From: Rhodospirillales bacterium
GTDB taxonomy: Bacteria > Pseudomonadota > Alphaproteobacteria > Rhodospirillales > Defluviicoccaceae
Assembly (NCBI GenBank): GCA_016793875.1
Contig: JAEULG010000037.1
Span: forward strand, 1-64,000
Direction of reading: 5' to 3'
DNA: 64,000 nucleotides
The notes under the pieces are model-generated. The model saw only the letters and a program-made list of their open reading frames with translations, was not told the origin of the DNA and did no database searches. Positions 1 through 64,000 of the stretch are shown here, piece by piece (position 1 is the stretch's first letter; each line of letters starts with the position of its first letter). The position numbers were made by a program, and so were the translations under genes.

Positions 1-43
1 TCGCCACCGCAGGTTCCCCCGTGCGCTTTACAGCGCAGGGGAC

Positions 44-1603
44 ATGGCGAATGATCGCGCCATGTCTCCGCTCGCGCCGCCGCCCCCGCAGTTCAACGTT
101 GCCCGCTACTGCCTTGCGGCGCACGCCGCCACCCGCCCGAAGAAGACGGCGCTGATCATCGCTGGCGGCGATGGCGCCGCCCGCTCCTGGAGCTACGCCG
201 AGCTGGACCGGATGGTCCGTCAGGTAGCTGGCGGGCTGAGCACCCTCGGGCTGCCCGCAGGGGCACGGCTGATGATCCGCACCGACAACGACCTGCCGTA
301 CGTGCTCGTCTTCTTCGCGGCGATGGCCGCCGGCTACGTGCCGCTGCCGTCGTCGGCCTCGCTGACCGGCGAGGAGGCGGAATTCCTGCTGGCGGACAGC
401 GGCGCCGCCGCTTTGGTGCTTTCGGCGCGGCTCAGCCTTGCCCATGACGTGCCGGCCGGGGTGCGCGTGCTCCACGATACCGACATCAGCCATTTTGCCG
501 AGAGCGGGCCGGTGACCGATTACGCCGGCACCGCCGCCGAGGACCCGGCCTTTCTGATCTATACCTCCGGCACCATCGGCCGGCCGAAGGGCGTCCTGCA
601 CGCCCACCGTGTCGCCTGGGGCCGCCGGCCGATGTACGATGGCTGGTACGGTATCGGCCCCGAGGACATCGTCCTGCACGCCGGCGCCTTCAACTGGACG
701 TATACCCTCGGCGTCGGCCTGATCGATCCGTGGGCTAACGGCGCCACCGCGGTGCTGTACAACGGGCCCACCGATCCGGCGGTGTGGCCGGAGCTGATCG
801 CGCGCTTCGGCGTCAGCATCTTCGCTACCGTTCCCAGCCTTTATCGCCGCATCCTGAAGTACGGCCGGTTCCAGCGCCAGGACCTGGCGACGCTCCGCCA
901 CGGGCTGAGCGCCGGCGAGGCTCTACCGCCCGCGGTGCAAAAGGCCTGGCAGGAGGCGACCGGGACCTCGCTGTACGAGGCCCTCGGGATGAGCGAGATC
1001 TCCACCTACATCTCGACCGGCCCCGGCATGGCGATCAGGCCCGGCAGTCCGGGACGGGCACAGCCGGGCCGGCGCATCGCCATTCTCGATGCCGATGCCG
1101 CGTGCGGCGAAGCCTGCCCGCTGCCGGCGGGTCAGGCGGGCCTGCTGGCGGTGCACCGCTCCGACCCCGGCCTGATGCTGGGTTACTGGCGTCGGCCGGA
1201 GGAGGAAGCGCTGGTCTTCCGGGGCGAGTGGTTCTGCGGCGGCGACATGGCGCACCTGGACGCGGACGGCTACGTCTGGTTCCATGGCCGCCACGACGAC
1301 ATCCTCAACCCCGGTGGCTTCCGGCTGTCGCCGCTGGAGATCGAGGGCGTGCTGGCGCACCACCCGATGGTGCACGAGGTTGCCGTCAGCGAAGTCTCGG
1401 TGTCGCCCGAGGTGCGCATCCTCGCGGCGTTCGTCGTGCCGGAGGGCGCCGCCGACGAGGCGGCGCTGCTCGCCTGGGCGAAGGAGCACCTCGCCAGCTA
1501 CAAGCTGCCGCGCCGCGTCGTCTTCGTTCCGCAACTGCCGCGCAACCGCGCCGGTAAGCTGCTGCGCCGCGACCTGCCGGCGACGGTCGACTCTGCCGCG
1601 TAG
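44..1603 (+). CDS. Acyl-CoA synthetase, benzoate-CoA ligase-like (ANL superfamily)
   Basis: This is an adenylate-forming enzyme that would activate a carboxylic acid to its acyl-AMP and then to the CoA thioester in the cytoplasm. The phosphate-binding motif YTSGTIGRPKG lies near residues 172-182. A GMSE motif, the GEWFCGGDMAHLDADGYVWF hinge-region block, and the C-terminal PRNRAGKLLRR with the catalytic lysine near residue 505 follow in the usual order. The length (519 aa) is normal for the family. A second ATG at 62 is an alternative start. The substrate is uncertain: overall form resembles benzoate-CoA ligases, but no aromatic-degradation genes are adjacent, so aryl specificity is inference. 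It converges on lysK with a 26-bp gap. Confidence 0.85.
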   Translation: MANDRAMSPLAPPPPQFNVARYCLAAHAATRPKKTALIIAGGDGAARSWSYAELDRMVRQVAGGLSTLGLPAGARLMIRTDNDLPYVLVFFAAMAAGYVPLPSSASLTGEEAEFLLADSGAAALVLSARLSLAHDVPAGVRVLHDTDISHFAESGPVTDYAGTAAEDPAFLIYTSGTIGRPKGVLHAHRVAWGRRPMYDGWYGIGPEDIVLHAGAFNWTYTLGVGLIDPWANGATAVLYNGPTDPAVWPELIARFGVSIFATVPSLYRRILKYGRFQRQDLATLRHGLSAGEALPPAVQKAWQEATGTSLYEALGMSEISTYISTGPGMAIRPGSPGRAQPGRRIAILDADAACGEACPLPAGQAGLLAVHRSDPGLMLGYWRRPEEEALVFRGEWFCGGDMAHLDADGYVWFHGRHDDILNPGGFRLSPLEIEGVLAHHPMVHEVAVSEVSVSPEVRILAAFVVPEGAADEAALLAWAKEHLASYKLPRRVVFVPQLPRNRAGKLLRRDLPATVDSAA

Positions 1604-1629
1604 CGGGGCCGTCCGTCTTCCCGCAAGCT

Positions 1630-3255
1630 TCAGACTGCCGGCGCCGCCAGATCCTCTCCGGCGCAGGCCCGGCCGATCAGCGCGATGGTCTCGGGAACGC
1701 CGTAGAGGGCGATGAACGAGCCCATGCGGGGCCCCTCCGGCTGTCCCAGCAGGATTTCGTAGAGGGCGCGGAACCAAGCCTTCAGGTCGGGGAAGCAGGC
1801 ATGGCGCTTGCCTATTTCGTAGACCACCGTCTGTAGCGCCTCGCCATCGGTGGGAGCCGATCCCAGTTCAGCGGCAAGGTCGGCCAGGGCAGCGGCTTCC
1901 TCCGCCGTCGCCCGCCGGTAGCGCAGCTGCGGCTTCACGAAATCGCGGTAGTAGGCGATCGCGTGATCAATCAGGCGGGCGACGATCGGCGCGCTTTCCG
2001 GCGTCACCTCCGGCCGGTAGCGCGAGACGAAGTGCCAGATCGCCGCCGGGCTCTCGCTGTGACAGACCGCCACCAGGTTGAGCAGGGTGGTAAAACCGAT
2101 CTCCGCCCCCGCCGGCGGAGGGGCACCGCCGTGGATGTGCCAGGCGGGATTGTCGAGCTGCGCCGCTGGCTGCTGGGCCGGGTAGCGGCGCAGCAGGTCG
2201 AGCCACTCATCGGTGGTCTTGGGGATTATGCCGAAGAACAGGCGCTTGGCGGTCTTCGGCTTCTGATACATGAACAGCGCGAGGCTCTCCGCCGGGGCGT
2301 AGGCGAGCCAGTCCTCCACGGCAAGGCCGTTGCCCTTCGACTTGGAGATCTTCTCGCCGCGCTCGTCGAGAAACAGCTCGTAAATGAAGCTGTGCGGCGG
2401 CCGGCCGCCCACCGTCTGGCAGATGCGGCTCGACAGCCGGACGGAATCGATCAGGTCCTTGCCCGACATCTCGTAGTCGACGCCGAGCGCCACCCAGCGC
2501 ATCGCCCAGTCCGCCTTCCACTGCAGCTTGCAGCGGCCGCCGGTCACCTCGGTCTCGACCCGCGAGCCGTCCTCCTCTTCGTAGACGATGGTGCCGGCGT
2601 CGGCATCGTGATGAACGACCGGCGCCTGCAGTACCTTGCCGCTGCGCGCCGAGACCGGCAGGAACGGGCTGTAGGTGGCCCGCCGCTCCGGTCCCAGTGT
2701 CGGCAGGATGATCTGCCGGATCGCCTCGTAGTGCCGGAGCAGCAGCAGCAGCGCCGCATCGAAGCTGCCGCTGCGGTAGCATTCGGTGGCGCTGAGGAAT
2801 TCATAGTCGAAGCCGAAGTGGTCGAGGAACGCCTTCAGCCGGGCGTTGTTGTGGGCGCCGAAGCTGGGATGGGTCCCGAACGGATCGGGAATATCGGTGA
2901 GCGGCTTGCCCAGGTGCCCGCGCAGCATCTCCTGCTGAGGCACGTTGTCCGGCACCTTGCGCAGGCCGTCCATATCATCGGAGAAGGCGAACAGCCGCGA
3001 GGGAACGTCGGACAGCAGCGAGAAGGCGCGGCGCACCATCGTGGTGCGGACGACTTCGCCGAAGGTGCCAATGTGCGGCAGCCCCGAAGGGCCGTAGCCG
3101 GTCTCGAACAGCACGTAACCCTTCTCCGGCGGACCGGCACGGAAGCGCTCCAGCAGCGCCCGCGCCTCGACGAACGGCCAGGCGCGGCTCTGCTGCGCCA
3201 GCGCACGCAGCGCCGGGTCGGTCGGGACGGGATCAGGCAAGGCGGCATCGTTCAT
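1630..3255 (-). CDS. lysK: Lysyl-tRNA synthetase, class I
   Basis: This enzyme charges tRNA-Lys and is the archaeal-type class I form, which is standard in many alphaproteobacteria in place of the class II LysS. The HIGH-type motif reads GLPHIGT (about residues 57-63) and the KMSKS-type loop reads KISKSKGN (about 302-309). The length is 541 aa. The open frame extends upstream to a TTG at 3309 that directly follows the ubiD stop, but I chose ATG 3255 because the MNDAALPDP start is a conventional ATG and the extra 18 residues look like translated spacer. It lies 54 bp downstream of ubiD on the same strand and is probably co-transcribed with it. Confidence 0.93.
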   Translation of the reverse strand: MNDAALPDPVPTDPALRALAQQSRAWPFVEARALLERFRAGPPEKGYVLFETGYGPSGLPHIGTFGEVVRTTMVRRAFSLLSDVPSRLFAFSDDMDGLRKVPDNVPQQEMLRGHLGKPLTDIPDPFGTHPSFGAHNNARLKAFLDHFGFDYEFLSATECYRSGSFDAALLLLLRHYEAIRQIILPTLGPERRATYSPFLPVSARSGKVLQAPVVHHDADAGTIVYEEEDGSRVETEVTGGRCKLQWKADWAMRWVALGVDYEMSGKDLIDSVRLSSRICQTVGGRPPHSFIYELFLDERGEKISKSKGNGLAVEDWLAYAPAESLALFMYQKPKTAKRLFFGIIPKTTDEWLDLLRRYPAQQPAAQLDNPAWHIHGGAPPPAGAEIGFTTLLNLVAVCHSESPAAIWHFVSRYRPEVTPESAPIVARLIDHAIAYYRDFVKPQLRYRRATAEEAAALADLAAELGSAPTDGEALQTVVYEIGKRHACFPDLKAWFRALYEILLGQPEGPRMGSFIALYGVPETIALIGRACAGEDLAAPAV

Positions 3256-3309
3256 CGGGACTACTCGGGCGGAATGATCGAGCGAGACGAGAGGAGATAC
3301 AGGTGGCAA

Positions 3310-4830
3310 TCATTTCCAGATCGGCCGGCCGCTGCCGGGAAGGCCGTAGGCATCCCATTTGCGGCTGACCAGATCAACCACGTCGTCAGTCATGCGGATC
3401 TTGCGGCCCCATTCACGCGACGTCTCCGGCTCCCACTTGGCAGTGGCGTCGATGCCGAGCTTGCTGCCTAGGCCGGACACCGGCGAGGCGAAATCCAGGT
3501 AGTCGATGGGCGTGTTCTCGATGACGGTGATGTCGCGTGCCGGATCGACGTTGGTGGACAACGCCCAGATCACGTCCTTCCAGTCGCGGGCGCAGATGTC
3601 AGCATCCACGACGATGACGAACTTGGTGTACATGAACTGGCGCAGGTAGGACCACACCGCCAGCATGATGCGCTTGGCGTGGCCGGGGTATGCCTTCTTC
3701 ATCGCCACGACCGCCACCCGGTAGGAACAGCCCTCCGGCGGCAGCCAGAAATCGACGATCTCGGGGAACTGCTGGCTGAGCAACGGGACGAAGACGTCGT
3801 TGAGCGCTTCGCCGAGAACCGACGGCTCGTCCGGCGGACGGCCGGTGAAGGTGGAGAGGTAGATGGGCTGGCGCCGCATGGTGATCGCCGTCACCCTGAA
3901 CACCGGGAACGGCTCGACCGCGTTGTAGTAGCCGGTGTGGTCGCCGTAAGGCCCTTCGTCGCCGTACTCGTCGAGCGAGACCAGCCCCTCCAGCACGATC
4001 TCGGCCTCCGCCGGCACCTTGAGCGGCACCGTCTTGCAGTCCACCAGCGCCACCTTGCTACCGCGCAGCAGCCCGGCGAACTGATATTCCGAGAGCGTAT
4101 CCGGAACCGGCGTCACTGCCGCGAGGATGGTGCCGGGATCGGCGCCGATGACGGCGGCCGCCGGCAATGGCTCGGCACGGCTGTCCTTCCAGCGGGCGTG
4201 GTGCTGGGCGCCGCCGCGGTGCTTCAGCCAGCGCATGTAGGTGGCGTCGCGGCCGGTGACCTGCATCCGGTAGATGCCGAGATTGGCGACATCGCGCCGG
4301 TCGCCGCCGCCGTCGCCGGACGGGCCCTGCGTGACCACCAGCGGCCAAGTGATCAGCGGCGCGGGCTCGCCTGGCCAGCACGACTGGATCGGCAGCAGCC
4401 CGAGGTCGACGTCCTCGCCGGTGAGCACCACCTCCTGGCACGGCGCCGAGCCCACCGTCTTCGGCCGCATCGCCATCACCGTGCGCAGCAGCGGCAGCAT
4501 ATCGAGGGCCTCGCGCCAGCCGCCGGGGGGCTCCGGCTGGCGCAGGAAGGCAAGCGTCTCGCCCACTTCGCGCAGCCCGCCCGGCTCGCGGTCCATGCCC
4601 CAGGCGACCCGCTCGACGGTGCCGAAAAGGTTCACCAGCACCGGCATGCCGTAGCGGCTGCCGTCGGCGCGGACGACGTTTTCGAACAGCACCGCGGGGC
4701 CGCCGTCAGCAAGGAGCCGGGTCTGGATCTCGGTCATCTCCAGCACCGGCGAGACCGGCTCGCGCACCCGCACCAGCCGCCCCTGCCGTTCGAGGCGGGT
4801 CATGAACTCTCGCAGGGAGCGGTAGGGCAT
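3310..4830 (-). CDS. ubiD: UbiD family decarboxylase
   Basis: This is a prenylated-FMN-dependent (de)carboxylase, in ubiquinone synthesis removing the carboxylate of 3-polyprenyl-4-hydroxybenzoate. The active-site block [12 protein letters not shown] is at about residue 292 and the length (506 aa) fits the family. ATG 4830 (MPYRSLREF) is preferred over ATG 4890, because UbiD proteins typically begin at this motif. No ubiX (flavin prenyltransferase) lies next to it. The UbiQ role is the default assignment. A decarboxylase of other aromatic acids cannot be excluded, given the CoA ligase just beyond lysK. Confidence 0.88.
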
Positions 4831-4948
4831 CCGTTTGTCTCGTCGTGGCCGGGCACAGCCATCCGAGCGCAGGCGCAGGGCCGGCGTCAAGGCGGAACCG
4901 GTATGCTTCGCGATAACCCCGCGATACGCTAGAGAGAGACCGAGGGGC

Positions 4949-5722
4949 TCAGATCTTTGCCAGCTGGCGCCGCGCCTCCTCGGCGACCGACTTCATGACG
5001 TCGAGCGGAACGTGCCCGACGAGGCTGTGACCCATGCCACCATCCGCCCAGGCGAAGCCCACAATGCTGCCATGGGAGTGCTGCTCCAGCGGCGCATCCG
5101 CGTCTTTGCGCATTGGACGGCTGAGCATCACCAGCCGCGTGCCGGCCTCGTCCTCGTACATGAAGAGGACGGCCGGCCCATGTCCGGTGGCGACGAGACG
5201 GCCGCCCATGAAATCGAAACCGAACGTCGTCAGATCAGGCACGGTCACCGGGCGGCTGAACCGTTTCGATATCCACTCCACCAGTGTGGTGCGCTCCGCC
5301 ACGCCCAGTTCCACCGGCTGCAGCAAGTCTGGCGCATAGACATCGTAGTTCTCTCCCGCTTCGCGGGCGAGGGCGGCTATGCCAGCGGGCACCGGGTCGA
5401 CCAGGACATGGAGCGACCAACCGGCAAGCGCGCCGGCAGAGAAAATCAGCAAGGCCACCGCGCGGCGGCGCCAGGGAGCGAGGCTGGCCCGGCGGTGCGC
5501 CTCCATCATCCGGGCGAGGTCCATCTCCGCCGGCAGCGGCTCCTCGGCGACCGGTGCGAGCGCCGCGCGCAGGATGTCCCGTTGCATCCGGTAAGATTCG
5601 ACACGAAGGTCTGCCTCGAGGTGCCGGCGGAGGTAGAAGACGACCTCGCCCCGTCGAGACTCATCGAGGGCATCGTCGACGTAGGCCTGGAGGTCGTCTT
5701 CGCTGATCGGACGACCGGTCAC
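4949..5722 (-). CDS. Transmembrane anti-sigma factor
   Basis: This protein likely sequesters the ECF sigma factor encoded immediately upstream. The N-terminal segment ([15 protein letters not shown]...) is typical of anti-sigma domains, followed by one hydrophobic helix near residues 86-106 ([17 protein letters not shown]) and a periplasmic C-terminal domain of about 150 residues. It lacks the HxxxCxxC zinc motif of ZAS anti-sigma factors, so a redox-zinc release mechanism is unlikely. The start overlaps the sigma gene stop by 4 nt (ATGA), which implies translational coupling. The inducing signal is unknown. Confidence 0.82.
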
Positions 5723-6255
5723 TTGACCCTCCGCAGGTAGGGACGGCGCCGCAACCTCACCCTCGGAGTGGTCGTATCCCCTTCCAGGAGCCGGCGCAGC
5801 TTCTCGCGACCGCGGGCGAGGCGCGATATCACCGTTCCAATCGGCACCGCCAGGACTTCAGCCGTCTCGGCGTAGGTGAAGTCCTCCACGCCGACGAGCA
5901 GGACCACGCTGCACTGATCTTCCGGCAACTCCGCGAGCGCCCGCAGCAGATCGCGCTGCTGCAGCCTGTCCTCCTGCGTCCGCTGTGCAAAAAGCTGATC
6001 ATCACCCGCCGCGTCCGCCCTCCGGTGACCTTGACGCTGCATCTGGCGCAGCCGGTTGACTGCCAAATTATGCAGAATGGCAAAAACCCAACTGCGCGGA
6101 TCGCGGTCCTTGCGGCGCCGGTGCCATGTGGCGACGGCACGCTCCAGACAGTCCTGCACCAGATCGTCCGCGGTGGCGCGGTTGCGCACCAGCGCCCGCG
6201 CATATCGCCGCAGGCCGGGAATCAAGGGTTCGATCTGCAGCAGGATATCCTTCAT
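5719..6255 (-). CDS. RNA polymerase ECF-type sigma factor
   Basis: This 178-aa ECF sigma factor has region 2 (ATADDLVQDCLERAVATWH, about residues 28-46) and a region 4 helix-turn-helix (TYAETAEVLAVPIGTVISRL, about 126-145). The conserved ALAELPEDQ linker lies between them. It is the first gene of a two-gene operon with its cognate anti-sigma factor. The upstream region is shared with the divergent DUF763 gene. No ECF -35/-10 pair could be assigned there with confidence, so autoregulation is plausible but not shown. Confidence 0.92.
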   Translation of the reverse strand: MKDILLQIEPLIPGLRRYARALVRNRATADDLVQDCLERAVATWHRRRKDRDPRSWVFAILHNLAVNRLRQMQRQGHRRADAAGDDQLFAQRTQEDRLQQRDLLRALAELPEDQCSVVLLVGVEDFTYAETAEVLAVPIGTVISRLARGREKLRRLLEGDTTTPRVRLRRRPYLRRVK

Positions 6256-6579
6256 TGCATGCTCATCACCCTTATCAATGCGCTGGCACCATCCCCAGGG
6301 CAGCCACCACCGCCCGGGGAGGCGGCAGCCGCCGGATAGCCCACCTTAGGCACCGGCTCCCCATACCATAGATGGCGGGAGCAAGATGCCCGCAGGGCGG
6401 ACTTATTCCCGCTCGCCGCCCCGCCACCCGGCTCCCCGATCAAAAAAACAACCGGGGCCCGAATAATCGCCTTTACCAAGCGAAAGAATTTAGGCGCAAA
6501 TCGCCTGACATGCACGCCGAGACCGTGCGATGGCCTATGCTATTGTTGATTTCACGCTTGTTCCGCAGGGAGGGTTTCC
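6256..6579. other. Divergent intergenic region, no gene
   Basis: This 324-bp stretch separates the sigma-factor operon (leftward) from the DUF763 gene (rightward) and must hold both promoters. It has an A-rich patch near 6440 and an AT-richer segment at 6470-6550, where promoters are most likely. I see no convincing open frame or structured RNA. The only clear signal is the AGGGAGG ribosome-binding site at about 6567-6573 for the GTG start at 6580. Confidence 0.5.
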
Positions 6580-7857
6580 GTGGCTCGACGGGCAGGCAGC
6601 GCTGATCTGCCCTTGCACACCGGCCGAGTGCCGGCTTGGCTGGCGCAGCGCATGGCCCGAATGGGCGCGCTCATCACCGAGGTCATCGTGCACCACTATG
6701 GTCGCGACGAGTTCCTCCGCCGGCTATCCCATCCTTTCTGGTTCCAGTCGTTCGGAGCGGTCATGGGGATGGACTGGCACTCCTCCGGCATCACCACCAG
6801 CGTCATCGGTGCGTTGAAGCGGGGGCTTGCCCCGCTGAGCGGCGAACTCGGCGTCCACGTCTGCGGCGGTCGCGGCCGCCATTCGCGGCGGACACCGAAG
6901 GAACTGACCGACATCGCCGAACGCATCGGCCTCGACGGGACCGCACTGGTCAATGCCAGCCGGCTCGTCGCCAAGGTCGACAGCGCCGCGGTGCAGGATG
7001 GTTTTGATCTCTACCTGCATGGTTTCGTCGTCACCGACGATGGTCACTGGGTCGTCGTACAGCAGGGGATGAATGGATCCAGCCGGCTTGCCCGCCGCTA
7101 CCACTGGCTGTCCGAGGACCTGCGCAGCTTCGTCGAGACGCCGCACGCTGCCATAGACGGCCCCAGCCAGGGGGAGATCGTCAACCTTACCGATCGCCGG
7201 GCGGCAACCTCGCGGGCTCGTCAGCTCGAGCTGATCGCCACCCGCGGACCGGACGGTATCGTTGCCGAGATTGCCGCCCGGCAGGCGCGAAGCGCATCGC
7301 CGCCGGAGGAGCCGCCCGGTCAGCTGTCACTTCCGCATCTCGCCCTCCCTGCCCGGCACGACGTTCGCCCGCAAGACGTGATCCTGCGCAGGCTGCACGG
7401 GGCGCTGGCAGCCGCGGCGGAGGCCGGCCCAGCGGATTTTGCCGACCTGCTGCTGGTGCCGGGGGTCGGCGCCCGCACCATCGCGGCCCTGGCGACGGTG
7501 GCCGAGGTGATGCACGGGGCGCCTTGCCGTTTTGCCGATCCGGCCCGGTTTTCCCTCGCGCATGGCGGCAAGGACGGGCACCCCTACCCGGTGCCGGTCG
7601 GGGTCTACGACAGGACCCTCGCGGTGCTGAAAGCGGCGGTCGCAAAAGCGAAACTCGGCAACGACGAGCGGCTGGAAGCGCTGCGCCGCCTGGATGCGCA
7701 AGCCCGTCGGCTGGAACGCCAGGTTAGCGGCCCATCGCTTCCCGCGTTCGTCACCAGCGAGCGGCGGTCCTCACCGGTGTACGGCGGACGCAGCATCTTC
7801 GGCTGGGAGCCGTCGTTGCCAGCGTCGCCTCCCACAGCACAGAGGCACCGACGCTGA
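6580..7857 (+). CDS. DUF763 domain-containing protein
   Basis: This 425-aa protein matches the DUF763 family, with the diagnostic blocks GSADLPLHTGRVPAWLAQRM near the N terminus and HPFWFQSFGAVMGMDWHSSG at about residues 51-70. The C-terminal third includes an HhH-like VPGVGARTIAAL (about 302-313), suggestive of nucleic-acid binding. The biochemical role of the family is not established. It starts at GTG 6580, supported by the AGGGAGG site about 7 nt upstream. It appears to be a single-gene unit. Confidence 0.8.
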   Translation: MARRAGSADLPLHTGRVPAWLAQRMARMGALITEVIVHHYGRDEFLRRLSHPFWFQSFGAVMGMDWHSSGITTSVIGALKRGLAPLSGELGVHVCGGRGRHSRRTPKELTDIAERIGLDGTALVNASRLVAKVDSAAVQDGFDLYLHGFVVTDDGHWVVVQQGMNGSSRLARRYHWLSEDLRSFVETPHAAIDGPSQGEIVNLTDRRAATSRARQLELIATRGPDGIVAEIAARQARSASPPEEPPGQLSLPHLALPARHDVRPQDVILRRLHGALAAAAEAGPADFADLLLVPGVGARTIAALATVAEVMHGAPCRFADPARFSLAHGGKDGHPYPVPVGVYDRTLAVLKAAVAKAKLGNDERLEALRRLDAQARRLERQVSGPSLPAFVTSERRSSPVYGGRSIFGWEPSLPASPPTAQRHRR

Positions 7858-7902
7858 GCTGACGGCAAACCTCTGCATCAGCGACCGGCCGACACCGGCA
7901 GG

Positions 7903-8436
7903 CTATTCGCTGGCGGCTCCGGGCAGCCGGGTGTTGGCGTCGATGATCCCCTCGCTGATCTGGGCGAGGGTGAGACCGCGAACGCGCCGCAAGTCGGCCC
8001 CGCGGAGATCGGCGCCGCGCAGTGCGGCCTGCGTCAGATCGGCGTCGTGCAGGTCGGCGCGATGCAGATCGGCATCGTCGAGACGGGCATCGCGCAGGTC
8101 GGCGCCATGCAGATCGGCGTCGTGCAGATCAGCCCATTGCAAGTCGGCGCTGCGCAGGTTCGCGCCGTGGAGGTCGCAGCGGTGAAGATCGGCACCCAGC
8201 AATTCGCAGCCGCACAGCGCCGCGTCATGCAGGTCGGCGCGATGCAGGTCGGCATCGCTGAGCAGCACCTCGCGCAGATCCAGCTGGTGAAGGTCGCGGC
8301 CATGCAGGTCGGCCCGTTTGCCACATTCCCATCCTGATGCCACCCATTGCTGATGGCGGTCGAGAACCGGAACAAGATCAGCCGCCTCGACCGGTCTGGC
8401 CAAGCAAGTCTCGTCACTCGTGTCCCGGCTGCTCAT
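7903..8436 (-). CDS. Pentapeptide-repeat protein
   Basis: This protein contains about 24 consecutive A(D/N)L-xx repeats (ADLHG, ADLHR, ADLRD and similar) from about residue 42 to 155, which fold as a right-handed quadrilateral beta-helix. Some members mimic DNA and protect gyrase from quinolones, but most have unknown roles, and nothing here points to gyrase. ATG 8436 (MSSRDTSDE) is chosen over 8484 because a GGGGATGGG purine stretch lies just upstream. On the DNA level the repeats give a run of near-direct 15-bp repeats at 7990-8300. It is monocistronic and convergent with the DUF763 gene. Confidence 0.85.
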   Translation of the reverse strand: MSSRDTSDETCLARPVEAADLVPVLDRHQQWVASGWECGKRADLHGRDLHQLDLREVLLSDADLHRADLHDAALCGCELLGADLHRCDLHGANLRSADLQWADLHDADLHGADLRDARLDDADLHRADLHDADLTQAALRGADLRGADLRRVRGLTLAQISEGIIDANTRLPGAASE

Positions 8437-9150
8437 CGTCCCATCCCCGATCTTCGCCAAGCTTACAGGAGCCCATTTCAGCACTCGGTGTGCCTGTTTG
8501 CCAGTGCAAAATAGCTGGTTTTTGCGCGTGCGTGCGGCATCGACTCGACATCACGGCCCGCGCCGAGGAGCGCGATAATGCTGCAACAGTGTTGTAAGCT
8601 CCTCCCGGAAGCCGCTGTTGCCTTTGCATGATTCGGCCAAGCGTGCTAGAAACGGACCGTCGTCAAGAGCGTATGAGTTGCAGTCGTCGAAGCGGGGCAT
8701 CCCCGTCGGCCGGCCGCTCAGATTTCTGGTGCTGTAGTTGCCCAGATGGGCCAGTTTCCAGGGTTGGGCGTACCCGGACGGCGCGTCGCAACGGGAGCGG
8801 TAGCAGCGCACGATGCCGGTTGGAAACCATCCGTTGATCCGACAGATGGCTCCGGCCACGACTTCAACGAGCATTCTGCGCGCGAGGCGATCGCGCGATC
8901 GCGTGACAGCAAAACTGTTGAAACGAGTACGGGTCGCTCATCGCTAGCGGGCAAGCCGTGTCCGGCACCCTTTCCAACCTGCGCCGTCCAATCGTCACAG
9001 CGTAACAAGCGCGGGAAAAATGGGCATTCGGACAACCCGCAACAGGTGAGCAGCGCCGATCGACCGCATTGCCGGCGGAGCACCGGCAACGGCGTCGTCG
9101 GCGTAACGGGAGCAACGATCGAGCTACGTCAATTGAGGGAGTTGGAGAGC
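8437..9150. other. Long intergenic region without a convincing gene
   Basis: This stretch of about 710 bp lies between the divergent pentapeptide gene and the OmpA-like gene. Open frames of 108 aa (8551-8874, minus) and 124 aa (8718-9089, minus) cover parts of it, but they have no recognisable domain, no good ribosome-binding site and overlap each other. I treat it as regulatory or decayed DNA. No hairpin terminator or tRNA was found. Confidence 0.4.
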
Positions 9151-10059
9151 ATGCGCAGGGGTTGGAGATTTGCGCTTGCCACCTTGTCGATCCTTGTGGT
9201 CACAGGGTGTGTCGGCTTTGACCTGAAGGACGCCAAGAGCGTCAAGCCGGGCGGAACGCCGTTCGATCAGGCCTTGTACAAGGAGTACCTGCTGCAGTCG
9301 GAGTCGGAGTTCAAGCAGGCCAACTATTCATCGTCCGACTTGTGGGCCAAGAAGGCCGTCCTGGCTGCCAAGGGCCAGACGCCGAAGCCGACGCAGGTCA
9401 GCGACTGGCGCCTTCCTTCGGCGGTGACGCCGGAGATCACCGCCGCGCGGCAACGGCTGCAGGCGGCGCTGGACAAGGGCGGCGGCAACGTTGCCCCGAA
9501 CGAGATGGCGAAGGCACAGGTTGGCTTCGATTGCTGGTGCGAGCAGCAGCGGGTCGAGGAGAACTTCCAGCCTGACGACATCGCGTGGTGCCGGCGGGCG
9601 TTCTACGACAACATCGCCAAGGTCGAAGCGGCAACCGCGCCGAAGCCGGTCGCAGCCAAGCCCGAGGCCGTCAAGGACTTCATGGTGTTCTTCGACTGGA
9701 ACAAGGCGACGCTAACGCCGGAGGCACGCAAGATCATCAGTGACTCCGTCGCCCAGGCCAAGTCGACGGGAGCCAAGCAGGTCAAGATCGTCGGCCACAC
9801 CGATACCTCCGGTTCGGCCGCCTACAACCTGCGCCTCTCCGTGCGCCGCGCCGAAGCGGTCCGGGCGGAGATGGTTCGCCTGGGCGTTCCCGCCGCCGCC
9901 ATCACCATCGAAGGCCGCGGCCAGGAAGATCTGCTGGTGCCGACCGCCGATGGCGTTCGCGAGCCGCAGAACCGCCGCGCCGTCATCTCGTTCCCTAAGG
10001 TGGGAGCGAGCCTGACGCCGGCAAACCGGGAAGTGGCGCTCATCGAGCTGGTCCACTAG
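9151..10059 (+). CDS. OmpA-family peptidoglycan-associated lipoprotein
   Basis: This is a 302-aa outer-membrane lipoprotein. A type II signal peptide ends in VVTGC with the lipidated cysteine at residue 20. The C-terminal OmpA domain (about residues 174-295) carries the peptidoglycan-binding signature (FFDWNKATLTPEA, GHTDTSGSAAYNLRLSVRRA, NRRAV). It would tether the outer membrane to the cell wall. The middle (about 80-150) has a cysteine pair, DCWCEQQ, that is not part of the OmpA domain. ATG 9151 is preferred to the upstream 8746 because of the GAGGGAGTTGGAGAG site directly before it and the signal peptide. A strong terminator follows. Confidence 0.9.
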   Translation: MRRGWRFALATLSILVVTGCVGFDLKDAKSVKPGGTPFDQALYKEYLLQSESEFKQANYSSSDLWAKKAVLAAKGQTPKPTQVSDWRLPSAVTPEITAARQRLQAALDKGGGNVAPNEMAKAQVGFDCWCEQQRVEENFQPDDIAWCRRAFYDNIAKVEAATAPKPVAAKPEAVKDFMVFFDWNKATLTPEARKIISDSVAQAKSTGAKQVKIVGHTDTSGSAAYNLRLSVRRAEAVRAEMVRLGVPAAAITIEGRGQEDLLVPTADGVREPQNRRAVISFPKVGASLTPANREVALIELVH

Positions 10060-10084
10060 CGGCATCTGCCCGTGCTTCGTTTCG

Positions 10085-10113
10085 AGGCGCTGCCTTCGGG
10101 CAGCGCCTTTTTC
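10085..10113 (+). terminator. Rho-independent terminator of the OmpA-like gene
   Basis: A perfect stem GGCGCTGCC / GGCAGCGCC with a stable TTCG tetraloop is followed by a run of five T. It begins 26 nt after the stop codon of the lipoprotein gene. Confidence 0.93.
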
Positions 10114-10439
10114 GTGCCCGCGATCCCGTCCGCCACGCGCGCGCCGGGCTACTCGCCTCGCTCTACCGTCGCTGCGCCTGCCGCCCGCTCGGCATCGCAA
10201 GGCCCTTGCCACACCCGCCCGGATTATCCCGAAGACGCCGGCGAATGAGCGCTTGCAGCGAGCATGAACGGCGGCCGGCAACGCCTCCAGCCAGCCGCTT
10301 CCGCCCCTCTCCCGCCTCAGAAAACCCGTCTACACGCGATTGCAGCCGCCCGTGTTGCAAAATTACATTAAATTTTTCATATGGTTGCGGAGAAAAAGCC
10401 GGCTGGAAGGCGTTGCCGAATGGAAACCGGCTACACCGC

Positions 10440-10582
10440 GCAAATTTGTCGTTTGAATTTATCGATGCAAACTATTATCTGTTTGTTGTGCGGTGCAGCA
10501 CACGTCGAGCGATGTGAGTTGTGCCGTGCTTCTTGGACGTTTCCTCCCAAAACTCGGGCCGTCTCGTACGGCCCTTTTTTTT
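10440..10582 (+). ncRNA. Candidate small RNA ending in an intrinsic terminator
   Basis: This orphan terminator sits in a 660-bp gene-free stretch, so it must end some transcript. The hairpin GGGCCGT-CTCGT-ACGGCCC (10556-10574) is followed by eight T (10575-10582). Just upstream is TTTCCTCCCAAAA (10540-10552), an anti-Shine-Dalgarno-like CCUCCC stretch of the sort used by trans-acting alphaproteobacterial sRNAs. An AT-rich segment at 10350-10385 and 10445-10480 could hold the promoter, but no -35/-10 pair has good spacing. The 5' end is therefore a guess. No family identity is claimed. Confidence 0.4.
10556..10582 (+). terminator. Orphan rho-independent terminator
   Basis: This is a perfect 7-bp stem GGGCCGT/ACGGCCC with a 5-nt loop and an 8-T tail. 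No coding gene on the plus strand ends nearby: the OmpA-like gene already has its own terminator 440 bp earlier. It therefore probably ends a non-coding transcript. Confidence 0.85.
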
Positions 10583-10772
10583 GGGTGGCGTTGATGCCGG
10601 CATCGCCGGTCGAAGGCAAGCCGGAAGCAACCGGCGGCCGTCCCCTCCCCCAATCCCGCCGATGAGCCCTCGCCGGCGCGCATGCGCCCGCACCCATCCA
10701 GACGAGACCGCTGGCTGTGGGGCATCCCGCAGGGAATGCGGGCGCCGCGGCTCCGCCGCCGTCAGGACGGCG

Positions 10773-11687
10773 TCAGCGCACCCTCAGCACCTCGGGATCG
10801 ATCTGGCTGAGCGTTTCGATCAAGTGCGTCAGCGCCGCCTTCACCCGTGGCAGCCCGACCGCCGGCGCGATCCGCAGCTCGTCCATGTAGAGGGAACGGT
10901 TGACCTCGATCTGCAGGGCGTGGAGACCCTCTTTCGGTCGCGCGTAGTGCCGGGTGGTGTAGCCGCCGGCGTAGGGGACATTGCGGCGCACGGTGAATCC
11001 CTGGCCGCGCAGGGCGTTTTCCGCCACCGCAGTAACCGCCGGGGCGCACGAAGTCCCGTGACAGTCGCCCAGCACGATGTCTAGGCGGCGCAATCCCGGA
11101 TCCGCGTCCATCGGCCCGCCGATGGACGGCATGGAATGGCAGTCCACCAGCAGGTAGCAGCCGAAGCGCCGCCGCGTCCGTTCCAGCAGGTGCTGCAGGG
11201 TCGCATGGTAGGGAAAGTAGTGCGCCTCGATCCGCCGCCGCGCCTGCTCGAAATTCAGCTTGTCCTGGTAGATCTCCTCGCCGTTGGCGACGACCTTGGC
11301 GATCGTCCCCAACCCGCCGCCCACCCGCGGCGATGCGGTGTTGACGAAGTCGGGCAGCGGCGCATCGAACATGCCGGGGTCGAGTTCGAACGGCTCCCGG
11401 TTCGGATCGATATAGACGCGGGGAAAATGCGCGCGCAGCAGCGGCGCCCCCATCCCGGGAGCTGCGGAAAACAGCTGATCGACGAAGGCGTCCTCGGAGC
11501 GGCGCAACGACAGCGCCGTTAACCGCGAGGCGGCGACGAACTCCGGCGGATAGTCCTGACCGCTGTGCGGCGATGCGAATACCAGCGGAACACGATGATC
11601 GTCCGGCTCGACGACCGAATGCGACCACCGCTGAGCTCCGTCCCCCCCGGCCGATTGCATGAGGGGGTCTTCGTCCGGTGCCACCAT
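10773..11687 (-). CDS. N-formylglutamate amidohydrolase family protein
   Basis: This is a zinc-dependent hydrolase of the HutG/FGase family, which releases formate and glutamate from N-formylglutamate in histidine degradation. The signature blocks are VPLVFASPHSGQDYP (about residues 32-46 from this start), PRVYIDPNREPFELDP, LLVDCHSMPS and GGYTTRHYARP. The start is ambiguous. ATG 11687 has GGAGGG immediately before it, with almost no spacing. ATG 11660 (MQSAGG) would give 295 aa and no clear ribosome-binding site. The open frame continues upstream to 11987 but overlaps the divergent icd promoter region. No other hut genes are adjacent, so the physiological substrate is uncertain. Confidence 0.85.
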   Translation of the reverse strand: MVAPDEDPLMQSAGGDGAQRWSHSVVEPDDHRVPLVFASPHSGQDYPPEFVAASRLTALSLRRSEDAFVDQLFSAAPGMGAPLLRAHFPRVYIDPNREPFELDPGMFDAPLPDFVNTASPRVGGGLGTIAKVVANGEEIYQDKLNFEQARRRIEAHYFPYHATLQHLLERTRRRFGCYLLVDCHSMPSIGGPMDADPGLRRLDIVLGDCHGTSCAPAVTAVAENALRGQGFTVRRNVPYAGGYTTRHYARPKEGLHALQIEVNRSLYMDELRIAPAVGLPRVKAALTHLIETLSQIDPEVLRVR

Positions 11688-12001
11688 CCCTCCGATCAGC
11701 AGGCGCGATCCGGCAGGCCCGGCCTGCCGGTCGTGCATCCGCACGCTGTGCGACTTAGGACGATCTGCCCGTGGGAGCAAGGGGAGAACGTCGGGAGAAC
11801 CTGGGAGAACCAGCCGCAACCCTGGCCGGCCGACGCACCGGCGGGAGTCGAGATCCTGGCCGACGTGCCGGGATGCGTTTGCCGGTGATCTTGCCAAAGC
11901 GGAGCGGCCCGCGTAGGTTTCGCCGCCGTGCGAATCCTTCGCGCCACGGGGAGCAGCTTGGCGGGCTAACCCGGCGGTACCGCTCACGCAAGAGGGAGAG
12001 A

Positions 12002-13219
12002 ATGCAGAAGATCAAGGTGGCGAAGCCCGTCGTCGATCTCGATGGCGACGAAATGACCCGGGTGATCTGGTCGAAGATCAAGGAAAAGCTGATCCTGCCG
12101 TATCTCGACATCGACATCCGCTACTTCGACCTCGGCATGGAGCATCGGGACGCCACCGACGATCAGGTGACCATCGATGCCGCCAACGCCATCAAGGAAC
12201 ACGGCGTCGGCGTCAAGTGCGCCACCATCACCCCTGACGAAGCGCGGGTGAAGGAGTTCGCGCTGAAGAAGATGTGGAAGTCGCCGAACGGGACGATCCG
12301 CAACATCCTCGGCGGCACTGTGTTCCGTCAGCCGATCATCTGCCGCAACGTTCCCCGCCTGGTGCCGGGCTGGACCAAGCCGATCGTCATCGGCCGTCAT
12401 GCGTTCGGCGATCAGTACCGCGCGACCGACTTCGTCGTGCCCGGCAAGGGCAAGCTGACCATCCGCTTCACCCCCGAGGACGGCGGCACCCCCATCGAGC
12501 AGGATGTCTTCGCCTTTCCTGGCGGCGGCGTCGCCATGGCGATGTACAACCTCGACGAATCGATCCGGGGCTTTGCCCGCGCCTGCCTCACCTACGGGCT
12601 CGACGTCGGCTGGTCGGTGTACCTCTCCACCAAGAACACCATTCTCAAGGCCTACGACGGCCGCTTCAAGGACCTGTTCGCCGAGATCTATGAAGGCGAG
12701 TTCAAGGACCGGTTCGCCGCCAAGGGAATCGTCTACGAGCACCGCCTGATCGACGACATGGTCGCTTCGGCCCTAAAGTGGGAGGGCGGATTCGTCTGGG
12801 CCTGCAAGAACTACGACGGCGACGTGCAGTCGGATTCGGTGGCGCAGGGCTTCGGCTCGCTCGGCTTGATGACCTCGGTGCTGCTGACCCCGGACGGCAA
12901 GACGGTGGAGGCGGAAGCCGCCCACGGCACCGTCACCCGTCACTTCCGCGAACACCAGAAGGGCCGCCCCACCTCGACCAACCCGATCGCATCGATCTTC
13001 GCCTGGACGCGCGGCCTGCACTACCGCGGTCAGTTCGACGGCACGCCCGAGGTGGTCGAGTTTGCGAGCAAGCTCGAGCAGGTATGCGTCGAGACCGTCG
13101 AGAGCGGCGCCATGACCAAAGACCTCGCCATCCTCATCGGCCCGGACCAGCCGTGGATGACGACCGAGCAGTTCCTCGACAAGCTTGATGAGAACCTCCG
13201 CCGGAAAATGGCGGCCTGA
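12002..13219 (+). CDS. icd: NADP-dependent isocitrate dehydrogenase
   Basis: This TCA-cycle enzyme oxidatively decarboxylates isocitrate to 2-oxoglutarate with NADP. It belongs to the eukaryotic-like homodimeric subfamily common in alphaproteobacteria (405 aa, starting [19 protein letters not shown]). Substrate- and metal-binding segments include [28 protein letters not shown] and [22 protein letters not shown] 12002 follows AGAGGGAGAG, a good ribosome-binding site. The open frame extends upstream in phase to 11771, but that part is spacer. It is divergent from the amidohydrolase gene. Confidence 0.97.
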
Positions 13220-13334
13220 TGCGATGCGGGCGGCGCCGAGTGCTGATGCTTGACCGGCGCCGTCCGATTGTCTACACGTTCACTTGACAAAGCACGGCTC
13301 AGACCGCTGCGGTAGTTTTGGAGATCGACGACCT

Positions 13335-13619
13335 ATGGCCCGCCGCTGCCCGATCACCGGCAAGGGCGTGATGAGTGGCAACAATGTCAGTCACGCCAAC
13401 AACAAGACCCGACGACGTTTCCTGCCCAATCTGCAAGAGACGTCAGTCATGAGTGACGCCCTCGGCCGGCCGGTCCGCTTGCGCGTCTCGACCAATGGCC
13501 TGCGAACGATCGAGCACAAGGGCGGCATCGATGCTTTCCTGGGCAAGGCTAAGAGTGCGCGGTTGACGCCCGAGTTGCGTCGCTTGAAACGCCGCATTGC
13601 CAAGGCGACTGCTGTTTGA
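13335..13619 (+). CDS. rpmB: 50S ribosomal protein L28
   Basis: This 94-aa large-subunit protein has the L28 signature [20 protein letters not shown], followed by [13 protein letters not shown] and a basic C terminus. ATG 13335 is the family start, with a GGAG about 12 nt upstream. The in-phase upstream ATG at 13284 would add 17 unrelated residues. A TTGACA lies at 13284-13289, but no -10 is found at the right spacing. Confidence 0.97.
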
Positions 13620-13873
13620 ACACAGGGCTGAAGCAGATCAACCGCGATAGGATTTTCGCTGGAATATCTGGGCCGGTACGGATTGTTCACTCGCTGAAGG
13701 GCGAGGTTATCTCGGGTGACGGCGGCAGGTGAGCTCGCGCAAAGCGGCGCACCGGCAAGCTGGGGCGGCTGCCACGCCGTCCTCTGTCGATGTCGGGCTG
13801 GCCGGGTCGGCAGCCCTTCCCCCGCCGGAACCCTGGGGATGCCCGTAGGACTAACGGACTTGAGGGGCTGGCG

Positions 13874-14866
13874 ATGCGCTTGCTGCTGATCACCGGGGCG
13901 CCCCGGTCGGGCACGACTGCTGTCGGCTACAACCTGGCGTTGCCGCGTTCGGCCGGATTGCTCTACGAGCCGTTCAATTACCGGTCGGGTCTGCGCGAAA
14001 TCGATCGCCCCTTCGAGATGCCGGGAGCCTTCGGCTTCACCGAAGCCAAGCTTGACGCCATCGTCGAGCGTATCGGCAAGCTCGATCTGCAGATCAAGAC
14101 CGGCCGGCGACCGGAAGACACACCGATGAAGTCTATCGCCAAGACCTTCATCGGCAGCCGCTCAAACCTCTCCTACCTGCTGTGCCGGCTCAACCCGCTG
14201 CTGCAGACCATCGTCTGGAAGGATCCAATGGCGGTGTTCGCGTCGCGCGACGTCGCGGTGCGCCACGGCATCACCACGGTGGCGACGGTGCGGCCGCCTA
14301 ATGCCGTCGCCGCCAGCTACAAGCGGCTGAACTGGCAGCCGGACGTCGATGGGCTGATCGCCGCCTTCCGGGAGAAAGGCTGGACGGCAGACATTCCGCA
14401 GATCGACGCCGCGGCGGCGCGGACGCCGGCGGTGCTCGGGGCGATGATCTGGACGATGGTCTACAACCGCCTGATGGTCTGGGCGAACGAGACCGACCTG
14501 CTGCACCTGATCAACGTCCAGGATGTCGTCGATGATCCCATCGGCACCTATCGCGATCTCTATTCGCTGTGCGAGCTGCCGTGGAGCGAGCGCGTCGAGC
14601 GTGCCATCGCCGCCAGCTACGCGGCGAAGGCGACGGCGAAGAAGAAGGCCGGCATCGAAACCCTGCCGCAGGTGGCCCACGTTCGGAATCGCGACCTCAG
14701 CCGGATCAACGAGTACGGCAAGCAGCTGCTGACCGGCGACGAGAAGGAGATCGTGGCGGCAATCAGCGAGGCAACCTGGCGCGATCTGCGGGCGGTGTGC
14801 ACCCGCCACTTCGCCCGCATCCGCCGTCCCCGGCCGATGGAGGGGCCGCTCGCCGCCGCTTCGTAG
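13874..14866 (+). CDS. Sulfotransferase-like P-loop protein
   Basis: This 330-aa cytoplasmic protein has an N-terminal 5'-PSB loop, LLLITGAPRSGTTAVGYNLA (about residues 3-22), the phosphosulfate-binding P-loop of sulfotransferases. Further family-type positions include KDPMAVFASRD and TVATVRPPNAVAASYKRLNW (about 137-156), resembling the 3'-phosphate-binding region. The acceptor is unknown. Surface polysaccharide is a guess, since no glycosyltransferases are adjacent. ATG 13874 is preceded by GAGGGGCTGG. It is the last ordinary gene before the accessory region. Confidence 0.75.
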   Translation: MRLLLITGAPRSGTTAVGYNLALPRSAGLLYEPFNYRSGLREIDRPFEMPGAFGFTEAKLDAIVERIGKLDLQIKTGRRPEDTPMKSIAKTFIGSRSNLSYLLCRLNPLLQTIVWKDPMAVFASRDVAVRHGITTVATVRPPNAVAASYKRLNWQPDVDGLIAAFREKGWTADIPQIDAAAARTPAVLGAMIWTMVYNRLMVWANETDLLHLINVQDVVDDPIGTYRDLYSLCELPWSERVERAIAASYAAKATAKKKAGIETLPQVAHVRNRDLSRINEYGKQLLTGDEKEIVAAISEATWRDLRAVCTRHFARIRRPRPMEGPLAAAS

Positions 14867-15089
14867 CGCGAGCAATTGCCGGAGGAGCGGCACCATCGCC
14901 ACCATCACACGATGTCACGGTGCGGACCCGCGGCGCCGACGCTAGGGCGATTGCCGTAGCCAGGGTACGGCTTCACCGGCTTCGTCGTCCAAGACGGGAC
15001 AGATCACCCGCCGCAAAATCCGGACACATCACGAGCTAGAGCATCGCCGCATTGACTGGAATCTCTGAGAGGGATTCCCGAGGTGCCAA

Positions 15090-15645
15090 ATGTGCGATTC
15101 TCTTCGTCAGGATCCCCAAGATGCGGTGTCGGACGATGTGGGGCAGGAGGCGGCGCTCGCCGCGCGGATCCCGGCGGAGCCGGACATCACGCTGGCCCGC
15201 CTGCAGGACTGGCTCGGCGATCGGCATGACGGTTGGCTGAGCAGTGGCGGCCTATGGGCGGCGGTGAAGCGGCTCGGCTTCACATTCAAAAAAACCCGGC
15301 GGCGAGCGAGCAGGTGCGGCCGGACGTTGCCGCGCGCAGGGCTGGGTGGAGCGCGGCCCAGCCGTTCATTGATCCCCAGCGCCTGGCCTTCATCGATGAA
15401 ACGCGCGTCAATACCAAGATGACCCGCCTCTACGGGAGTGCACGGCGCGGCGAGCGGGTGAAGGGTGCGGCGCCGTTCGGGCACTGGAAAACCATGACCT
15501 TCGTGGCCGTCCTCAGGCTCGACGGCATCACTGCTCCCGTGCTGCTCGACGGCGCCATGGACGGCGAGGCCTTCCGGCTTTACGTCGAACGCGTCCTCGC
15601 ACGAGCTCAAGCTTGGCGACATCGTCGTCATGGACAATCTGCCGG
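15090..15645 (+). pseudogene. IS630-family transposase remnant (frameshifted, 3' truncated)
   Basis: Pieces of an IS630-type transposase are spread over three frames. The first is PDITLARLQDWLGDRH with LWAAVKRLGFTFKK (15180-15295). The second is SEQVRPDVAARRAGW with RLAFIDETRVNTKMTRLYG and GHWKTMTFVAVLRLDGITAP (15300-15600). The third is KLGDIVVMDNLP (about 15612-15645). The first catalytic Asp (FIDET) and second (VMDN) are present, but the third acidic residue and everything after it are gone. The first phase change sits in a run of seven A at about 15288-15294, where some IS630 elements use programmed frameshifting. The second, near 15600, is a plain lesion. No terminal repeats are evident. 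Confidence 0.75.
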
Positions 15646-15843
15646 CACTTTCCGCCAACCCTTTGATCAAGTAGCGGAAACGACATCAAAGCCGCCCGTT
15701 CCGACGCTGGCGGCGCCGGCAAATCGGCAAAAACCGAGATTTGGCTGCCGTTCCTGAATACGTATCGAACGATGTGCATTGCGCCGGGACCGGAGATGCG
15801 GCGGCTGCTGGAGGATGTCCGGGCACTCGTCGCGGCCGCGTAA
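15646..15843 (+). pseudogene. Tail of a serine recombinase gene
   Basis: Directly abutting the IS630 remnant, the sequence encodes TFRQPFDQVAETT. This closely matches TFRQPFDLLAETT near the C terminus of the intact recombinase at 38541-40163. After a phase change in the variable linker it continues KTEIWL, again matching the intact gene (KSEIWL). It then reads an extra 35-residue tail, PFLNTYRTMCIAPGPEMRRL..., ending in TAA at 15841-15843. The intact recombinase lacks this tail because its frame runs into tRNA-Gln. The fragment is either a decayed second recombinase or the other half of the integration junction. Confidence 0.65.
15734..15747 (+). repeat. Left copy of a 14-bp direct repeat (candidate att site)
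   Basis: CCGAGATTTGGCTG is identical to 40093-40106, where its last six bases are the 3' end (CAGCCA on the minus strand) of tRNA-Gln. The same orientation and the position at the far edge of the accessory region fit an attachment-site duplication. Because both copies lie in recombinase C-terminal coding sequence, common ancestry of the genes is the competing explanation. Confidence 0.55.
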
Positions 15844-15980
15844 CGGGCCCAAGGTGTTCGGGATAGAGGTCGGGGGGCGGCTCAAAGCTGAGCACCCGCT
15901 TGCGTCAATCCGCTCCCGCATTGCCTGGATCGGCCGCGCAAGGCTAAAGTTCCCCCAGTCGCGGCAAAGGGGGGAGGGGA

Positions 15981-18900
15981 ATGGGCGGCGCGGGGGACAG
16001 GCGGGGCGTGCGTCTGCTGCATCTCTCCGACATCCACTTCCGGAAGCGGACGGCCTGGGATGCCGACCCGCTGCTGCGGGCGCTGACCCGCTTTATTGGT
16101 GAGGAAGTCGAGCGGGACGGGGCACCGGACCTAGTGGCGATCACCGGGGACTTGGCGTTCTCCGGGAGCGATACGGAGTACGATCTCGCCCGCACGTGGC
16201 TCGATGCGCTGTGGGGACCCTTCGTCGACTTGCCACGCGACCGGCTGCTGCTGGTGCCGGGCAACCACGACGTCGACCGGAGCAAGGTTGGCCGGGTGGC
16301 GAGGCTGAGCCAAAAGGACCTGCTCGACGGGAAGTCCCAGGAAAATATCGCGGCGGTGCTGGCCGACAACGAAGAATGCCGCGTGCTGCTGGACCGCCAT
16401 ACTGCCTACCTGAAGTTTCTCTCCGGCTGGCTGGGCGCGGAGCAATATGTTCCCTGGTGGGAGCGCTCGATCCCGGTCGGCGACACGACAGTGCACGTGG
16501 CGGGGCTCGATTCAGCGTGGATGGCGTGCGGCGACGAGGACCGCGGGCGGCTGCTGCTCGGCCGCTGGCAGCTCAACCAGACGGTGCTTTCGCCGGGTGC
16601 CGAGGGCGCCGACTGGCGCATCGCGCTGCTGCACCACCCGTGGGACTACCTTGCCGAGTTTGATTGCCACGAAGCCCGCGCCGCCATCCACCAGCACCGC
16701 GACCTGCTGCTGCGCGGCCACCTGCACTTTCCGCAGACCGAACGGATCGCTCCGCCGGACCCGGGCCGCGCCTGCCTGGAGCTGGCGGCGGGGTGCGTCT
16801 ACGAGAACAGCCGGTACCAGAACGCCTTCCAGTGGATCGAGCTGCTGCCGGAGAAGCGGGTGCGCGTGCAGTTCCGCGCCTGGATCCAGGGCGCCTGGAC
16901 CACCGACCGCAACCAGCCGGGCTGCACGGAGGGTCACGCTGACTTCCCTCTCCGGGTCAAGTCGGAACGCACGCAAGGCCGTGCCCGCGGTCGATCGGTT
17001 ACGCCTGCGATCCCGCCCGAGTACGTCGCCTGGCTGCGGCACAGCTACCAGAGGGTGGACCTGCTCGGGGCGAAGCAGGGAGGCCGGGCGGTCACGCTGG
17101 ACCATGTCTACGTGCCGGCGCTGGTGCGCCCGCCCGCGCCGAAGGCGGCTGGGCTCGATCCCGCCAAGCAGGAGAAGCAGAACCCGATCCCGCTGCTACA
17201 GCGCCTCGACGCCGAGTCACTTTACATCCCGGCGGCGGCCGGGGCGGGCAAATCGACGTTCTGCCGGTGGGCGGTGCTGCAGAGCATCGCCGACAGAGAC
17301 CTCGCACATCCGGTTCCGCCGCCGGAGGAGTTCGCTGAGCCGGTGCCCGCGTCCCTGAGAGGCCGGCTGCCGCTGCTGGTGCCGCTGCGCGAGTTCTGGC
17401 GGCGCATGCCGTGCGGTCGTGGCGAAAGAATGTGGCACCGCCTCGATCTGGAGCGGGCGCTTGCCGGCTGGATCGATGCCTCGCCGCCCGCCGGCCTGAC
17501 GGCCAAGCTTCTTGCCGCTCACTTGCGAGCTGGCAGCGCGTTCGTGCTGCTGGACGGTCTGGACGAGGTCGCCGTCACCGACGTGCGTGATAGCGTCACC
17601 TGCTATCCGCGTGAACTGCTGCTGAGCGGCCTCGCCGACGCGCTGCCGGGATGGCTGAAGGCCGGCAACCGGGTCCTGCTGACCAGCCGGCCTTATGGCC
17701 TCGACGAGGCCGGCGTGCACCGCCTGGGATTGCCGCAAGCCCCGCTGGAAGCGCTGCCGTCACCGCTCCAGGACCTGTTCGTCACCCGCTGGTTCCACAC
17801 GCTGGGCAAGCCGGAAAAGACCGGCGATCTGATCGACACTATCCGTGGCCGCGAGGATCTCCAGCCGCTGGTGGAAAATCCGATGCTGCTCACCGCCATC
17901 TGCGTGCTCTACGACAACGGCGGCCGGCTGCCGGAGGACAGGTACCAGCTCTACAAGGAGATTGTCGCGGCGGTGCTGCACAACCGCTATCCCGGTGATG
18001 CGAGCCAGCGCGATCCGGTCGAGCGGCGGCTGGAGGCGGTGGCGCTCGGCATGCACCGGGGCAACGGCGAAGCGCCGCGTGTGAGCCCTGCGCCCGAGGT
18101 GAGTTGCTTCGAGGTGGAGCACTGGCTCGCGCGCTTCGCCGAATTGAACCCCGCCACGGAGAGCGGCCAGACGGTGGTCACCGACCGGCGCGATGACCTG
18201 CTGAACCAATCCGGCCTGCTGGTGCCGCGACCGAACGAGCGCGCTGCGTTCTACCATCTGAGTTTTCAGGAGTTCCTCGCGGCGCAGCGGCTGGCGCGTC
18301 TAGCCCGCCTTGCCGGCCGCGCAAACGATATCGAGGATGTTTTCCGCGAGCGCCGACCGATCCCCGAATGGCGGTCGACGCTGCTGTTCCTCTTTGCCGC
18401 GCAGATCGTTGACCGGGATGCCGAGTGGGGACTGGGTCTGCTCGCCCGGCTGATCGCCGATCAGGATCGGGCGGCGGTAAAGGCGAATCCGGTGCCGGCG
18501 GTGTTCGTTGCCGAGGCGCTGGAGCTGTGCCTCGCCAAGATGTACGCGGTGCCGGACGCCCTCGCCGAGCGGTTCCGCCGCCTCACGCTCGAGGCGATCG
18601 CGGACGAGGTCGAGCTGAAGTCGCGGCAGTCGCTGGGACTGTGCCTGGGACGGCTGGGCGACCCGCGGATCGTGAGCCTGCGCGATCCCGAGGCATACGT
18701 CGAGGTGCCGGCCGGCACCTACCCCTACGGCGATAATGGGGAGACGATTGAGATCGCGGCGGCCTTCCGCATCGGCCGCTATCCGGTGGCCAACAGTCAG
18801 TACGCGGAGTTCATCGAGGCCGGCGGGTATGCCGAGCGGCGATGGTGGTCGGACGGTGGCTGGGCCTGGCTGCAGCAGGAGAACGTCAGCGAGCCCATGC

Positions 18901-19376
18901 GGTGGCGCGACCGGCGTTGGAACGGCCCGAACCAGCCGGTGGTCGGGGTGAGCTTCTGGGAAGCGGAGGCGTGCTGCGCCTGGGCCCGCTGCCGGCTGCC
19001 GAGCGAGCAGGAGTGGGAGGTGGCCGCACGGGGGCCCGCCAGCCTCGAATATCCGTGGGGGAACGATTGGGAAGACGGCATCTGCAACAGCGATGAGGCA
19101 GGACTCGGAGTGACGTCGCCGGTGGGGCTGTTTCCCCGCGCCCGGCAGGCTGAACGCGATATTGAGGACCTGGCCGGCAACGTCTGGGAGTGGTGCGCCA
19201 GCTTCTACAACCGATCCGACAAGGCTTTCTCGGAAGTCCGTGTGGTTCGCGGCGGGTCGTGGAGCTTCTTCCGCGAGTACGCGCGCGCGTCCTTCCGCTT
19301 CAGGGTCCGCCCGTTCGGCCGGGACGACGATCTGGGGTTTCGTGTGGTTTGTTCGTCGCCCATTGACGAACACTGA
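15981..19376 (+). CDS. DGR target 1: metallophosphoesterase-NACHT NTPase-FGE/CLec variable protein
   Basis: This 1131-aa protein has three parts. Residues 10-300 form a calcineurin-like phosphoesterase with all metal motifs: LSDIHF (15-20), ITGDLA (54), PGNHDVD (94), LLHHPW (217) and GHLHF (245). Residues about 400-880 are a NACHT/STAND NTPase with Walker A AAAGAGKSTF (418), Walker B VLLDGLDEVA (about 523) and LLTSRPYG. The C-terminal 225 residues (from EVPAGTYPYGDNG) form a formylglycine-generating-enzyme-like, C-type-lectin-fold domain. This ends in RVVRGGSW plus the hypervariable strand (1095-1117) and [10 protein letters not shown] infer a conflict-system sensor-effector: the variable lectin-like domain binds a ligand, the NTPase oligomerises, and the phosphoesterase acts on nucleotide or nucleic acid. 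A strong GGGGAGGGGA site precedes ATG 15981. Confidence 0.9.
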   Translation: MGGAGDRRGVRLLHLSDIHFRKRTAWDADPLLRALTRFIGEEVERDGAPDLVAITGDLAFSGSDTEYDLARTWLDALWGPFVDLPRDRLLLVPGNHDVDRSKVGRVARLSQKDLLDGKSQENIAAVLADNEECRVLLDRHTAYLKFLSGWLGAEQYVPWWERSIPVGDTTVHVAGLDSAWMACGDEDRGRLLLGRWQLNQTVLSPGAEGADWRIALLHHPWDYLAEFDCHEARAAIHQHRDLLLRGHLHFPQTERIAPPDPGRACLELAAGCVYENSRYQNAFQWIELLPEKRVRVQFRAWIQGAWTTDRNQPGCTEGHADFPLRVKSERTQGRARGRSVTPAIPPEYVAWLRHSYQRVDLLGAKQGGRAVTLDHVYVPALVRPPAPKAAGLDPAKQEKQNPIPLLQRLDAESLYIPAAAGAGKSTFCRWAVLQSIADRDLAHPVPPPEEFAEPVPASLRGRLPLLVPLREFWRRMPCGRGERMWHRLDLERALAGWIDASPPAGLTAKLLAAHLRAGSAFVLLDGLDEVAVTDVRDSVTCYPRELLLSGLADALPGWLKAGNRVLLTSRPYGLDEAGVHRLGLPQAPLEALPSPLQDLFVTRWFHTLGKPEKTGDLIDTIRGREDLQPLVENPMLLTAICVLYDNGGRLPEDRYQLYKEIVAAVLHNRYPGDASQRDPVERRLEAVALGMHRGNGEAPRVSPAPEVSCFEVEHWLARFAELNPATESGQTVVTDRRDDLLNQSGLLVPRPNERAAFYHLSFQEFLAAQRLARLARLAGRANDIEDVFRERRPIPEWRSTLLFLFAAQIVDRDAEWGLGLLARLIADQDRAAVKANPVPAVFVAEALELCLAKMYAVPDALAERFRRLTLEAIADEVELKSRQSLGLCLGRLGDPRIVSLRDPEAYVEVPAGTYPYGDNGETIEIAAAFRIGRYPVANSQYAEFIEAGGYAERRWWSDGGWAWLQQENVSEPMRWRDRRWNGPNQPVVGVSFWEAEACCAWARCRLPSEQEWEVAARGPASLEYPWGNDWEDGICNSDEAGLGVTSPVGLFPRARQAERDIEDLAGNVWEWCASFYNRSDKAFSEVRVVRGGSWSFFREYARASFRFRVRPFGRDDDLGFRVVCSSPIDEH
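19238..19359 (+). repeat. DGR variable repeat VR1
   Basis: This 122-bp segment aligns without gaps to the TR at 21164-21285. The 25-bp left flank and 28-bp right flank are identical and contain no A on the coding strand. In the central 69 bp (19263-19331), 19 of 26 TR adenines are replaced (to T, G or C) and none of the 43 non-adenine bases differs. It encodes residues 1095-1117 of target 1. Confidence 0.97.
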
Positions 19377-19384
19377 TCTCTGAC

Positions 19385-19416
19385 AGGGCGGCGCGCCAGC
19401 GCCGCCCTCGATTTTT
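19385..19416 (+). terminator. Hairpin downstream of VR1 (homing hairpin / terminator)
   Basis: The 9-bp stem AGGGCGGCG / CGCCGCCCT with a 6-nt loop lies 25 bp after VR1 and is followed by CGATTTTT. DGRs often need a hairpin or cruciform just downstream of the VR for efficient mutagenic homing. The same element recurs after VR2 and is absent after the TR. The T-run also makes it a plausible terminator for target 1. Confidence 0.8.
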
Positions 19417-20510
19417 CAGGGAACGCTCTCTCTCTCGGCGAGCGCCCTCCGGTGCCGCTCCGGGCACATCACCAGCGTCTCCAGCACGTGCCGGCGCAGG
19501 CCCCAGCTGTCGGCGTGGGCCACGTGCGCGATCCAACCGTGGATGGCCGCATCCAGCTCGGCAAAGGTGATCTCGCCTGTGTGATAGGCGGCCAGCCGCT
19601 CCCGCAGCCGGCGATGCGTCGCTCGCACCTTGCGCCCTTTTACCCGGCGGTGGGTCGGGAAGACGACGAAACCGAGCCAGGGAATGCCCTCATCTACCGG
19701 CACCACCTGTGCCCGCGCCTCGTGGATGATCAGCCGCAAGGACGCCAGCCGGTCGATGATCGCCGCCTTCCATGCCCAGAGTTCGTTCTTGTTGTCGCTG
19801 AACAGGGCGAAGTCGTCGACATAGCGCAGGTAGGCGCGACAGCCGAGCTCGCGGGTGACGAACTGATCGAACGGATGCAGGTAGCAGTTGGACCAGAACT
19901 GCGAGGTGAGATTGCCGATCGGCAACCCGCGCGGCCGGCAGATGGCGAGCAGGTCGTCATCGGGAAAGCGCACGTAGCGATACTCGTCGTCGAGCACGCC
20001 GCGGCCGCTGTCGACGATGGCCGCGACGAGCCGCATCACGTCCACCTCGGGTATCTGCCGGCGAAGGACGTCGAGCAGGATGGCGTGATCGACGGAGGCG
20101 AAGTGCTGGACGATGTCCGCCCTCAGGACGAACCGGTGGCGCCGGGCGAAGCTCTGCAGCCGGGCGATCGCGCGATGCGTGCCCTTGCCAAGGCGGTTGG
20201 CGTAGCTGTCGGGAATGAACAACCGCTCGAAGCGAGGCTCGATCACGTTGCACAGCGCGTGGTGGACCACCCGGTCCTCGAAGCGCACGGCGCTGATCTT
20301 GCGCCGCTTGGGGTCGCTGATATGGAAGTGGACGTACCGCCCTGGGCGATACGTGCCGGCCAGCAGCCGCTCGCGCAGCACGTACAGGTGCTCCTCCGCG
20401 CGATACTCGAACCGGGCGACGCTCCTCGTGCCGCGCTTGCCGCGTGCCGCGGCCCGCCAGGCGAGGACCAGATTTTCCCAGGAACACAGGTGCCGGAAGG
20501 CGTCGCTCAT
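19416..20510 (-). CDS. DGR reverse transcriptase
   Basis: This 364-aa reverse transcriptase copies the TR RNA into mutagenised cDNA. The catalytic YVDD box is at about residues 230-233 ([11 protein letters not shown]). Upstream is the motif [14 protein letters not shown] (about 195-208), whose IGxxxSQ form is characteristic of DGR-type enzymes, and [13 protein letters not shown] carries the first catalytic Asp. There is no maturase or endonuclease domain, unlike group II intron RTs. ATG 20510 (MSDAFRHL) is preferred over ATG 20549, which would overlap avd. It is divergent from avd with a 37-bp gap and convergent on target 1. Confidence 0.95.
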
Positions 20511-20547
20511 CGGCGGGCCGCCGCCGTCCGCCACGGGAGAGCGAGTC

Positions 20548-20892
20548 ATGGCCGAGGAGATGGTGATCTTCGCGCGGACCTTCGATCTGCTGGAATGGCT
20601 GCTGCCGAAGTCTGAACGGTTCCCGCGCGGCTACCGGTTCACCCTCACCCAGCGGATGATGGACGCCGCGCTCGACCTGCAGGAGGCGCTGATCACCGCC
20701 GAGACGCGGCAAGGCCGCAGCCGGCTTGCGGCGCTGCGTGACGCCGATGCCGCGCTCGGCCGGCTGCGTGTTTATCTGCGACTGGCGCATCGCTGGCGCT
20801 GGCTGAGCGACGGCCAGTATGCGCACGCAGGCGGCATGGTTGGCGAAATTGGCCGGCTGCTCGGCGGCTGGCTCAAGGCGGAGACGGGATGA
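20548..20892 (+). CDS. avd: DGR accessory variability determinant (Avd-like)
   Basis: This 114-aa all-helical protein matches the Avd four-helix-bundle family: [20 protein letters not shown], then [20 protein letters not shown], a central [14 protein letters not shown], and the closing [12 protein letters not shown]. In the Bordetella phage system Avd forms a basic pentamer that binds the reverse transcriptase and is required for homing. The start at ATG 20548 follows GGGAGAGCGAG. Its orientation is unusual: it lies on the opposite strand to both RT and TR, so any TR transcript that runs on toward RT is antisense to avd. Confidence 0.9.
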
Positions 20893-21163
20893 CGACTGCA
20901 CCGCCGAGCCCGGCGCGAGAGAAGGCGGAGCGCCGGGGGAACGGATCCGGCCGGCGCCCCTGTTCTCTATGCGCCCGACGGCTGGGCGGTTCGGCCCAGT
21001 CGTGCGGACGGGACGCGTCCGCGCCATCTCTCCTCCCTCGCCAGGGCCCGCAAACCATGGTCGGCGAACAATCCCGGAAGCGAACCGATACCCGCGGAGC
21101 GAGCCCGACACGCCCGCAGCAATGCCGAATGGCACCGTGCCGAAGAGGAAGCGGAAGAGACGT
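20893..21163 (-). other. Spacer downstream of the TR (non-coding)
   Basis: These 271 bp lie between the avd stop and the TR, so on the TR strand they follow the TR. In the well-studied Bordetella DGR the spacer immediately 3' of the TR is part of the RNA that primes cDNA synthesis, and this segment is its positional equivalent. It has no convincing gene: the frames crossing it are continuations of TR-frame translation. It lacks the hairpin found after both VRs. Confidence 0.55.
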
Positions 21164-21285
21164 GCGACGAACAAACCACACGAAACCCCAGATTGTTGTT
21201 CCGGTTGTTCGGGTGGTTCCTGTTGCGGTAGGACGCGCGCGCGTTCTCGCGGTTGTTGTTCCACGACCCGCCGCGAACCACACGG
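21164..21285 (-). repeat. DGR template repeat (TR)
   Basis: This is the invariant donor of the retroelement. On the minus strand it has adenine-free flanks of 25 and 28 bp and a central 69-bp window (21260-21192) with 26 adenines. Ten AAC codons, one AAT and GAG, TAC, AGG and CAC leave 15 of 23 codons mutable. In the target frame it reads [20 protein letters not shown] and onward. The Asn-rich reading is the hallmark of AAC codons that can become 15 residue types but not stops. Identity with VR2 extends a further 5 bp upstream (to 21290). Confidence 0.97.
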
Positions 21286-21331
21286 GACGAAGTCGACGGA
21301 CGGCCCCACCAGCCTTCAGGCCGGCATGGCA

Positions 21332-21361
21332 ATCATAGGCGAACGCGGCGGGAAGGGCGAA
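21332..21361 (-). promoter_or_regulatory. Candidate promoter for the TR RNA
   Basis: On the minus strand TATGAT (21337-21332) has TTCGCC (21361-21356) 18 bp upstream. The -10 is good and the -35 is poor (3 of 6). Transcription would start near 21326, about 40 nt before the TR, and just after the VR2 hairpin that could terminate target-2 mRNA. This would allow TR RNA to be made separately. Confidence 0.35.
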
Positions 21362-21370
21362 AAAATTCGT

Positions 21371-21392
21371 GGGCGGCGCTGACGCGCCGCCC
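21371..21392 (-). terminator. Hairpin downstream of VR2 (homing hairpin / terminator)
   Basis: The 8-bp stem GGGCGGCG/CGCCGCCC has a 6-nt loop. On the minus strand it is followed by a T-rich ACGAATTTTT. It occupies the same place after VR2 as the 19385 hairpin does after VR1, and the intervening sequences are nearly identical. Confidence 0.78.
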
Positions 21393-21401
21393 TGCCAGAG
21401 A

Positions 21402-24146
21402 TCAGTGCTCATCAATGGGCGACGAACAAACCACACGAAACCCCAGAATGCCGTCCCGGATGACCGGGCGGAACCAGCTGCGGTAGGACGCGCGCGCGAG
21501 CACGCGGAAGTAGCCCCACGACCCGCCGCGAACCACACGGGACGAGCAATCACCCCCGTCTTTCTTTTGCCACGCTCGCCCGTCAGCGGAAGCGCCTTCA
21601 TAGTCGCCTCGATAGCAGTCTTCGACCCACTCCCAGACATTCCCATGCATGTCGTACAGGCCCCACTTGTTCGGCTTGAACTTGCCTTCACCGATTACGG
21701 GGGCGGTCTGCCATCCGTCCCACTCGCTGCCGCAGTCGCGGCAGTTGGCCAGCCCTTGGCCAAGGTCCTCGCTGCCATCGGGAGCCGGCAAGCCATACTC
21801 GCGGCCGGTACCAGCGCGTGCTGCGTACTCCCATTCCGCCTCGCTCGGCAGCCGGCATTCGGCGTCCAATCGGCCGCTCAGCCAACCGACGTACGCCTGG
21901 ACATCCTGCCAGGACACGTTGATCACCGGACGCATCTTGCGGCCCCAACCCTGATCGGACGGGCGATAGCCGCCGCAGCCGCCCGCGGCAACACAGGCAT
22001 CCCATTGCTGAAATGTCACCTCCGTCTGCCCGAGCCGGAACGGCCGGGCGAAGGTCACGGGATGTACCGGCTGCGAATCCTGATCACGCTCGCTACCCAT
22101 CATGAACGTACCTGCTGGAATGGGTGCAAGCACGGGCACCGGCGGCTGGGCGAGGGCGAACACGTACGACCAGCGTTCCGGCAGCACCTCCAAAGGCAAC
22201 CCGCGCACGGTTGCCCACAGCAGGCCTTCGCCGAGAAAACCTAGCACAAGCACGGCGGTGGCGAGCTGGACCCCTGCCCGCGCCCGACTCCAGCAGAGAT
22301 AGCGCTGCTCAAGACTGCCGGGCGCCGCCAAGCCGCGAAAGCCGAACAGCGACGACCAGCCCGCGAGCTTTCGCAGCCGGGCGAAACCTGTCCGGTCCTT
22401 CCACTCGCGCGCCATCAGGGTCAGTCGTTCGCGCCGCGCCGCCCGCTCGGCGTTCCGCTCGATGTAGTTCCACAGCATCGGCCAATACGGCTGCGCCCTG
22501 CCATCGGCATCGGGCCGCTTGCTGCGGATCAGCGTCTCGTGGATCAGGCTGACCCGGGCATCGCCCTTACCGTTCTTGCCGGTCTCGCCTGCAATCGTGA
22601 GCAGCCGCAGCGGTCCCTCCGCCAGCGCTCCGTCCGGACGCCGACGCCCCGCGAGCCGATCAACGATCATCCGCCCGCCCGAGCCGCCACCCGCCCACGC
22701 CACCGCGTCGGCAAGCGGGACGCGACGCCGGGTGTGCCGACGGGTGTCCATGTCGACGTTGACCAGCGCGAGCAGGAGCTCCAGCGCCCGCTCCCGCTGC
22801 GGCCCGAGGCTCCCCAGCAGGTCGTTCGCCCCCTGGCTGAGCAGGCCGGCGAGCCCGCCCTGCTCGCGGAGCAGCCGGCCGTCGAGCCGGTTGCCCTGCC
22901 GGTTCTCCCAAAGCCAGCGCAGCGCGTTCTCGACCAGCGGCAGGGCGCCCGGCTCGTCCTGCGCCTCGGCGAGAATCAGCTCGCGCACCTCGCCCACGTC
23001 AAGGCCGGCCAACCGCGCCGGCCCGTCGATCACCTCGCGCAACCCTTCCGGTCCGATCGGGGCCAAAGTCCACTGGCGCGCCAACCGGTTGCGAGCCGCC
23101 ACCAGCCGCGGCAGGTCTTCTTCGATCCGGTCGAGGAAGTCGGAGCGGACGGTCGAGAGTAAGAAGAGGGGACACACGGGATCCGCCAGCGCCTCCGCCA
23201 GCAGCGCATCGAAGCGGCGGCGCTCGTCAGCGTCCGCTGTCGTGAACAGTTCCTCGAATTGATCGATGGCGAGCAGGAAGGCTTGTTCGTCCCGCTTCCG
23301 GCCGGAAAGCCAGTCGGCCAGCGCAAGGTCGTCGCCCGCATCGAGGCGGGCGCGGACGTCGGCCATTTCCAGCCTCGGGTCATCCGCCCTGAAGCAGCGG
23401 GTGAGCGCTTCGGCGAGCGCGCGCATCGGCTTCTCGCCCGGCAGCATCGGCCCGATGCGCGTCCAGTACGCAAAGTTGGTGTGCGGCCACAGCCAGCCCT
23501 GCTCGATCAGCGGCAGCAGGCCGGCGTTCATCAACGACGACTTGCCGGAGCCGGAGTTGCCATTGATCTCCAGCCAGCGCACAGGTGGGTCGGTCCGCGT
23601 GCTGAAACAGGAGAGCGCGTCCAGCGTCTCCTTCTGCCGGCCGAAGAACAGATGCGCCTGATCCGGGCGATAGCTGGCCAGGCCGACGAACGGACAGCCC
23701 TCGAAGGAGGCGGCCGCCACCGTCGGCAGGGTGCGGGTTCGAATGCTCTCCAGCAGGGTGTCGGGCAACGGCCCGGCGCCGTCCCAAGGCGTCGCCTGGA
23801 ACAGCCGCAGGAACGCCGGCAGCGCCTCTGGCGCGCTGCCGGCGAGCAGCACCGGGAAGATCGGCAGACGGTCGGTGTCTTGGCGCGGCCCGAAGAAGCG
23901 GACCAGCGCCGCCTGCGTCTCCGCCCCCACCCACCGCCGCACCCCGTCGCGGCCGATGAGCAGCACGAACGCGCCGCACCCGTCGACCGCCTCCTGCAGC
24001 CGCTCCAGCCACAACTCCCCCGCACGCAGGCTCTCCACGTCGCGGAACACGTCGAGACCCTGCCGGGTAAGCTGCTCATACATTAATGCCGCCGCTGCCC
24101 GGTCAGCACCGCCGTAACTGACGAAGACGAAACGACTAACGGCCAC
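21402..24146 (-). CDS. DGR target 2: TIR-nSTAND NTPase-TM-FGE/CLec variable protein
   Basis: This protein is about 914 aa. Residues 1-130 form a TIR domain (FVFVSYGGADRAAA, VFRDVESLRAGE) with the NADase-type glutamate in WVGAETQAAL. Residues about 150-600 form an nSTAND-like NTPase with Walker A NGNSGSGKSS (about 196-205) and Walker B FLLAIDQFEELF. A single transmembrane helix (VQLATAVLVLGFLGEGLLWA) is at about 622-645. An FGE/C-type-lectin-like domain (from PIPAGTFMMGSERD, about 672) ends in the variable strand (about 878-900). This is a TIR effector, a switch NTPase and a diversified sensor in one chain. GTG 24146 is chosen because GGGGGAG lies at proper spacing. GTG 24152 is nearly on top of that site. 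Confidence 0.9.
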   Translation of the reverse strand: MAVSRFVFVSYGGADRAAAALMYEQLTRQGLDVFRDVESLRAGELWLERLQEAVDGCGAFVLLIGRDGVRRWVGAETQAALVRFFGPRQDTDRLPIFPVLLAGSAPEALPAFLRLFQATPWDGAGPLPDTLLESIRTRTLPTVAAASFEGCPFVGLASYRPDQAHLFFGRQKETLDALSCFSTRTDPPVRWLEINGNSGSGKSSLMNAGLLPLIEQGWLWPHTNFAYWTRIGPMLPGEKPMRALAEALTRCFRADDPRLEMADVRARLDAGDDLALADWLSGRKRDEQAFLLAIDQFEELFTTADADERRRFDALLAEALADPVCPLFLLSTVRSDFLDRIEEDLPRLVAARNRLARQWTLAPIGPEGLREVIDGPARLAGLDVGEVRELILAEAQDEPGALPLVENALRWLWENRQGNRLDGRLLREQGGLAGLLSQGANDLLGSLGPQRERALELLLALVNVDMDTRRHTRRRVPLADAVAWAGGGSGGRMIVDRLAGRRRPDGALAEGPLRLLTIAGETGKNGKGDARVSLIHETLIRSKRPDADGRAQPYWPMLWNYIERNAERAARRERLTLMAREWKDRTGFARLRKLAGWSSLFGFRGLAAPGSLEQRYLCWSRARAGVQLATAVLVLGFLGEGLLWATVRGLPLEVLPERWSYVFALAQPPVPVLAPIPAGTFMMGSERDQDSQPVHPVTFARPFRLGQTEVTFQQWDACVAAGGCGGYRPSDQGWGRKMRPVINVSWQDVQAYVGWLSGRLDAECRLPSEAEWEYAARAGTGREYGLPAPDGSEDLGQGLANCRDCGSEWDGWQTAPVIGEGKFKPNKWGLYDMHGNVWEWVEDCYRGDYEGASADGRAWQKKDGGDCSSRVVRGGSWGYFRVLARASYRSWFRPVIRDGILGFRVVCSSPIDEH
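21419..21540 (-). repeat. DGR variable repeat VR2
   Basis: This 122-bp segment aligns gap-free to the TR. In the 69-bp window (21515-21447), 20 of 26 TR adenines are changed and none of the 43 other bases. Seventeen TR adenines are altered in both VRs, often to different bases, so the two VRs were mutated independently. Confidence 0.97.
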
Positions 24147-24303
24147 CTGCACTCCCCCGACTGCGTTAGGGTAGATTACGGATCAGACGGGCGTGCAACA
24201 AGCGCCGCATCTTTGCCTGATCGCCGAGCCCGACTGGCGGCCATTCAAGACCAATATCTAGCGGCGTGTCCCCCGCTCTACCCTCACATATGGACACTAC
24301 CCA

Positions 24304-24342
24304 TTGACGTCGGGACTCGTGCGTGTTAAATAATCACTTAAC
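24304..24342 (+). promoter_or_regulatory. Sigma70-type promoter with overlapping operator-like palindrome
   Basis: TTGACG (24304-24309), a 17-bp spacer and TAAATA (24327-24332) precede the XRE gene. The inverted repeat GTTAA-8-TTAAC (24325-24342) covers the -10 and start site, where the encoded repressor-like protein could bind and autoregulate. Confidence 0.7.
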
Positions 24343-24359
24343 GACGAGGGAGCAAGAAA

Positions 24360-24716
24360 ATGTCCCGGGGTGAGAAGGAGAGTTTTGGCGCGCTGGTGCG
24401 CCGCGAACGGGAGGCGCGGAAGATCGGCCTGCGCGAAATGGCGAAAATGATCGGGGCGAGCCCGACGTATCTGTCGAAGGTCGAGCGGGACGAGTTTGCA
24501 CCGCCGGCCGAGGACAAGGTGAAGAAGATTGCCGAAATCCTGGAGCAGGATGCCGATGAGTTACTCGCTCTGGCCAATCGCGTATCGTCCGACCTGGCCG
24601 AGATCATCAAGGCTCGGCCGAGGCAGATGGCTTCGCTTCTGCGGACGGTGCAAAGATTGACGCCGGAAGAGGTTGCGCAACTGGCCCGCAAAGCACAACA
24701 GGCCCGGAAATCGTAG
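24360..24716 (+). CDS. XRE-family helix-turn-helix regulator
   Basis: This 118-aa DNA-binding protein has a Cro/CI-type HTH at residues 10-65 (GALVRREREARKIGLREMAK, then IGASPTYLSKVERDEFAPP). A charged helical C terminus with TVQRLTPEEVAQLARKAQQ follows. It starts at ATG 24360 after GAGGGAG. It is paired with the ImmA/IrrE-like peptidase 50 bp downstream, the usual repressor-protease switch of integrative elements, in which the protease inactivates the repressor and releases element genes. Confidence 0.9.
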   Translation: MSRGEKESFGALVRREREARKIGLREMAKMIGASPTYLSKVERDEFAPPAEDKVKKIAEILEQDADELLALANRVSSDLAEIIKARPRQMASLLRTVQRLTPEEVAQLARKAQQARKS

Positions 24717-24766
24717 GGACGCGGGACTAATCGCTAGATGATGATGCAAATGAGGACGCAGGACCT

Positions 24767-25537
24767 ATGAATATGCGCGTGCCGTACCTTCAGGAAATTT
24801 CAATAGAGCGCGACGCGGAACTTCTCTTTGGCGAATTCATGCTGGGACGACAGGTCCGCATGGAGCCTCCGATCCAGATCGAAGACATTCTGGAAAAGCA
24901 CCTCGGCCTGCGCATCGAGTTTGACGACCTCCATGCACGATACGGCCTTCCACGCCCGGAGGATATCAACGAGCCCGAAGTCCTCGGGGCTATCCACTTC
25001 GAGGATCGCCGCATCGTCGTCGACGAGAGCCTCGATCCGGAGGAGCATCCAGGGATGGAAGGGCGGTACCGCTACACGCTCGCACACGAGGGCGGCGGGC
25101 ACTGGCGGCTCCACCGTCACCTCTTTAGTCGAGATCCGTTGCAATCCTCGCTCTTTGAGCGGCCCGAACCATCTGTGCTTTGTCGGTCAAGTAAGAGGAA
25201 CGAGCCGGTCGAGTGGCAGGCGGAATTCTACGCTTCGTGTCTGTTGATGCCGAAAGCGATGGTGCTCGCCGCGTGGCGCGCGCGCTTCCCGGATGGCAAT
25301 CCCCGCAGGCTAAGTCGGAAGCCGCGCCTCGGCCGGCCCGACAACCTGAGCCCTATGCTCCAGCAGGTGTTCGACCGGGGTAACCGCCAGCGGGACGAAG
25401 AGGCAATCCGCGAGTTCGTTCGGCCTTTCGCTCGGCAGTTCCAGGTCTCGATAACGGCGATGCGTATCCGGTTGGAGAAGCTCGGGCTACTTCTCCGAGA
25501 TGAACCGCGCCAGAGGCAGCTGGCGGTAGGGCTGTAG
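24767..25537 (+). CDS. ImmA/IrrE-family metallopeptidase
   Basis: This 256-aa protein is a likely zinc peptidase acting on the neighbouring XRE repressor. The core reads RYTLAHEGGGHWRLHRHLF (about residues 102-120), followed by a downstream helix WQAEFYASCLLMP that supplies the usual third ligand region. The metal motif is odd: HEGGGH (H107, E108, H112) has three residues between Glu and the second His instead of the canonical two. The C terminus (FQVSITAMRIRLEKLGLL) matches the family. It forms an apparent operon with the XRE gene. Confidence 0.82.
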   Translation: MNMRVPYLQEISIERDAELLFGEFMLGRQVRMEPPIQIEDILEKHLGLRIEFDDLHARYGLPRPEDINEPEVLGAIHFEDRRIVVDESLDPEEHPGMEGRYRYTLAHEGGGHWRLHRHLFSRDPLQSSLFERPEPSVLCRSSKRNEPVEWQAEFYASCLLMPKAMVLAAWRARFPDGNPRRLSRKPRLGRPDNLSPMLQQVFDRGNRQRDEEAIREFVRPFARQFQVSITAMRIRLEKLGLLLRDEPRQRQLAVGL

Positions 25538-25563
25538 GCTCATTTTCGCGCGGAGTATGTGGC

Positions 25564-25845
25564 GTGTCACATTTACAAACGACGATCGGCCGTTTCGGGC
25601 AACCAGCGGGGAGCAGGGTCGCGCTTTTTGAGACGCGCGACTTCTACCTCGCCTGTTTCCTGCGCTGCACCGGCTACGAGCTGATCGACCTGCGCGCCGA
25701 GGGCCGGCGCAAGGTCTTCGTCTTCCGTGACCAGCCATCCCGCCGGGAGGACGTGCTCACGTTCTACGGCGATGGGGCAGTCGTGCCACCGCTTGCGTTC
25801 TCCGCCACCATTAAGGACATGAAGGCGCTACTGCACAATGCCTGA
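25564..25845 (+). CDS. Small DUF5659-like protein
   Basis: This 93-aa protein of unknown function starts at GTG 25564. The segment FETRDFYLACFLRCTGYELID resembles small DUF5659 proteins carried by phages and integrative elements, and the rest (RRKVFVFRDQPSRRED) fits that pattern. It overlaps the next small gene by 8 nt, suggesting a shared transcript in the early operon of the element. Confidence 0.55.
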   Translation: MSHLQTTIGRFGQPAGSRVALFETRDFYLACFLRCTGYELIDLRAEGRRKVFVFRDQPSRREDVLTFYGDGAVVPPLAFSATIKDMKALLHNA

Positions 25846-26047
25846 CGTTTCCACCTCCCGACCACATCGCGGCCAAATCGCCGAAGCGCTCGCGCACCTC
25901 GAAAGGATTGTGGTCGAGGGGCTGAAGCACGGCTTCTTCGACTATTCCATCGCCTGCGAGATCGGCAATGGAGGCAAGCGCCACCTCGTGATCCGAGCGG
26001 GCAAGTTCCACAAGTTCACGATCCCCGAGAATGAATTGTCGTGCTGA
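25838..26047 (+). CDS. Hypothetical protein, mobile-element associated
   Basis: This 69-aa protein (MPDVSTSRPHRGQIAEALAH...) with a KRHLVIRAGKFHKFTIP tail has no domain I recognise. Its start overlaps the previous stop by 8 nt. The amphipathic helix at 15-32 and the basic beta-like end would suit a small nucleic-acid-binding protein, but that is only a guess. Confidence 0.5.
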   Translation: MPDVSTSRPHRGQIAEALAHLERIVVEGLKHGFFDYSIACEIGNGGKRHLVIRAGKFHKFTIPENELSC

Positions 26048-26072
26048 AGCACGAACGGTGGTGATCCCTGAG

Positions 26073-26222
26073 ATGGGGACGCTGAATATGCAAATGACGA
26101 TGCGATCCGACGTCATCGGTGGGATTCCGAGGCCGGAGATCAGGGACATGGCGCGGCGACGAGCCGGCCGTGAGATCTTCGGTGAAAACCGCGAACGACA
26201 ATACACCTTGCTACCTGATTGA
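26073..26222 (+). CDS. Possible small hypothetical protein
   Basis: This short open frame (49 aa, MGTLNMQMTMRSDVIGGIPR...) lies between two other small genes. It overlaps the next one by about 40 nt and has only a weak CTGAG before the ATG. It could be real, as packed small genes are normal here, or a shadow. No domain is recognised. Confidence 0.3.
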   Translation: MGTLNMQMTMRSDVIGGIPRPEIRDMARRRAGREIFGENRERQYTLLPD

Positions 26223-26415
26223 CCGGACGCGCGAGGTCTGGGAACCGCGGCTCGGACGCGAACTGAGCCGCGACGAGGCGAAACAGATCGCCGCCAACGC
26301 CACCGGCTTCTTCTCGATCCTGGCCGAGTGGTTGCGGGCCGATCTGCCCGCGCCTGGGAACGACAATGCCAGCGGCGCCACCTCCGCCGACGAAGGGGTA
26401 CGCCATGACCGCTGA
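26182..26415 (+). CDS. Hypothetical protein, mobile-element associated
   Basis: This is about 77 aa from GTG 26182 (VKTANDNTPCYLIDRTREVW...). The conserved-looking middle, RELSRDEAKQIAANATGFF, followed by SILAEWLRADLPAP, suggests a real small protein. The frame stays open upstream to 26119 and the start is uncertain. It overlaps the primase-like gene by 11 nt. The function is unknown. Confidence 0.5.
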   Translation: MKTANDNTPCYLIDRTREVWEPRLGRELSRDEAKQIAANATGFFSILAEWLRADLPAPGNDNASGATSADEGVRHDR

Positions 26416-27292
26416 GACCATCGCCAGAGCGCTCGGCGGTCGGAAGACAGGCGCCGGGTGGGCCGCGCGTTGCCCAGCCCATGATGATCGCGAGCCCAGC
26501 CTTTCGATCAGCGATGCCAACGGCAAGGTGCTGGTCCGCTGCCATGCCGGCTGTGAGCAACGCCGAGTTATTGCAGCTCTCAGGGCACGCGGACTGTGGA
26601 CGGAAAAAGTCACCCGCCGGTTCTCGAATTGTTCGTCGGTCCCCCATCCCGAGCGCCGACCGGATCGAGATGGGGCCAAGCACAGCGCGGCGGCGCTCGC
26701 CATCTGGCAGTCCGCGAATCCTGCAAGCGGCACGCTGGTCGAAACTTATCTCGGCTCGCGCGGCATTCATTTTCCGCTGCCGCCGACGCTCCGTTTCAAA
26801 AGGCTCCGGCATCCCTCGGGTGGCATCTGGCCGACTATGGTCGCGCTTGTTACGCGCGGCGGCGACGACACGCCGCTGGCGGTCCATCGAACCTTCCTAT
26901 CGCCCGATGGCGGCGGCAAGGCGCCGGTTGATCCGCAAAAGATGATGCTCGGGCCATGTCGAGGCGGCGCCGTGGCGCTCGCCACGGCCGGCGATGTGCT
27001 GATGGTGGGCGAAGGCATCGAGACCTGCCTTGCCGCCCTGCAGGCGACCGGGAAACCGGCCTGGGCAGCGCTCTCGACCTCCGGGCTGCGGTCGCTCGAC
27101 CTGCCCGGCACCGTGCACGAAGTAATAGTCCTCGCCGACGGCGACGATCCCGGCGAGGCGGCGGCGCGCGACTGTGCCCATCGTTGGACGCGGGAAGGCC
27201 GCCGCGTGCGCATCGCCCGGCCACCAAAAGGACTGGATTTCAATGACCTCCTGCTGGGCCGCCTAGCCGCTGCCGAGGAGGGCGCGGGATGA
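26405..27292 (+). CDS. CHC2 zinc-finger / Toprim primase-like protein
   Basis: This 295-aa protein resembles the primase half of mobile-element replication proteins. An N-terminal zinc-binding module reads CPAHDDREPSLSIS...VRCHAGC (about residues 22-48), and a Toprim-type fold follows with MVGEGIETCLAAL (about 200) and VIVLADGDDPGEAA (about 240). These supply the conserved Glu and the DxD-type acids. It would synthesise or process RNA primers for element replication. The start at ATG 26405 overlaps the previous gene, and its end overlaps the ATPase gene by 4 nt (ATGA). Confidence 0.82.
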   Translation: MTAETIARALGGRKTGAGWAARCPAHDDREPSLSISDANGKVLVRCHAGCEQRRVIAALRARGLWTEKVTRRFSNCSSVPHPERRPDRDGAKHSAAALAIWQSANPASGTLVETYLGSRGIHFPLPPTLRFKRLRHPSGGIWPTMVALVTRGGDDTPLAVHRTFLSPDGGGKAPVDPQKMMLGPCRGGAVALATAGDVLMVGEGIETCLAALQATGKPAWAALSTSGLRSLDLPGTVHEVIVLADGDDPGEAAARDCAHRWTREGRRVRIARPPKGLDFNDLLLGRLAAAEEGAG

Positions 27293-29445
27293 GCGAGGAT
27301 TTTGTCGAAGCTACCGACGCGACGGAGCCTCCCTGCGACGATACCGCGCTGTCTCCGGCCGTCCTCGGGAGCCCCTCCCACGCCCAGGAGGATACATCTG
27401 CCCAGAAGCGGGCCTCTTCGATCGACAGTGCAGGCACCACAGCCGAAACTTCGTTGCCTTTTCAAGATGTTGACACTCCGGCCGATGCCGTGGGAGCCCC
27501 AACCGACCTGGAACGCCTTGTATCGGCAGCTATCGCCGATGCCGAGGAGATGCGCGATCCGCTCGAAGATTTGGTCAATCGCGTCGCAGAAGATCCGGGC
27601 GCGGCCTTCACGCCCGAGGTTCTGCAGGCGCTCGCCGAACTCAAAAAGCAAAATCGGGCTGCTTTCGAGACACTCCGGAGCAGGCTGAAGCAAGTCCGCT
27701 GTCGCGTCACGGCGCTGGACGAAGCAATTGCCGGTGAGAGCGGCGAAGCCGGCAGAAGAGAGCCGACCCAAGCTGACATCCTTGTTGAATTGGCGTCTGA
27801 CGCCGATCTATTCCACGCGCCCGACGGCACGGCTTTTGCCGATGTTGACATCAACGGCCACCGCGAGACCTGGCCGGTCCGCGCCAAGGGTTTCCGTCGC
27901 TGGCTGGCGCGCTGCTTTTTCGAGAAGATCCAGGGTGCGCCGAGTTCCGAGGCGCTGCAATCGGCGCTGAACGTGATCGAGGCGAAGGCGCATTTCGACT
28001 CGCCTGAACGCATCGTCCATGTCCGGGTGGGCGGGCTCGACGGGCGGCTTTATCTCGACCTCGGGGACGAGCCTTGGCGGGCGGTGGAGATCGACGCCAA
28101 CGGCTGGCGCGTAATCGACAACCCGCCGGTGCGCTTCCGCCGCGCTGCTGGAATGCTACCACTGCCGATACCAACATCGGGTGGTTCCATCGAGTCCCTG
28201 CGGTCCTTTCTCAATGTGCAGTCGGACGCAGACTTCGTGCTCGTGGTCGCCTGGACGCTGGCCGTACTGCGCAATCGCGGTCCCTACCCGGTGATTGTGT
28301 TGTCGGGCGAGCAGGGTTCGGCGAAGTCCACCTTTTCGGCCATCCTGCGCGCGCTGCTCGACCCGAACACCGCGCCCTTGCGGGCTTTGCCGCGCGAGGA
28401 CCACCACCTGTTCATCGCCGCCAGCAACGGCCATGTGCTCGCGTTCGACAATGTATCTGGCCTGCCGGCGTGGATTTCGGACACGCTGTGCCGGCTCGCC
28501 ACCGGCGGCGGCTTCGCCGTGCGCCAGCTCTACACCGACATGGACGAGGTGCTGTTCGACGCCGCCCGGCCGGTGATCCTCAACGGAATTGAGGACACCG
28601 TGACCCGGCCCGATCTGGCCGACCGCGCCGTGTTCCTGACGCTTGCGCCGATCCCCGAAGAACGCCGCCGCCTCGAAACTGAACTGTGGGCCGCCTTCGA
28701 GGTCGAGCGCCCACGCATCCTTGGCGTGCTGCTCGACGCCGTGGTGCAAGGTCTCAGGCGATTGCCCGAGACACGGCTTCCAAAGCTGCCGCGAATGGCC
28801 GACTTCGCGCTGTGGGCTGCCGCCTGCGAGACGGCCCTCTGGCCTGCCGGCACCTTCTGGTCGGCCTATTGCGATAACCGCGAAGAGGTCGTCGAAGGCG
28901 TGATCGATGCCGATCCGGTCGCAGCCGCCGTCCGGGCCATGATGGCTGAGCGGACGGAGTGGACGGGCACGGCTGCGGATCTTCTGGGCGCCCTTGGAAC
29001 AGTCGTGGGCGAGCGCATTGCCAAGTCGAAGAGCTGGCCGGATAGCCCTCGCGCGCTGTCGGGGCGGCTGCGCCGCGCCGCGACGTTCCTGCGCAAAGTC
29101 GGCATCGAGATCGAGTTCAGCAAGGAAGGGCGTGCGAGGACCCGCATCATCCGCATCGCCTCGTCACGATGCTCCGCGCCAGATAACGCCGGGGCTCGAC
29201 CGTCCATACCGTCCGCACCGTCCGCGTCCGCGCCAAGTCCAAATCCTGCCAGGTACTTAGAGGTGCAGCCTCTGCGGACGGTTGCCAACGATGCGGACGG
29301 TAGCAGCCAGCGCCGCGTTCCGATCGCCCGCGCCAACTCCTTGAAAACCAACGCCGCGGACGATGCAGACGGTGCGGACGCAGACTGCCCGCCGCGATCC
29401 ACGCCGGAAAAAGCAGGCACGACCGAATGGTGCGCCCGGCTATGA
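27289..29445 (+). CDS. Large P-loop ATPase, helicase-like, of the mobile element
   Basis: This 718-aa protein has an N-terminal low-complexity and acidic 60 residues and a helical region. A P-loop NTPase core follows with Walker A VLSGEQGSAKST (about residues 341-352), a Walker B-like stretch HVLAFDNVSG (about 381) and a sensor-like RPVILNGIEDTV. It is typically found after a Toprim primase in phages and integrative elements, so a replicative helicase or loader role is likely. It overlaps the neighbouring genes by 4 nt at each end. The last 90 residues are rich in Ala, Pro and Ser and probably disordered. Confidence 0.7.
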   Translation: MSEDFVEATDATEPPCDDTALSPAVLGSPSHAQEDTSAQKRASSIDSAGTTAETSLPFQDVDTPADAVGAPTDLERLVSAAIADAEEMRDPLEDLVNRVAEDPGAAFTPEVLQALAELKKQNRAAFETLRSRLKQVRCRVTALDEAIAGESGEAGRREPTQADILVELASDADLFHAPDGTAFADVDINGHRETWPVRAKGFRRWLARCFFEKIQGAPSSEALQSALNVIEAKAHFDSPERIVHVRVGGLDGRLYLDLGDEPWRAVEIDANGWRVIDNPPVRFRRAAGMLPLPIPTSGGSIESLRSFLNVQSDADFVLVVAWTLAVLRNRGPYPVIVLSGEQGSAKSTFSAILRALLDPNTAPLRALPREDHHLFIAASNGHVLAFDNVSGLPAWISDTLCRLATGGGFAVRQLYTDMDEVLFDAARPVILNGIEDTVTRPDLADRAVFLTLAPIPEERRRLETELWAAFEVERPRILGVLLDAVVQGLRRLPETRLPKLPRMADFALWAAACETALWPAGTFWSAYCDNREEVVEGVIDADPVAAAVRAMMAERTEWTGTAADLLGALGTVVGERIAKSKSWPDSPRALSGRLRRAATFLRKVGIEIEFSKEGRARTRIIRIASSRCSAPDNAGARPSIPSAPSASAPSPNPARYLEVQPLRTVANDADGSSQRRVPIARANSLKTNAADDADGADADCPPRSTPEKAGTTEWCARL

Positions 29446-29948
29446 GCGCCTCTCAAGCCCTCCATGCGGCTCGCGCCGCCGGTGTTGAACTGCATCTCGA
29501 CGGCGATGACTTGGTCCTGAAGGCTTCCGCACCGCCGCCGCCCGAAGTGCTTGATCTGCTATCGCGCCATAAGGCAGAGATCTTGCCGCTGCTGCGGCCT
29601 GGCGGTGGCGGATGGTCCAGCGACGACTGGCAGACCTTCTACGATGAGCGAGCGGGCATTGCCGAGTTCGACGGCGGGCTCACGCGCGCCGATGCCGAGG
29701 CCCGCGCCTTCGCCTGCTGCGTCGGCAAATGGCTGGACCGCAATCCCGCGACCTCGACGCAGCGGCGCTGCTTGGCGTGCGGCGGCGGCGATCACGCGCA
29801 CGATCCGTTGCTTCCCCATGGCACCGACGTGACCGGCCATGTCTGGCTGCATTCGGGCTGCTGGCCCGCCTGGTACGCCAGACGCAACGCCGAGGCGGTC
29901 GCCGCGCTAGCGGCGATAGGGATCGAGGAAAGGAAAATCCACCTATGA
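29442..29948 (+). CDS. Hypothetical protein with TubC-like N terminus
   Basis: This is 168 aa from ATG 29442, which overlaps the ATPase stop (ATGA). The N terminus (ALHAARAAGVELHLDGDDLV, then LLSRHKAEILPLL) resembles the small TubC docking-type fold seen in mobile-element proteins. The C terminus holds cysteines and histidines (CLACGGGDHAHDP, HSGCWPAW) that could bind zinc. The role is unknown. It is part of the replication operon. Confidence 0.55.
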   Translation: MSASQALHAARAAGVELHLDGDDLVLKASAPPPPEVLDLLSRHKAEILPLLRPGGGGWSSDDWQTFYDERAGIAEFDGGLTRADAEARAFACCVGKWLDRNPATSTQRRCLACGGGDHAHDPLLPHGTDVTGHVWLHSGCWPAWYARRNAEAVAALAAIGIEERKIHL

Positions 29949-30616
29949 GCTCTAAGCAGCCGGCCAAGGGCAACGAGCCGACAACCGTCGTTGCCGACGA
30001 CCCGGAGGACCGAAAAGGGGTGCTCAAGACCATCGGCGGCTCGCAGTCGGATCACTGGAACAACCTGCTCGCCAATCAGGCGGTACAGGCGCTCTGGATC
30101 AAGCATTCCGACGCCGAGAGCCGCGACAAGCAGCTGCGCGCTACTGTCGCCGCGCTGATCGGCATCGGACCAAAGGATGAGCTGGAAGGCATGGTCGCGG
30201 CGCAGCTGATCGCCGCTCACAACGCTGCGATGGAATGCCACCGCCGCGCCATGCTCGACGAGCAGACCTTCGAGGGGCGGCGCGAGAATCTGAGCCAGGC
30301 GAACAAGCTCTCCCGCACCTGGGCGACCCTGCTTGAGGCGCTCAACCGACATCGCGGCAAGGGCCAGCAGAAGATGACGGTCGAGCACGTCCACGTCCAC
30401 GCGGGCGGTCAGGCGGTGGTCGGAATGGTGGCGACGCCGGGGGGCGGGGACCGCACGAAGTCGGAGGAACAACCCCGTGCAAAGCAGATTGCCCATGCAC
30501 CTCAGCCAGAGATGTGGAGCGCGGACACGGAGCGGCACGCCGTGCCGGTCGCCCGCGATGGCGAATGGCCGTTGCCGGATGCACGGGGGAACATCCCCCG
30601 GCGCGCCGATCGGTAA
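29945..30616 (+). CDS. Hypothetical protein, mobile-element associated
   Basis: This is 223 aa from ATG 29945, overlapping the previous stop (ATGA). The region SRDKQLRATVAALIGIGPKD to LNRHRGKGQQKMTVEHVHVH is helical and then basic, and resembles small phage-type proteins near replication or packaging genes. Its last 140 nt overlap the next gene in another frame. The terminal about 45 residues look less protein-like, so a late frameshift or a genuine gene overlap is possible. Confidence 0.5.
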   Translation: MSSKQPAKGNEPTTVVADDPEDRKGVLKTIGGSQSDHWNNLLANQAVQALWIKHSDAESRDKQLRATVAALIGIGPKDELEGMVAAQLIAAHNAAMECHRRAMLDEQTFEGRRENLSQANKLSRTWATLLEALNRHRGKGQQKMTVEHVHVHAGGQAVVGMVATPGGGDRTKSEEQPRAKQIAHAPQPEMWSADTERHAVPVARDGEWPLPDARGNIPRRADR

Positions 30617-30734
30617 CACCAACGCGCGCAAGCACGGCCGTTACGCCGCCGAGGCTATCGCCGAACGACGGGAACTGGCGGCGCTTCTGCGTTCGATGCG
30701 CGCGCTCGTGGAGGAGGTGGACGGGCAGGACTGA
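30477..30734 (+). CDS. Small HGG/GNxNAxKHG-motif protein
   Basis: This 85-aa protein matches a widespread small family of phages and integrative elements, with CGARTRSGTPCRSPAMANGR, then CRMHGG, then GAPIGNTNARKHGRY. The paired cysteines and HGG suggest a metal-binding or DNA-binding role, but the function is not known. GTG 30477 has GGAGG about 8 nt upstream. ATG 30495 is an alternative. It overlaps the preceding gene by 140 nt. Confidence 0.65.
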   Translation: MQSRLPMHLSQRCGARTRSGTPCRSPAMANGRCRMHGGTSPGAPIGNTNARKHGRYAAEAIAERRELAALLRSMRALVEEVDGQD

Positions 30735-30903
30735 AGACCGAGCAGACTCTGATCGGTTCCTTTCTTGCGATTTCCGTATGCTGGCGAGCGAAGCACGGCT
30801 CATCGCCAGCGGTGGGTCTCCCAAAATAGAGTCCAGTCGCCGGAATCCATTGCGCGTTGGGCCGAATGGGTCAAAAGTACTCGCATCACGCGCGGGGGGT
30901 CGC

Positions 30904-31088
30904 ATGCAGATCCTGAACGCGAAAGACTCGAAGTACTGCTCCCCCGGGACGGCTGACCAACCTCGCACGCGCCGAGCCGGTGGCGGTGGTCAAGCATGCC
31001 TGTCGTCGTGCCCGAGATGGAGGAATACGAGCAGTTGAAGGCGCCGGACGCGCCCGGAAAAGCGCCCGCGAAGGCGACGAGGGAATGA
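30904..31088 (+). pseudogene. Degraded Phd/YefM-type antitoxin gene
   Basis: Three frame segments recall a small Phd-type antitoxin: MQILNAKDSKY at 30904, LTNLARAEPVAVVKH at about 30951-30995, then PVVVPEMEEYEQLKAPDAPG with a lysine-rich tail to TGA 31088. At least two phase changes break it and no toxin frame follows. It fills most of the 385-bp gap before hsdR. Confidence 0.55.
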
Positions 31089-31119
31089 ACAGGAACGGAA
31101 CGGCAGGCAGCTGACCGGC

Positions 31120-33681
31120 ATGGACAAGCGAAACCTCACCGAACGCGACATCTGCACGAAATTTATCACGCCCGCCCTGCGCAACGCCGGGTGGGACGAG
31201 ATGCTGCAAATCCGCGAGGAGGTGAGCTTCACCAAGGGCCGCATCATCGTGCGCGGCAAACTGGTCACGCGCGGACAGGCCAAGCGCGCCGATTACATCC
31301 TTTATTACAGGCCGAACATCCCGATCGCGCTGATCGAGGCCAAGGACTATTCCCACAGCGTCGGCGACGGCATGCAGCAGGCGCTCGACTATGCCGCGAC
31401 GCTGAACATCCCCTTCGTGTTCTCCTCCAATGGCGACGGCTTCGTGTTCCACGATCGCACCAGCGGCAGCACGCCACGCGAGGCGAACATCGTCCTCGAT
31501 GCCTTCCCGGCGCCCGGCGACCTGTGGGCGCGCTATCGGGTCTGGAAGGGGCTGACGCCGGAAGCCGAGAAGATCGTCCTCCAGGACTACTACGACGATG
31601 GCAGCGGCAAGGCCCCGCGCTACTATCAGGTCAACGCCATCAACGCCGCGATCGAGGCAATCGCCAGGGGGCAGGACCGCATCCTGCTCGTCATGGCCAC
31701 GGGCACCGGAAAGACCTACACGGCTTTCAAAATCATATGGCGTCTATGGAAGGCTGGACGCAAGAAGCGTATCCTGTTCCTCGCTGACCGCAACGTGCTG
31801 ATCGACCAGACGATGGTCAACGACTTCCGCCCCTTCGGCGGGACGATGGCCAAACTCTCCACCAACGCCAAGACCATCGAGCGCGAGGACGGCAGTCGGA
31901 TCGACCTAACGCTGGCGCTCGACCGGAAGCGCCGCATCGACACCGCGTATGAGGTCTATCTTGGCCTCTATCAGGCGATCACCGGGCCGGAAGAGCGCCA
32001 AAAGCTGTTCCGCGAGTTCTCGCCCAACTTCTTCGATCTGATCGTTATTGACGAGTGCCACAGGGGCAGCGCCGCCGAAGATTCGGCTTGGCGCGAGATC
32101 CTCGAATATTTCTCCTCGGCCACCCAGATTGGCCTCACTGCCACGCCGAAGGAGACGAAATACGTCTCCAACATCGCCTACTTCGGCGATCCGGTATTCT
32201 CCTATTCGCTGAAGCAGGGCATTCGGGATGGGTTCCTGGCGCCCTACAAGGTCGTGAAAGTCCACATCGACCGCGACGTGGAGGGCTACCGCCCGGAGAA
32301 GGGCCAGCTCGACCGCGACGGCGAGGAAGTCGAGGACCGCATCTACAATGTCAAGGACTTCGACCGCAACTTGGTCATCGACGATCGCACGAGACTGGTG
32401 GCACAGAAGGTCACAGCGTTCCTGAAGGAGAGCGGCGACCGCTTTCAAAAGACCATCATCTTTTGTGTCGATCAGGAACACGCTGCCCGCATGCGCCAAG
32501 CGCTTATCAACGAGAACGCCGACCTCGTCGCGGAGAACCAGCGCTACGTCATGCGCATCACCGGCAGTGACACCGAGGGACAGGCGCAGCTCGGCAACTT
32601 CATCGACCCGGAATCGAAATATCCCGTCCTCGTGACCACCTCGCGCCTGCTCTCTACCGGCGTTGATGCGCAGGCCTGCCGGCTGATCGTGCTCGACCGT
32701 GAAGTTGGCTCGATGACGGAGTTCAAGCAGATCGTCGGACGTGGCACCCGCGTGCATGAAGATACGGCGAAGTTCTATTTCACCCTGATCGACTTTAGGG
32801 GCGCCACCAACCACTTCGCCGACCCCGAATTCGATGGCGAGCCGGTGCAGATCTACGAGCCTGGCGAGGGCGACCCCGTCGCACCACCCGAGAACGTGCC
32901 GCCCACAGACGAAGACGGCGCGCCGCTGCCCGAGACGCCGGGCGGGGACGAAACCGTCGTCGCAGGCCAGTCCAGCCCCTTCCCGCCGCCCGCCAGCGGC
33001 AAGGTGAAAAAGGTCTATGTCGATGGCGTCGGCGTCACCATCATTGCCGAGCGAGTCGAATATCTCGACGAGAATGGCAAGCTCGTCACCGAATCCTTGC
33101 GCGATTTCACCAAGAAGGCGCTACGCAAGCGCTTCGCCAGCCTCGACGATTTCCTCAAGCGCTGGAACGCCGCCGCGCGCAAGCAGGCCATCATTGAGGA
33201 ACTGGCAGCCGAGGGTCTGCCGCTCGACCCGATCGTCGAGGAATTGGGTCGCGACCTCGATCCCTTCGACGTCATCTGCCACGTCGCCTTTGATGCCAAG
33301 CCGCTGACCCGGCGCGAGCGGGCCGAAAACGTAACCAAGCGCAATATATTCACCACATACGGCAATAAGGCCCGCGCCGTAATCGATGCACTGCTCGCCA
33401 AATACGCCGACGAGGGCGTTCTCAACCTCGACGACACAACGTGCTGCGAATCCCGCCGCTCAACACCCTTGGCACGCCCCTCGAACTCGTCCGCGCCTTT
33501 GGCGGCAAGCCCGGCTTTGAGCAGGCCGTCCACGATCTTCAATGCGAACTCTACAAGGAAACCGCCTGAGCCATGTCCGTCCGCACTCTCGTCAAATCCA
33601 TTCAGGACATCATGCGCCAGGACGTGGGCGTCGATGGCGACGCTCAGCGTATCAGTCAGTTGTGCTGGATGTTCTTCCTGA
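31120..33681 (+). CDS. hsdR: Type I restriction enzyme R subunit (3'-frameshifted)
   Basis: This is the motor/nuclease subunit of the type I system. The N-terminal endonuclease core reads RADYILYYRPNIPIALIEAK (about residues 56-75). The helicase motifs are ATGTGKT (193), DECH (311), a TATPKE motif, and VGRGTRVHEDT. The EcoEI-type C-terminal region follows. Near 33437 the frame slips: after VLNLDD the annotated frame reads TTCCESRRS..., while the +1-shifted frame gives NVLRIPPLNTLGTPLELVRA and ends at TGA 33567-33569, 3 nt before hsdM. One missing base therefore replaces the normal last 44 residues and makes the frame overrun hsdM by 109 nt. Activity may be impaired. Confidence 0.85.
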   Translation: MDKRNLTERDICTKFITPALRNAGWDEMLQIREEVSFTKGRIIVRGKLVTRGQAKRADYILYYRPNIPIALIEAKDYSHSVGDGMQQALDYAATLNIPFVFSSNGDGFVFHDRTSGSTPREANIVLDAFPAPGDLWARYRVWKGLTPEAEKIVLQDYYDDGSGKAPRYYQVNAINAAIEAIARGQDRILLVMATGTGKTYTAFKIIWRLWKAGRKKRILFLADRNVLIDQTMVNDFRPFGGTMAKLSTNAKTIEREDGSRIDLTLALDRKRRIDTAYEVYLGLYQAITGPEERQKLFREFSPNFFDLIVIDECHRGSAAEDSAWREILEYFSSATQIGLTATPKETKYVSNIAYFGDPVFSYSLKQGIRDGFLAPYKVVKVHIDRDVEGYRPEKGQLDRDGEEVEDRIYNVKDFDRNLVIDDRTRLVAQKVTAFLKESGDRFQKTIIFCVDQEHAARMRQALINENADLVAENQRYVMRITGSDTEGQAQLGNFIDPESKYPVLVTTSRLLSTGVDAQACRLIVLDREVGSMTEFKQIVGRGTRVHEDTAKFYFTLIDFRGATNHFADPEFDGEPVQIYEPGEGDPVAPPENVPPTDEDGAPLPETPGGDETVVAGQSSPFPPPASGKVKKVYVDGVGVTIIAERVEYLDENGKLVTESLRDFTKKALRKRFASLDDFLKRWNAAARKQAIIEELAAEGLPLDPIVEELGRDLDPFDVICHVAFDAKPLTRRERAENVTKRNIFTTYGNKARAVIDALLAKYADEGVLNLDDTTCCESRRSTPLARPSNSSAPLAASPALSRPSTIFNANSTRKPPEPCPSALSSNPFRTSCARTWASMATLSVSVSCAGCSS

Positions 33682-35021
33682 AGATCATCGACGATCAGGA
33701 TCAGGAACTCGAACTGCTGAGCGACGGTTACCGCTCGCCCCTCCCGACGCGCTTGCAATGGCGCACCTGGGCGGCCGACCCCGAGGGCATCACCGGCGAG
33801 GAGCTGCTGACCTTCATCAACGCTCAGCTGTTCCCGGCACTCAAGGAACTCCCCGTCTCCAACAAGCCCGGAGATCGCCGCCGAGTCGTGCACGACGTAT
33901 TCGAGGACGCCTACAATTATATGAAATCTGGCCAGCTGATACGCCAAGTGGTCAACAAGATCAACGGCATCGACTTCAACAACCTGACGGAGCGCCAGCA
34001 CTTCGGGGAGATTTACGAGCAGATTCTGAACGACCTGCAATCGGCCGGCAACGCGGGTGAATACTACACGCCCCGCGCCGTCACCGCGTTCATGGCCCAG
34101 CAGGTCGACCCCAGGCCCGGCGAAACCCTCCTCGATCCCGCGTGCGGCACCGGCGGCTTTCTCTCCTGCGCGATCAGGCACATGCGCGAGCGCTACGTGA
34201 AGAAGACCACCGACGAATGGCAGCTCCAGAACGGCTTGCGCGCTGTCGAGAAGAAGCAGCTCCCCCACATGCTCTGCGTGACCCACATGCTGCTCCACGG
34301 CATCGAGGACCCGAGCTTCGTGCGCCACGACAACACGCTGGCGCGGCCCTACATCTCCTGGGAAAAGTCGGATCGGGTGGACATCGTCCTCACCAATCCA
34401 CCGTTCGGCGGCCGAGAGGAGGACGGAATCGAGAGCAACTTCCCCCAGCACTTCCGCACCCGGGAGACCGCCGATCTCTTCCTCGCCCTGATCATCCGCC
34501 TGCTGAAACCGGGCGGGCGCGCCGGCGTGGTGCTGCCGGACGGCACGCTGTTCGGTGAAGGCGTCAAGACCCGGCTGAAAGAGCACCTGATGGAGGAATG
34601 CAACCTCCACACCATCGTGCGGCTGCCGAACTCGGTCTTCCGCCCCTACGCCTCGATCGGCACCAACCTCTTATTCTTCGAAAAGGGCGAGCCCACGAAG
34701 GAAACCTGGTACTGGGAGCACCGGGTGCCCGAGGGCCAGAAGGCCTATTCCATGACCCGGCCGATCCGCCTGGAGCACCTGGCCGACTGGTGGGGTGGAC
34801 CTGCGCGCAAAGGACGCGAGGAAAGCCCGCGCGCGTGGAAGGTGAGCGCCGAGGCGGTAAAGGCGCGCGGCTACAACCTCGACATCAAGAATCCGCACGC
34901 CGAAGCGGCAGACCACGGCGATCCCGAGACGCTGCTGGCCGGACTGGGCCGGGCCGAGACCGAGATGGCGGCCATTCGTGACCAGCTGAAGGCGATCCTG
35001 ACCGAGGCACTTGCCCGATGA
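33573..35021 (+). CDS. hsdM: Type I restriction-modification methyltransferase M subunit
   Basis: This 482-aa N6-adenine methyltransferase has an N-terminal HsdM helical domain. SAM-binding motif I is DPACGTGGFL (about residue 189) and catalytic motif IV is NPPF (275). The segment GNAGEYYTPRAVTAFM just before motif I is characteristic. With HsdS it methylates the recognition site and with HsdR it forms the restriction complex. It begins 3 nt after the ancestral hsdR stop. It is separated from hsdS by the MntA/HepT pair. Confidence 0.95.
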   Translation: MSVRTLVKSIQDIMRQDVGVDGDAQRISQLCWMFFLKIIDDQDQELELLSDGYRSPLPTRLQWRTWAADPEGITGEELLTFINAQLFPALKELPVSNKPGDRRRVVHDVFEDAYNYMKSGQLIRQVVNKINGIDFNNLTERQHFGEIYEQILNDLQSAGNAGEYYTPRAVTAFMAQQVDPRPGETLLDPACGTGGFLSCAIRHMRERYVKKTTDEWQLQNGLRAVEKKQLPHMLCVTHMLLHGIEDPSFVRHDNTLARPYISWEKSDRVDIVLTNPPFGGREEDGIESNFPQHFRTRETADLFLALIIRLLKPGGRAGVVLPDGTLFGEGVKTRLKEHLMEECNLHTIVRLPNSVFRPYASIGTNLLFFEKGEPTKETWYWEHRVPEGQKAYSMTRPIRLEHLADWWGGPARKGREESPRAWKVSAEAVKARGYNLDIKNPHAEAADHGDPETLLAGLGRAETEMAAIRDQLKAILTEALAR

Positions 35022-35066
35022 GCCGTGATAGGATTGTGGCGCCGCCGACGATGACGGGAGGCCGAA

Positions 35067-35381
35067 ATGCACGCTGACATTGCCGGTAAGCGCGCCGACA
35101 TCGCGGCACTGTGCCGACGCTACGGTGTTCGGCGGCTCGATGTCTTCGGCTCGGCGGCGCGCGGTGGTGATTTCGATCCCGCAAACAGCGATGCCGATTT
35201 CCTGGTCACGTTCGCTGAACGGTCCCCCACTGGCTTCGCCGCCTTTCTCGACTTCAAGGAGGCGCTCGAAGCGCTGCTCGGCCGCCCCGTCGATCTGGTG
35301 GAGCGCGAAGCCGTCGAGGCGAGCCGCAACTACATTCGCCGTCGCCGCATTCTCGCCGAGGCGCAGCCGGTTCATGGATGA
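35067..35381 (+). CDS. mntA: MntA-type minimal nucleotidyltransferase antitoxin
   Basis: This 104-aa protein is a minimal nucleotidyltransferase with the DNA-polymerase-beta-like signature GSAARGGDFDPANSDADFLV (about residues 28-47), i.e. GSxxRG and the SDxD metal ligands. The third acid lies in GRPVDLVE. In characterised HEPN/MNT pairs this protein AMPylates the partner toxin and neutralises it. It overlaps the HepT gene by 8 nt. Confidence 0.88.
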   Translation: MHADIAGKRADIAALCRRYGVRRLDVFGSAARGGDFDPANSDADFLVTFAERSPTGFAAFLDFKEALEALLGRPVDLVEREAVEASRNYIRRRRILAEAQPVHG

Positions 35382-35736
35382 AATTTCGGAGCGCGACGCG
35401 GCCCTGCTACTCGACATGATGCTCGCCGCGCGCGACGCCCGCGCCTTTGTGGCTGACCTGGACGAGGCCGAATTCTGCGCCAGCCGCCTGCACCAGAACG
35501 CCGTCATCCGCTCGCTGGAGGTGATCGGCGAGGCGGCGGGCAAGGTCGTGCCCGATGTCCGAGCCGTCCTGCCGATGGTTCCCTGGCGCGAGATCATCGG
35601 GCTGCGCAACCGGCTCATCCACGGCTATGCCGAGGTCCGGCTCGATCGCATCTGGGCCATCGTGCGCGACGACCTCGCACCGTTGATCGCAGCGCTTGAG
35701 CCGCTCATCCCGCCGGACGATCCCCGGCCGTCATGA
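35374..35736 (+). CDS. hepT: HepT-type HEPN toxin
   Basis: This 120-aa all-helical HEPN (DUF86) protein has the RNase motif RNRLIHGY (R78...H83, the RX4HXY form). An intact motif predicts an active ribonuclease unless AMPylated by MntA. The start overlaps mntA by 8 nt and the end overlaps hsdS by 4 nt, so the toxin-antitoxin pair is translationally linked to the specificity subunit. Confidence 0.88.
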   Translation: MDEISERDAALLLDMMLAARDARAFVADLDEAEFCASRLHQNAVIRSLEVIGEAAGKVVPDVRAVLPMVPWREIIGLRNRLIHGYAEVRLDRIWAIVRDDLAPLIAALEPLIPPDDPRPS

Positions 35737-37448
35737 CCGCCGACTGCTTGCTGGCCCTCTACGACCGCGTGGCCGCGGCGCCCGATGCCATACCCCGCCT
35801 GCGCCGCTTCGTGCTCGACCTCGCCGTGCGCGGCAAACTGGTGCCGCAGGCCCCGAAGGACGAGCCGGCGCAAGTCCCGCCTTCCGTTGCAGCCGGGACG
35901 AAGGAACGCTCACGAGCGCGAGGAAAGACCGAACCGCTTAGCAACCTACCGTATCCGCTTCCCGTGACATGGAGGTGGGTGCGCATTGGCGATCAGTTGG
36001 AACTGTTGAACGGTATGGCATTCAAGCCTTCGGACTGGGTTCCGACTGGTATTCGGATTGTCCGGATACAGAACCTCAATAGGATGGATGCCCCGTTCAA
36101 CTTCTGTGATCCGAAGATCGCACGTGAACGTTCTTTGATAGACGATGGTACCTTTCTAATCAGTTGGTCCGGAACGCCGGGAACCTCTTTCGGCGCCTTC
36201 ATTTGGAGTCGTGGGCCAGCGGTTCTGAATCAGCACATCTTCCGCTGCGACTTCAAAACTAACGCGTTTTCTGCGGAGTATCTCCGCTTGGCTATCAACG
36301 GTCGCCTTGATGAAATGATCCAGAAAGCTCATGGCGGCGTCGGCTTACAGCACATCACGAAGGGGAAGCTGGAATCGATGCTTATCCCCCTCCCGCCTCT
36401 TGCCGAGCAGCACCGCATCGTGGCGAAGGTCGATGAGTTGATGGCGCTTTGCGACCGGCTGGAGGCGGCGCGGGCGACCCGCGAGGCCACGCGCGACCGC
36501 CTGACCACCGCCAGCCTCGCTCGCCTGACCGCACCCGACACCGACGCCAAGACCTTCCGCATCCACGCCCACTTTGCCCTCGACGCGCTCCCCGCCCTCA
36601 CCACCCGCCCCGACCAGATCACGCAACTCCGCCAAACCATCCTCAACCTCGCCGTCCGCGGCAAACTGGTAGCGCAGGACCCCGCGGACGAACCGGCGTC
36701 GGAGTTGCTGAAGCGGATTGCAAAGGGGAAGCGCCGCATGCGTCGGGAAATCTTTATGATTGACCCTAAGGCCACGCCTTACTCTTTGCCTGTCACATGG
36801 GAGTGGGCCTCTCTCGACCAACTAATATTGGCTGGACCACAAAACGGTATTTCTCCCAAGCCGACGACGCGTGAGGATGCGCCAAAAGCCGTAACACTAA
36901 CAGCAACAACAAGTGGCGTTTTCAACCCTGCACACTTCAAACGCGTAGAGGCGAATATCCACGATGAATCGGATTTTTGGTTGACGGATGGGGATTTGCT
37001 TTTCCAAGGGGGGAACACCCGCGAATACGTCGGAATTGCTGCCATTTATAATGGGCCTCCAAAGAGCTTCCTCTTTCCTGATCTGATTATGAAAGTGAGG
37101 GTGTCGGACCTAGTTAATCTTCGATTCGTTCATCTGGCGGCAGTGTCGCCTCCCGCCAGAACGTTTCTGTCCGAGAATGCCTCGGGTGCCCAAGCAACGA
37201 TGCCGAAGATCAATCAGACAACGCTAGTCTCGTTGCCGATCCCCCTCCCGCCTCTTGCCGAGCAGCACCGCATCGTGGCGAAGGTCGATGCCCTGATGGC
37301 GCTGTGCGCGCGGCTGGAGGCCAGCCTCGCCACCGCCGACACCACCCGAACCCGCCTCCTCGAATCCCTCCTCCACGAGGCGCTCGCGCCGGTTGTTGGC
37401 AACGATGACCGATCCATTCCTACATCCTCTTTCGCGGTTCACGCATGA
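35733..37448 (+). CDS. hsdS: Type I restriction-modification specificity subunit
   Basis: This 571-aa protein has two target-recognition domains that read the two halves of the DNA site. Each half repeats the same scaffold: LRRFVLDLAVRGKLVPQ / LRQTILNLAVRGKLVAQ at the head, a variable recognition domain (about residues 65-215 and 345-500), and PLPPLAEQHRIVAKVD at the tail. The recognition domains are visibly AT-richer than the scaffold (around 35960-36340 and 36760-37220), as if imported. A 52-bp stretch is identical in both halves. It starts inside the hepT stop (ATGA). Confidence 0.93.
   Translation: MTADCLLALYDRVAAAPDAIPRLRRFVLDLAVRGKLVPQAPKDEPAQVPPSVAAGTKERSRARGKTEPLSNLPYPLPVTWRWVRIGDQLELLNGMAFKPSDWVPTGIRIVRIQNLNRMDAPFNFCDPKIARERSLIDDGTFLISWSGTPGTSFGAFIWSRGPAVLNQHIFRCDFKTNAFSAEYLRLAINGRLDEMIQKAHGGVGLQHITKGKLESMLIPLPPLAEQHRIVAKVDELMALCDRLEAARATREATRDRLTTASLARLTAPDTDAKTFRIHAHFALDALPALTTRPDQITQLRQTILNLAVRGKLVAQDPADEPASELLKRIAKGKRRMRREIFMIDPKATPYSLPVTWEWASLDQLILAGPQNGISPKPTTREDAPKAVTLTATTSGVFNPAHFKRVEANIHDESDFWLTDGDLLFQGGNTREYVGIAAIYNGPPKSFLFPDLIMKVRVSDLVNLRFVHLAAVSPPARTFLSENASGAQATMPKINQTTLVSLPIPLPPLAEQHRIVAKVDALMALCARLEASLATADTTRTRLLESLLHEALAPVVGNDDRSIPTSSFAVHA
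36384..36435 (+). repeat. 52-bp direct repeat in hsdS, copy 1
   Basis: This copy encodes IPLPPLAEQHRIVAKVD and is identical at all 52 positions to 37239-37290. Repeats of this kind flank a recognition domain and allow recombination that swaps or deletes it. Confidence 0.9.
37239..37290 (+). repeat. 52-bp direct repeat in hsdS, copy 2
   Basis: This is the second identical copy, 855 bp downstream of the first (a multiple of three). A recombination between copies would therefore keep the frame and delete one recognition domain. Confidence 0.9.
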
Positions 37449-37525
37449 ACGAAGTCAGAACGTATCCGAGAAGGGAATAGCGCTGTTGAAGGGGGCACCG
37501 AACGAACTCGGGCAGAACCTGTAGG

Positions 37526-38446
37526 ATGGGCATCAACCTCGTCATCGCGGTCACCGACGGAGACTGGTTCGAGATTCTGCGCCGGCAGCGGGAGCTCGAC
37601 GAAGTCAATTTCTGGGCGCCGTCGGCGGCGAGCTTCCGCGCGCTCCAGCCTGGCGAGTTGCTCCTGTTCAAGCTGCATGCGCCGCGCAACGCGATCGTCG
37701 GCGGCGGTATTTTCGCCTATGCCAACGTTCTGCCCTGTTCCCTCGCTTGGGAGGCGTTCCGAGAGGCGAACGGGGCGCGCTCGGCGCTGGAAATGCGTAC
37801 CCGCATCGCGCGCTATCGCAAGACCGGCCCGAATGACAGAAGCGACTTCGACATCGGGTGCAGAATCCTGACCCAGCCCTTCTTCTTGGAGGAGCGCGAC
37901 TGGATTCCTGTGCCGTCGAGCTGGTCGCCGAACATCGTCTCGTTCAAGATCTATAGGGCGAATGAGGCCGAGGGTCTCGCGCTGTGGGAGGCCGTCAACG
38001 ACCGGCTGAACCGGTCGCAAATTCCCGGCATGGCGGAAGATCAGGCGCGGTTCGGCGAGCCCCACCTCATCCGTCCGCGCCTTGGGCAGGGCGCGTTCCG
38101 CGTTTTGGTGACGGACATCTACCAGCGCCGTTGCGCCGTGACGCGGGAACGAACCCTGCCGGCGCTCGAAGCAGCTCACATTCGCCCCTACGGCGAGGGC
38201 GGCCACCACGAGGCGCGAAACGGCCTGCTGTTGCGGCGTGACATTCACAGCCTGTTCGACGCGGGATATGTGACGGTGACGCACGATCTTCGCTTCGAGG
38301 TTAGCCGCCGTATCAAGGAGGAGTTCGACAACGGCAAGCACTATTACGCGCTACACGGTCAGCTGATCACCACCCCGAACGAGACCGGGCAACGGCCCGA
38401 TGCAGCCGCGCTGAGCTGGCACAACGAACACTGCTTCCGGGGATGA
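37526..38446 (+). CDS. HNH endonuclease with unclassified N-terminal domain
   Basis: This 306-aa protein has a C-terminal HNH nuclease fold (residues about 195-265), with CAVTRERTLPALEAAHIRPY, then an intervening NGLLLRRDIHSLFDAGYV that supplies the metal ligands. The N-terminal 150 residues (VNFWAPSAASFRAL, GELLLFKLHAPRNAIVGGG) look like a PUA/SRA-type beta barrel that might read modified bases, but this is inference. Its location next to the type I system suggests a stand-alone, possibly modification-dependent restriction enzyme. ATG 37526 follows 77 bp after hsdS. Confidence 0.8.
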   Translation: MGINLVIAVTDGDWFEILRRQRELDEVNFWAPSAASFRALQPGELLLFKLHAPRNAIVGGGIFAYANVLPCSLAWEAFREANGARSALEMRTRIARYRKTGPNDRSDFDIGCRILTQPFFLEERDWIPVPSSWSPNIVSFKIYRANEAEGLALWEAVNDRLNRSQIPGMAEDQARFGEPHLIRPRLGQGAFRVLVTDIYQRRCAVTRERTLPALEAAHIRPYGEGGHHEARNGLLLRRDIHSLFDAGYVTVTHDLRFEVSRRIKEEFDNGKHYYALHGQLITTPNETGQRPDAAALSWHNEHCFRG

Positions 38447-38518
38447 TGGCGACGGTGAGGATTGGGCCTGCCTCCCATCGGACGCCCACGGCGAGCGTCG
38501 CAGGCTTGTGGTTATAGC

Positions 38519-38540
38519 TTGTTTAGGTTACAGTAAACAA
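38519..38540 (+). promoter_or_regulatory. Perfect inverted repeat abutting the recombinase start
   Basis: TTGTTTA, 8 nt, TAAACAA ends directly at the ATG at 38541. The perfect 7-bp arms look like an operator. No normal Shine-Dalgarno sequence is present, so the start region may be repressed or read at low level. Confidence 0.6.
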
Positions 38541-40163
38541 ATGATCAAACCAACGAGGGCCGCCAGCCTCTCTAACCCCGCTCTTAAGCGGGCTTTGATT
38601 TACGCCCGCGTCTCCTCCAAGGAGCAGGAGAAGGAAGGCTATTCGATCCCGGCGCAGTTGAAACTGCTTAAGGAATATGCGGCAGCCCAGGGCTTCGCAC
38701 TCGCGCAGGAGTACGTGGACGTCGAGACCGCGAAACAGACCGGCCGCTCGGCCTTCGGTGAAATGGTCGCCTACCTCAAGGCCCATCCGACCGTTCGCAT
38801 CCTTCTGGTCGAGAAGACCGACCGGCTCTACCGCAACCTCAAGGATTGGGTGACGATCGACGAGCTGGACGTCGAAATCCACTTCCCCAAGGAAGGGGTA
38901 GTGCTGTCGCGCGACTCGCGTTCCTCCGAGAAGTTCATGCACGGCATCAAGGTGCTGATGGCGAAGAACTACATCGACAACCTGTCGGAGGAAGCGCGCA
39001 AGGGGATGCAAGAGAAGGCCGAGCAAGGCATCTGGCCGACGAAGACGCCGCTCGGTTACCGCAACGTCACGGGTCCGGACGGCAAGAAGACCATCGCGGT
39101 TGACGAGGAAGTGGCGCCGATTGTCTCGAAGCTGTTCGAGTGGTACGCCACTGGCACGCTCTCGCTGCAGGAGGCTGGGCGCAAGGCGCGGGAAGCCGGT
39201 CTCGTGCATCGGAAGAGCAGCGCTCCGGTGCCCGTCAGCACGGTGCATTCCATTCTTCGCAACCGTCTCTACACCGGCAAGTTCGAATGGAACGGAAAGC
39301 GTTACCAGGGCCGCCATCAGCCGCTCGTCTCGGCCGAGCTTTGGGAACGGGTTCAGGGTGTGCTCGACGGCCGTCACGCGAAGAAGCATCGCCGCATGAC
39401 GCACGACTTCGCCTTCTCGGGGTTGATCGCTTGCGCCAAGTGCGGATGCTCGATCGTCGGCGAGATCAAGAAACAGCGTTACGTCTACTATCACTGCACC
39501 GGCTACGCCGATAAGTGCCAGGGAAACCCGGCCTCATGCCGCCGCCGGTATGTTCGTGAGGAAGTGCTGGAGCAGCAATTCACCGCGCTGCTCGGCCGAC
39601 TGCAGTTCGACGACGAGGTGCTGGGTTGGGTGCGCGAGGCGCTCCACGCCAGCCACGCAGATGAGAAGGGGGAGCATGAGGAGGCGATCGAACGTCTCAA
39701 GGCCGAGCACAAGCGGCTGCAGGGTCGCATCGACGCCATGTACATCGACAAGCTCGACGGCAGGATCGGCGGCGAGTTCTTCGACCGCATGGCCGGGCAA
39801 TGGCGAGAAGAGCAGAGCCGCTGCCTGCAGGAAATTGAGCGCCACCAACAGGCCGAACAGTCGTACATGGACGAGGGCGTGCGAATTCTGGATCTCGCCC
39901 GCCATGCTCAGGCCCTGTTCGAGCGACAGCCCGCGCGCGAGAAACGCCGGCTTCTCGATTTCGTACTTTCGAACTGCTCATGGGAGGATGGACAGGTGGT
40001 TGCCACCTTCCGGCAACCCTTTGACTTACTTGCTGAAACCACCGCCATCTCTGCCCGGCCGAAGCCGGGAACTGGGGCTGATCTGACGAAATCCGAGATT
40101 TGGCTGGGGGACCTGGATTCGAACCAGGGCTGTCCGGTCCAGAGCCGGAAGTTCTACCGCTAA
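38541..40163 (+). CDS. Large serine recombinase
   Basis: This 540-aa site-specific recombinase has the catalytic N-terminal domain IYARVSSKEQEKEGYSIPAQ (serine near residue 25), a recombinase domain (TPLGYRN to about residue 285), and a zinc ribbon (CAKCGCSIVGE...YYHCTGY...C, about 298-330). A coiled coil follows at about 370-455. It would excise and integrate the island. The last about 25 residues (GDLDSNQGCPVQ...) are antisense translation of tRNA-Gln, so the gene has lost its natural tail at the junction. ATG 38541 is preferred over 38508. Confidence 0.93.
   Translation: MIKPTRAASLSNPALKRALIYARVSSKEQEKEGYSIPAQLKLLKEYAAAQGFALAQEYVDVETAKQTGRSAFGEMVAYLKAHPTVRILLVEKTDRLYRNLKDWVTIDELDVEIHFPKEGVVLSRDSRSSEKFMHGIKVLMAKNYIDNLSEEARKGMQEKAEQGIWPTKTPLGYRNVTGPDGKKTIAVDEEVAPIVSKLFEWYATGTLSLQEAGRKAREAGLVHRKSSAPVPVSTVHSILRNRLYTGKFEWNGKRYQGRHQPLVSAELWERVQGVLDGRHAKKHRRMTHDFAFSGLIACAKCGCSIVGEIKKQRYVYYHCTGYADKCQGNPASCRRRYVREEVLEQQFTALLGRLQFDDEVLGWVREALHASHADEKGEHEEAIERLKAEHKRLQGRIDAMYIDKLDGRIGGEFFDRMAGQWREEQSRCLQEIERHQQAEQSYMDEGVRILDLARHAQALFERQPAREKRRLLDFVLSNCSWEDGQVVATFRQPFDLLAETTAISARPKPGTGADLTKSEIWLGDLDSNQGCPVQSRKFYR
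40093..40106 (+). repeat. Right copy of the 14-bp direct repeat (candidate att site)
   Basis: CCGAGATTTGGCTG overlaps the last six bases of tRNA-Gln (CAGCCA on the minus strand) and the recombinase codons for SEIWL. It is identical to 15734-15747. Confidence 0.6.
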
Positions 40164-40174
40164 ACTATCCCCCA
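40101..40174 (-). tRNA. tRNA-Gln (anticodon CTG)
   Basis: This 74-nt tRNA reads codon CAG. The acceptor stem is TGGGGGA/TCCCCCA, with discriminator G and encoded CCA. The D arm is GTTTAGCGGTAGAAC. The anticodon stem-loop is TCCGG-CTCTGGA-CCGGA with CTG at 34-36, and the T arm is CCTGG-TTCGAAT-CCAGG. Its 3' end is the boundary of the accessory region, and the recombinase reading frame crosses it on the opposite strand. Confidence 0.97.
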
Positions 40175-40248
40175 TGCGGGATGGACGGGGCTTCTAGCAC
40201 ACGACGGCGCGGCAGCGCCACACCCTCGTCGCCACAGGCGCCGCAAAA

Positions 40249-40839
40249 TCAGCCGAGCGCGCGGCGCGCGGCCAGCGCCGTCGTCAGCGTCGCATCGTCA
40301 AGATAGTGCAACTCGCCACCCAGCGGTACCCCGTGGGCGATGCCGCTGATCCGCACGGCGCAGCCGGAGAGCCGCTCCACCAGGTAATGCGCCGTGGTCT
40401 GCCCGCCGACGGTAAAGCCGAGGGCGAGAATCACCTCGGTCACCTCCGGTGCTGCTGCCCGTGCCACCAGCCGGTCGGCGCCGATCTCCTCGGGGCCAAT
40501 TCCGTCGATCGGCGATAGCAGCCCGCCCAAAACGTGGTAGCGGCCGCGGAAGCCCCCCGAGCGCTCCAGCGCCCACAGATCGGCGACGTCCTCGACGACG
40601 CACAGCAGGGCGGCGTCACGATGCGGATCGCTGCAAATGGCACAGGGGTCGTGCACGTCGAGATTGCCGCAGACGGCGCACGGCGCGACGGCCGCCGCCG
40701 CCTCCGCCAGCGCCCGGGCCAGCGGCTGCATCACCGTCTCCCGGCGCTTGAGCATGTGCAGGGCAGCCCGGCGGGCAGAGCGCGGGCCGAGGCCCGGCAG
40801 CTTGGCCAGCAGGTGGATCAGGCGGTCGATTTCGGACAT
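40249..40839 (-). CDS. recR: Recombination mediator RecR
   Basis: This 196-aa protein acts in RecFOR-dependent loading of RecA at gaps. It has the N-terminal HhH ([18 protein letters not shown]), a four-cysteine zinc finger ([16 protein letters not shown]), the Toprim block ([17 protein letters not shown]...YHVLGG) and the C-terminal [12 protein letters not shown] 40839 is preferred: the extra upstream codon at 40848 is TTG. It follows ybaB and dnaX on the same strand, the classic dnaX-ybaB-recR order with a 79-bp gap. Confidence 0.96.
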
Positions 40840-40918
40840 CGGCGGCAACCGGCGATGACGCCAGGGGCCTTCCGCGACAGCCGGGGCAAGGACAGCGGGC
40901 GAACCGGGCCGCAGCGCC

Positions 40919-41242
40919 TCACAGGGGCAGCGACAGCCCCGGCGGCAGCTTCAGCCCGCCGGTCACCTCCGCCATCTTCTCGGCGACGTAGGCTTCGAGC
41001 TTGGCCTTGGCATCGTTGCAGGCGGCGACGATCAAGTCTTCCAGCACCTCGACCTCGCCCGGATCGACCAGCGAGGGATCGATCTTCAGCTTGCGCACCT
41101 CGCCCTTGCCCGACAGCGTCACCTGCACCATGCCGGCGCCGGACGCACCGGTCAGCTCGGCCGCCCCCAGTTGCTGCTGCAGCTCGCCCATCCGCTCCTG
41201 CAGCTTTTGCGCCTGCTTCATCATCTGACCGAGATTCTTCAT
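40919..41242 (-). CDS. YbaB/EbfC family nucleoid-associated protein
   Basis: This 107-aa DNA-binding protein has the family pattern [20 protein letters not shown] with [13 protein letters not shown] and [15 protein letters not shown]. It likely forms tweezer-like dimers that coat DNA. ATG 41242 is chosen because GGGAGA sits at good spacing and it matches the usual family start (41260 is an in-phase alternative). It lies between the CYTH gene and recR. Confidence 0.93.
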
Positions 41243-41330
41243 CTTGCCGCGGTCTCCCATGGGCGCCGGCGGGCGCCCCCGCCCGGCCGCTTCGACATCG
41301 CTGCCTCTATAGCATCCCGCCCGCGACGAG

Positions 41331-41849
41331 TCATGACCGGCCAGCAGCCGCTGCCGGTTCGCCGCGCTTCTCCTCGGCCGTCCACCGGCAGAACGGGCGG
41401 TCGATCAGGTTGACGTTGAAGTAGCGGGACTCGGTCGTCACCTCGCGCCCCGCCCATTGCGGCAGCGCGAAATCCGCGTCTTCCCGATCGAGCTCGATTT
41501 CGGCCACCACCAGCCCGGCATTATCACCGGCAAATTCGTCCACCACCCAATCATGGCCAGCGACGGCCACCGTGTAGCGGGTCTTTTCCACCAGCTTGCC
41601 GTCGCACATGCTTGCCAGCATCTCCCGGGCGTCCTTCGCCGGGATGGCGTATTCGTACTCGCCGCGGCTGATGCTGGTGCCGCGGCGCGCCTGTTTCAAG
41701 GTCAGGAAGGCCGTCGCGCCGGCGATGCGGATGCGCACCGAGCGCTCCCTGCCGGCGAAAATGTACCCCTGCCGGATCTCCTTGCCGGCCGACGGCGACC
41801 GCCACGATCCGTCGATTACCAGAAACTTGCGTTCAATCTCGACACCCAC
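41331..41849 (-). CDS. CYTH domain protein (triphosphate tunnel metalloenzyme)
   Basis: This 172-aa protein begins with the diagnostic GVEIERKFLV. It continues with RIRIAGATAFLTLK, YEYAIPAKDAREML and the closing VVAEIELDRED, which line the charged beta tunnel of CYTH enzymes. Many such bacterial proteins hydrolyse inorganic triphosphate, and adenylate cyclase activity of class IV is less likely. It is inserted between dnaX (15-bp gap) and ybaB, which are usually adjacent. Confidence 0.88.
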   Translation of the reverse strand: MGVEIERKFLVIDGSWRSPSAGKEIRQGYIFAGRERSVRIRIAGATAFLTLKQARRGTSISRGEYEYAIPAKDAREMLASMCDGKLVEKTRYTVAVAGHDWVVDEFAGDNAGLVVAEIELDREDADFALPQWAGREVTTESRYFNVNLIDRPFCRWTAEEKRGEPAAAAGRS

Positions 41850-41864
41850 GCCCCTCCGCTCCTT

Positions 41865-43718
41865 TCAACCTTCCGGGCCTCCCTCCGGCGCAGCCGGTGC
41901 GTTGCCTTCGGCATCGGCCGTAATCGAGGCATCGCCGTCGGCGTCGGCGGCCACCACCAGATCCTCGCCACCGCGAACCCGGTCGAGGACCGCCCCCGGA
42001 AAGGCTCCAAGGATCGAGCACACCAGCGGATGCCGCGCCGCCTCGTCGAGCCGACTGCGGCGGGCATCCTCGCGCTGCTCCACCAGGGTCGGCTCCCCGG
42101 CCTCGCGCGATACCGCCACCATCCAGCGGCGGCCGGTCACCCCGCCCAGCCAGCGGCTCAGGCGCTGCAGCAGGTCGGCTGGCGCACCGTCGGCCAGCCG
42201 CAGCTCGATGTGGCCCGGCTCGAAGCGCACCAGATGGACGCCGGCCTCCAGATCGGCGCACAGCAGTCCCTCGTGCTGGCGCCGGGCCAGCTCCACGACC
42301 TCGGCGAATGTGCGTGGCACCGCCACAGCGATGCCTTCCGCGGCGCTCGCTGCCCCGATCGCTGCGCCACCGGATTGCGGCAAGCCCACCGGCTGGATCA
42401 CAGGCGCCGCCTCGGCGCGGACCGGGGAAGCAGCCTCGCGCCGCGAGGCTGTCGCCGGCGCGGGATTGGCCGAGGCCAACGGCGCCGCCCGCGGCCCCGG
42501 CGACGTCCGGCCGCCACCACCGCCGCCGCCGGCCTCGCCTCCCTGCAGCGCCGCCAGCGCGTCGGCCGGCGACGGCAGACTCGATGCATAGGCCATCCGA
42601 ATCAGCAGCATCTCGGCGGCGTGCAGCGGCGACGGCGCCATCCGCATCTCACCGAGCCCCTTCAGCAGCATCTGCCAAGCACGGGCCAGCACCGCCATCG
42701 ACAGCTCGCCGGCCAGCTCGGCGCCGCGCTGCCGCTCGGCATCGGCGAGATCCGCCGTTGCCGCCGGCGCGACCTTCAGCCGGGTCAGCCAGTGCGTCAG
42801 CTCGAGCAGGTCCTCAATGATGGCGAGGGGATCGGCGCCGCAGGCATACTGCTCGCCGAGGATCGCCAGCGCCTCGGCAGCCCTGCCGCGCAGCAGATGG
42901 TCGAGCAGATCGAGGCAGACCGCGCGGTCGGCGAGACCGAGCATCTCACGGACCGCCACCTCTTCCACGGCGCCGGCGCCGTGGGCGATCGCCTGGTCCA
43001 GCAGGGACAGCGCATCGCGGACACTGCCATCGGCGGCGCGTGCCAGCAGCCGCAGCGCCGACGGGCTCACCCGCACCTGTTCTTTCCCGGCGACGCGGCC
43101 GAGGTGAGCCTCCAGAGCCGCCGCATCGATCCGCCGCAAGTCGAACCGCTGGCAGCGCGACAGCACCGTCACCGGCACCTTGCGCACCTCGGTGGTGGCG
43201 AAGATGAACTTGACGTGCTCCGGCGGCTCTTCGAGCGTCTTCAGCAGCGCGTTGAACGCCTTCTCCGACAGCATGTGCACTTCATCGATGATGTACACCT
43301 TGAAGCGCGCCATCGCCGGGCGGTAGGGCACGCCGTCGAGCAGTTCGCGGATGTTATCGACGCCGGTGTGGCTCGCGGCATCCATCTCGACGACGTCGAG
43401 ATGGCGGTCTTCGGCGATGGCGACGCACTGGTCGCAGACGCCGCACGGCGAAATGGTGATGCCGCCGCTGCCGTCGGCGCCGACGCAGTTGAGGGCGCGG
43501 GCGATAATCCGTGCCGTCGTGGTCTTGCCGACGCCGCGCACCCCCGCGAGCATGTAGGCGTGAGCAATGCGCCCCGCCTGAAACGCATTGGACAGCGTGC
43601 GCACCAGCGCTTCCTGGCCGATGAGTGCGGAAAAGTCGGACGGGCGGTACTTGCGGGCGAGAACGCGCCAGCGGGCATCTGTGGAAAGGGAATGCTCGGT
43701 CGTCTCTGTCCCGGCCAT
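41865..43718 (-). CDS. dnaX: DNA polymerase III subunits gamma/tau
   Basis: This 617-aa clamp-loader ATPase has Walker A GVRGVGKTTTARI (about residue 59), a zinc module CGVCDQC, Walker B YIIDEVHMLSEKAFNALLKT, and sensor FATTEVRKVP followed by SRCQRFDLRR. A proline/alanine-rich linker leads to a C-terminal tau region. I see no clear slippery sequence for a gamma-producing frameshift. ATG 43718 is used because the upstream in-phase start at 43730 is TTG. The SRP RNA gene lies 48 bp upstream on the same strand. Confidence 0.96.
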   Translation of the reverse strand: MAGTETTEHSLSTDARWRVLARKYRPSDFSALIGQEALVRTLSNAFQAGRIAHAYMLAGVRGVGKTTTARIIARALNCVGADGSGGITISPCGVCDQCVAIAEDRHLDVVEMDAASHTGVDNIRELLDGVPYRPAMARFKVYIIDEVHMLSEKAFNALLKTLEEPPEHVKFIFATTEVRKVPVTVLSRCQRFDLRRIDAAALEAHLGRVAGKEQVRVSPSALRLLARAADGSVRDALSLLDQAIAHGAGAVEEVAVREMLGLADRAVCLDLLDHLLRGRAAEALAILGEQYACGADPLAIIEDLLELTHWLTRLKVAPAATADLADAERQRGAELAGELSMAVLARAWQMLLKGLGEMRMAPSPLHAAEMLLIRMAYASSLPSPADALAALQGGEAGGGGGGGRTSPGPRAAPLASANPAPATASRREAASPVRAEAAPVIQPVGLPQSGGAAIGAASAAEGIAVAVPRTFAEVVELARRQHEGLLCADLEAGVHLVRFEPGHIELRLADGAPADLLQRLSRWLGGVTGRRWMVAVSREAGEPTLVEQREDARRSRLDEAARHPLVCSILGAFPGAVLDRVRGGEDLVVAADADGDASITADAEGNAPAAPEGGPEG

Positions 43719-43766
43719 CGGCCTCGCCAAGGGGTGGCGGCTGTCCTTCGGGGTATGGCTTTTAGT

Positions 43767-43862
43767 GGGAGACTGAGCAACGACCCGAACCGAAGCTCGT
43801 TACGGCTGCTTCCTTCCGGATCTGACCGGGTTGGCGAGGGGTCCGTCCGCCGTCAGCCTCCC
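43767..43862 (-). ncRNA. ffs: Signal recognition particle RNA (small, 4.5S-like)
   Basis: The minus strand has the conserved SRP core TCCGGAAGGAAGCAGCC (43820-43804) followed by GTAACGAG, with the GGAAGG-type apical loop that binds Ffh. The ends pair: GGGAGGCTGACG at the 5' end with GCTCAGTCTCCC at the 3' end, giving a 96-nt hairpin. Location just upstream of dnaX is typical for alphaproteobacteria. The ends are set by pairing and are approximate. Confidence 0.93.
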
Positions 43863-44028
43863 GACCGCAGTATATCGGCCAGCACCCTGCACAGGGCAAG
43901 GATCTTCCTGCCTCTTCCTGCCGGAAGCACGCGGCTGCCGATGCGATGACAAAACGCTGATGTCCCGTGCCCGCGGCTTCCTGCTTCCGTTCGTTGCCCC
44001 ACGCGCGCCGGTGTGTCACCGTGACGGC

Positions 44029-44973
44029 ATGGACTTCGCCATCGCCTACGCCGGCTGCACTCTCGATCGCGCAACGCACCGGCGCGGCGATGACCGCTGG
44101 CTGGCGGACCGCCGGAGCGATGCCGCCAGCCGCCTCGTCCCGATCTGGCGCGAGCGGGTGCTGGTGGCGGGCGGGAGTCGGCCGCGGCTCGCGGACTTGG
44201 CCGGAGAGCGCGCGCAGGCGGCGCAGCAGTTGGCCGAAGCGACGGTCTTTCTCGGAACCGGCGGCGACGACGTTGCCTGGTTCGCGTGCGACCTGTCCCA
44301 GCATGACGAGGACCTGCTGGCGCCGCTGATGAACGGCGGTGCCTTCCACGAACTCGGCGCCATCGTCACGCGCCTGCGCCCCGAAGAAGGCGCCGTGCTC
44401 GCCTACGCTCGGGCGATCCTCCACTGGCATCGCCGCCACCGCTTCTGCGGCGCCTGCGGCGCGCCGACGGAAGTCCGCCAGGGCGGGCATCTGCGCGCCT
44501 GCTCCGACCCCGGCTGCGGCATCCTGCACTTCCCGCGCACCGATCCGGTGGTGATCATGCTGGTGACGCGCACCGACCCGGCAACGGGCCGGGCTTCGTG
44601 CCTGCTCGGCCGCCAGCGGCAGTGGATGGCGGGACTCTTCTCGACGCTCGCCGGATTCGTCGAGCCGGGCGAGACGGCGGAAGAAGCGGTTCGTCGCGAG
44701 GTCGGCGAGGAGACTGGTCTGCCCGTCGGTGCGGTCGGCTACAAGACGTCGCAGCCATGGCCCTTCCCCGGCTCTCTCATGCTGGGGTTCCGCGCAGAGG
44801 CCGGGCCAGGCGATGTCATCGTTGATCACGAGGAACTGGAGGACGCCCGCTGGTTCACCCCGGAAGAGGTGATGCGTATCCGCACGGTCGGCCTGCGGCT
44901 GCCGTTCCGTGGCACCATCGCCCGGGCCTTGATCGAAGACTGGCTTGCGGAACAGGAGGCACGGGGAGGCTGA
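44029..44973 (+). CDS. nudC: NAD+ diphosphatase (NudC family)
   Basis: This 314-aa Nudix hydrolase cleaves NAD(H), and in some bacteria removes NAD caps from RNA. It has a four-cysteine zinc ribbon (FCGACGAPTEV...CSDPGCG, about residues 139-165), and the Nudix box GFVEPGETAEEAVRREVGEE at about 208-227. The NADH-pyrophosphatase signature SQPWPFPGS follows (about 242). ATG 44029 (MDFAIAYAG) matches the family start, though no strong ribosome-binding site is visible. Translation may couple to the GNAT gene 13 bp downstream. Confidence 0.93.
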   Translation: MDFAIAYAGCTLDRATHRRGDDRWLADRRSDAASRLVPIWRERVLVAGGSRPRLADLAGERAQAAQQLAEATVFLGTGGDDVAWFACDLSQHDEDLLAPLMNGGAFHELGAIVTRLRPEEGAVLAYARAILHWHRRHRFCGACGAPTEVRQGGHLRACSDPGCGILHFPRTDPVVIMLVTRTDPATGRASCLLGRQRQWMAGLFSTLAGFVEPGETAEEAVRREVGEETGLPVGAVGYKTSQPWPFPGSLMLGFRAEAGPGDVIVDHEELEDARWFTPEEVMRIRTVGLRLPFRGTIARALIEDWLAEQEARGG

Positions 44974-44986
44974 GGGAGTGGGAGAG

Positions 44987-45547
44987 ATGCTGCCACCACC
45001 GATCGTCCGCATCAGACCGGGTCGCCCTGCCGATGCTGACGCCATCGCCCGTGTCTACGTGGAATCCTGGCGATCGGCCTATGCCGGGCTGATCCCCAAC
45101 GGCGTGCTGGTTCGCATGTCGACCAGCGCCCAGGCGCGCGAGTGGACGCAGCAACTGTCACGCCACAGCCACGCCGACGCGGTCCTCGTCGCCGATATTC
45201 CCGGGGCCGGCATCGTCGGCTTCGGCAGCTGCGGCACCGCCCGGCGCAGCCAGCTGTCGCACGCGGGCGAGATCTTCACCCTCTACGTCGCGCCGGAGCA
45301 TCAGGAGCGGGGGATTGGCCGGGCCCTGCTCTACCGGCTGTTCGATCGCCTGACCGACCGCGGGCTGGACTCGGCCCTCGTCTGGGTGCTAGCCCTGAAT
45401 CCCGCGCGCTTCTTCTACGAAGCGATGGGCGGCCGGCGGATCGCCGCCAAGCAGGAACGGCTGTGGAACACCACCTTGCCGCAGATCGCCTACGGTTGGG
45501 ACGACCTCAGGCTGCTCCGCAGCGACGACCGGGGCCCCTCCGACTGA
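44987..45547 (+). CDS. GNAT family N-acetyltransferase
   Basis: This 186-aa acetyl-CoA-dependent acetyltransferase has an N-terminal IRPGRPADADAIARVYVESW and the acetyl-CoA-binding loop VAPEHQERGIGRALLYRLFD (about residues 98-117). The NPARFFYEAMGGRRI pattern follows. The substrate is unknown. ATG 44987 has GAGGGAGTGGGAGAG directly upstream. It is probably co-transcribed with nudC. Confidence 0.88.
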   Translation: MLPPPIVRIRPGRPADADAIARVYVESWRSAYAGLIPNGVLVRMSTSAQAREWTQQLSRHSHADAVLVADIPGAGIVGFGSCGTARRSQLSHAGEIFTLYVAPEHQERGIGRALLYRLFDRLTDRGLDSALVWVLALNPARFFYEAMGGRRIAAKQERLWNTTLPQIAYGWDDLRLLRSDDRGPSD

Positions 45548-45603
45548 CGCGTCCCGCCTTCGAACCGTGACCCGCGATTCCTGGTGACAGGACCTATGAC
45601 ACC

Positions 45604-46701
45604 CTACGGATGCGCTTTCGCGGCCTCCGCTGTGGCGGCCTCGGGAAGGTCGAGGCGGGCGGCGCGCTGACCGAGGCGCCTTGCCGCCGCGTCGAGGCGG
45701 CGGACGTCGTCGGACGCTTGGTCGAAATGACGAACCAGCCCGCGCGCCCGTTCGGCGATGGCGGCGACGTCGCCCTCGATGGCGCGGAGCTCGGCGCGGA
45801 TCACCCCCGCCTGCTCGCTCAGGCGGACGTCGCGCAGCAGCGCACGGACCGTGTTGAGCGTCGCCCATAGCGTCGATGGCGAGACGATCCACACCTTGCG
45901 CCGGAACGACTCCTCGACGACGCCGCGAAAGCGGGCGTGCAACTCGGCATAGACCGCCTCCGATGGCAGGAACATCAGCGCCGAATCGGCGGTCTCGCCG
46001 GGAACGATATAGCGCTCGGCGATATCGTGGACGTGCTGCAGAAGGTCGGCGGCGAAGCTGCGGCGCGCCCTCGCCTTGGCCTGCTCATCGCCGGCGCCGT
46101 GCAACACCTGCCAGCTTTCCAGCGGAAACTTGGCGTCGATCGCCAGTACGCCGGGCGGATCGGGCAGCCGCAGCAGGCAGTCCACCCGGCAGCGGTTGGA
46201 GAGGGTCACCTGGAAGCCGTAGGCGTCGGCGGGCAACAGCGAGGCGACCAGCGCCTCGAGCTGTACCTCGCCGAAGGCGCCGCGCGCCTGCTTGTTGGCG
46301 AGAATGTCCTGCAGCCCGGTGACCTGGCTCGACAACCGGGCGATCGTCTGCTGCGCCTCGCCGATCAGCGCCAGCCGCTCGTGCAGGCCGCGCAGCGTCT
46401 CGTGGGTCCGTTCCGTCTGTTGCAGCAGGCCATCGCCCACCCGCCGGGCCAGCGCATCCAGCCGCTGATCGAGGCCGATCTGGGTCTGCTGCAGCCGTCC
46501 GGACAGGGTCGCCTGCCCCTCCCCCAGCCGTTCCGCCACCTCCGCCAGCCGCGCCACCTGCAGCGCCGTCGCTTCGTGCGCCCGTTCCGCCCGCAGCACG
46601 GTGAGCATCAGTGCCGCCAGCGCCGACAGCGCCACCACGGCACCGAGGGTGGCCCAGACCGCCGCACCGGACGAGGACAGCAGCGAGAACAAATCGTGCA
46701 T
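45604..46701 (-). CDS. rmuC: DNA recombination protein RmuC
   Basis: This 365-aa protein is predicted to limit inversions at short repeats and has a nuclease-like core. An N-terminal membrane anchor (about residues 12-34) is followed by a long coiled coil (about 40-130). The RmuC core then has GAFGEVQLEALVASLLPADA, LAIDAKFPLESW (catalytic D-x-K) and ALMFLPSEAVYAELH. ATG 46701 (MHDLFSLL) is chosen over the 46857 extension, which is arginine-rich shadow translation. It is divergent from the DUF4139 gene. Confidence 0.92.
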   Translation of the reverse strand: MHDLFSLLSSSGAAVWATLGAVVALSALAALMLTVLRAERAHEATALQVARLAEVAERLGEGQATLSGRLQQTQIGLDQRLDALARRVGDGLLQQTERTHETLRGLHERLALIGEAQQTIARLSSQVTGLQDILANKQARGAFGEVQLEALVASLLPADAYGFQVTLSNRCRVDCLLRLPDPPGVLAIDAKFPLESWQVLHGAGDEQAKARARRSFAADLLQHVHDIAERYIVPGETADSALMFLPSEAVYAELHARFRGVVEESFRRKVWIVSPSTLWATLNTVRALLRDVRLSEQAGVIRAELRAIEGDVAAIAERARGLVRHFDQASDDVRRLDAAARRLGQRAARLDLPEAATAEAAKAHP

Positions 46702-46772
46702 GATGGCAACCTTGCACGAGAGCGCGACGCAAAGCAAACTCCATGCCCAACCTCCGCGCGAGGAACCTGCCG

Positions 46773-48188
46773 ATGCGCCACCTGATCGCCGCCTCCGCCG
46801 TCGTTCTGGGCGCCGCGACCGCGGCACCCGCCGCCGATCTAGACGTGCCGGCCGCATCGCGGCCGGCGCCGCTCGTCCTCAATCTCTACAGCGACGGCTC
46901 GGCAATGGTCTGGGATCGCCGCTCCGCCGACCTCGCTGCCGGCCCCAACCGCCTGCTGTTCGATGCGGTGAGTCCACAGATGCAGCCGGCAACGGCGATG
47001 ATCGACGCCGCACCGGGTGTCCGCCTCGTCGACATCGACTACGACTTCGCGCTGCTGACGCCCGACGCGCTGGTCCGCCGGTCCGTCGGCAAGACCGTTG
47101 GCGTCGTCCGCACCCACCCGCAGACCGGCGAGGAAACCGTTGAGAACGCAACGCTGCTCGCCGCCGACGGCGGCATCGTGCTAAAATACCGCGATCGCGT
47201 GGAAACCGGCACCCCGGGCCGCATGGTGTTCTACGACCTGCCCCCCGACCTGCGGGCGCAACCCGCCCTCCTCGCCAGCGTCGATGTCGAGCGCGCCGGC
47301 CGCGATGACGTCATCCTCGGCTACCTGACCGGCGGGCTCGGCTGGAGCGCCGACTATGTCGCGCTGTGGGACGAAAAGGCGAAGACGCTCGGGCTCACCG
47401 GCCGGGCGACCCTGTCCAACACCAGCGGTGCTTCATTTCCGGCGGCGGAGGTCTCGCTCATCGCCGGAACGATCAACCGGGCGGCACAGCCGGTGGCGCC
47501 GGCGCCGCGTGCCCGCGTCGCGTCCGCCCCGATGATGATGGCCGACGCCAAGGCCATGCCGGAACGGGAGGAGGTGGCCGACCTGCACCTCTACCGCTTG
47601 CCAGGCCAAGTCTCCCTGCCCGATCAGCGGACCCGCCAGGTGACGCTGCTGCAGGTGCCGGCGCTGCCGGTCGAGCAGGAGTACGTCAGCGAAGCGGGGG
47701 TCACGCCCATCCGCCAGATGACAGCACCGCAACCGCGGCATCCGCAGGTGCGGCTGAAGTTCGTCAACGAGAACAGCGGTGACGGCCAGCCGCTGCCGGC
47801 GGGCGTCGTCCGGGTGTTCGCCCGAACCAGTGACGGCGGGGTCCCGCGGTTGATCGGCGAGGACCGCCTCGATCACACGCCGGCCGGAGGAAAGGTGACC
47901 CTCACGCCGGGGGAGGCGTTCGATGTCACCGTGCTGCGTCGGCAGACCGACTTCAAGACCACCGGCCTGCCGGAGAAGACGAGCGAGAGCGCCTGGGCAA
48001 TCGACGTGACCAACGCCAAGAGCCGGGAGGTTTCCGTTAGCCTCGTCGAGGTCATCCCTGGCGACTGGAGCATCCTCGCCGAAAGCGCCCCGCACACCAA
48101 GGCGGAAGCCAACCGTGTGACCTGGCGGCTGAGCGTCCCGGCGGCGGGCGAGGCGCGGCTCAGCTACCGGGTCCGGGTGCAACAATAG
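46773..48188 (+). CDS. DUF4139 domain-containing exported protein
   Basis: This is 471 aa from ATG 46773, which has GAGGA 9 nt upstream. A cleavable signal peptide (LIAASAVVLGAATAAPA) directs it to the periplasm. The body has the family pattern YLTGGLGWSADYVALWDE (about residues 183-200), a variable middle, and beta-rich C-terminal repeats (VTLTPGEAFDVTVLRRQTDF). The function is not known. The family resembles mucoidy/adhesion-type beta proteins. Confidence 0.8.
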   Translation: MRHLIAASAVVLGAATAAPAADLDVPAASRPAPLVLNLYSDGSAMVWDRRSADLAAGPNRLLFDAVSPQMQPATAMIDAAPGVRLVDIDYDFALLTPDALVRRSVGKTVGVVRTHPQTGEETVENATLLAADGGIVLKYRDRVETGTPGRMVFYDLPPDLRAQPALLASVDVERAGRDDVILGYLTGGLGWSADYVALWDEKAKTLGLTGRATLSNTSGASFPAAEVSLIAGTINRAAQPVAPAPRARVASAPMMMADAKAMPEREEVADLHLYRLPGQVSLPDQRTRQVTLLQVPALPVEQEYVSEAGVTPIRQMTAPQPRHPQVRLKFVNENSGDGQPLPAGVVRVFARTSDGGVPRLIGEDRLDHTPAGGKVTLTPGEAFDVTVLRRQTDFKTTGLPEKTSESAWAIDVTNAKSREVSVSLVEVIPGDWSILAESAPHTKAEANRVTWRLSVPAAGEARLSYRVRVQQ

Positions 48189-48266
48189 CCGGACAGCCCC
48201 AGCAGCCCTCTCTCCTCGCTCCGCGGGATCTTGACGGCCTTCGGGCGGAACTCCTATGTCAGCGGC

Positions 48267-48809
48267 ATGACACCAGAAGACGTTGAGACGGTGGACAAGC
48301 TCGAAATCATCGTCGCGCCGGATCCCCGCCTGAAGCGCCGTGCCGAGGCCGTGGAGCGGGTGGACCGCGATATCCGCAGGTTGATGGACGGAATGCTGGA
48401 GGCGATGCACCGGGCAAACGGGATCGGTCTTGCGGCACCGCAGGTTGGCGTGCTGAAGCGCGTCATCGTCGTCGATGTCTCGCAGCCGGAGGAGCCGCCG
48501 GCCCCGCTGCGCATGGCCAATCCCGAGATCATCTGGGCGTCGAATGATCTCGCAGCCGGCGACGAGGGCTGTCTGTCGCTCCCCGAGCAGTTCGGCGAGG
48601 TCGTCCGCCCGCAGGCGATCCATGTCCGTTTCCGCGATGAGAACGACGCGATCCAGGAACTGGCGGCCGAAGGGTTGCTCGCCAAGTGCATCCAGCACGA
48701 GATCGACCACCTGGAAGGCGTCCTGTTCGTCGATCACCTGTCGTCATTGAAGCGCAACATCATCCTGCGCAAGCTGACCAAGCAAAAGAAGCTGTTGGCG
48801 ACCGGCTGA
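48267..48809 (+). CDS. def: Peptide deformylase
   Basis: This 180-aa enzyme removes the formyl group from nascent N-formylmethionine. All three metal motifs are present: [10 protein letters not shown] (about residues 52-61), EGCLSLP (101, Cys ligand) and HEIDHLEG (145, His ligands and catalytic Glu). ATG 48267 (MTPEDVETV) is favoured over 48231. It is followed after 1 nt by fmt, the standard def-fmt operon. Confidence 0.97.
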
Positions 48810-48810
48810 C

Positions 48811-49776
48811 GTGACCCACACCGAAGCGGGCAGGATACCGGCGGGCAGGCCGCTGCGGGTGGCCTTTTTCGGTAGCCCGGCATTTGCATTGCCGAGCCTG
48901 CAAGCACTGGTCGATGCCGGCCATACCGTCGCCGCCGTCTACGCCCAGCCGCCACGGCCGGCCGGGCGTGGCCACAAGGAGCAGCGGGCACCAGTACATG
49001 TGCTGGCGGAGACCCTCGGCCTGCCAGTCCGCACGCCCTTCACCCTTCGCGACGAAGCCGAGCAGCGCGCCTTCGCCGCCCTCGCCCTGGATGCGGCAGT
49101 GGTTGCGGCCTACGGGCTGATCTTGCCGAAGGCGATCCTGCAGGCGCCGAAGCTGGGCTGCATCAACGTCCACGCTTCGCTGCTGCCGCGCTGGCGGGGA
49201 GCGGCTCCGATCGAGCGCGCCATCATGGCCGGTGATGCCGAGACCGGCGTGACCCTCATGCAGATGGACGAGGGCCTCGACACCGGACCGATGCTGCAGA
49301 CCCGCCGTGTCGCCATTGGCCCGGCTACGACCGCCGCGGAATTGCGCGAGACCCTCGCCGGGCTCGGCGCCAGCCTGCTGCCGGAGGCACTCGCCGGCCT
49401 CGCCGCCGGCGCCCTCGGCGCCCGGCCGCAGCCGGCCGATGGCGTCACCTACGCCCACAAGCTGGCTCGCGACGAGGGCCGCACCGACTGGAGCCTGCCG
49501 GCGGCGGTGCTCGAACGGCGGGTGCGGGCGCTGACGCCGCAGCCGGGCGCCTTCTTCGAGCACCGGGGGGAGCGCATCAAGCTGCTGGCCGCCGAGGTAG
49601 CGGACGCGGCCGGGCAGGCGGCACAACCGGGCACCGTCCTCGACGACCGCCTGACCATTGCCTGCGGCGATGGTGCGCTGCTGCCGACCATCTTGCAGCG
49701 CCCCGGACGCGGGAGGGCAGGTACAGCCGCCTTCCTGCGCGGCTATCCGCTGCCGGCCGGCACCCGGCTCGGCTGA
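48811..49776 (+). CDS. fmt: Methionyl-tRNA formyltransferase
   Basis: This 321-aa enzyme formylates initiator Met-tRNA using 10-formyl-THF. The catalytic/formyl-donor block is [20 protein letters not shown] (about residues 119-138), preceded by the Rossmann-type [22 protein letters not shown]-terminal tRNA-binding OB-like domain follows. The start at GTG 48811 is 1 nt after the def stop. The final 34 nt overlap the convergent lipoprotein gene. Confidence 0.97.
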
Positions 49777-50711
49777 GAACTGCCCGGTTCCGCCCCCAGT
49801 ACCCTCAGGCGCGCCGTCGCTTCCAACGCAACGTCGGTGGCACCGGCCTGCCCGGCAACATCGCGGGCCCGCGTCAGCCACTCCCGGGCGACGACGGTCT
49901 GGCCACCGATCTGGGCGGTGCGCCCTGCGCGCAGCCACATGTCGGCCGCCTTGCCGGCATTGCCGAGACTCTCGGCCGCGCCGGCAGCGCCAGCCAGCGC
50001 CCGGGCCATGCCGGGGTAGTCAAGGACCGTCCGCCGGCCGTCCGCGGCCGCGAGGAACGCCGAGGAAGCTGCCACCGGGTCACCGTTGAGCAGGGCCAAG
50101 CGGCCGGCCAGCTCGCTGCGGTCGGGTACCAGCGCCGGCAACGGCTCCTCCGCCAGCGCGTCCATCTGCGCGAGCGCCGCCGCGATACCGCTCCTATCGT
50201 TCTGGTCCGCGGCAATCAGCCCGTCGATAAACGCCGCCCGCCCGCGCGCCTCCGCCGGCGCCTGCGGGTTGCCGACGACCTCCCCGGCCAGCGTTCTGGC
50301 GCTTCCGATATAGCCGGTGCGATAGAACGCCGCCGCCTGGACCAGCAGCAGCTGCGGCTGCGGCGTACCACCCCGCCGCGTCACCTCGTCGCGGGTGGCC
50401 TGCGCCGTCGCCGCCGCTTCCGCCGGCCGGTCGAGGCGCAGCAGGACGACCGCGAGATTCCAGCCGAGATCGGCGATTGCCGGCAAGTCGTCGCGCTGCT
50501 GCGCCTGGGTCAGCGCCTGGCGATACAGCGTCGCCGCCTGTTCCGGCCGCTGTTGCTCGAACGACAGCCGCGCCAGCCGGGCACTGCTTGCCAGCGCCGC
50601 ATCCTCCGGCGGCGGCGCCGGCGCGCCGGACGAGCCGCAGCCAGCGAGCATGACCGCCACCAGGAGTGCCGGTAGCCACCGCCCCGCCAACCGCGCCGGC
50701 AGCAGCGGCAT
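49743..50711 (-). CDS. Lipoprotein of the Mla/Mce-type operon
   Basis: This 322-aa exported lipoprotein has the signal peptide [13 protein letters not shown] with the lipobox cysteine at about residue 25. The mature part is built of TPR-like helical pairs ([54 protein letters not shown]). The ATG at 50711 overlaps the MlaD stop by 1 nt (TGATG), so it is the last gene of the operon. A role as outer-membrane-side partner of the transporter is inferred from position only. Confidence 0.7.
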
Positions 50712-51739
50712 CACGGGCGGACTTCCAGCGGCGACAGGCGCTCGTCGCTGGCGGGAGGCTGTCCCGATCCGCCCAGCAGCCACAGTGAGCGCACCTGCGC
50801 CAGCAACCGCTCCAGCTCCAGCGTCGTCTGCTGCGTCTGGGCGAGCAGCGCCGGCAGGCCCGGCGAGGTCTGGCTGAGATCGGAGGTGATCTGCCGCAGT
50901 GAGGCCACCGTCGCGTTGGCGTCCGCCACCAGCCTGGGGACCGCCTGCGAGTCGCGGTTCACCGTGCTGCTCAACTCGGCGACGTTGCCCGCCGCCCGTT
51001 GCAGTCCCTCGACAACCGGACGCAGGCCTTCCACCAGCCCCCGTGCCGTCGCAACCGTCGCCTGCAACTCGCCCACCAGCCGGTCGTCGGTGAGCAGCCT
51101 GCCGACCATGCCGTCGCCGCGGGCGATGTTGCCGACGATCTGATCGGTGCTAGCGAGCAACTGGTTGAGTTTTCCGTCAGGCGCCCGTAGCTGCTCCGCC
51201 AAATCGGCGAGCGCGGTAACCGCCCGGTTGGTCTGATCGACGATCGGCAGGACCCTGGCCCGCAGGTCTTCGATGAGCTGACCGACATTCTCAGTCGGCG
51301 CCCGATCCACTTCCGCCGTGATCACCGCATATTTCCAGTCGAGCGGCTCGCCCTGGCCACGGGTGATCTCCAGGAATGCAGCACCGGCGATGCCGAACTG
51401 CTTGCGGATGAAGGCACGAGAATCCCGGCGGATAAACGTCTGCATGGCATCGTCGATGTCAGCTTCTGCATAGAAGCTCTGGCCCGGATCAATGACGATG
51501 CGCCGCACCTCGCCTGCCTTCGTCCCGAGGACTTCCACTGGCGCCCCGGCGGCGAGGCCGAACAGGCCCTGATCGGGCAGGACGATGCGCAACCTTTCGG
51601 TCGGGCTGAACCATTGCCGCAAGACGCCGCCCTGCAGGACGGCGACGAAGAACAGCGCCACGGCCGCCAGCACGAGAGCGCCCACCGCCTCGTTGGCCCA
51701 GGGGATGCGACCGAGACGGCCAATCGGCTTTTCCCTCAT
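50711..51739 (-). CDS. MlaD/Mce-family substrate-binding protein
   Basis: This 342-aa protein has one N-terminal transmembrane anchor (AVGALVLAAVALFFVAVLQGG, about residues 19-39). An MCE domain follows (FGLAAGAPVEVLGTKAGEVR...), then a long helical tail with QLRAPDGKLNQLLASTDQI repeats. Such proteins form hexameric rings that shuttle lipids between membranes. ATG 51739 overlaps the ATPase-like gene by 4 nt (ATGA). Confidence 0.88.
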   Translation of the reverse strand: MREKPIGRLGRIPWANEAVGALVLAAVALFFVAVLQGGVLRQWFSPTERLRIVLPDQGLFGLAAGAPVEVLGTKAGEVRRIVIDPGQSFYAEADIDDAMQTFIRRDSRAFIRKQFGIAGAAFLEITRGQGEPLDWKYAVITAEVDRAPTENVGQLIEDLRARVLPIVDQTNRAVTALADLAEQLRAPDGKLNQLLASTDQIVGNIARGDGMVGRLLTDDRLVGELQATVATARGLVEGLRPVVEGLQRAAGNVAELSSTVNRDSQAVPRLVADANATVASLRQITSDLSQTSPGLPALLAQTQQTTLELERLLAQVRSLWLLGGSGQPPASDERLSPLEVRP

Positions 51740-52494
51740 GCGAATCTCGTAACAGTGTGCATGGAGCCGCCGCGCAGGCGCAGCCAGCGGTCGGCAGGAA
51801 TGCTGGGATCGGACCAGACGTCGCGTTCGGCGGTGAGCCACAGCACCGCAGCGTCGCGATCCCGGGCGGCGCGGACGGCGTTGATCAGCGGCTCCAGGAT
51901 CATCGCCAGAACGTCGCGGGGAAGATGCTCGATCACGACCAAGCGGGGCCGTCCGAGGAAGGCGCGGATGCAGGCGGCCCGCAGCAGGTCGCCCTCGGCG
52001 ACGTCGTCCGGGTTGCCGAGAGGAACGCCGGGAAGGCCGAACGCTGCCGCAAGCCGCGCTGCGTCTTCGCACAGTTCCTCGTGGGTGCGGCGGGTATGGT
52101 AGAGCTGCGGCAGCAGGATGTTCTCCAGCATATCGGTACCGCGCAGCCAGTTGCCGCGGGCAAAGCTGTGGCCTATGCGGCCGCGCATGGCGTTGGCTTG
52201 CAGCGGCGTTACCTCCTGCCAGTTCCGTCCCAAAAACAGGATCTGGCCGGCAACCGGAAGGCGCAAGCCGACGGCGGCATCGGCGATCAGCGCGGCGTGC
52301 TGCAAGTCGGCGGTATCGACCAGCGTCAGGCTGCCACCGGGTAACGTCAGGTCGATCGGCTGCATGCGCATGCCGGCATCGTCCGTCAGGCAGGCAGAAA
52401 CGAAGGCGAGGACCGGCCGTTCGGCCACCGCCGGCTCCGGTGGCGCCGGCCGCACATGATCATCGGTTCCGTCGTCCTCCACGTCCAGGCTCAC
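51736..52494 (-). CDS. Degenerate ABC transporter ATPase (MlaF position)
   Basis: This 252-aa protein occupies the MlaF slot, but its nucleotide motifs are gone. Where Walker A (GxxGxGKST) should stand it reads LTLVDTADLQHAALIADA. The Q-loop region is SFARGNWLRGTDMLENILLP. The signature is VAEGDLLRAACIRA in place of LSGGQ, and Walker B is LVVIEHLP, lacking the Asp. The overall order still matches an ABC domain. It starts at a GTG (52494) overlapping the MlaE stop by 4 nt. It probably cannot hydrolyse ATP and may act structurally or pair with another ATPase. Confidence 0.75.
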   Translation of the reverse strand: MSLDVEDDGTDDHVRPAPPEPAVAERPVLAFVSACLTDDAGMRMQPIDLTLPGGSLTLVDTADLQHAALIADAAVGLRLPVAGQILFLGRNWQEVTPLQANAMRGRIGHSFARGNWLRGTDMLENILLPQLYHTRRTHEELCEDAARLAAAFGLPGVPLGNPDDVAEGDLLRAACIRAFLGRPRLVVIEHLPRDVLAMILEPLINAVRAARDRDAAVLWLTAERDVWSDPSIPADRWLRLRGGSMHTVTRFA

Positions 52495-53357
52495 AACATC
52501 ACGCTGACGGCGCCACTGACGATAAACACCGCCAGGCAGGCCTGGACGAAGCCGCCGGCGGTCAGCTTGCCGACCTCGCTCTCCCCGGCGGTGGCAAGCA
52601 CTGGCAAGGCACAGGTGACGCCCACAGCAAAGCCGATCGCCGCGGTCTTTACTGGCAAGAGCAGGTAGGTGCCCGGCCCCATCGCCCGCAGCACCGTATC
52701 GAAGAAGGCGTAGAAGGAGATCTCCACCGCGCCGACCGCATGGCCGCTGAAGTAGCCGACCAGCAGGGCCATCGTCAGCAGCAGTATGGCGAGGCAGAAG
52801 CAACTGGCCGCGAACGCCAGGATGCGCGGCACCACCAGCAGCAGGAACGGATCAATCCCCTGCGCTTCCAGCATCCGCAGTTGGCCGCCGGCGCGCAGTT
52901 CCTCGAGATAGATGAGCATCGGCAGACCGCTACGGCCGACAATGATCAGCCCGGCCAGCAGCGGTGCGATCTCGCGAACCAGCACCAGCACCAGCACCCG
53001 GCCGAACAGATCGGTCTGGCCTGCGGCCTGCAGCCAGTAGAGAGCCTGATAGACCATCGCCAGCCCGACCAGCACACCGACGACGGCGGTCGCACGCACC
53101 GCGTGCACGCCGACATCGAGCATGGCACGGACGAACTCGCGGCGAACCGGCCGGCGCCACGTCGCCGCCTGCGCCGCTGCCGCCAGCACCGCGGCGCCGA
53201 GGCCGGCCGCCAGCGCAAGCCGGCGCAGCAGCGTGAGCGGCGGCCGCCCCACCGCCGCCAGTAACCGCCGCGGGGAAAGTGTGGGAGGCGATGCCGCCAG
53301 CGCTTGCAGCGCCCCCTCGCTGCTCCGCCGCTCCCCAGCGGCACCGGCCTGGGTCAC
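52491..53357 (-). CDS. MlaE-family ABC transporter permease
   Basis: This 288-aa inner-membrane permease has about five or six transmembrane helices from residue 80 onward. It carries the family blocks GVLVGLAMVYQALYWLQAAG, LAGLIIVGRSGLPMLIYLEE, LRMLEAQGIDPFLLLVVPRI and AAIGFAVGVTCALP. It would move phospholipid-like substrates together with the MlaD ring. The GTG start overlaps the cyclase stop (GTGA). Confidence 0.9.
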   Translation of the reverse strand: MTQAGAAGERRSSEGALQALAASPPTLSPRRLLAAVGRPPLTLLRRLALAAGLGAAVLAAAAQAATWRRPVRREFVRAMLDVGVHAVRATAVVGVLVGLAMVYQALYWLQAAGQTDLFGRVLVLVLVREIAPLLAGLIIVGRSGLPMLIYLEELRAGGQLRMLEAQGIDPFLLLVVPRILAFAASCFCLAILLLTMALLVGYFSGHAVGAVEISFYAFFDTVLRAMGPGTYLLLPVKTAAIGFAVGVTCALPVLATAGESEVGKLTAGGFVQACLAVFIVSGAVSVML

Positions 53358-55783
53358 AGCCGTCCCTTCAGCACGTAGGTCGACATCTCGCCGAAGCGCT
53401 CCAGGTAGAAGGCGCCGCGGGCACGGAACAGGTAGCGGTCGGCGACGTACCGGTAGGTGGACTCGGTGACCTGGATCGTCCCCGACGAAGTGGACGCGGC
53501 CATCGCCGAGGCGACGCGCACCGTCTCTCCCCAGACGTTGTAGGCGCTGCTGCGAAATCCGACGGGGCTGCCGATGACGGTACCGGTATCGATGCCGATC
53601 GCGAACTCGGGGCTCTCTTCCATCCGCGAAAAGGTCCGCGTGCAGTAGTCCCGGATGGCGAGTGCCGTTTCGATGACAGCGACCGCCCGGCGCACCGGGT
53701 CACCGGAGAAGCCCTCGACCGCAACGATCTGATCGCTGACGATCTTCAGGTAGTCGATGTGGTGCTCCTCGGTGATCCTCTGCAGTTCGCGGACGATCAG
53801 GTCGATCACCGCTTCGCCGGTGCCAGCCGAGCGCTCGGCGATGATCACCGGATCGACGAAACGCAGGACGAGAACAGTGGTTTCGGGGAAAAGCTCGGCC
53901 GCCGCGCCCTGCTTGTCGAGCCCGCGCTCCGCGAGGCGGGCGACGAAGCGCCGGTTGCGTTCCCCGGCTATGGATGCGGTCCGCATTGCCGCCTGGTGAA
54001 CACGCTGTCCCCCGCCACCACCGCCGTCGGCGGTGGTGGCATCAACCGATGACGCCGCCGCCGCGCCCTTGGAAACCGCCGCCGTTGCCCTGGCCTCGGC
54101 TGGAAGATCCGCGATGAAGCGGGGCGCGAGCATGCCGGCGACCGCCCGCAGGAAGATCCATGCATCGGCCTGCTGCTCTCCCCTGCCCGCCGCGTCCTCC
54201 GCCCAGATCGCCCCCAGGACGGTTCCACCGGAGCGGACAGGCATGGCCAGCAGCGCCCGACAGCCCACCGGCTGGAGGTAGATCCGGTAGATCTCGGCCG
54301 TCCGCGCATCGTTGGCGGCATCGGCGGCATCCACCGTTTCGGCCGCTGCAAGGGACGCGAATAGCGGCGGGCAGTCCCGCACGACGAACTCGGCCCCCTC
54401 GGTATGGCCCTTGGTTTCCTCGTCCCAGCATGTCTCGCAAACGAGGTGGATGGCTTGCGCGTCCATCCGCCAGACACTGACACGGCGCGCGCCGAGGGTG
54501 CGTGCGACGATCATCGTGAGATCGCGAACGCCGTTGCTGTCATGGGCATCGAACAGCGCGTCGCACCCGGCAAGGTCGGCGAAGGCGCTGCTCTGCGCCT
54601 GCAGGGTGCGCTGGCGCCGGTGCAACCGGCGGGCTTCCCGGTCGGCACGCAGCCCCTGAACCGCCAGGAGGCTCGCCAGCGCTATCGCCAGCGCGATCAC
54701 CGCCAGCGACATCAGCAGCGTTGTCCGGTTGTTGGCAGCGACGAACCCGACGAAGTCATCCTCGGGAACGACGAACACCAGGGACCAGTCCCGTCCGACC
54801 ACGTCGGCCAGTGGCCGCTCGGCGACGATGATGCGCCCGTGATCGGTTTCCATGACGTGCGCTCCCGGGCCGAGCACGCGCAGCCGGTCGTAGGCCGCGG
54901 TCAGGAGCGGATCGCCGATCTCGTCGAGACGGGCCGGAACCAGGCTATTCCCCTCCTGCTTCATCATCCGTTGCGGATCGGGGAAAGCGACCAGCCGTCC
55001 CTGGTCGTCGATGATCATCGCCCGGCCGCTGCGGCCGATCTTCAGGCCGGCGAGGAATTCGCTGAGCGCATCGAGGCGGATGTCGACCCCGACGACGCTG
55101 TCGGGAGGTGCGCCGTCAGCCGGCGGCAGGGGCGCTGATGCCGTGATCCCCGGCTTCTGGTCGGTAAAGAAGATGTAGACACCTGACCAGTAGGCCTCGG
55201 GACCGTGGCCAAGCGCTCCCTCGAACCACGGGCGCGTTCGCGGATCATAGCTGTCCTGCGGATCGTCCTCGATGGCCGTGGTGGCGCCCGCAGAGTCTCG
55301 CCGCACCCAGAATACCCGGCGCCCGGAAGTGCCGTTCTCGATCACCTTGCTGTCGATCGCCCCGCCTTTGCTCCGACGCAGCATCAGGAAGTTGCCGTGG
55401 TCGTCCCCGAACAGCACCATGGCCAGTTGCGGAACGTTGCGCAGCACCTCCATGGCCAGCCGTTCCGCCCGCTCCCGCCCGGGCGCATCGAACGGCGGCC
55501 GGTCGATGACGTGCTGCATCAGCTTCAGCACGCGCACCGCCGGGGTCAGGTAGCTTTGCACCTGGGTCGCCACACGCTCGTCGATCGCGCCCAGCAGGTC
55601 CTGCGATAATCCCAGCGCGTCGCGGCGATTGCTGGCGTAGCCGTAGTAGGTGATGGCGATGATCGAGGCGACGATCAGCACCACGGCGGCGGCTGGCAGC
55701 CCGAGGCGCAGCCACAGCCGGCGCCGCCGCCGCTGCTCCTCGCGCGGATCGACATCGACGTCGACGATCTCCTGCCGCGCCAT
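53354..55783 (-). CDS. Membrane Cache-GAF protein with degenerate class III nucleotide cyclase domain
   Basis: This 809-aa sensor has TM1 at about residues 30-50, a periplasmic double-Cache domain (about 55-350), TM2 (about 355-375), a GAF domain (about 420-560) and a C-terminal class III cyclase domain (about 630-800). The metal aspartates (FVDP, 642; KIVSDQ, 685) and the substrate lysine (681) are present. The transition-state pair is lost: GETVRVASAM has Arg instead of Asn (755) and Ala instead of Arg (759). It may be a signalling pseudo-cyclase or use another substrate. It is the first gene of the Mla-type operon. Confidence 0.82.
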   Translation of the reverse strand: MARQEIVDVDVDPREEQRRRRRLWLRLGLPAAAVVLIVASIIAITYYGYASNRRDALGLSQDLLGAIDERVATQVQSYLTPAVRVLKLMQHVIDRPPFDAPGRERAERLAMEVLRNVPQLAMVLFGDDHGNFLMLRRSKGGAIDSKVIENGTSGRRVFWVRRDSAGATTAIEDDPQDSYDPRTRPWFEGALGHGPEAYWSGVYIFFTDQKPGITASAPLPPADGAPPDSVVGVDIRLDALSEFLAGLKIGRSGRAMIIDDQGRLVAFPDPQRMMKQEGNSLVPARLDEIGDPLLTAAYDRLRVLGPGAHVMETDHGRIIVAERPLADVVGRDWSLVFVVPEDDFVGFVAANNRTTLLMSLAVIALAIALASLLAVQGLRADREARRLHRRQRTLQAQSSAFADLAGCDALFDAHDSNGVRDLTMIVARTLGARRVSVWRMDAQAIHLVCETCWDEETKGHTEGAEFVVRDCPPLFASLAAAETVDAADAANDARTAEIYRIYLQPVGCRALLAMPVRSGGTVLGAIWAEDAAGRGEQQADAWIFLRAVAGMLAPRFIADLPAEARATAAVSKGAAAASSVDATTADGGGGGGQRVHQAAMRTASIAGERNRRFVARLAERGLDKQGAAAELFPETTVLVLRFVDPVIIAERSAGTGEAVIDLIVRELQRITEEHHIDYLKIVSDQIVAVEGFSGDPVRRAVAVIETALAIRDYCTRTFSRMEESPEFAIGIDTGTVIGSPVGFRSSAYNVWGETVRVASAMAASTSSGTIQVTESTYRYVADRYLFRARGAFYLERFGEMSTYVLKGRL

Positions 55784-55891
55784 GTCAATCGGCGGTCATC
55801 AGAAACGCGGGCACGCCGTCCCGCCGCCGCGCTATGGTCACCTGCGCTTTCTGATGGCGCGAGACTGCACCCCGCGGCGCGCGGCGTATCG

Positions 55892-56416
55892 TCATCCGCC
55901 GCGGTTGTCCTTCCGCGCCTGTGCGTCGCGCACGAACTGCGAGACCCGGCCCACCTCCATCGGGCGGGTCAGGTCCTGCGCCACGCCGCTCTCGACCGGG
56001 TGCATACCGCCACCAGCCGTTCTTCCCGAGCGCGGATGATGCGCCCGCCGGGTGCGTTTCCGCGCAACGGCGTCCCGCAGGTTCTCCGCCGCTTCGGCGC
56101 GCTTGCGCTCGCCCCGCAGATGATCGAGCCGGCCGTTGACTCGCCGCAGCGCCCGGGAGAACACCTGCTTCTTCGCGGCGGTGCCGCGCTCGCTGGGTGT
56201 CTCCGAGCCGGCATGCGGCTCCGCCTTGCCACGGCGGACCCGCCGGTGCTGATGGATGGTATCGCGCGCCCGGTTGCGCTGCGAGCGCAGCCAGCGCGCC
56301 AGATCGATCAGTTCATCGTGCGGTATCTCGCGCAGCTGCGGAAAATGGCTGCGCGCGACGCCATGATATTCGTCCTCGCTCAGCAGGCGCCGCTCGGACG
56401 CGAATTCAACACCCAT
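55892..56416 (-). CDS. Conserved hypothetical protein
   Basis: This 174-aa highly charged protein begins GVEFASERRLLSEDEYHGVA, followed by LDLARWLRSQRNRARDTIHQ-like helices and KKQVFSRALRRVNGRLDHLR. I recall a family of alphaproteobacterial proteins of this kind with no known role. A coiled-coil, basic profile suggests binding to nucleic acid or protein. ATG 56437 is an alternative start. It lies downstream of the CDP-alcohol transferase gene on the same strand. Confidence 0.7.
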   Translation of the reverse strand: MGVEFASERRLLSEDEYHGVARSHFPQLREIPHDELIDLARWLRSQRNRARDTIHQHRRVRRGKAEPHAGSETPSERGTAAKKQVFSRALRRVNGRLDHLRGERKRAEAAENLRDAVARKRTRRAHHPRSGRTAGGGMHPVESGVAQDLTRPMEVGRVSQFVRDAQARKDNRGG

Positions 56417-56598
56417 CTTGGCTCCCCGAAGATGCATTGGATTTGCTAGCGGCGGCCAGTCAGGCCGTCTGAGTATCACTGTTCGACTTTGCCACGCAGA
56501 ACCGCATGACGGAAGGGCCACGGCCACCACCGTCGCCGCGGGAGAAGTGACGGCGGGCCCGGGCTGCAACGGCAGATGGCGCCCCCTGCAAGCTCCCG

Positions 56599-57234
56599 TT
56601 AGCGGCTGCCGGTGGAAAGGTGCGGGCGGACGGCGAAGACCTTGTGGCCGACGACGAACTCGACGATCACCGGCAGCCCACGTACCAGACACATGCCGAC
56701 AGTGGCCAGGACCAGAATCGACGAGACGGCCTGCAGGTATGCAGACCACTGCGCCCACGTCTGCGGGAAGAGCTGCGGCCAAGGCTGCAGCAGGAGCACC
56801 CAGGCGAACGTCGTTGCCTTCAGTGCTCCGTAGCCGCCGCGCATCCACCGTCCGGCGACCAGCATCCGCGCCAGCGGTCCTCGCACCGTATCGAACACCG
56901 CCTTGCCCTGCCCCATCGCCGCATAGCGGATAGAATCGACAATCAGCCCGCGGACGATGAAGACGATCGCAACCCAGATCGGGATCAGCCCCAGGTTGCT
57001 GAGGACGATCCATAGAACGTTCTCGACCACCCGATCGACGGCGATGTCGAAGACCGACCCGAACACCGAGGTCTCGCCGCGGCGCCGCGCCACCCAGCCG
57101 TCAACGGCATCGAGGCCAATGATCAGCACCAGCAGCGGCGCGTTCAGCAACTGCCACTGCGGCGATGCCCAGTACGCCATTGCCACCAGAAGAAACAGCA
57201 GCAGGAAGCGTAGCAAGGTGATCAGATTGGCCAT
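56599..57234 (-). CDS. CDP-alcohol phosphatidyltransferase family protein
   Basis: This 211-aa integral membrane enzyme has the full catalytic motif DG-x2-AR-x8-G-x3-D-x3-D, visible as DGWVARRRGETSVFGSVFDI and the following AVDR (about residues 47-70). About five further hydrophobic helices follow. It transfers a phosphatidyl group from CDP-diacylglycerol to an alcohol in phospholipid synthesis. The alcohol (glycerol phosphate, inositol or other) cannot be read from sequence. ATG 57234 (MANLITLLR) is preferred over the 57318 extension. Confidence 0.88.
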   Translation of the reverse strand: MANLITLLRFLLLFLLVAMAYWASPQWQLLNAPLLVLIIGLDAVDGWVARRRGETSVFGSVFDIAVDRVVENVLWIVLSNLGLIPIWVAIVFIVRGLIVDSIRYAAMGQGKAVFDTVRGPLARMLVAGRWMRGGYGALKATTFAWVLLLQPWPQLFPQTWAQWSAYLQAVSSILVLATVGMCLVRGLPVIVEFVVGHKVFAVRPHLSTGSR

Positions 57235-57420
57235 TTCACGTCCCCAATCCCGCCGTTCGAGGACCCAGCGCCCCAATAGCGCTGCCGAGGAGCCCCGCAC
57301 CGCAACAACGCGCGCCACCTCGAGGCGTTCAACTTCTTGTATTATTTTCTTAACTATAGCTCCTCGGGCGACGTACGCGCAACCGCGCGAGGCGTGCCGG
57401 ATCGCAGGACGGGCGGCCGC

Positions 57421-57987
57421 TCAAATGCCGCCGCCTGACTCCAGTATCCCGGTGAGGTACTCGACACGGCGAAGGAGGCTGCGCAACCCCTCGTCGGGGA
57501 AGCCTTCCAATGCCATCCGCCGCAACGTCTCGATGAGATAGTCCCGGTTGAGGCCGGCCACACCGCGAGCGCCGACGATAATCGCCGCCGCCCGATCCAC
57601 CGACAGCTCGCCCGCATATTGGGGATGCCAGGGATCGGCAACGTACGTATAGGCGCTGACCACCCCGCCCGCTACCGTCGCCGTTTCTACTTCGAGCCAG
57701 CGGGCAGCGTAGGCGTAAGAAACCAGCTCACGCTCGTCGAGGTAGGCCTTGACCTCGGGCCAGTCGCCGGCCGCGACGCGGAGCAGCAGGCCCTGGCACT
57801 CCCCCCCGGGCGCAAGCCCGAGGACGAGGCCGGGACGCTCCGGCGTGCCGCGCCAGTGCCGCGACCAGACACAGAACGAGCGGTGGTAGCCGCGTAGCAG
57901 GCCACAGGCGATCGCCTGATGGGAGAACCCCGGCCGCCACATCAGCGAGCCGTAGCCAAAAACCCAATGGTCCTCCGCTCCACCCAT
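57421..57987 (-). CDS. chaC: Glutathione-specific gamma-glutamylcyclotransferase (ChaC-like)
   Basis: This 188-aa cytoplasmic enzyme degrades glutathione to 5-oxoproline and Cys-Gly. The substrate loop VFGYGSLMWRPGF is at residues 9-21, with the following RGYHRSFCVWSRHWRGTPE. The catalytic glutamate is in YLDERELVSY (about 84-93). The closing NRDYLIETLRRMALEG fits the family. It is monocistronic. Confidence 0.9.
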   Translation of the reverse strand: MGGAEDHWVFGYGSLMWRPGFSHQAIACGLLRGYHRSFCVWSRHWRGTPERPGLVLGLAPGGECQGLLLRVAAGDWPEVKAYLDERELVSYAYAARWLEVETATVAGGVVSAYTYVADPWHPQYAGELSVDRAAAIIVGARGVAGLNRDYLIETLRRMALEGFPDEGLRSLLRRVEYLTGILESGGGI

Positions 57988-58071
57988 CAGTCCGCCGCCC
58001 GCCGTTCCGCCGGAGCCGGCATAGCATAGCCGCTGCCGCTTGCCGACGGGGACGCGCGACTCCCGCCAGAA

Positions 58072-58971
58072 CTAACTGGCGACAACGCCGCGCGGCTGGG
58101 CGTTCTCGCGGGCGATCCACCGCTCCAGGATAGCAACGTGCTCGGCTTCCTCGTTCGCGAACTCCTTGGCCAGCGCGCGGATCTCGGAATCGCGAGCGGT
58201 CTCGGCGATATGGTGATAGAAATCGAAGCCGTTGCGCTCTCCCACCAGTGCCGCCTTCAGCGCATCTCGGCGCGACATCGCCGGATCACCTGCCCAAAGG
58301 CTGGTCTGCTCCGGCGTTTCCAGGTTCGGCCACATGTGCTCCTCGGGCAGGTGCGGCGAAACGTCGCGCGAGCCGGCCTTGGATTTCGCCTCCTCCCAGT
58401 GCAGCCGCGAATAGCTGGCGAACTGACGGAACAGCTTGGCGACCTCGTCGTTGCCGCAGCCTTCCATCGCTTCGGCGAGTTCGTCGAAATGCAGCGCCGC
58501 TTCCTCTTCGACCTTGATCGAATAGCCGAGGAACATCTCGACGCTGGTCATCTCCAGCCCACCTTTGAAGTCTCCGGCAGCCTTGGACATCGCCGGGCGC
58601 TTGGCCGGCAGCGTCTCGTCGCCATCGAAGCAGACGAGGATGTCCTCGTTGCGCACGATGTACTGACAAGCCAGTCGAAAACGCGACGGCACATCATAGA
58701 CTTCCGCGTTCTCCAGTTCCGCAGGCGTGATCTTGCCGAGCTGGCGCAACATCTCCTTTTCTTTTTCTTGCATGTTGGTTCCCATCTTCTCGCCTTCGTT
58801 GAGGCGAGTCACTTCGATCAGACAGGAGCCGCACTCGCCGTCGCCGCAGTCGAACGGGATTGGGATTTTGTGCACTTTGGCGAGCGACAACAGGCTGCCG
58901 CGCTCGCCGGCAACGGCGTAGACGGTGACGTCCTTCGCCATGACCGGCGAACGGAAGGTGATGTTGGCCAT
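58072..58971 (-). CDS. 2Fe-2S ferredoxin-rubrerythrin fusion protein
   Basis: This 299-aa protein joins a plant-type 2Fe-2S ferredoxin and a di-iron rubrerythrin-like four-helix bundle. The ferredoxin (residues 1-110) has ligands C42, C47 and C50 in FDCGDGECGSCLIEV and the fourth Cys in RLACQYIV. The bundle (about 135-295) has SIKVEEEAALHFDELAEAM and FANEEAEHVAILERW as iron-ligand helices. It could pass electrons or remove peroxide/oxygen at low potential. A sigma54-type promoter and NifA-type site upstream suggest expression during nitrogen fixation, as an electron donor or protective protein for nitrogenase. Confidence 0.88.
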   Translation of the reverse strand: MANITFRSPVMAKDVTVYAVAGERGSLLSLAKVHKIPIPFDCGDGECGSCLIEVTRLNEGEKMGTNMQEKEKEMLRQLGKITPAELENAEVYDVPSRFRLACQYIVRNEDILVCFDGDETLPAKRPAMSKAAGDFKGGLEMTSVEMFLGYSIKVEEEAALHFDELAEAMEGCGNDEVAKLFRQFASYSRLHWEEAKSKAGSRDVSPHLPEEHMWPNLETPEQTSLWAGDPAMSRRDALKAALVGERNGFDFYHHIAETARDSEIRALAKEFANEEAEHVAILERWIARENAQPRGVVAS

Positions 58972-59103
58972 TCAGATGGATCCTCGTCCTATGTTGTACT
59001 GACCGCACGGCTGGCGAGACGCGGCATCAGTGGTGCGGCGATGCGCGCCAGTCCGGCTGGTTGGCGCAGCCGGGGTGCGGTAGAACACGACGATCCCTCG
59101 ATT

Positions 59104-59120
59104 AGCAAGCGCCATGCCAG
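59104..59120 (-). promoter_or_regulatory. Sigma54 (-24/-12) promoter for the ferredoxin-rubrerythrin gene
   Basis: On the minus strand CTGGCATGGCGCTTGCT matches the consensus TGGCACG-N4-TTGCW with one mismatch. The GG and GC dinucleotides are at the required spacing. Transcription would start near 59092, about 120 nt before the gene. Confidence 0.8.
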
Positions 59121-59181
59121 CAACCGGGCACGCTTAAATCCTTTCTAAAACAATGAACTGGACAAGGAGGCGGAATCAGCC

Positions 59182-59197
59182 TGTCCCGGATCCGACA
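59182..59197 (-). promoter_or_regulatory. NifA-type upstream activator sequence
   Basis: TGT-N10-ACA (palindromic, so strand-independent) is centred about 98 bp upstream of the predicted sigma54 start, inside the usual 80-150 bp window for NifA sites. Confidence 0.65.
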
Positions 59198-59419
59198 GAA
59201 GGCCGGGCCACGATGTACGGAACGGAACAAGCGTCCCGGGACCGGAACGCCGCCGGGGCCGGGGCTGCCCGCTGCCTCCGACCCTGAGCCGCCGCCCTGA
59301 TCGGTGCTTGTTCCCGCGGCGGCAGTGGTCTAGCGTCCGGTCACCGGCGGTTGCTGGCATTTCAGTCTTTCCGCTTGCGAGGTCAGCTTGCGGCATCCGA
59401 TCGTCCTTCGCGTGGCCCC

Positions 59420-60562
59420 GTGCGCAACATTGTCATCGGCCTAATCATCGGTACCGTCGTCGGTATCGTCATCGGCGCGACGGTCATCGCCCCGCGACTG
59501 CAGCGCACCGCGCCTGGGGCGGCGGCGACGACGCCGGCATCGCCACCGCCACCGGCCGACCTGGCCAAGCAGTTGCCACGGGTCCTAGTGCCTCGGCCGG
59601 ATCTCTCGATAAAAATGGCGAGCGCCTTTCCGCCGGACACCCCGGTGGCGGGCGAGCTCGCCCGTCGCATCGATGCGCGTATCTGGGAGATCTCGCACGG
59701 CCAGTTCGAGATCCGCAGTTTTCCCCCGGGAGCGCTGGTGCCGCCCGCCGACGTCTACGACGCGGTCGCCGCGGGCAGCATCGATGCCGCCTTCGCGCCG
59801 GCGCAGGCCGGCGCCGGCAGGGCGCCGGCGCTGGCGCTGTTTGGCGGCATCCCGTTCGGCCCGGGCGCCGATGAGTTCCTCGCTTGGCTGGAGTTCGGCG
59901 GCGGCGGGCCGCTGTTCCAGGAGATCAACCAGCACCACGGCGTGCACGCGCTCGTCTGCGGCCTGCTGCCGCCGTCGGCATTTGGCTGGTTCCGCCGCGA
60001 GCTGCAGTCGCCCCAGGACCTCCGCGACATCCGCGTCAATGCCTCCGGCCTGCCCGGTCAGATGCTGGCGCGCCTCGGCTCTCAGGTCGTCGATCTGCCC
60101 ATGGGCGAGCTCTTGCTGGCGATCGAGCAGGGATCCGTCGATGGTGTCGTCTGGGGATCGCCGCTGCTGGATGAACCGATGGGCTTCGGCGCCTGGCTGA
60201 AGAACTACTACCCGCAGGGTTGGGGCCAGTCGCTGACGCTGCTGTCGCTGATGATCAACCAGAAGAAGTGGCAATCACTGAACGTTATGCAGCGCACGCA
60301 GGTGGAGACCCTGTGCGGCGATAACGTCCGGCAGAGCATCGCCGAGGGCGAGGCGGGACAGTTCCGCGCTCTGCAGCAGATCTACAGCGGCGGCGTCCGA
60401 CTGCAGCGCCTGCCGCCGGCAGTCCGTGATGCGCTGGAGCGTGCATGGCAGCAGCTCGCCCAGCAGAAGGGCAGCGAGGACGCCCAGTTCCGCCAAGTCT
60501 GGCAGTCGCTCGGAGCGTTCCGAGGAGAATTCGCCGTCTGGCGGGAGCTGAGCCGGCCTTAA
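59420..60562 (+). CDS. DctP-family TRAP-type substrate-binding protein
   Basis: This is 380 aa from GTG 59420. An N-terminal membrane anchor or uncleaved signal (NIVIGLIIGTVVGIVIGAT) and a Pro/Ala linker precede the DctP fold. Family blocks are AGSIDAAFAP, FGGIPFGPGADEFLAW, LRDIRVNASGLPGQMLARLG and IEQGSVDGVVWGSPLL. It would bind an organic acid in the periplasm. No TRAP membrane subunits are adjacent, so it is an orphan that may serve a distant transporter or act as a sensor. Confidence 0.85.
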   Translation: MRNIVIGLIIGTVVGIVIGATVIAPRLQRTAPGAAATTPASPPPPADLAKQLPRVLVPRPDLSIKMASAFPPDTPVAGELARRIDARIWEISHGQFEIRSFPPGALVPPADVYDAVAAGSIDAAFAPAQAGAGRAPALALFGGIPFGPGADEFLAWLEFGGGGPLFQEINQHHGVHALVCGLLPPSAFGWFRRELQSPQDLRDIRVNASGLPGQMLARLGSQVVDLPMGELLLAIEQGSVDGVVWGSPLLDEPMGFGAWLKNYYPQGWGQSLTLLSLMINQKKWQSLNVMQRTQVETLCGDNVRQSIAEGEAGQFRALQQIYSGGVRLQRLPPAVRDALERAWQQLAQQKGSEDAQFRQVWQSLGAFRGEFAVWRELSRP

Positions 60563-60572
60563 CGCCCGGGGG

Positions 60573-61715
60573 TCATGATCGCCCGGCTGGCAAGGACGGC
60601 CGGTACAGGGTGCCGCCGGTAAGCGGTCGCGGCGTTCCGGTGGTGGTGGGAAGGGTCAGCGGCAACCCGCGGCAAGCCCGCACCGCGAGGAACGCGAAGG
60701 CCTCGGCCTCGATGAAGTCGCCGCGCCAACCTTGCGCCTCCACCGGCTCGACCGGCGCGCCCAGCGTCTCCTGCAACAGCGTCATGATCGTCCGGTTGCG
60801 GCGGCCGCCGCCGCACACCAGCCACCGCTGCGGCGCCTCCGGCATCGATAGCACGGCAAGCGCGATGGCGCGGGCGGTGAAGGCCGCCAACGTCGCGGCG
60901 CCGTCGGCCACCGGCATCGCCGCAACCGCATCGAGGGCAAAGCGGAAGTCGTCGCGATCGAGCGACTTTGGTGGCGGACGCAGGAACCACGGCCGCCGGA
61001 GCCACGCCATCACTCGGGCGCCATCGGCTGTACCCTGCGCCGCCAGCGCGCCATCCTCGTCGTAGGGCTGGCTGGTGCGGGCGCGTATGAAGTCGTCGAG
61101 CAGGGCATTGCCAGGACCGGTATCGAAGGCCAGCAGCGCTGGCTCCGTGCCGTCCGGTCCGATCCAGGTGAGGTTGGCGACGCCGCCGATGTTCACGACC
61201 GCCAGCGGCCGTGGCAGCCCTTGCGCCAGCGCCGCGTGGTAGAGCGGCACCAGCGGCGCCCCCTGCCCGCCCGCCGCAACGTCGGCACTGCGGAAGTCAC
61301 CGACCACCGGGATGCCCAGCGCGTCGGCCAGCCGCTGGCCGCAACCCACCTGCACCGTCCGGTGCTTTGCCGGGCGATGCAGCACTGTCTGGCCATGAAA
61401 GCCGACGAGATCCAAATCGGCCGGCGCAAGCCCCGCCTCGGCCAGCAGCAGCCGCACCGCTTCAGCGTGCCGATCGGTCAGTTCCTCTATCACCGCCCGG
61501 TCGCCCGCATCGTCGCGAGGCTCGCGGCCGAGCAGGCCACGCAGCCGGTCGCGAAAGGATTCGGGGTACGGGTAGGTGGCTGCCGGACCGCTCGCCGCGA
61601 TGCGCTCGCCATCGGTGGTGAGCAGCGCCGCGTCGATGCCGTCCAGCGATGTGCCGCTCATCAGCCCGACGCTGCACAGCGGCTGGCCGTCGACGAAGTC
61701 CCGAGCTGCCGCCAT
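60573..61715 (-). CDS. anmK: Anhydro-N-acetylmuramic acid kinase
   Basis: This 380-aa enzyme opens and phosphorylates 1,6-anhydroMurNAc in cell-wall recycling. Family motifs are SVGLMSGTSLDGIDAALL (phosphate loop), FHGQTVLHRP, LAVVNIGGVANLTW, LAFDTGPGNALLDDF and LVCGGGRRNRTIM. The length is normal. It is divergent from tyrS, an arrangement seen repeatedly in alphaproteobacteria. It converges on the DctP-like gene with a 10-bp gap. Confidence 0.95.
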   Translation of the reverse strand: MAAARDFVDGQPLCSVGLMSGTSLDGIDAALLTTDGERIAASGPAATYPYPESFRDRLRGLLGREPRDDAGDRAVIEELTDRHAEAVRLLLAEAGLAPADLDLVGFHGQTVLHRPAKHRTVQVGCGQRLADALGIPVVGDFRSADVAAGGQGAPLVPLYHAALAQGLPRPLAVVNIGGVANLTWIGPDGTEPALLAFDTGPGNALLDDFIRARTSQPYDEDGALAAQGTADGARVMAWLRRPWFLRPPPKSLDRDDFRFALDAVAAMPVADGAATLAAFTARAIALAVLSMPEAPQRWLVCGGGRRNRTIMTLLQETLGAPVEPVEAQGWRGDFIEAEAFAFLAVRACRGLPLTLPTTTGTPRPLTGGTLYRPSLPAGRS

Positions 61716-61827
61716 TCCTGTCCTCCCGCCGCCATAGGCGCTTCCACCCCCGCGGCCGCCCGCGTTGTCGGCGCCACCGGCCGTGTGCTACCAAGCCGCA
61801 GCCCGTTCTTTACCACAGACCTTTCCG

Positions 61828-63081
61828 ATGCCCGATCCCAGTTCCACCTTTGTGCGTACCGTCGTCGACCGCGGCTACCTGCACCAGTGCACCGACCTCG
61901 ATGCCCTCGACGCGCTGGCCTGCGAACGGATGCTGACGGCCTACATCGGCTTCGACTGCACCGCCCCCAGCCTGCACGTCGGCAGCCTCGTCTCGATCAT
62001 GCTGCTGCGCCGTCTGCAGCAGGCCGGCCACCGGCCGATCGTGCTGATGGGGGGCGGAACGACGCGGATCGGCGATCCCACCGGTCGCGACGAGGCCCGC
62101 AAGCTGCTCTCCGACGCCGAGATCGCCGCCAACATGGCTGGAATCCGCAAGGTATTCGCCCGCTTCCTCGACTTCGGCGATGGCCCCACCGGCGCGGTGA
62201 TGGTCAACAATGCCGACTGGCTCGACGGCCTCTCCTACATCCCCTTCCTGCGCGACTTCGGCCGGCACTTCTCGGTCAACCGCATGCTCACCTTCGAATC
62301 GGTCAAGCTGCGGCTGGATCGAGAGCAACCGCTGTCGTTCCTCGAATTCAACTACATGATCCTGCAAGCCTTTGACTTTCTGGAGCTCTCCCGGCGGCGG
62401 GACTGCGTGCTGCAGATGGGCGGCTCGGACCAGTGGGGCAACATCGTCGCCGGCGTCGAACTGGCGCGGCGCGTAGACGGACGCGCACTTTTCGGGCTGA
62501 CCACGCCGCTGATGACCACCGCTTCCGGTACCAAGATGGGCAAGACCGCGTCGGGGGCTGTCTGGCTGTCGGACGAGATGCTATCGCCCTACCAGTACTG
62601 GCAGTTCTGGCGGAACACCGAGGATGCCGATGTCGGCCGCTTCCTGCGGCTGTTCACCGAGCTGCCGCTGGCCGAGATCGAACGGCTGGAGCGGCTGCAA
62701 GGCTCGGCCATCAACGACGCCAAGGTGGTCCTGGCCGACGCGGCGACACGGCTCTGCCACGGCGAGGCGGCGCGGGCGGCGGCAGCCGACACGGCGCGGC
62801 GGACGTTCGCGGAAGACGGTTCCGGCGACGCCCTGCCCAGCATCCCGGTCAGCCGCGACGAGCTGGCGGCCGGCGTTCCGGCATTCGAGCTGTTCCGCCG
62901 CGCCGGGCTTGCCGCGTCCGGCGGTGAGGCACGGCGCCTGATCAAGGGCGGCGGCGCCCGCCTGAACAATCAGCCGCTGGCCGAAGAGACTCGCCCGATC
63001 AGCCTTGCCGATGCCGGCGAGACCGGGCAGATCAAACTCTCCGCCGGCAAGAAACGCCACGCCCTCGTGCGCATCGTCTGA
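61828..63081 (+). CDS. tyrS: Tyrosyl-tRNA synthetase
   Basis: This 417-aa class I synthetase has a HIGH-type motif, LHVGS, at about residue 50 and the KMSKS-type loop [12 protein letters not shown] (about 234). The tyrosine-recognising block [10 protein letters not shown] is between them. A C-terminal S4-like RNA-binding domain ([18 protein letters not shown]) follows. ATG 61828 matches the family start. The open frame extends upstream to 61765 without support. Confidence 0.97.
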
Positions 63082-63127
63082 GCGGCGGCGGGAGAGGTTG
63101 CCGACCGGCCGCCGCTCTCGCCCCGAC

Positions 63128-64000
63128 TTATGGCGAAGCAACGCCGAGATCGTTGGTGATGGTCTCGACACCGCCGCCTGACCAATTCGACAGCGCTTCC
63201 AGCAGCCAGCGCAGGAAGCCGGGAAACAGGACACTGACGGGATTGACCGAGACTGCCGGATCGTCCAGCGGTCCCTTGACGCTGTACGCGGCAGAAAAAA
63301 CCCCCGCCCCGCGCTCGCCGCCGGTCATCACGCTGCCCAGCAGCGGCAGCCGGCCGAGAATGTTGTTGATGGTATAGAAAGGGACCAGCCGGCCGCTGAC
63401 ATCGACGGTCTCAGCCGCCACGTCGACCGTCCCGGCAAAGGTCATGCCGAGAGACCAGCCGGCTGCCTTTCCGTCGGTGATCTCCAGGATGTCCCTGCTG
63501 TAGGTGAACGGCATATCAAAGACGTTAAAGGCGATTCCCCGGCCGGTGAGCGCGTCACGGATGCCGGTGACCGCAAGAATGCTCAGCAGGCGCGCCAGAA
63601 TCGGTGTATTGACGACATGAAAGCGGCGCACCACGACCTTCCCGCTGAGCGGGCTCGCCGGGTGGGTATCGTCGAACCTCGCCCGCGCCTCCAGAGAGCC
63701 GCCGCGCGCGTCGGGAAAGATTCGGAAGGCGCGCAGGGCCTCGCCGGCGTTGGCGGCGGTCACGTGTAGCACCCTTCCGCCCGCGTCGTCAGGGGCAAGG
63801 GACACTTCCACCGGGCTTTCGTCGAGAAACTCGCCCTGCAACCTTGCCAGCTCCAGGCGCCCGTTCCGCTGCACCGCCGTCGCCCGGACCGTGCGCAGGG
63901 GCTCGGCATCCTTGAGCCATACGGTCTCGAAATCCGCTGCCAGCGTGATTTCGGGCAACGCGTCCTGCCGCTCACGGTCAGCGTCCTTGCGATCGGCCAG
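63128..64000 (-). CDS. AsmA/TamB-like periplasmic protein, C-terminal part
   Basis: The frame is open to the window edge, so only the 3' end of the gene is here (about 290 residues). The segment with KVVVRRFHVVNTPILARLLS, FNVFDMPFTYSRDILEITDG, RLVPFYTINNILGRLPLLGS and NPVSVLFPGFLRWL is the typical C-terminal region of large AsmA-like (DUF3971/YhdP-type) proteins. These bridge inner and outer membrane in phospholipid transport. It converges on tyrS. Confidence 0.85.
   Translation of the reverse strand: MADRKDADRERQDALPEITLAADFETVWLKDAEPLRTVRATAVQRNGRLELARLQGEFLDESPVEVSLAPDDAGGRVLHVTAANAGEALRAFRIFPDARGGSLEARARFDDTHPASPLSGKVVVRRFHVVNTPILARLLSILAVTGIRDALTGRGIAFNVFDMPFTYSRDILEITDGKAAGWSLGMTFAGTVDVAAETVDVSGRLVPFYTINNILGRLPLLGSVMTGGERGAGVFSAAYSVKGPLDDPAVSVNPVSVLFPGFLRWLLEALSNWSGGGVETITNDLGVASP

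Follow-up and report, generated by a model that had tools for sequence, protein, structure and literature searches.

The locus described here is best read as a chromosomal diversity-generating retroelement (DGR) that acted on two target genes, with proposed roles for a template RNA, a one-base boundary mark and two sensor proteins. We assign this reading a probability of about 0.93. Adenine-restricted change, whole-repeat overwriting reflected in two lineages, open genes, a conserved RNA domain and a boundary mark were observed. Its host is related to the wastewater bacterium Defluviicoccus. The window, i.e., the whole stretch of 64,000 nucleotides analysed, contains all parts by which the locus is identified as a complete DGR: a reverse transcriptase (RT), Avd, a template repeat (TR) and two VRs in targets with FGE/C-type-lectin domains.

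Machinery genes and targets

15981..19376, plus strand: target 1, with a metallophosphatase domain (PF00149, 1.5e-12) and an FGE/C-type-lectin domain (PF03781, 2.5e-45); carries VR1
19416..20549, minus strand: DGR reverse transcriptase, matching 8ub7 (1.1e-44), with SQ and YVDD motifs
20548..20892, plus strand: avd, matching bAvd (2.6e-21) and NF033474 (90.9 bits, cut-off 80)
21402..24152, minus strand: target 2, with TIR (PF13676, 2.9e-15), nSTAND1 (PF20703, 7.5e-71) and FGE (PF03781, 4.5e-49) domains; carries VR2

All four reading frames are open. The closest solved relative of the RT is the BPP-1-type DGR RT 8ub7, and the alignment shows the motifs NLTSQFW (SQ motif) and YVDD. The avd gene is antisense, located between TR and RT, and divergent from the RT gene. 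Both genes stand head to head, and their start codons overlap if the RT begins at its first ATG; the start is probably a later one, close to 20510. The two targets are convergent. They flank the cassette on both sides and point inward.

Template-directed changes in both VRs

21164..21285, minus strand: TR, 122 bp with 26 adenines and 96 other bases
19238..19359, plus strand: VR1, in the 3' end of target 1; 19 differences, all at TR adenines
21419..21540, minus strand: VR2, in the 3' end of target 2; 20 differences, all at TR adenines

A sequence-only reading of the locus had reported that all differences of the VRs, 19 in VR1 and 20 in VR2, fall on the 26 TR adenines. Our repeated base-by-base alignment of the 122 bp agreed in coordinates and counts. 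The reading had also described the other bases, in a 69-bp segment and in its adenine-free flanks, as unaltered: 0 of 96 non-adenine positions were changed in either VR, and the alignment shows no such substitution inside the segment. The hypergeometric probability of all changes falling on adenines is 8e-17 for VR1 and 5e-18 for VR2. Adenine-only differences are the signature of mutagenic retrohoming by DGRs. In VR1, the changes were A to T (11) and A to G (8); VR2 had the same numbers of both and one A to C. The scarcity of A to C, 1 of 39 changes here and 119 of 860 in the family of related loci described below, may stem from RT bias or from selection.

A direct comparison of VR1 with VR2 gives 16 differences, every one at a template adenine, which bears out the remark that the VRs differ at many positions. 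Fourteen positions were altered in both VRs, nine of them to the identical base. This is close to independent draws from a spectrum rich in T and G, so that a shared mutated ancestor is unnecessary. The independent rewriting proposed before is thus supported, with the VRs as two different cDNA products. VR2 equals the TR for five further upstream bases (127 bp in all; non-adenine identity reaches 21545). Beyond the end of the TR, another 57 bp, with a hairpin among them, are common to VR1 and VR2. A search of the genome for a further repeat copy gave none better than E=0.1.

Concerted evolution in a sister genome

Among the genomes of the genus that were examined, one species besides the source carries the element: Defluviicoccus sp. 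SSA4 (locus L009, also genome G003) has the same DGR with an 88% identical RT. In SSA4, a second metallophosphatase-type target occupies the slot of target 2, so the targets are modular. The SSA4 locus contains N's and assembly indels; a gapped alignment was therefore used and frameshifts were left uninterpreted. A comparison with VRs in sister genomes had been suggested by the sequence-only reading. In SSA4, change is restricted to adenines as well: the two VRs differ from their own TR at 15/26 and 16/26 template adenines and at 0/95 non-adenine positions.

The TRs of the two species have 8 differences at 95 non-adenine positions, and both VRs carry the TR base of their own genome at all eight. 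The orthologous VR1s differ at 16/26 template adenines versus 8/96 non-adenine sites (Fisher p 4e-8). Such differences at adenines do not, by themselves, demonstrate whole-repeat copying after the split. The eight mirrored differences do indicate it: the whole repeat was copied from TR to VR after the lineages had split, in at least one lineage and for both VRs. These concerted differences lend indirect support to RT-dependent TR-to-VR transfer, and the orthologous pair indicates that whole-repeat overwriting goes on over species-level time. Together with the open machinery genes, the mirroring upholds the earlier statement that the retroelement has been active; the comparison of sequences supports past DGR activity. 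The remaining FGE genes of the genus were searched for distant VRs, and none was found. One other FGE-domain gene (G003:C1:4238306-4238998) is 57% identical to the lectin domain of target 2 and has no full VR-like repeat.

Two other explanations of the repeats were weighed. The VRs may have been rewritten formerly and now be fixed in a dead element, and the single genome indeed provides a single VR haplotype per target. A long silence should, however, accumulate non-adenine differences between TR and VRs. There are none, and the 8/95 non-adenine differences between the TRs of the two species were all copied to the VRs. RT, avd and the two targets all have open reading frames, the RNA domain persists as well, and we regard a decayed DGR as unlikely. 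The other explanation requires no retrohoming: the lectin domain was duplicated, and positive selection acted on binding residues. The changed codons are located in a lectin-type domain, for which selection for diversity is plausible. But selection cannot confine change to template adenines with zero silent or other changes at 96 bases, nor can it transfer TR-specific silent differences into both VRs. The adenine restriction rules this explanation out, and its probability is negligible.

A family of related loci

A collection of 51 loci was obtained with the RT as query. Where avd was seen, it was divergent from RT in 44 of 46 loci, which belong to Pseudomonadota, Acidobacteriota, Chloroflexota and Planctomycetota. 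Rows labelled as having divergent avd make up one side of a branch in the RT tree, with a support of 91/81; the rows so labelled include L048, a contig without avd, and L069, for which avd was unchecked. The RT of the window clusters first with that of SSA4 and next with an Accumulibacter RT, among RTs of Rhodocyclaceae and Nitrosomonas. In 54 TR/VR pairs of the family, 860 of 1470 adenines were changed versus 22 of 4260 other bases, with A to C as the rarest change. In 15 loci, the window among them, VRs are found both on the TR strand and opposite to it. In two Chloroflexota loci (L044 and L049), avd shares the strand of the RT gene and is followed by the TR.

Boundary mark and hairpins

21163, minus strand: adenine at TR position 123, the 3' boundary mark; C in both VRs
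19360, plus strand: boundary mark C of VR1
21418, minus strand: boundary mark C of VR2
19385..19408, plus strand: GC hairpin and T-run 3' of VR1; 10 bp, loop GCCA
21371..21392, minus strand: GC hairpin and T-run 3' of VR2; 9 bp, loop GTCA

The boundary base is located just outside the 122 bp of the sequence-only reading. In the family, 55 of 56 pairs have adenine in the TR and C in the VR, and the remaining pair reads N. Fifty of these were read by script and five by eye, since an earlier mismatch had hidden the boundary base from the script. The context is mostly YCACAT in the TR and YCCCAT in the VR. C accounts for only 14% of the changes at free adenines, which argues for a fixed mark rather than mutagenesis at this base. 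It is likely the IMH/IMH* difference. This DGR feature, a difference between IMH and IMH* with a hairpin 3' of the VR, is thus represented by the TR-A/VR-C base and the hairpins past both VRs.

Most VRs of the family have a similar hairpin on their 3' side. The loops are mostly GNA triloops (GCA, GTA, GAA, GGA), and some are GNNA (GATA, and GCCA and GTCA in the window). GNA loops are very stable in DNA.

A conserved RNA domain 3' of the TR

20920..21081, minus strand: three-helix RNA domain 3' of the TR; 25/31 pairs with compensatory change; covariance model R1, 124.9 bits
21308..21325, minus strand: leader hairpin 5' of the TR; pairing kept in sequence-diverse relatives, judged by eye
21332..21337, minus strand: TATGAT, a -10-like hexamer on the 5' side of the leader hairpin; recurs in relatives; a lead only

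RNAalifold predicted three helices from the 3' domains of the relatives. In an alignment that was not fitted to the structure, although the structure itself was derived from it, 96.4% of the alignment cells pair, versus 80.8% after shuffling and 36-46% with slid partners. The 25 pairs with compensatory change are altered on both sides. G-U pairs outnumber A-C pairs by 101 to 6, or by 52 to 6 after removal of two invariant G-U columns. This excess points to an RNA on the TR strand. Folded by itself, the domain of the window is no better than its shuffles (z -0.68); the case for an RNA therefore rests on covariation.

The covariance model detects the domain in loci outside its alignment (L031, 149 bits; L025, 123; L012, 116; L030, 115), and in every locus with an identified TR the match lies on its 3' side. 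A search of 299 genomes of the phylum with strict Infernal filters recovered the genome of the window only. The model had no match in BPP-1, and an Rfam search of the locus had none at E up to 1. The contig of L069, from a viral collection, encodes a DGR RT with 58% identity and the same template RNA domain (2462-2608, 79 bits).

Upstream of the TR, a -10-like hexamer was found 41-52 nt away in many relatives, with an acceptable -35 in about half of them. An acceptable -35 was not found in the window, and a generic promoter scan near the TR gave no full sigma-70 match. The -10-like hexamer, the leader hairpin and the 3' domain suggest that the template RNA has a gene of its own, about 400 nt long.

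The 3' domain might instead be merely a bidirectional terminator or a DNA structure outside the template RNA. The GC hairpin that forms its last helix (about 20927-20960) stands beside the stop codon of avd and could terminate transcription coming from either direction. Covariation extends, however, over three helices rather than one, and the ratio of 101 G-U to 6 A-C pairs is as expected for RNA of the TR strand. Locus L049 keeps a weak match of 22 bits directly after the TR although its avd is elsewhere, and BPP-1 requires a structured spacer at the same place (PMC12875486). A terminator or DNA structure is accordingly improbable as the whole explanation of the domain.

With a template RNA as the favoured interpretation, we see about an even chance that the DGRs of the four phyla possess a self-contained template-RNA gene, consisting of leader hairpin, TR and 3' domain, apart from avd and RT and with a one-base direction mark. 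If so, the RNA family would be one not yet described, and the organisation of the DGR would be unlike that of BPP-1, with a different cDNA stop. Descriptions of a covarying RNA, a divergent avd and a one-base mark were not found in the DGR texts that were read or searched, and the novelty is provisional. The covariance model finds the template RNA independently of RT and TR, and the one-base directionality mark is directly testable.

Proposed mechanism and comparison with known systems

The template RNA may be transcribed from the minus strand, from about 21330 to 20925, comprising the leader hairpin, the TR and the three-helix 3' domain. Its transcription would be apart from that of the divergent avd and RT genes. 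RT and Avd would bind the 3' domain in a putative RNP, copy the TR and misincorporate opposite adenines. The cDNA would take the place of VR1 or VR2. The one-base IMH/IMH* difference, C in the VR and A in the TR, would set the 3' boundary, probably assisted by the hairpin just past each VR, and information would flow from TR to VR. With each event, a stretch of the C-type-lectin domain would be rewritten in a sensor that carries a TIR or metallophosphatase effector at its opposite end.

The system shares with the Bordetella phage BPP-1 a homologous RT, Avd and adenine-specific mutagenesis, as well as the hairpin past the VR, which matters in BPP-1 (Guo 2011, PMC3240598), and the structured spacer 3' of the TR. 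In BPP-1, this spacer recruits RT-Avd and primes cDNA synthesis, and a motif at the end of avd stops the cDNA (PMC12875486). The gene order differs: avd-TR-brt are on one strand in BPP-1, whereas avd is divergent and 3' of the TR here. Since avd is not 5' of the TR, the cDNA stop must differ from that of BPP-1; the leader hairpin is a candidate. The boundary also differs, with one mismatch here versus five in 21 bp in BPP-1.

VRs opposite to the TR strand are known from DiGReF, a Schillinger-type survey, which described inverted elements and noted that the RNAs of RT and TR can be separate transcripts (PMC3521204). It listed three inverted elements and one case with four VRs, compared with the 15 loci with VRs on both strands here. 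In E. coli, retrohoming prefers targets that are co-directional with replication (PMC12875486). For convergent targets, one VR of each pair should consequently be rewritten more often.

DGRs with STAND targets are already known in kind. Clade 5D DGRs commonly have two STAND/CLec targets, for which antigen sensing was proposed, and Accumulibacter and Nitrosomonas are listed as hosts of related DGRs (Dore 2024, PMC10907252). As far as that account goes, clade 5D (Thiohalocapsa, Accumulibacter, Nitrosomonas) resembles the present element in its two targets, the C-terminal lectin-type domains with VRs, the STAND NTPase (here in target 2) and TIR or metallophosphatase domains, and the wastewater host groups. 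The main text of that paper gives no avd orientation, template RNA structure or boundary base (PMC10907252). Diversification of antigen-like sensors for bacterial defence had been proposed for this group before; the present analysis adds the concerted TR and VR evolution seen in SSA4, a conserved template RNA and a boundary mark.

Target proteins and genomic neighbourhood

The clade 5D targets have a central STAND NTPase and a C-terminal lectin domain with the VR. Target 2 has nSTAND1 and FGE domains, and its FGE/C-type-lectin domain matches FGE and the DGR variable protein TvpA (2y3c). Target 1 starts with the metallophosphatase domain and ends with the FGE domain; the middle is STAND-like, with the NTPase part and its Walker motifs recognised by eye only, and Pfam gave no NTPase match in this protein. 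The targets are most likely anti-phage or conflict sensors.

Fragments of a DDE_3/HTH_33 transposase are located directly left of target 1 (15090-15754). The right flank (24360-35018) encodes a Cro/C1-type regulator, an IrrE-like peptidase, a Toprim/DUF7146 primase-like gene and the type I restriction genes hsdR and hsdM. Judged by these annotations, it is a mobile or defence island adjoining the DGR.
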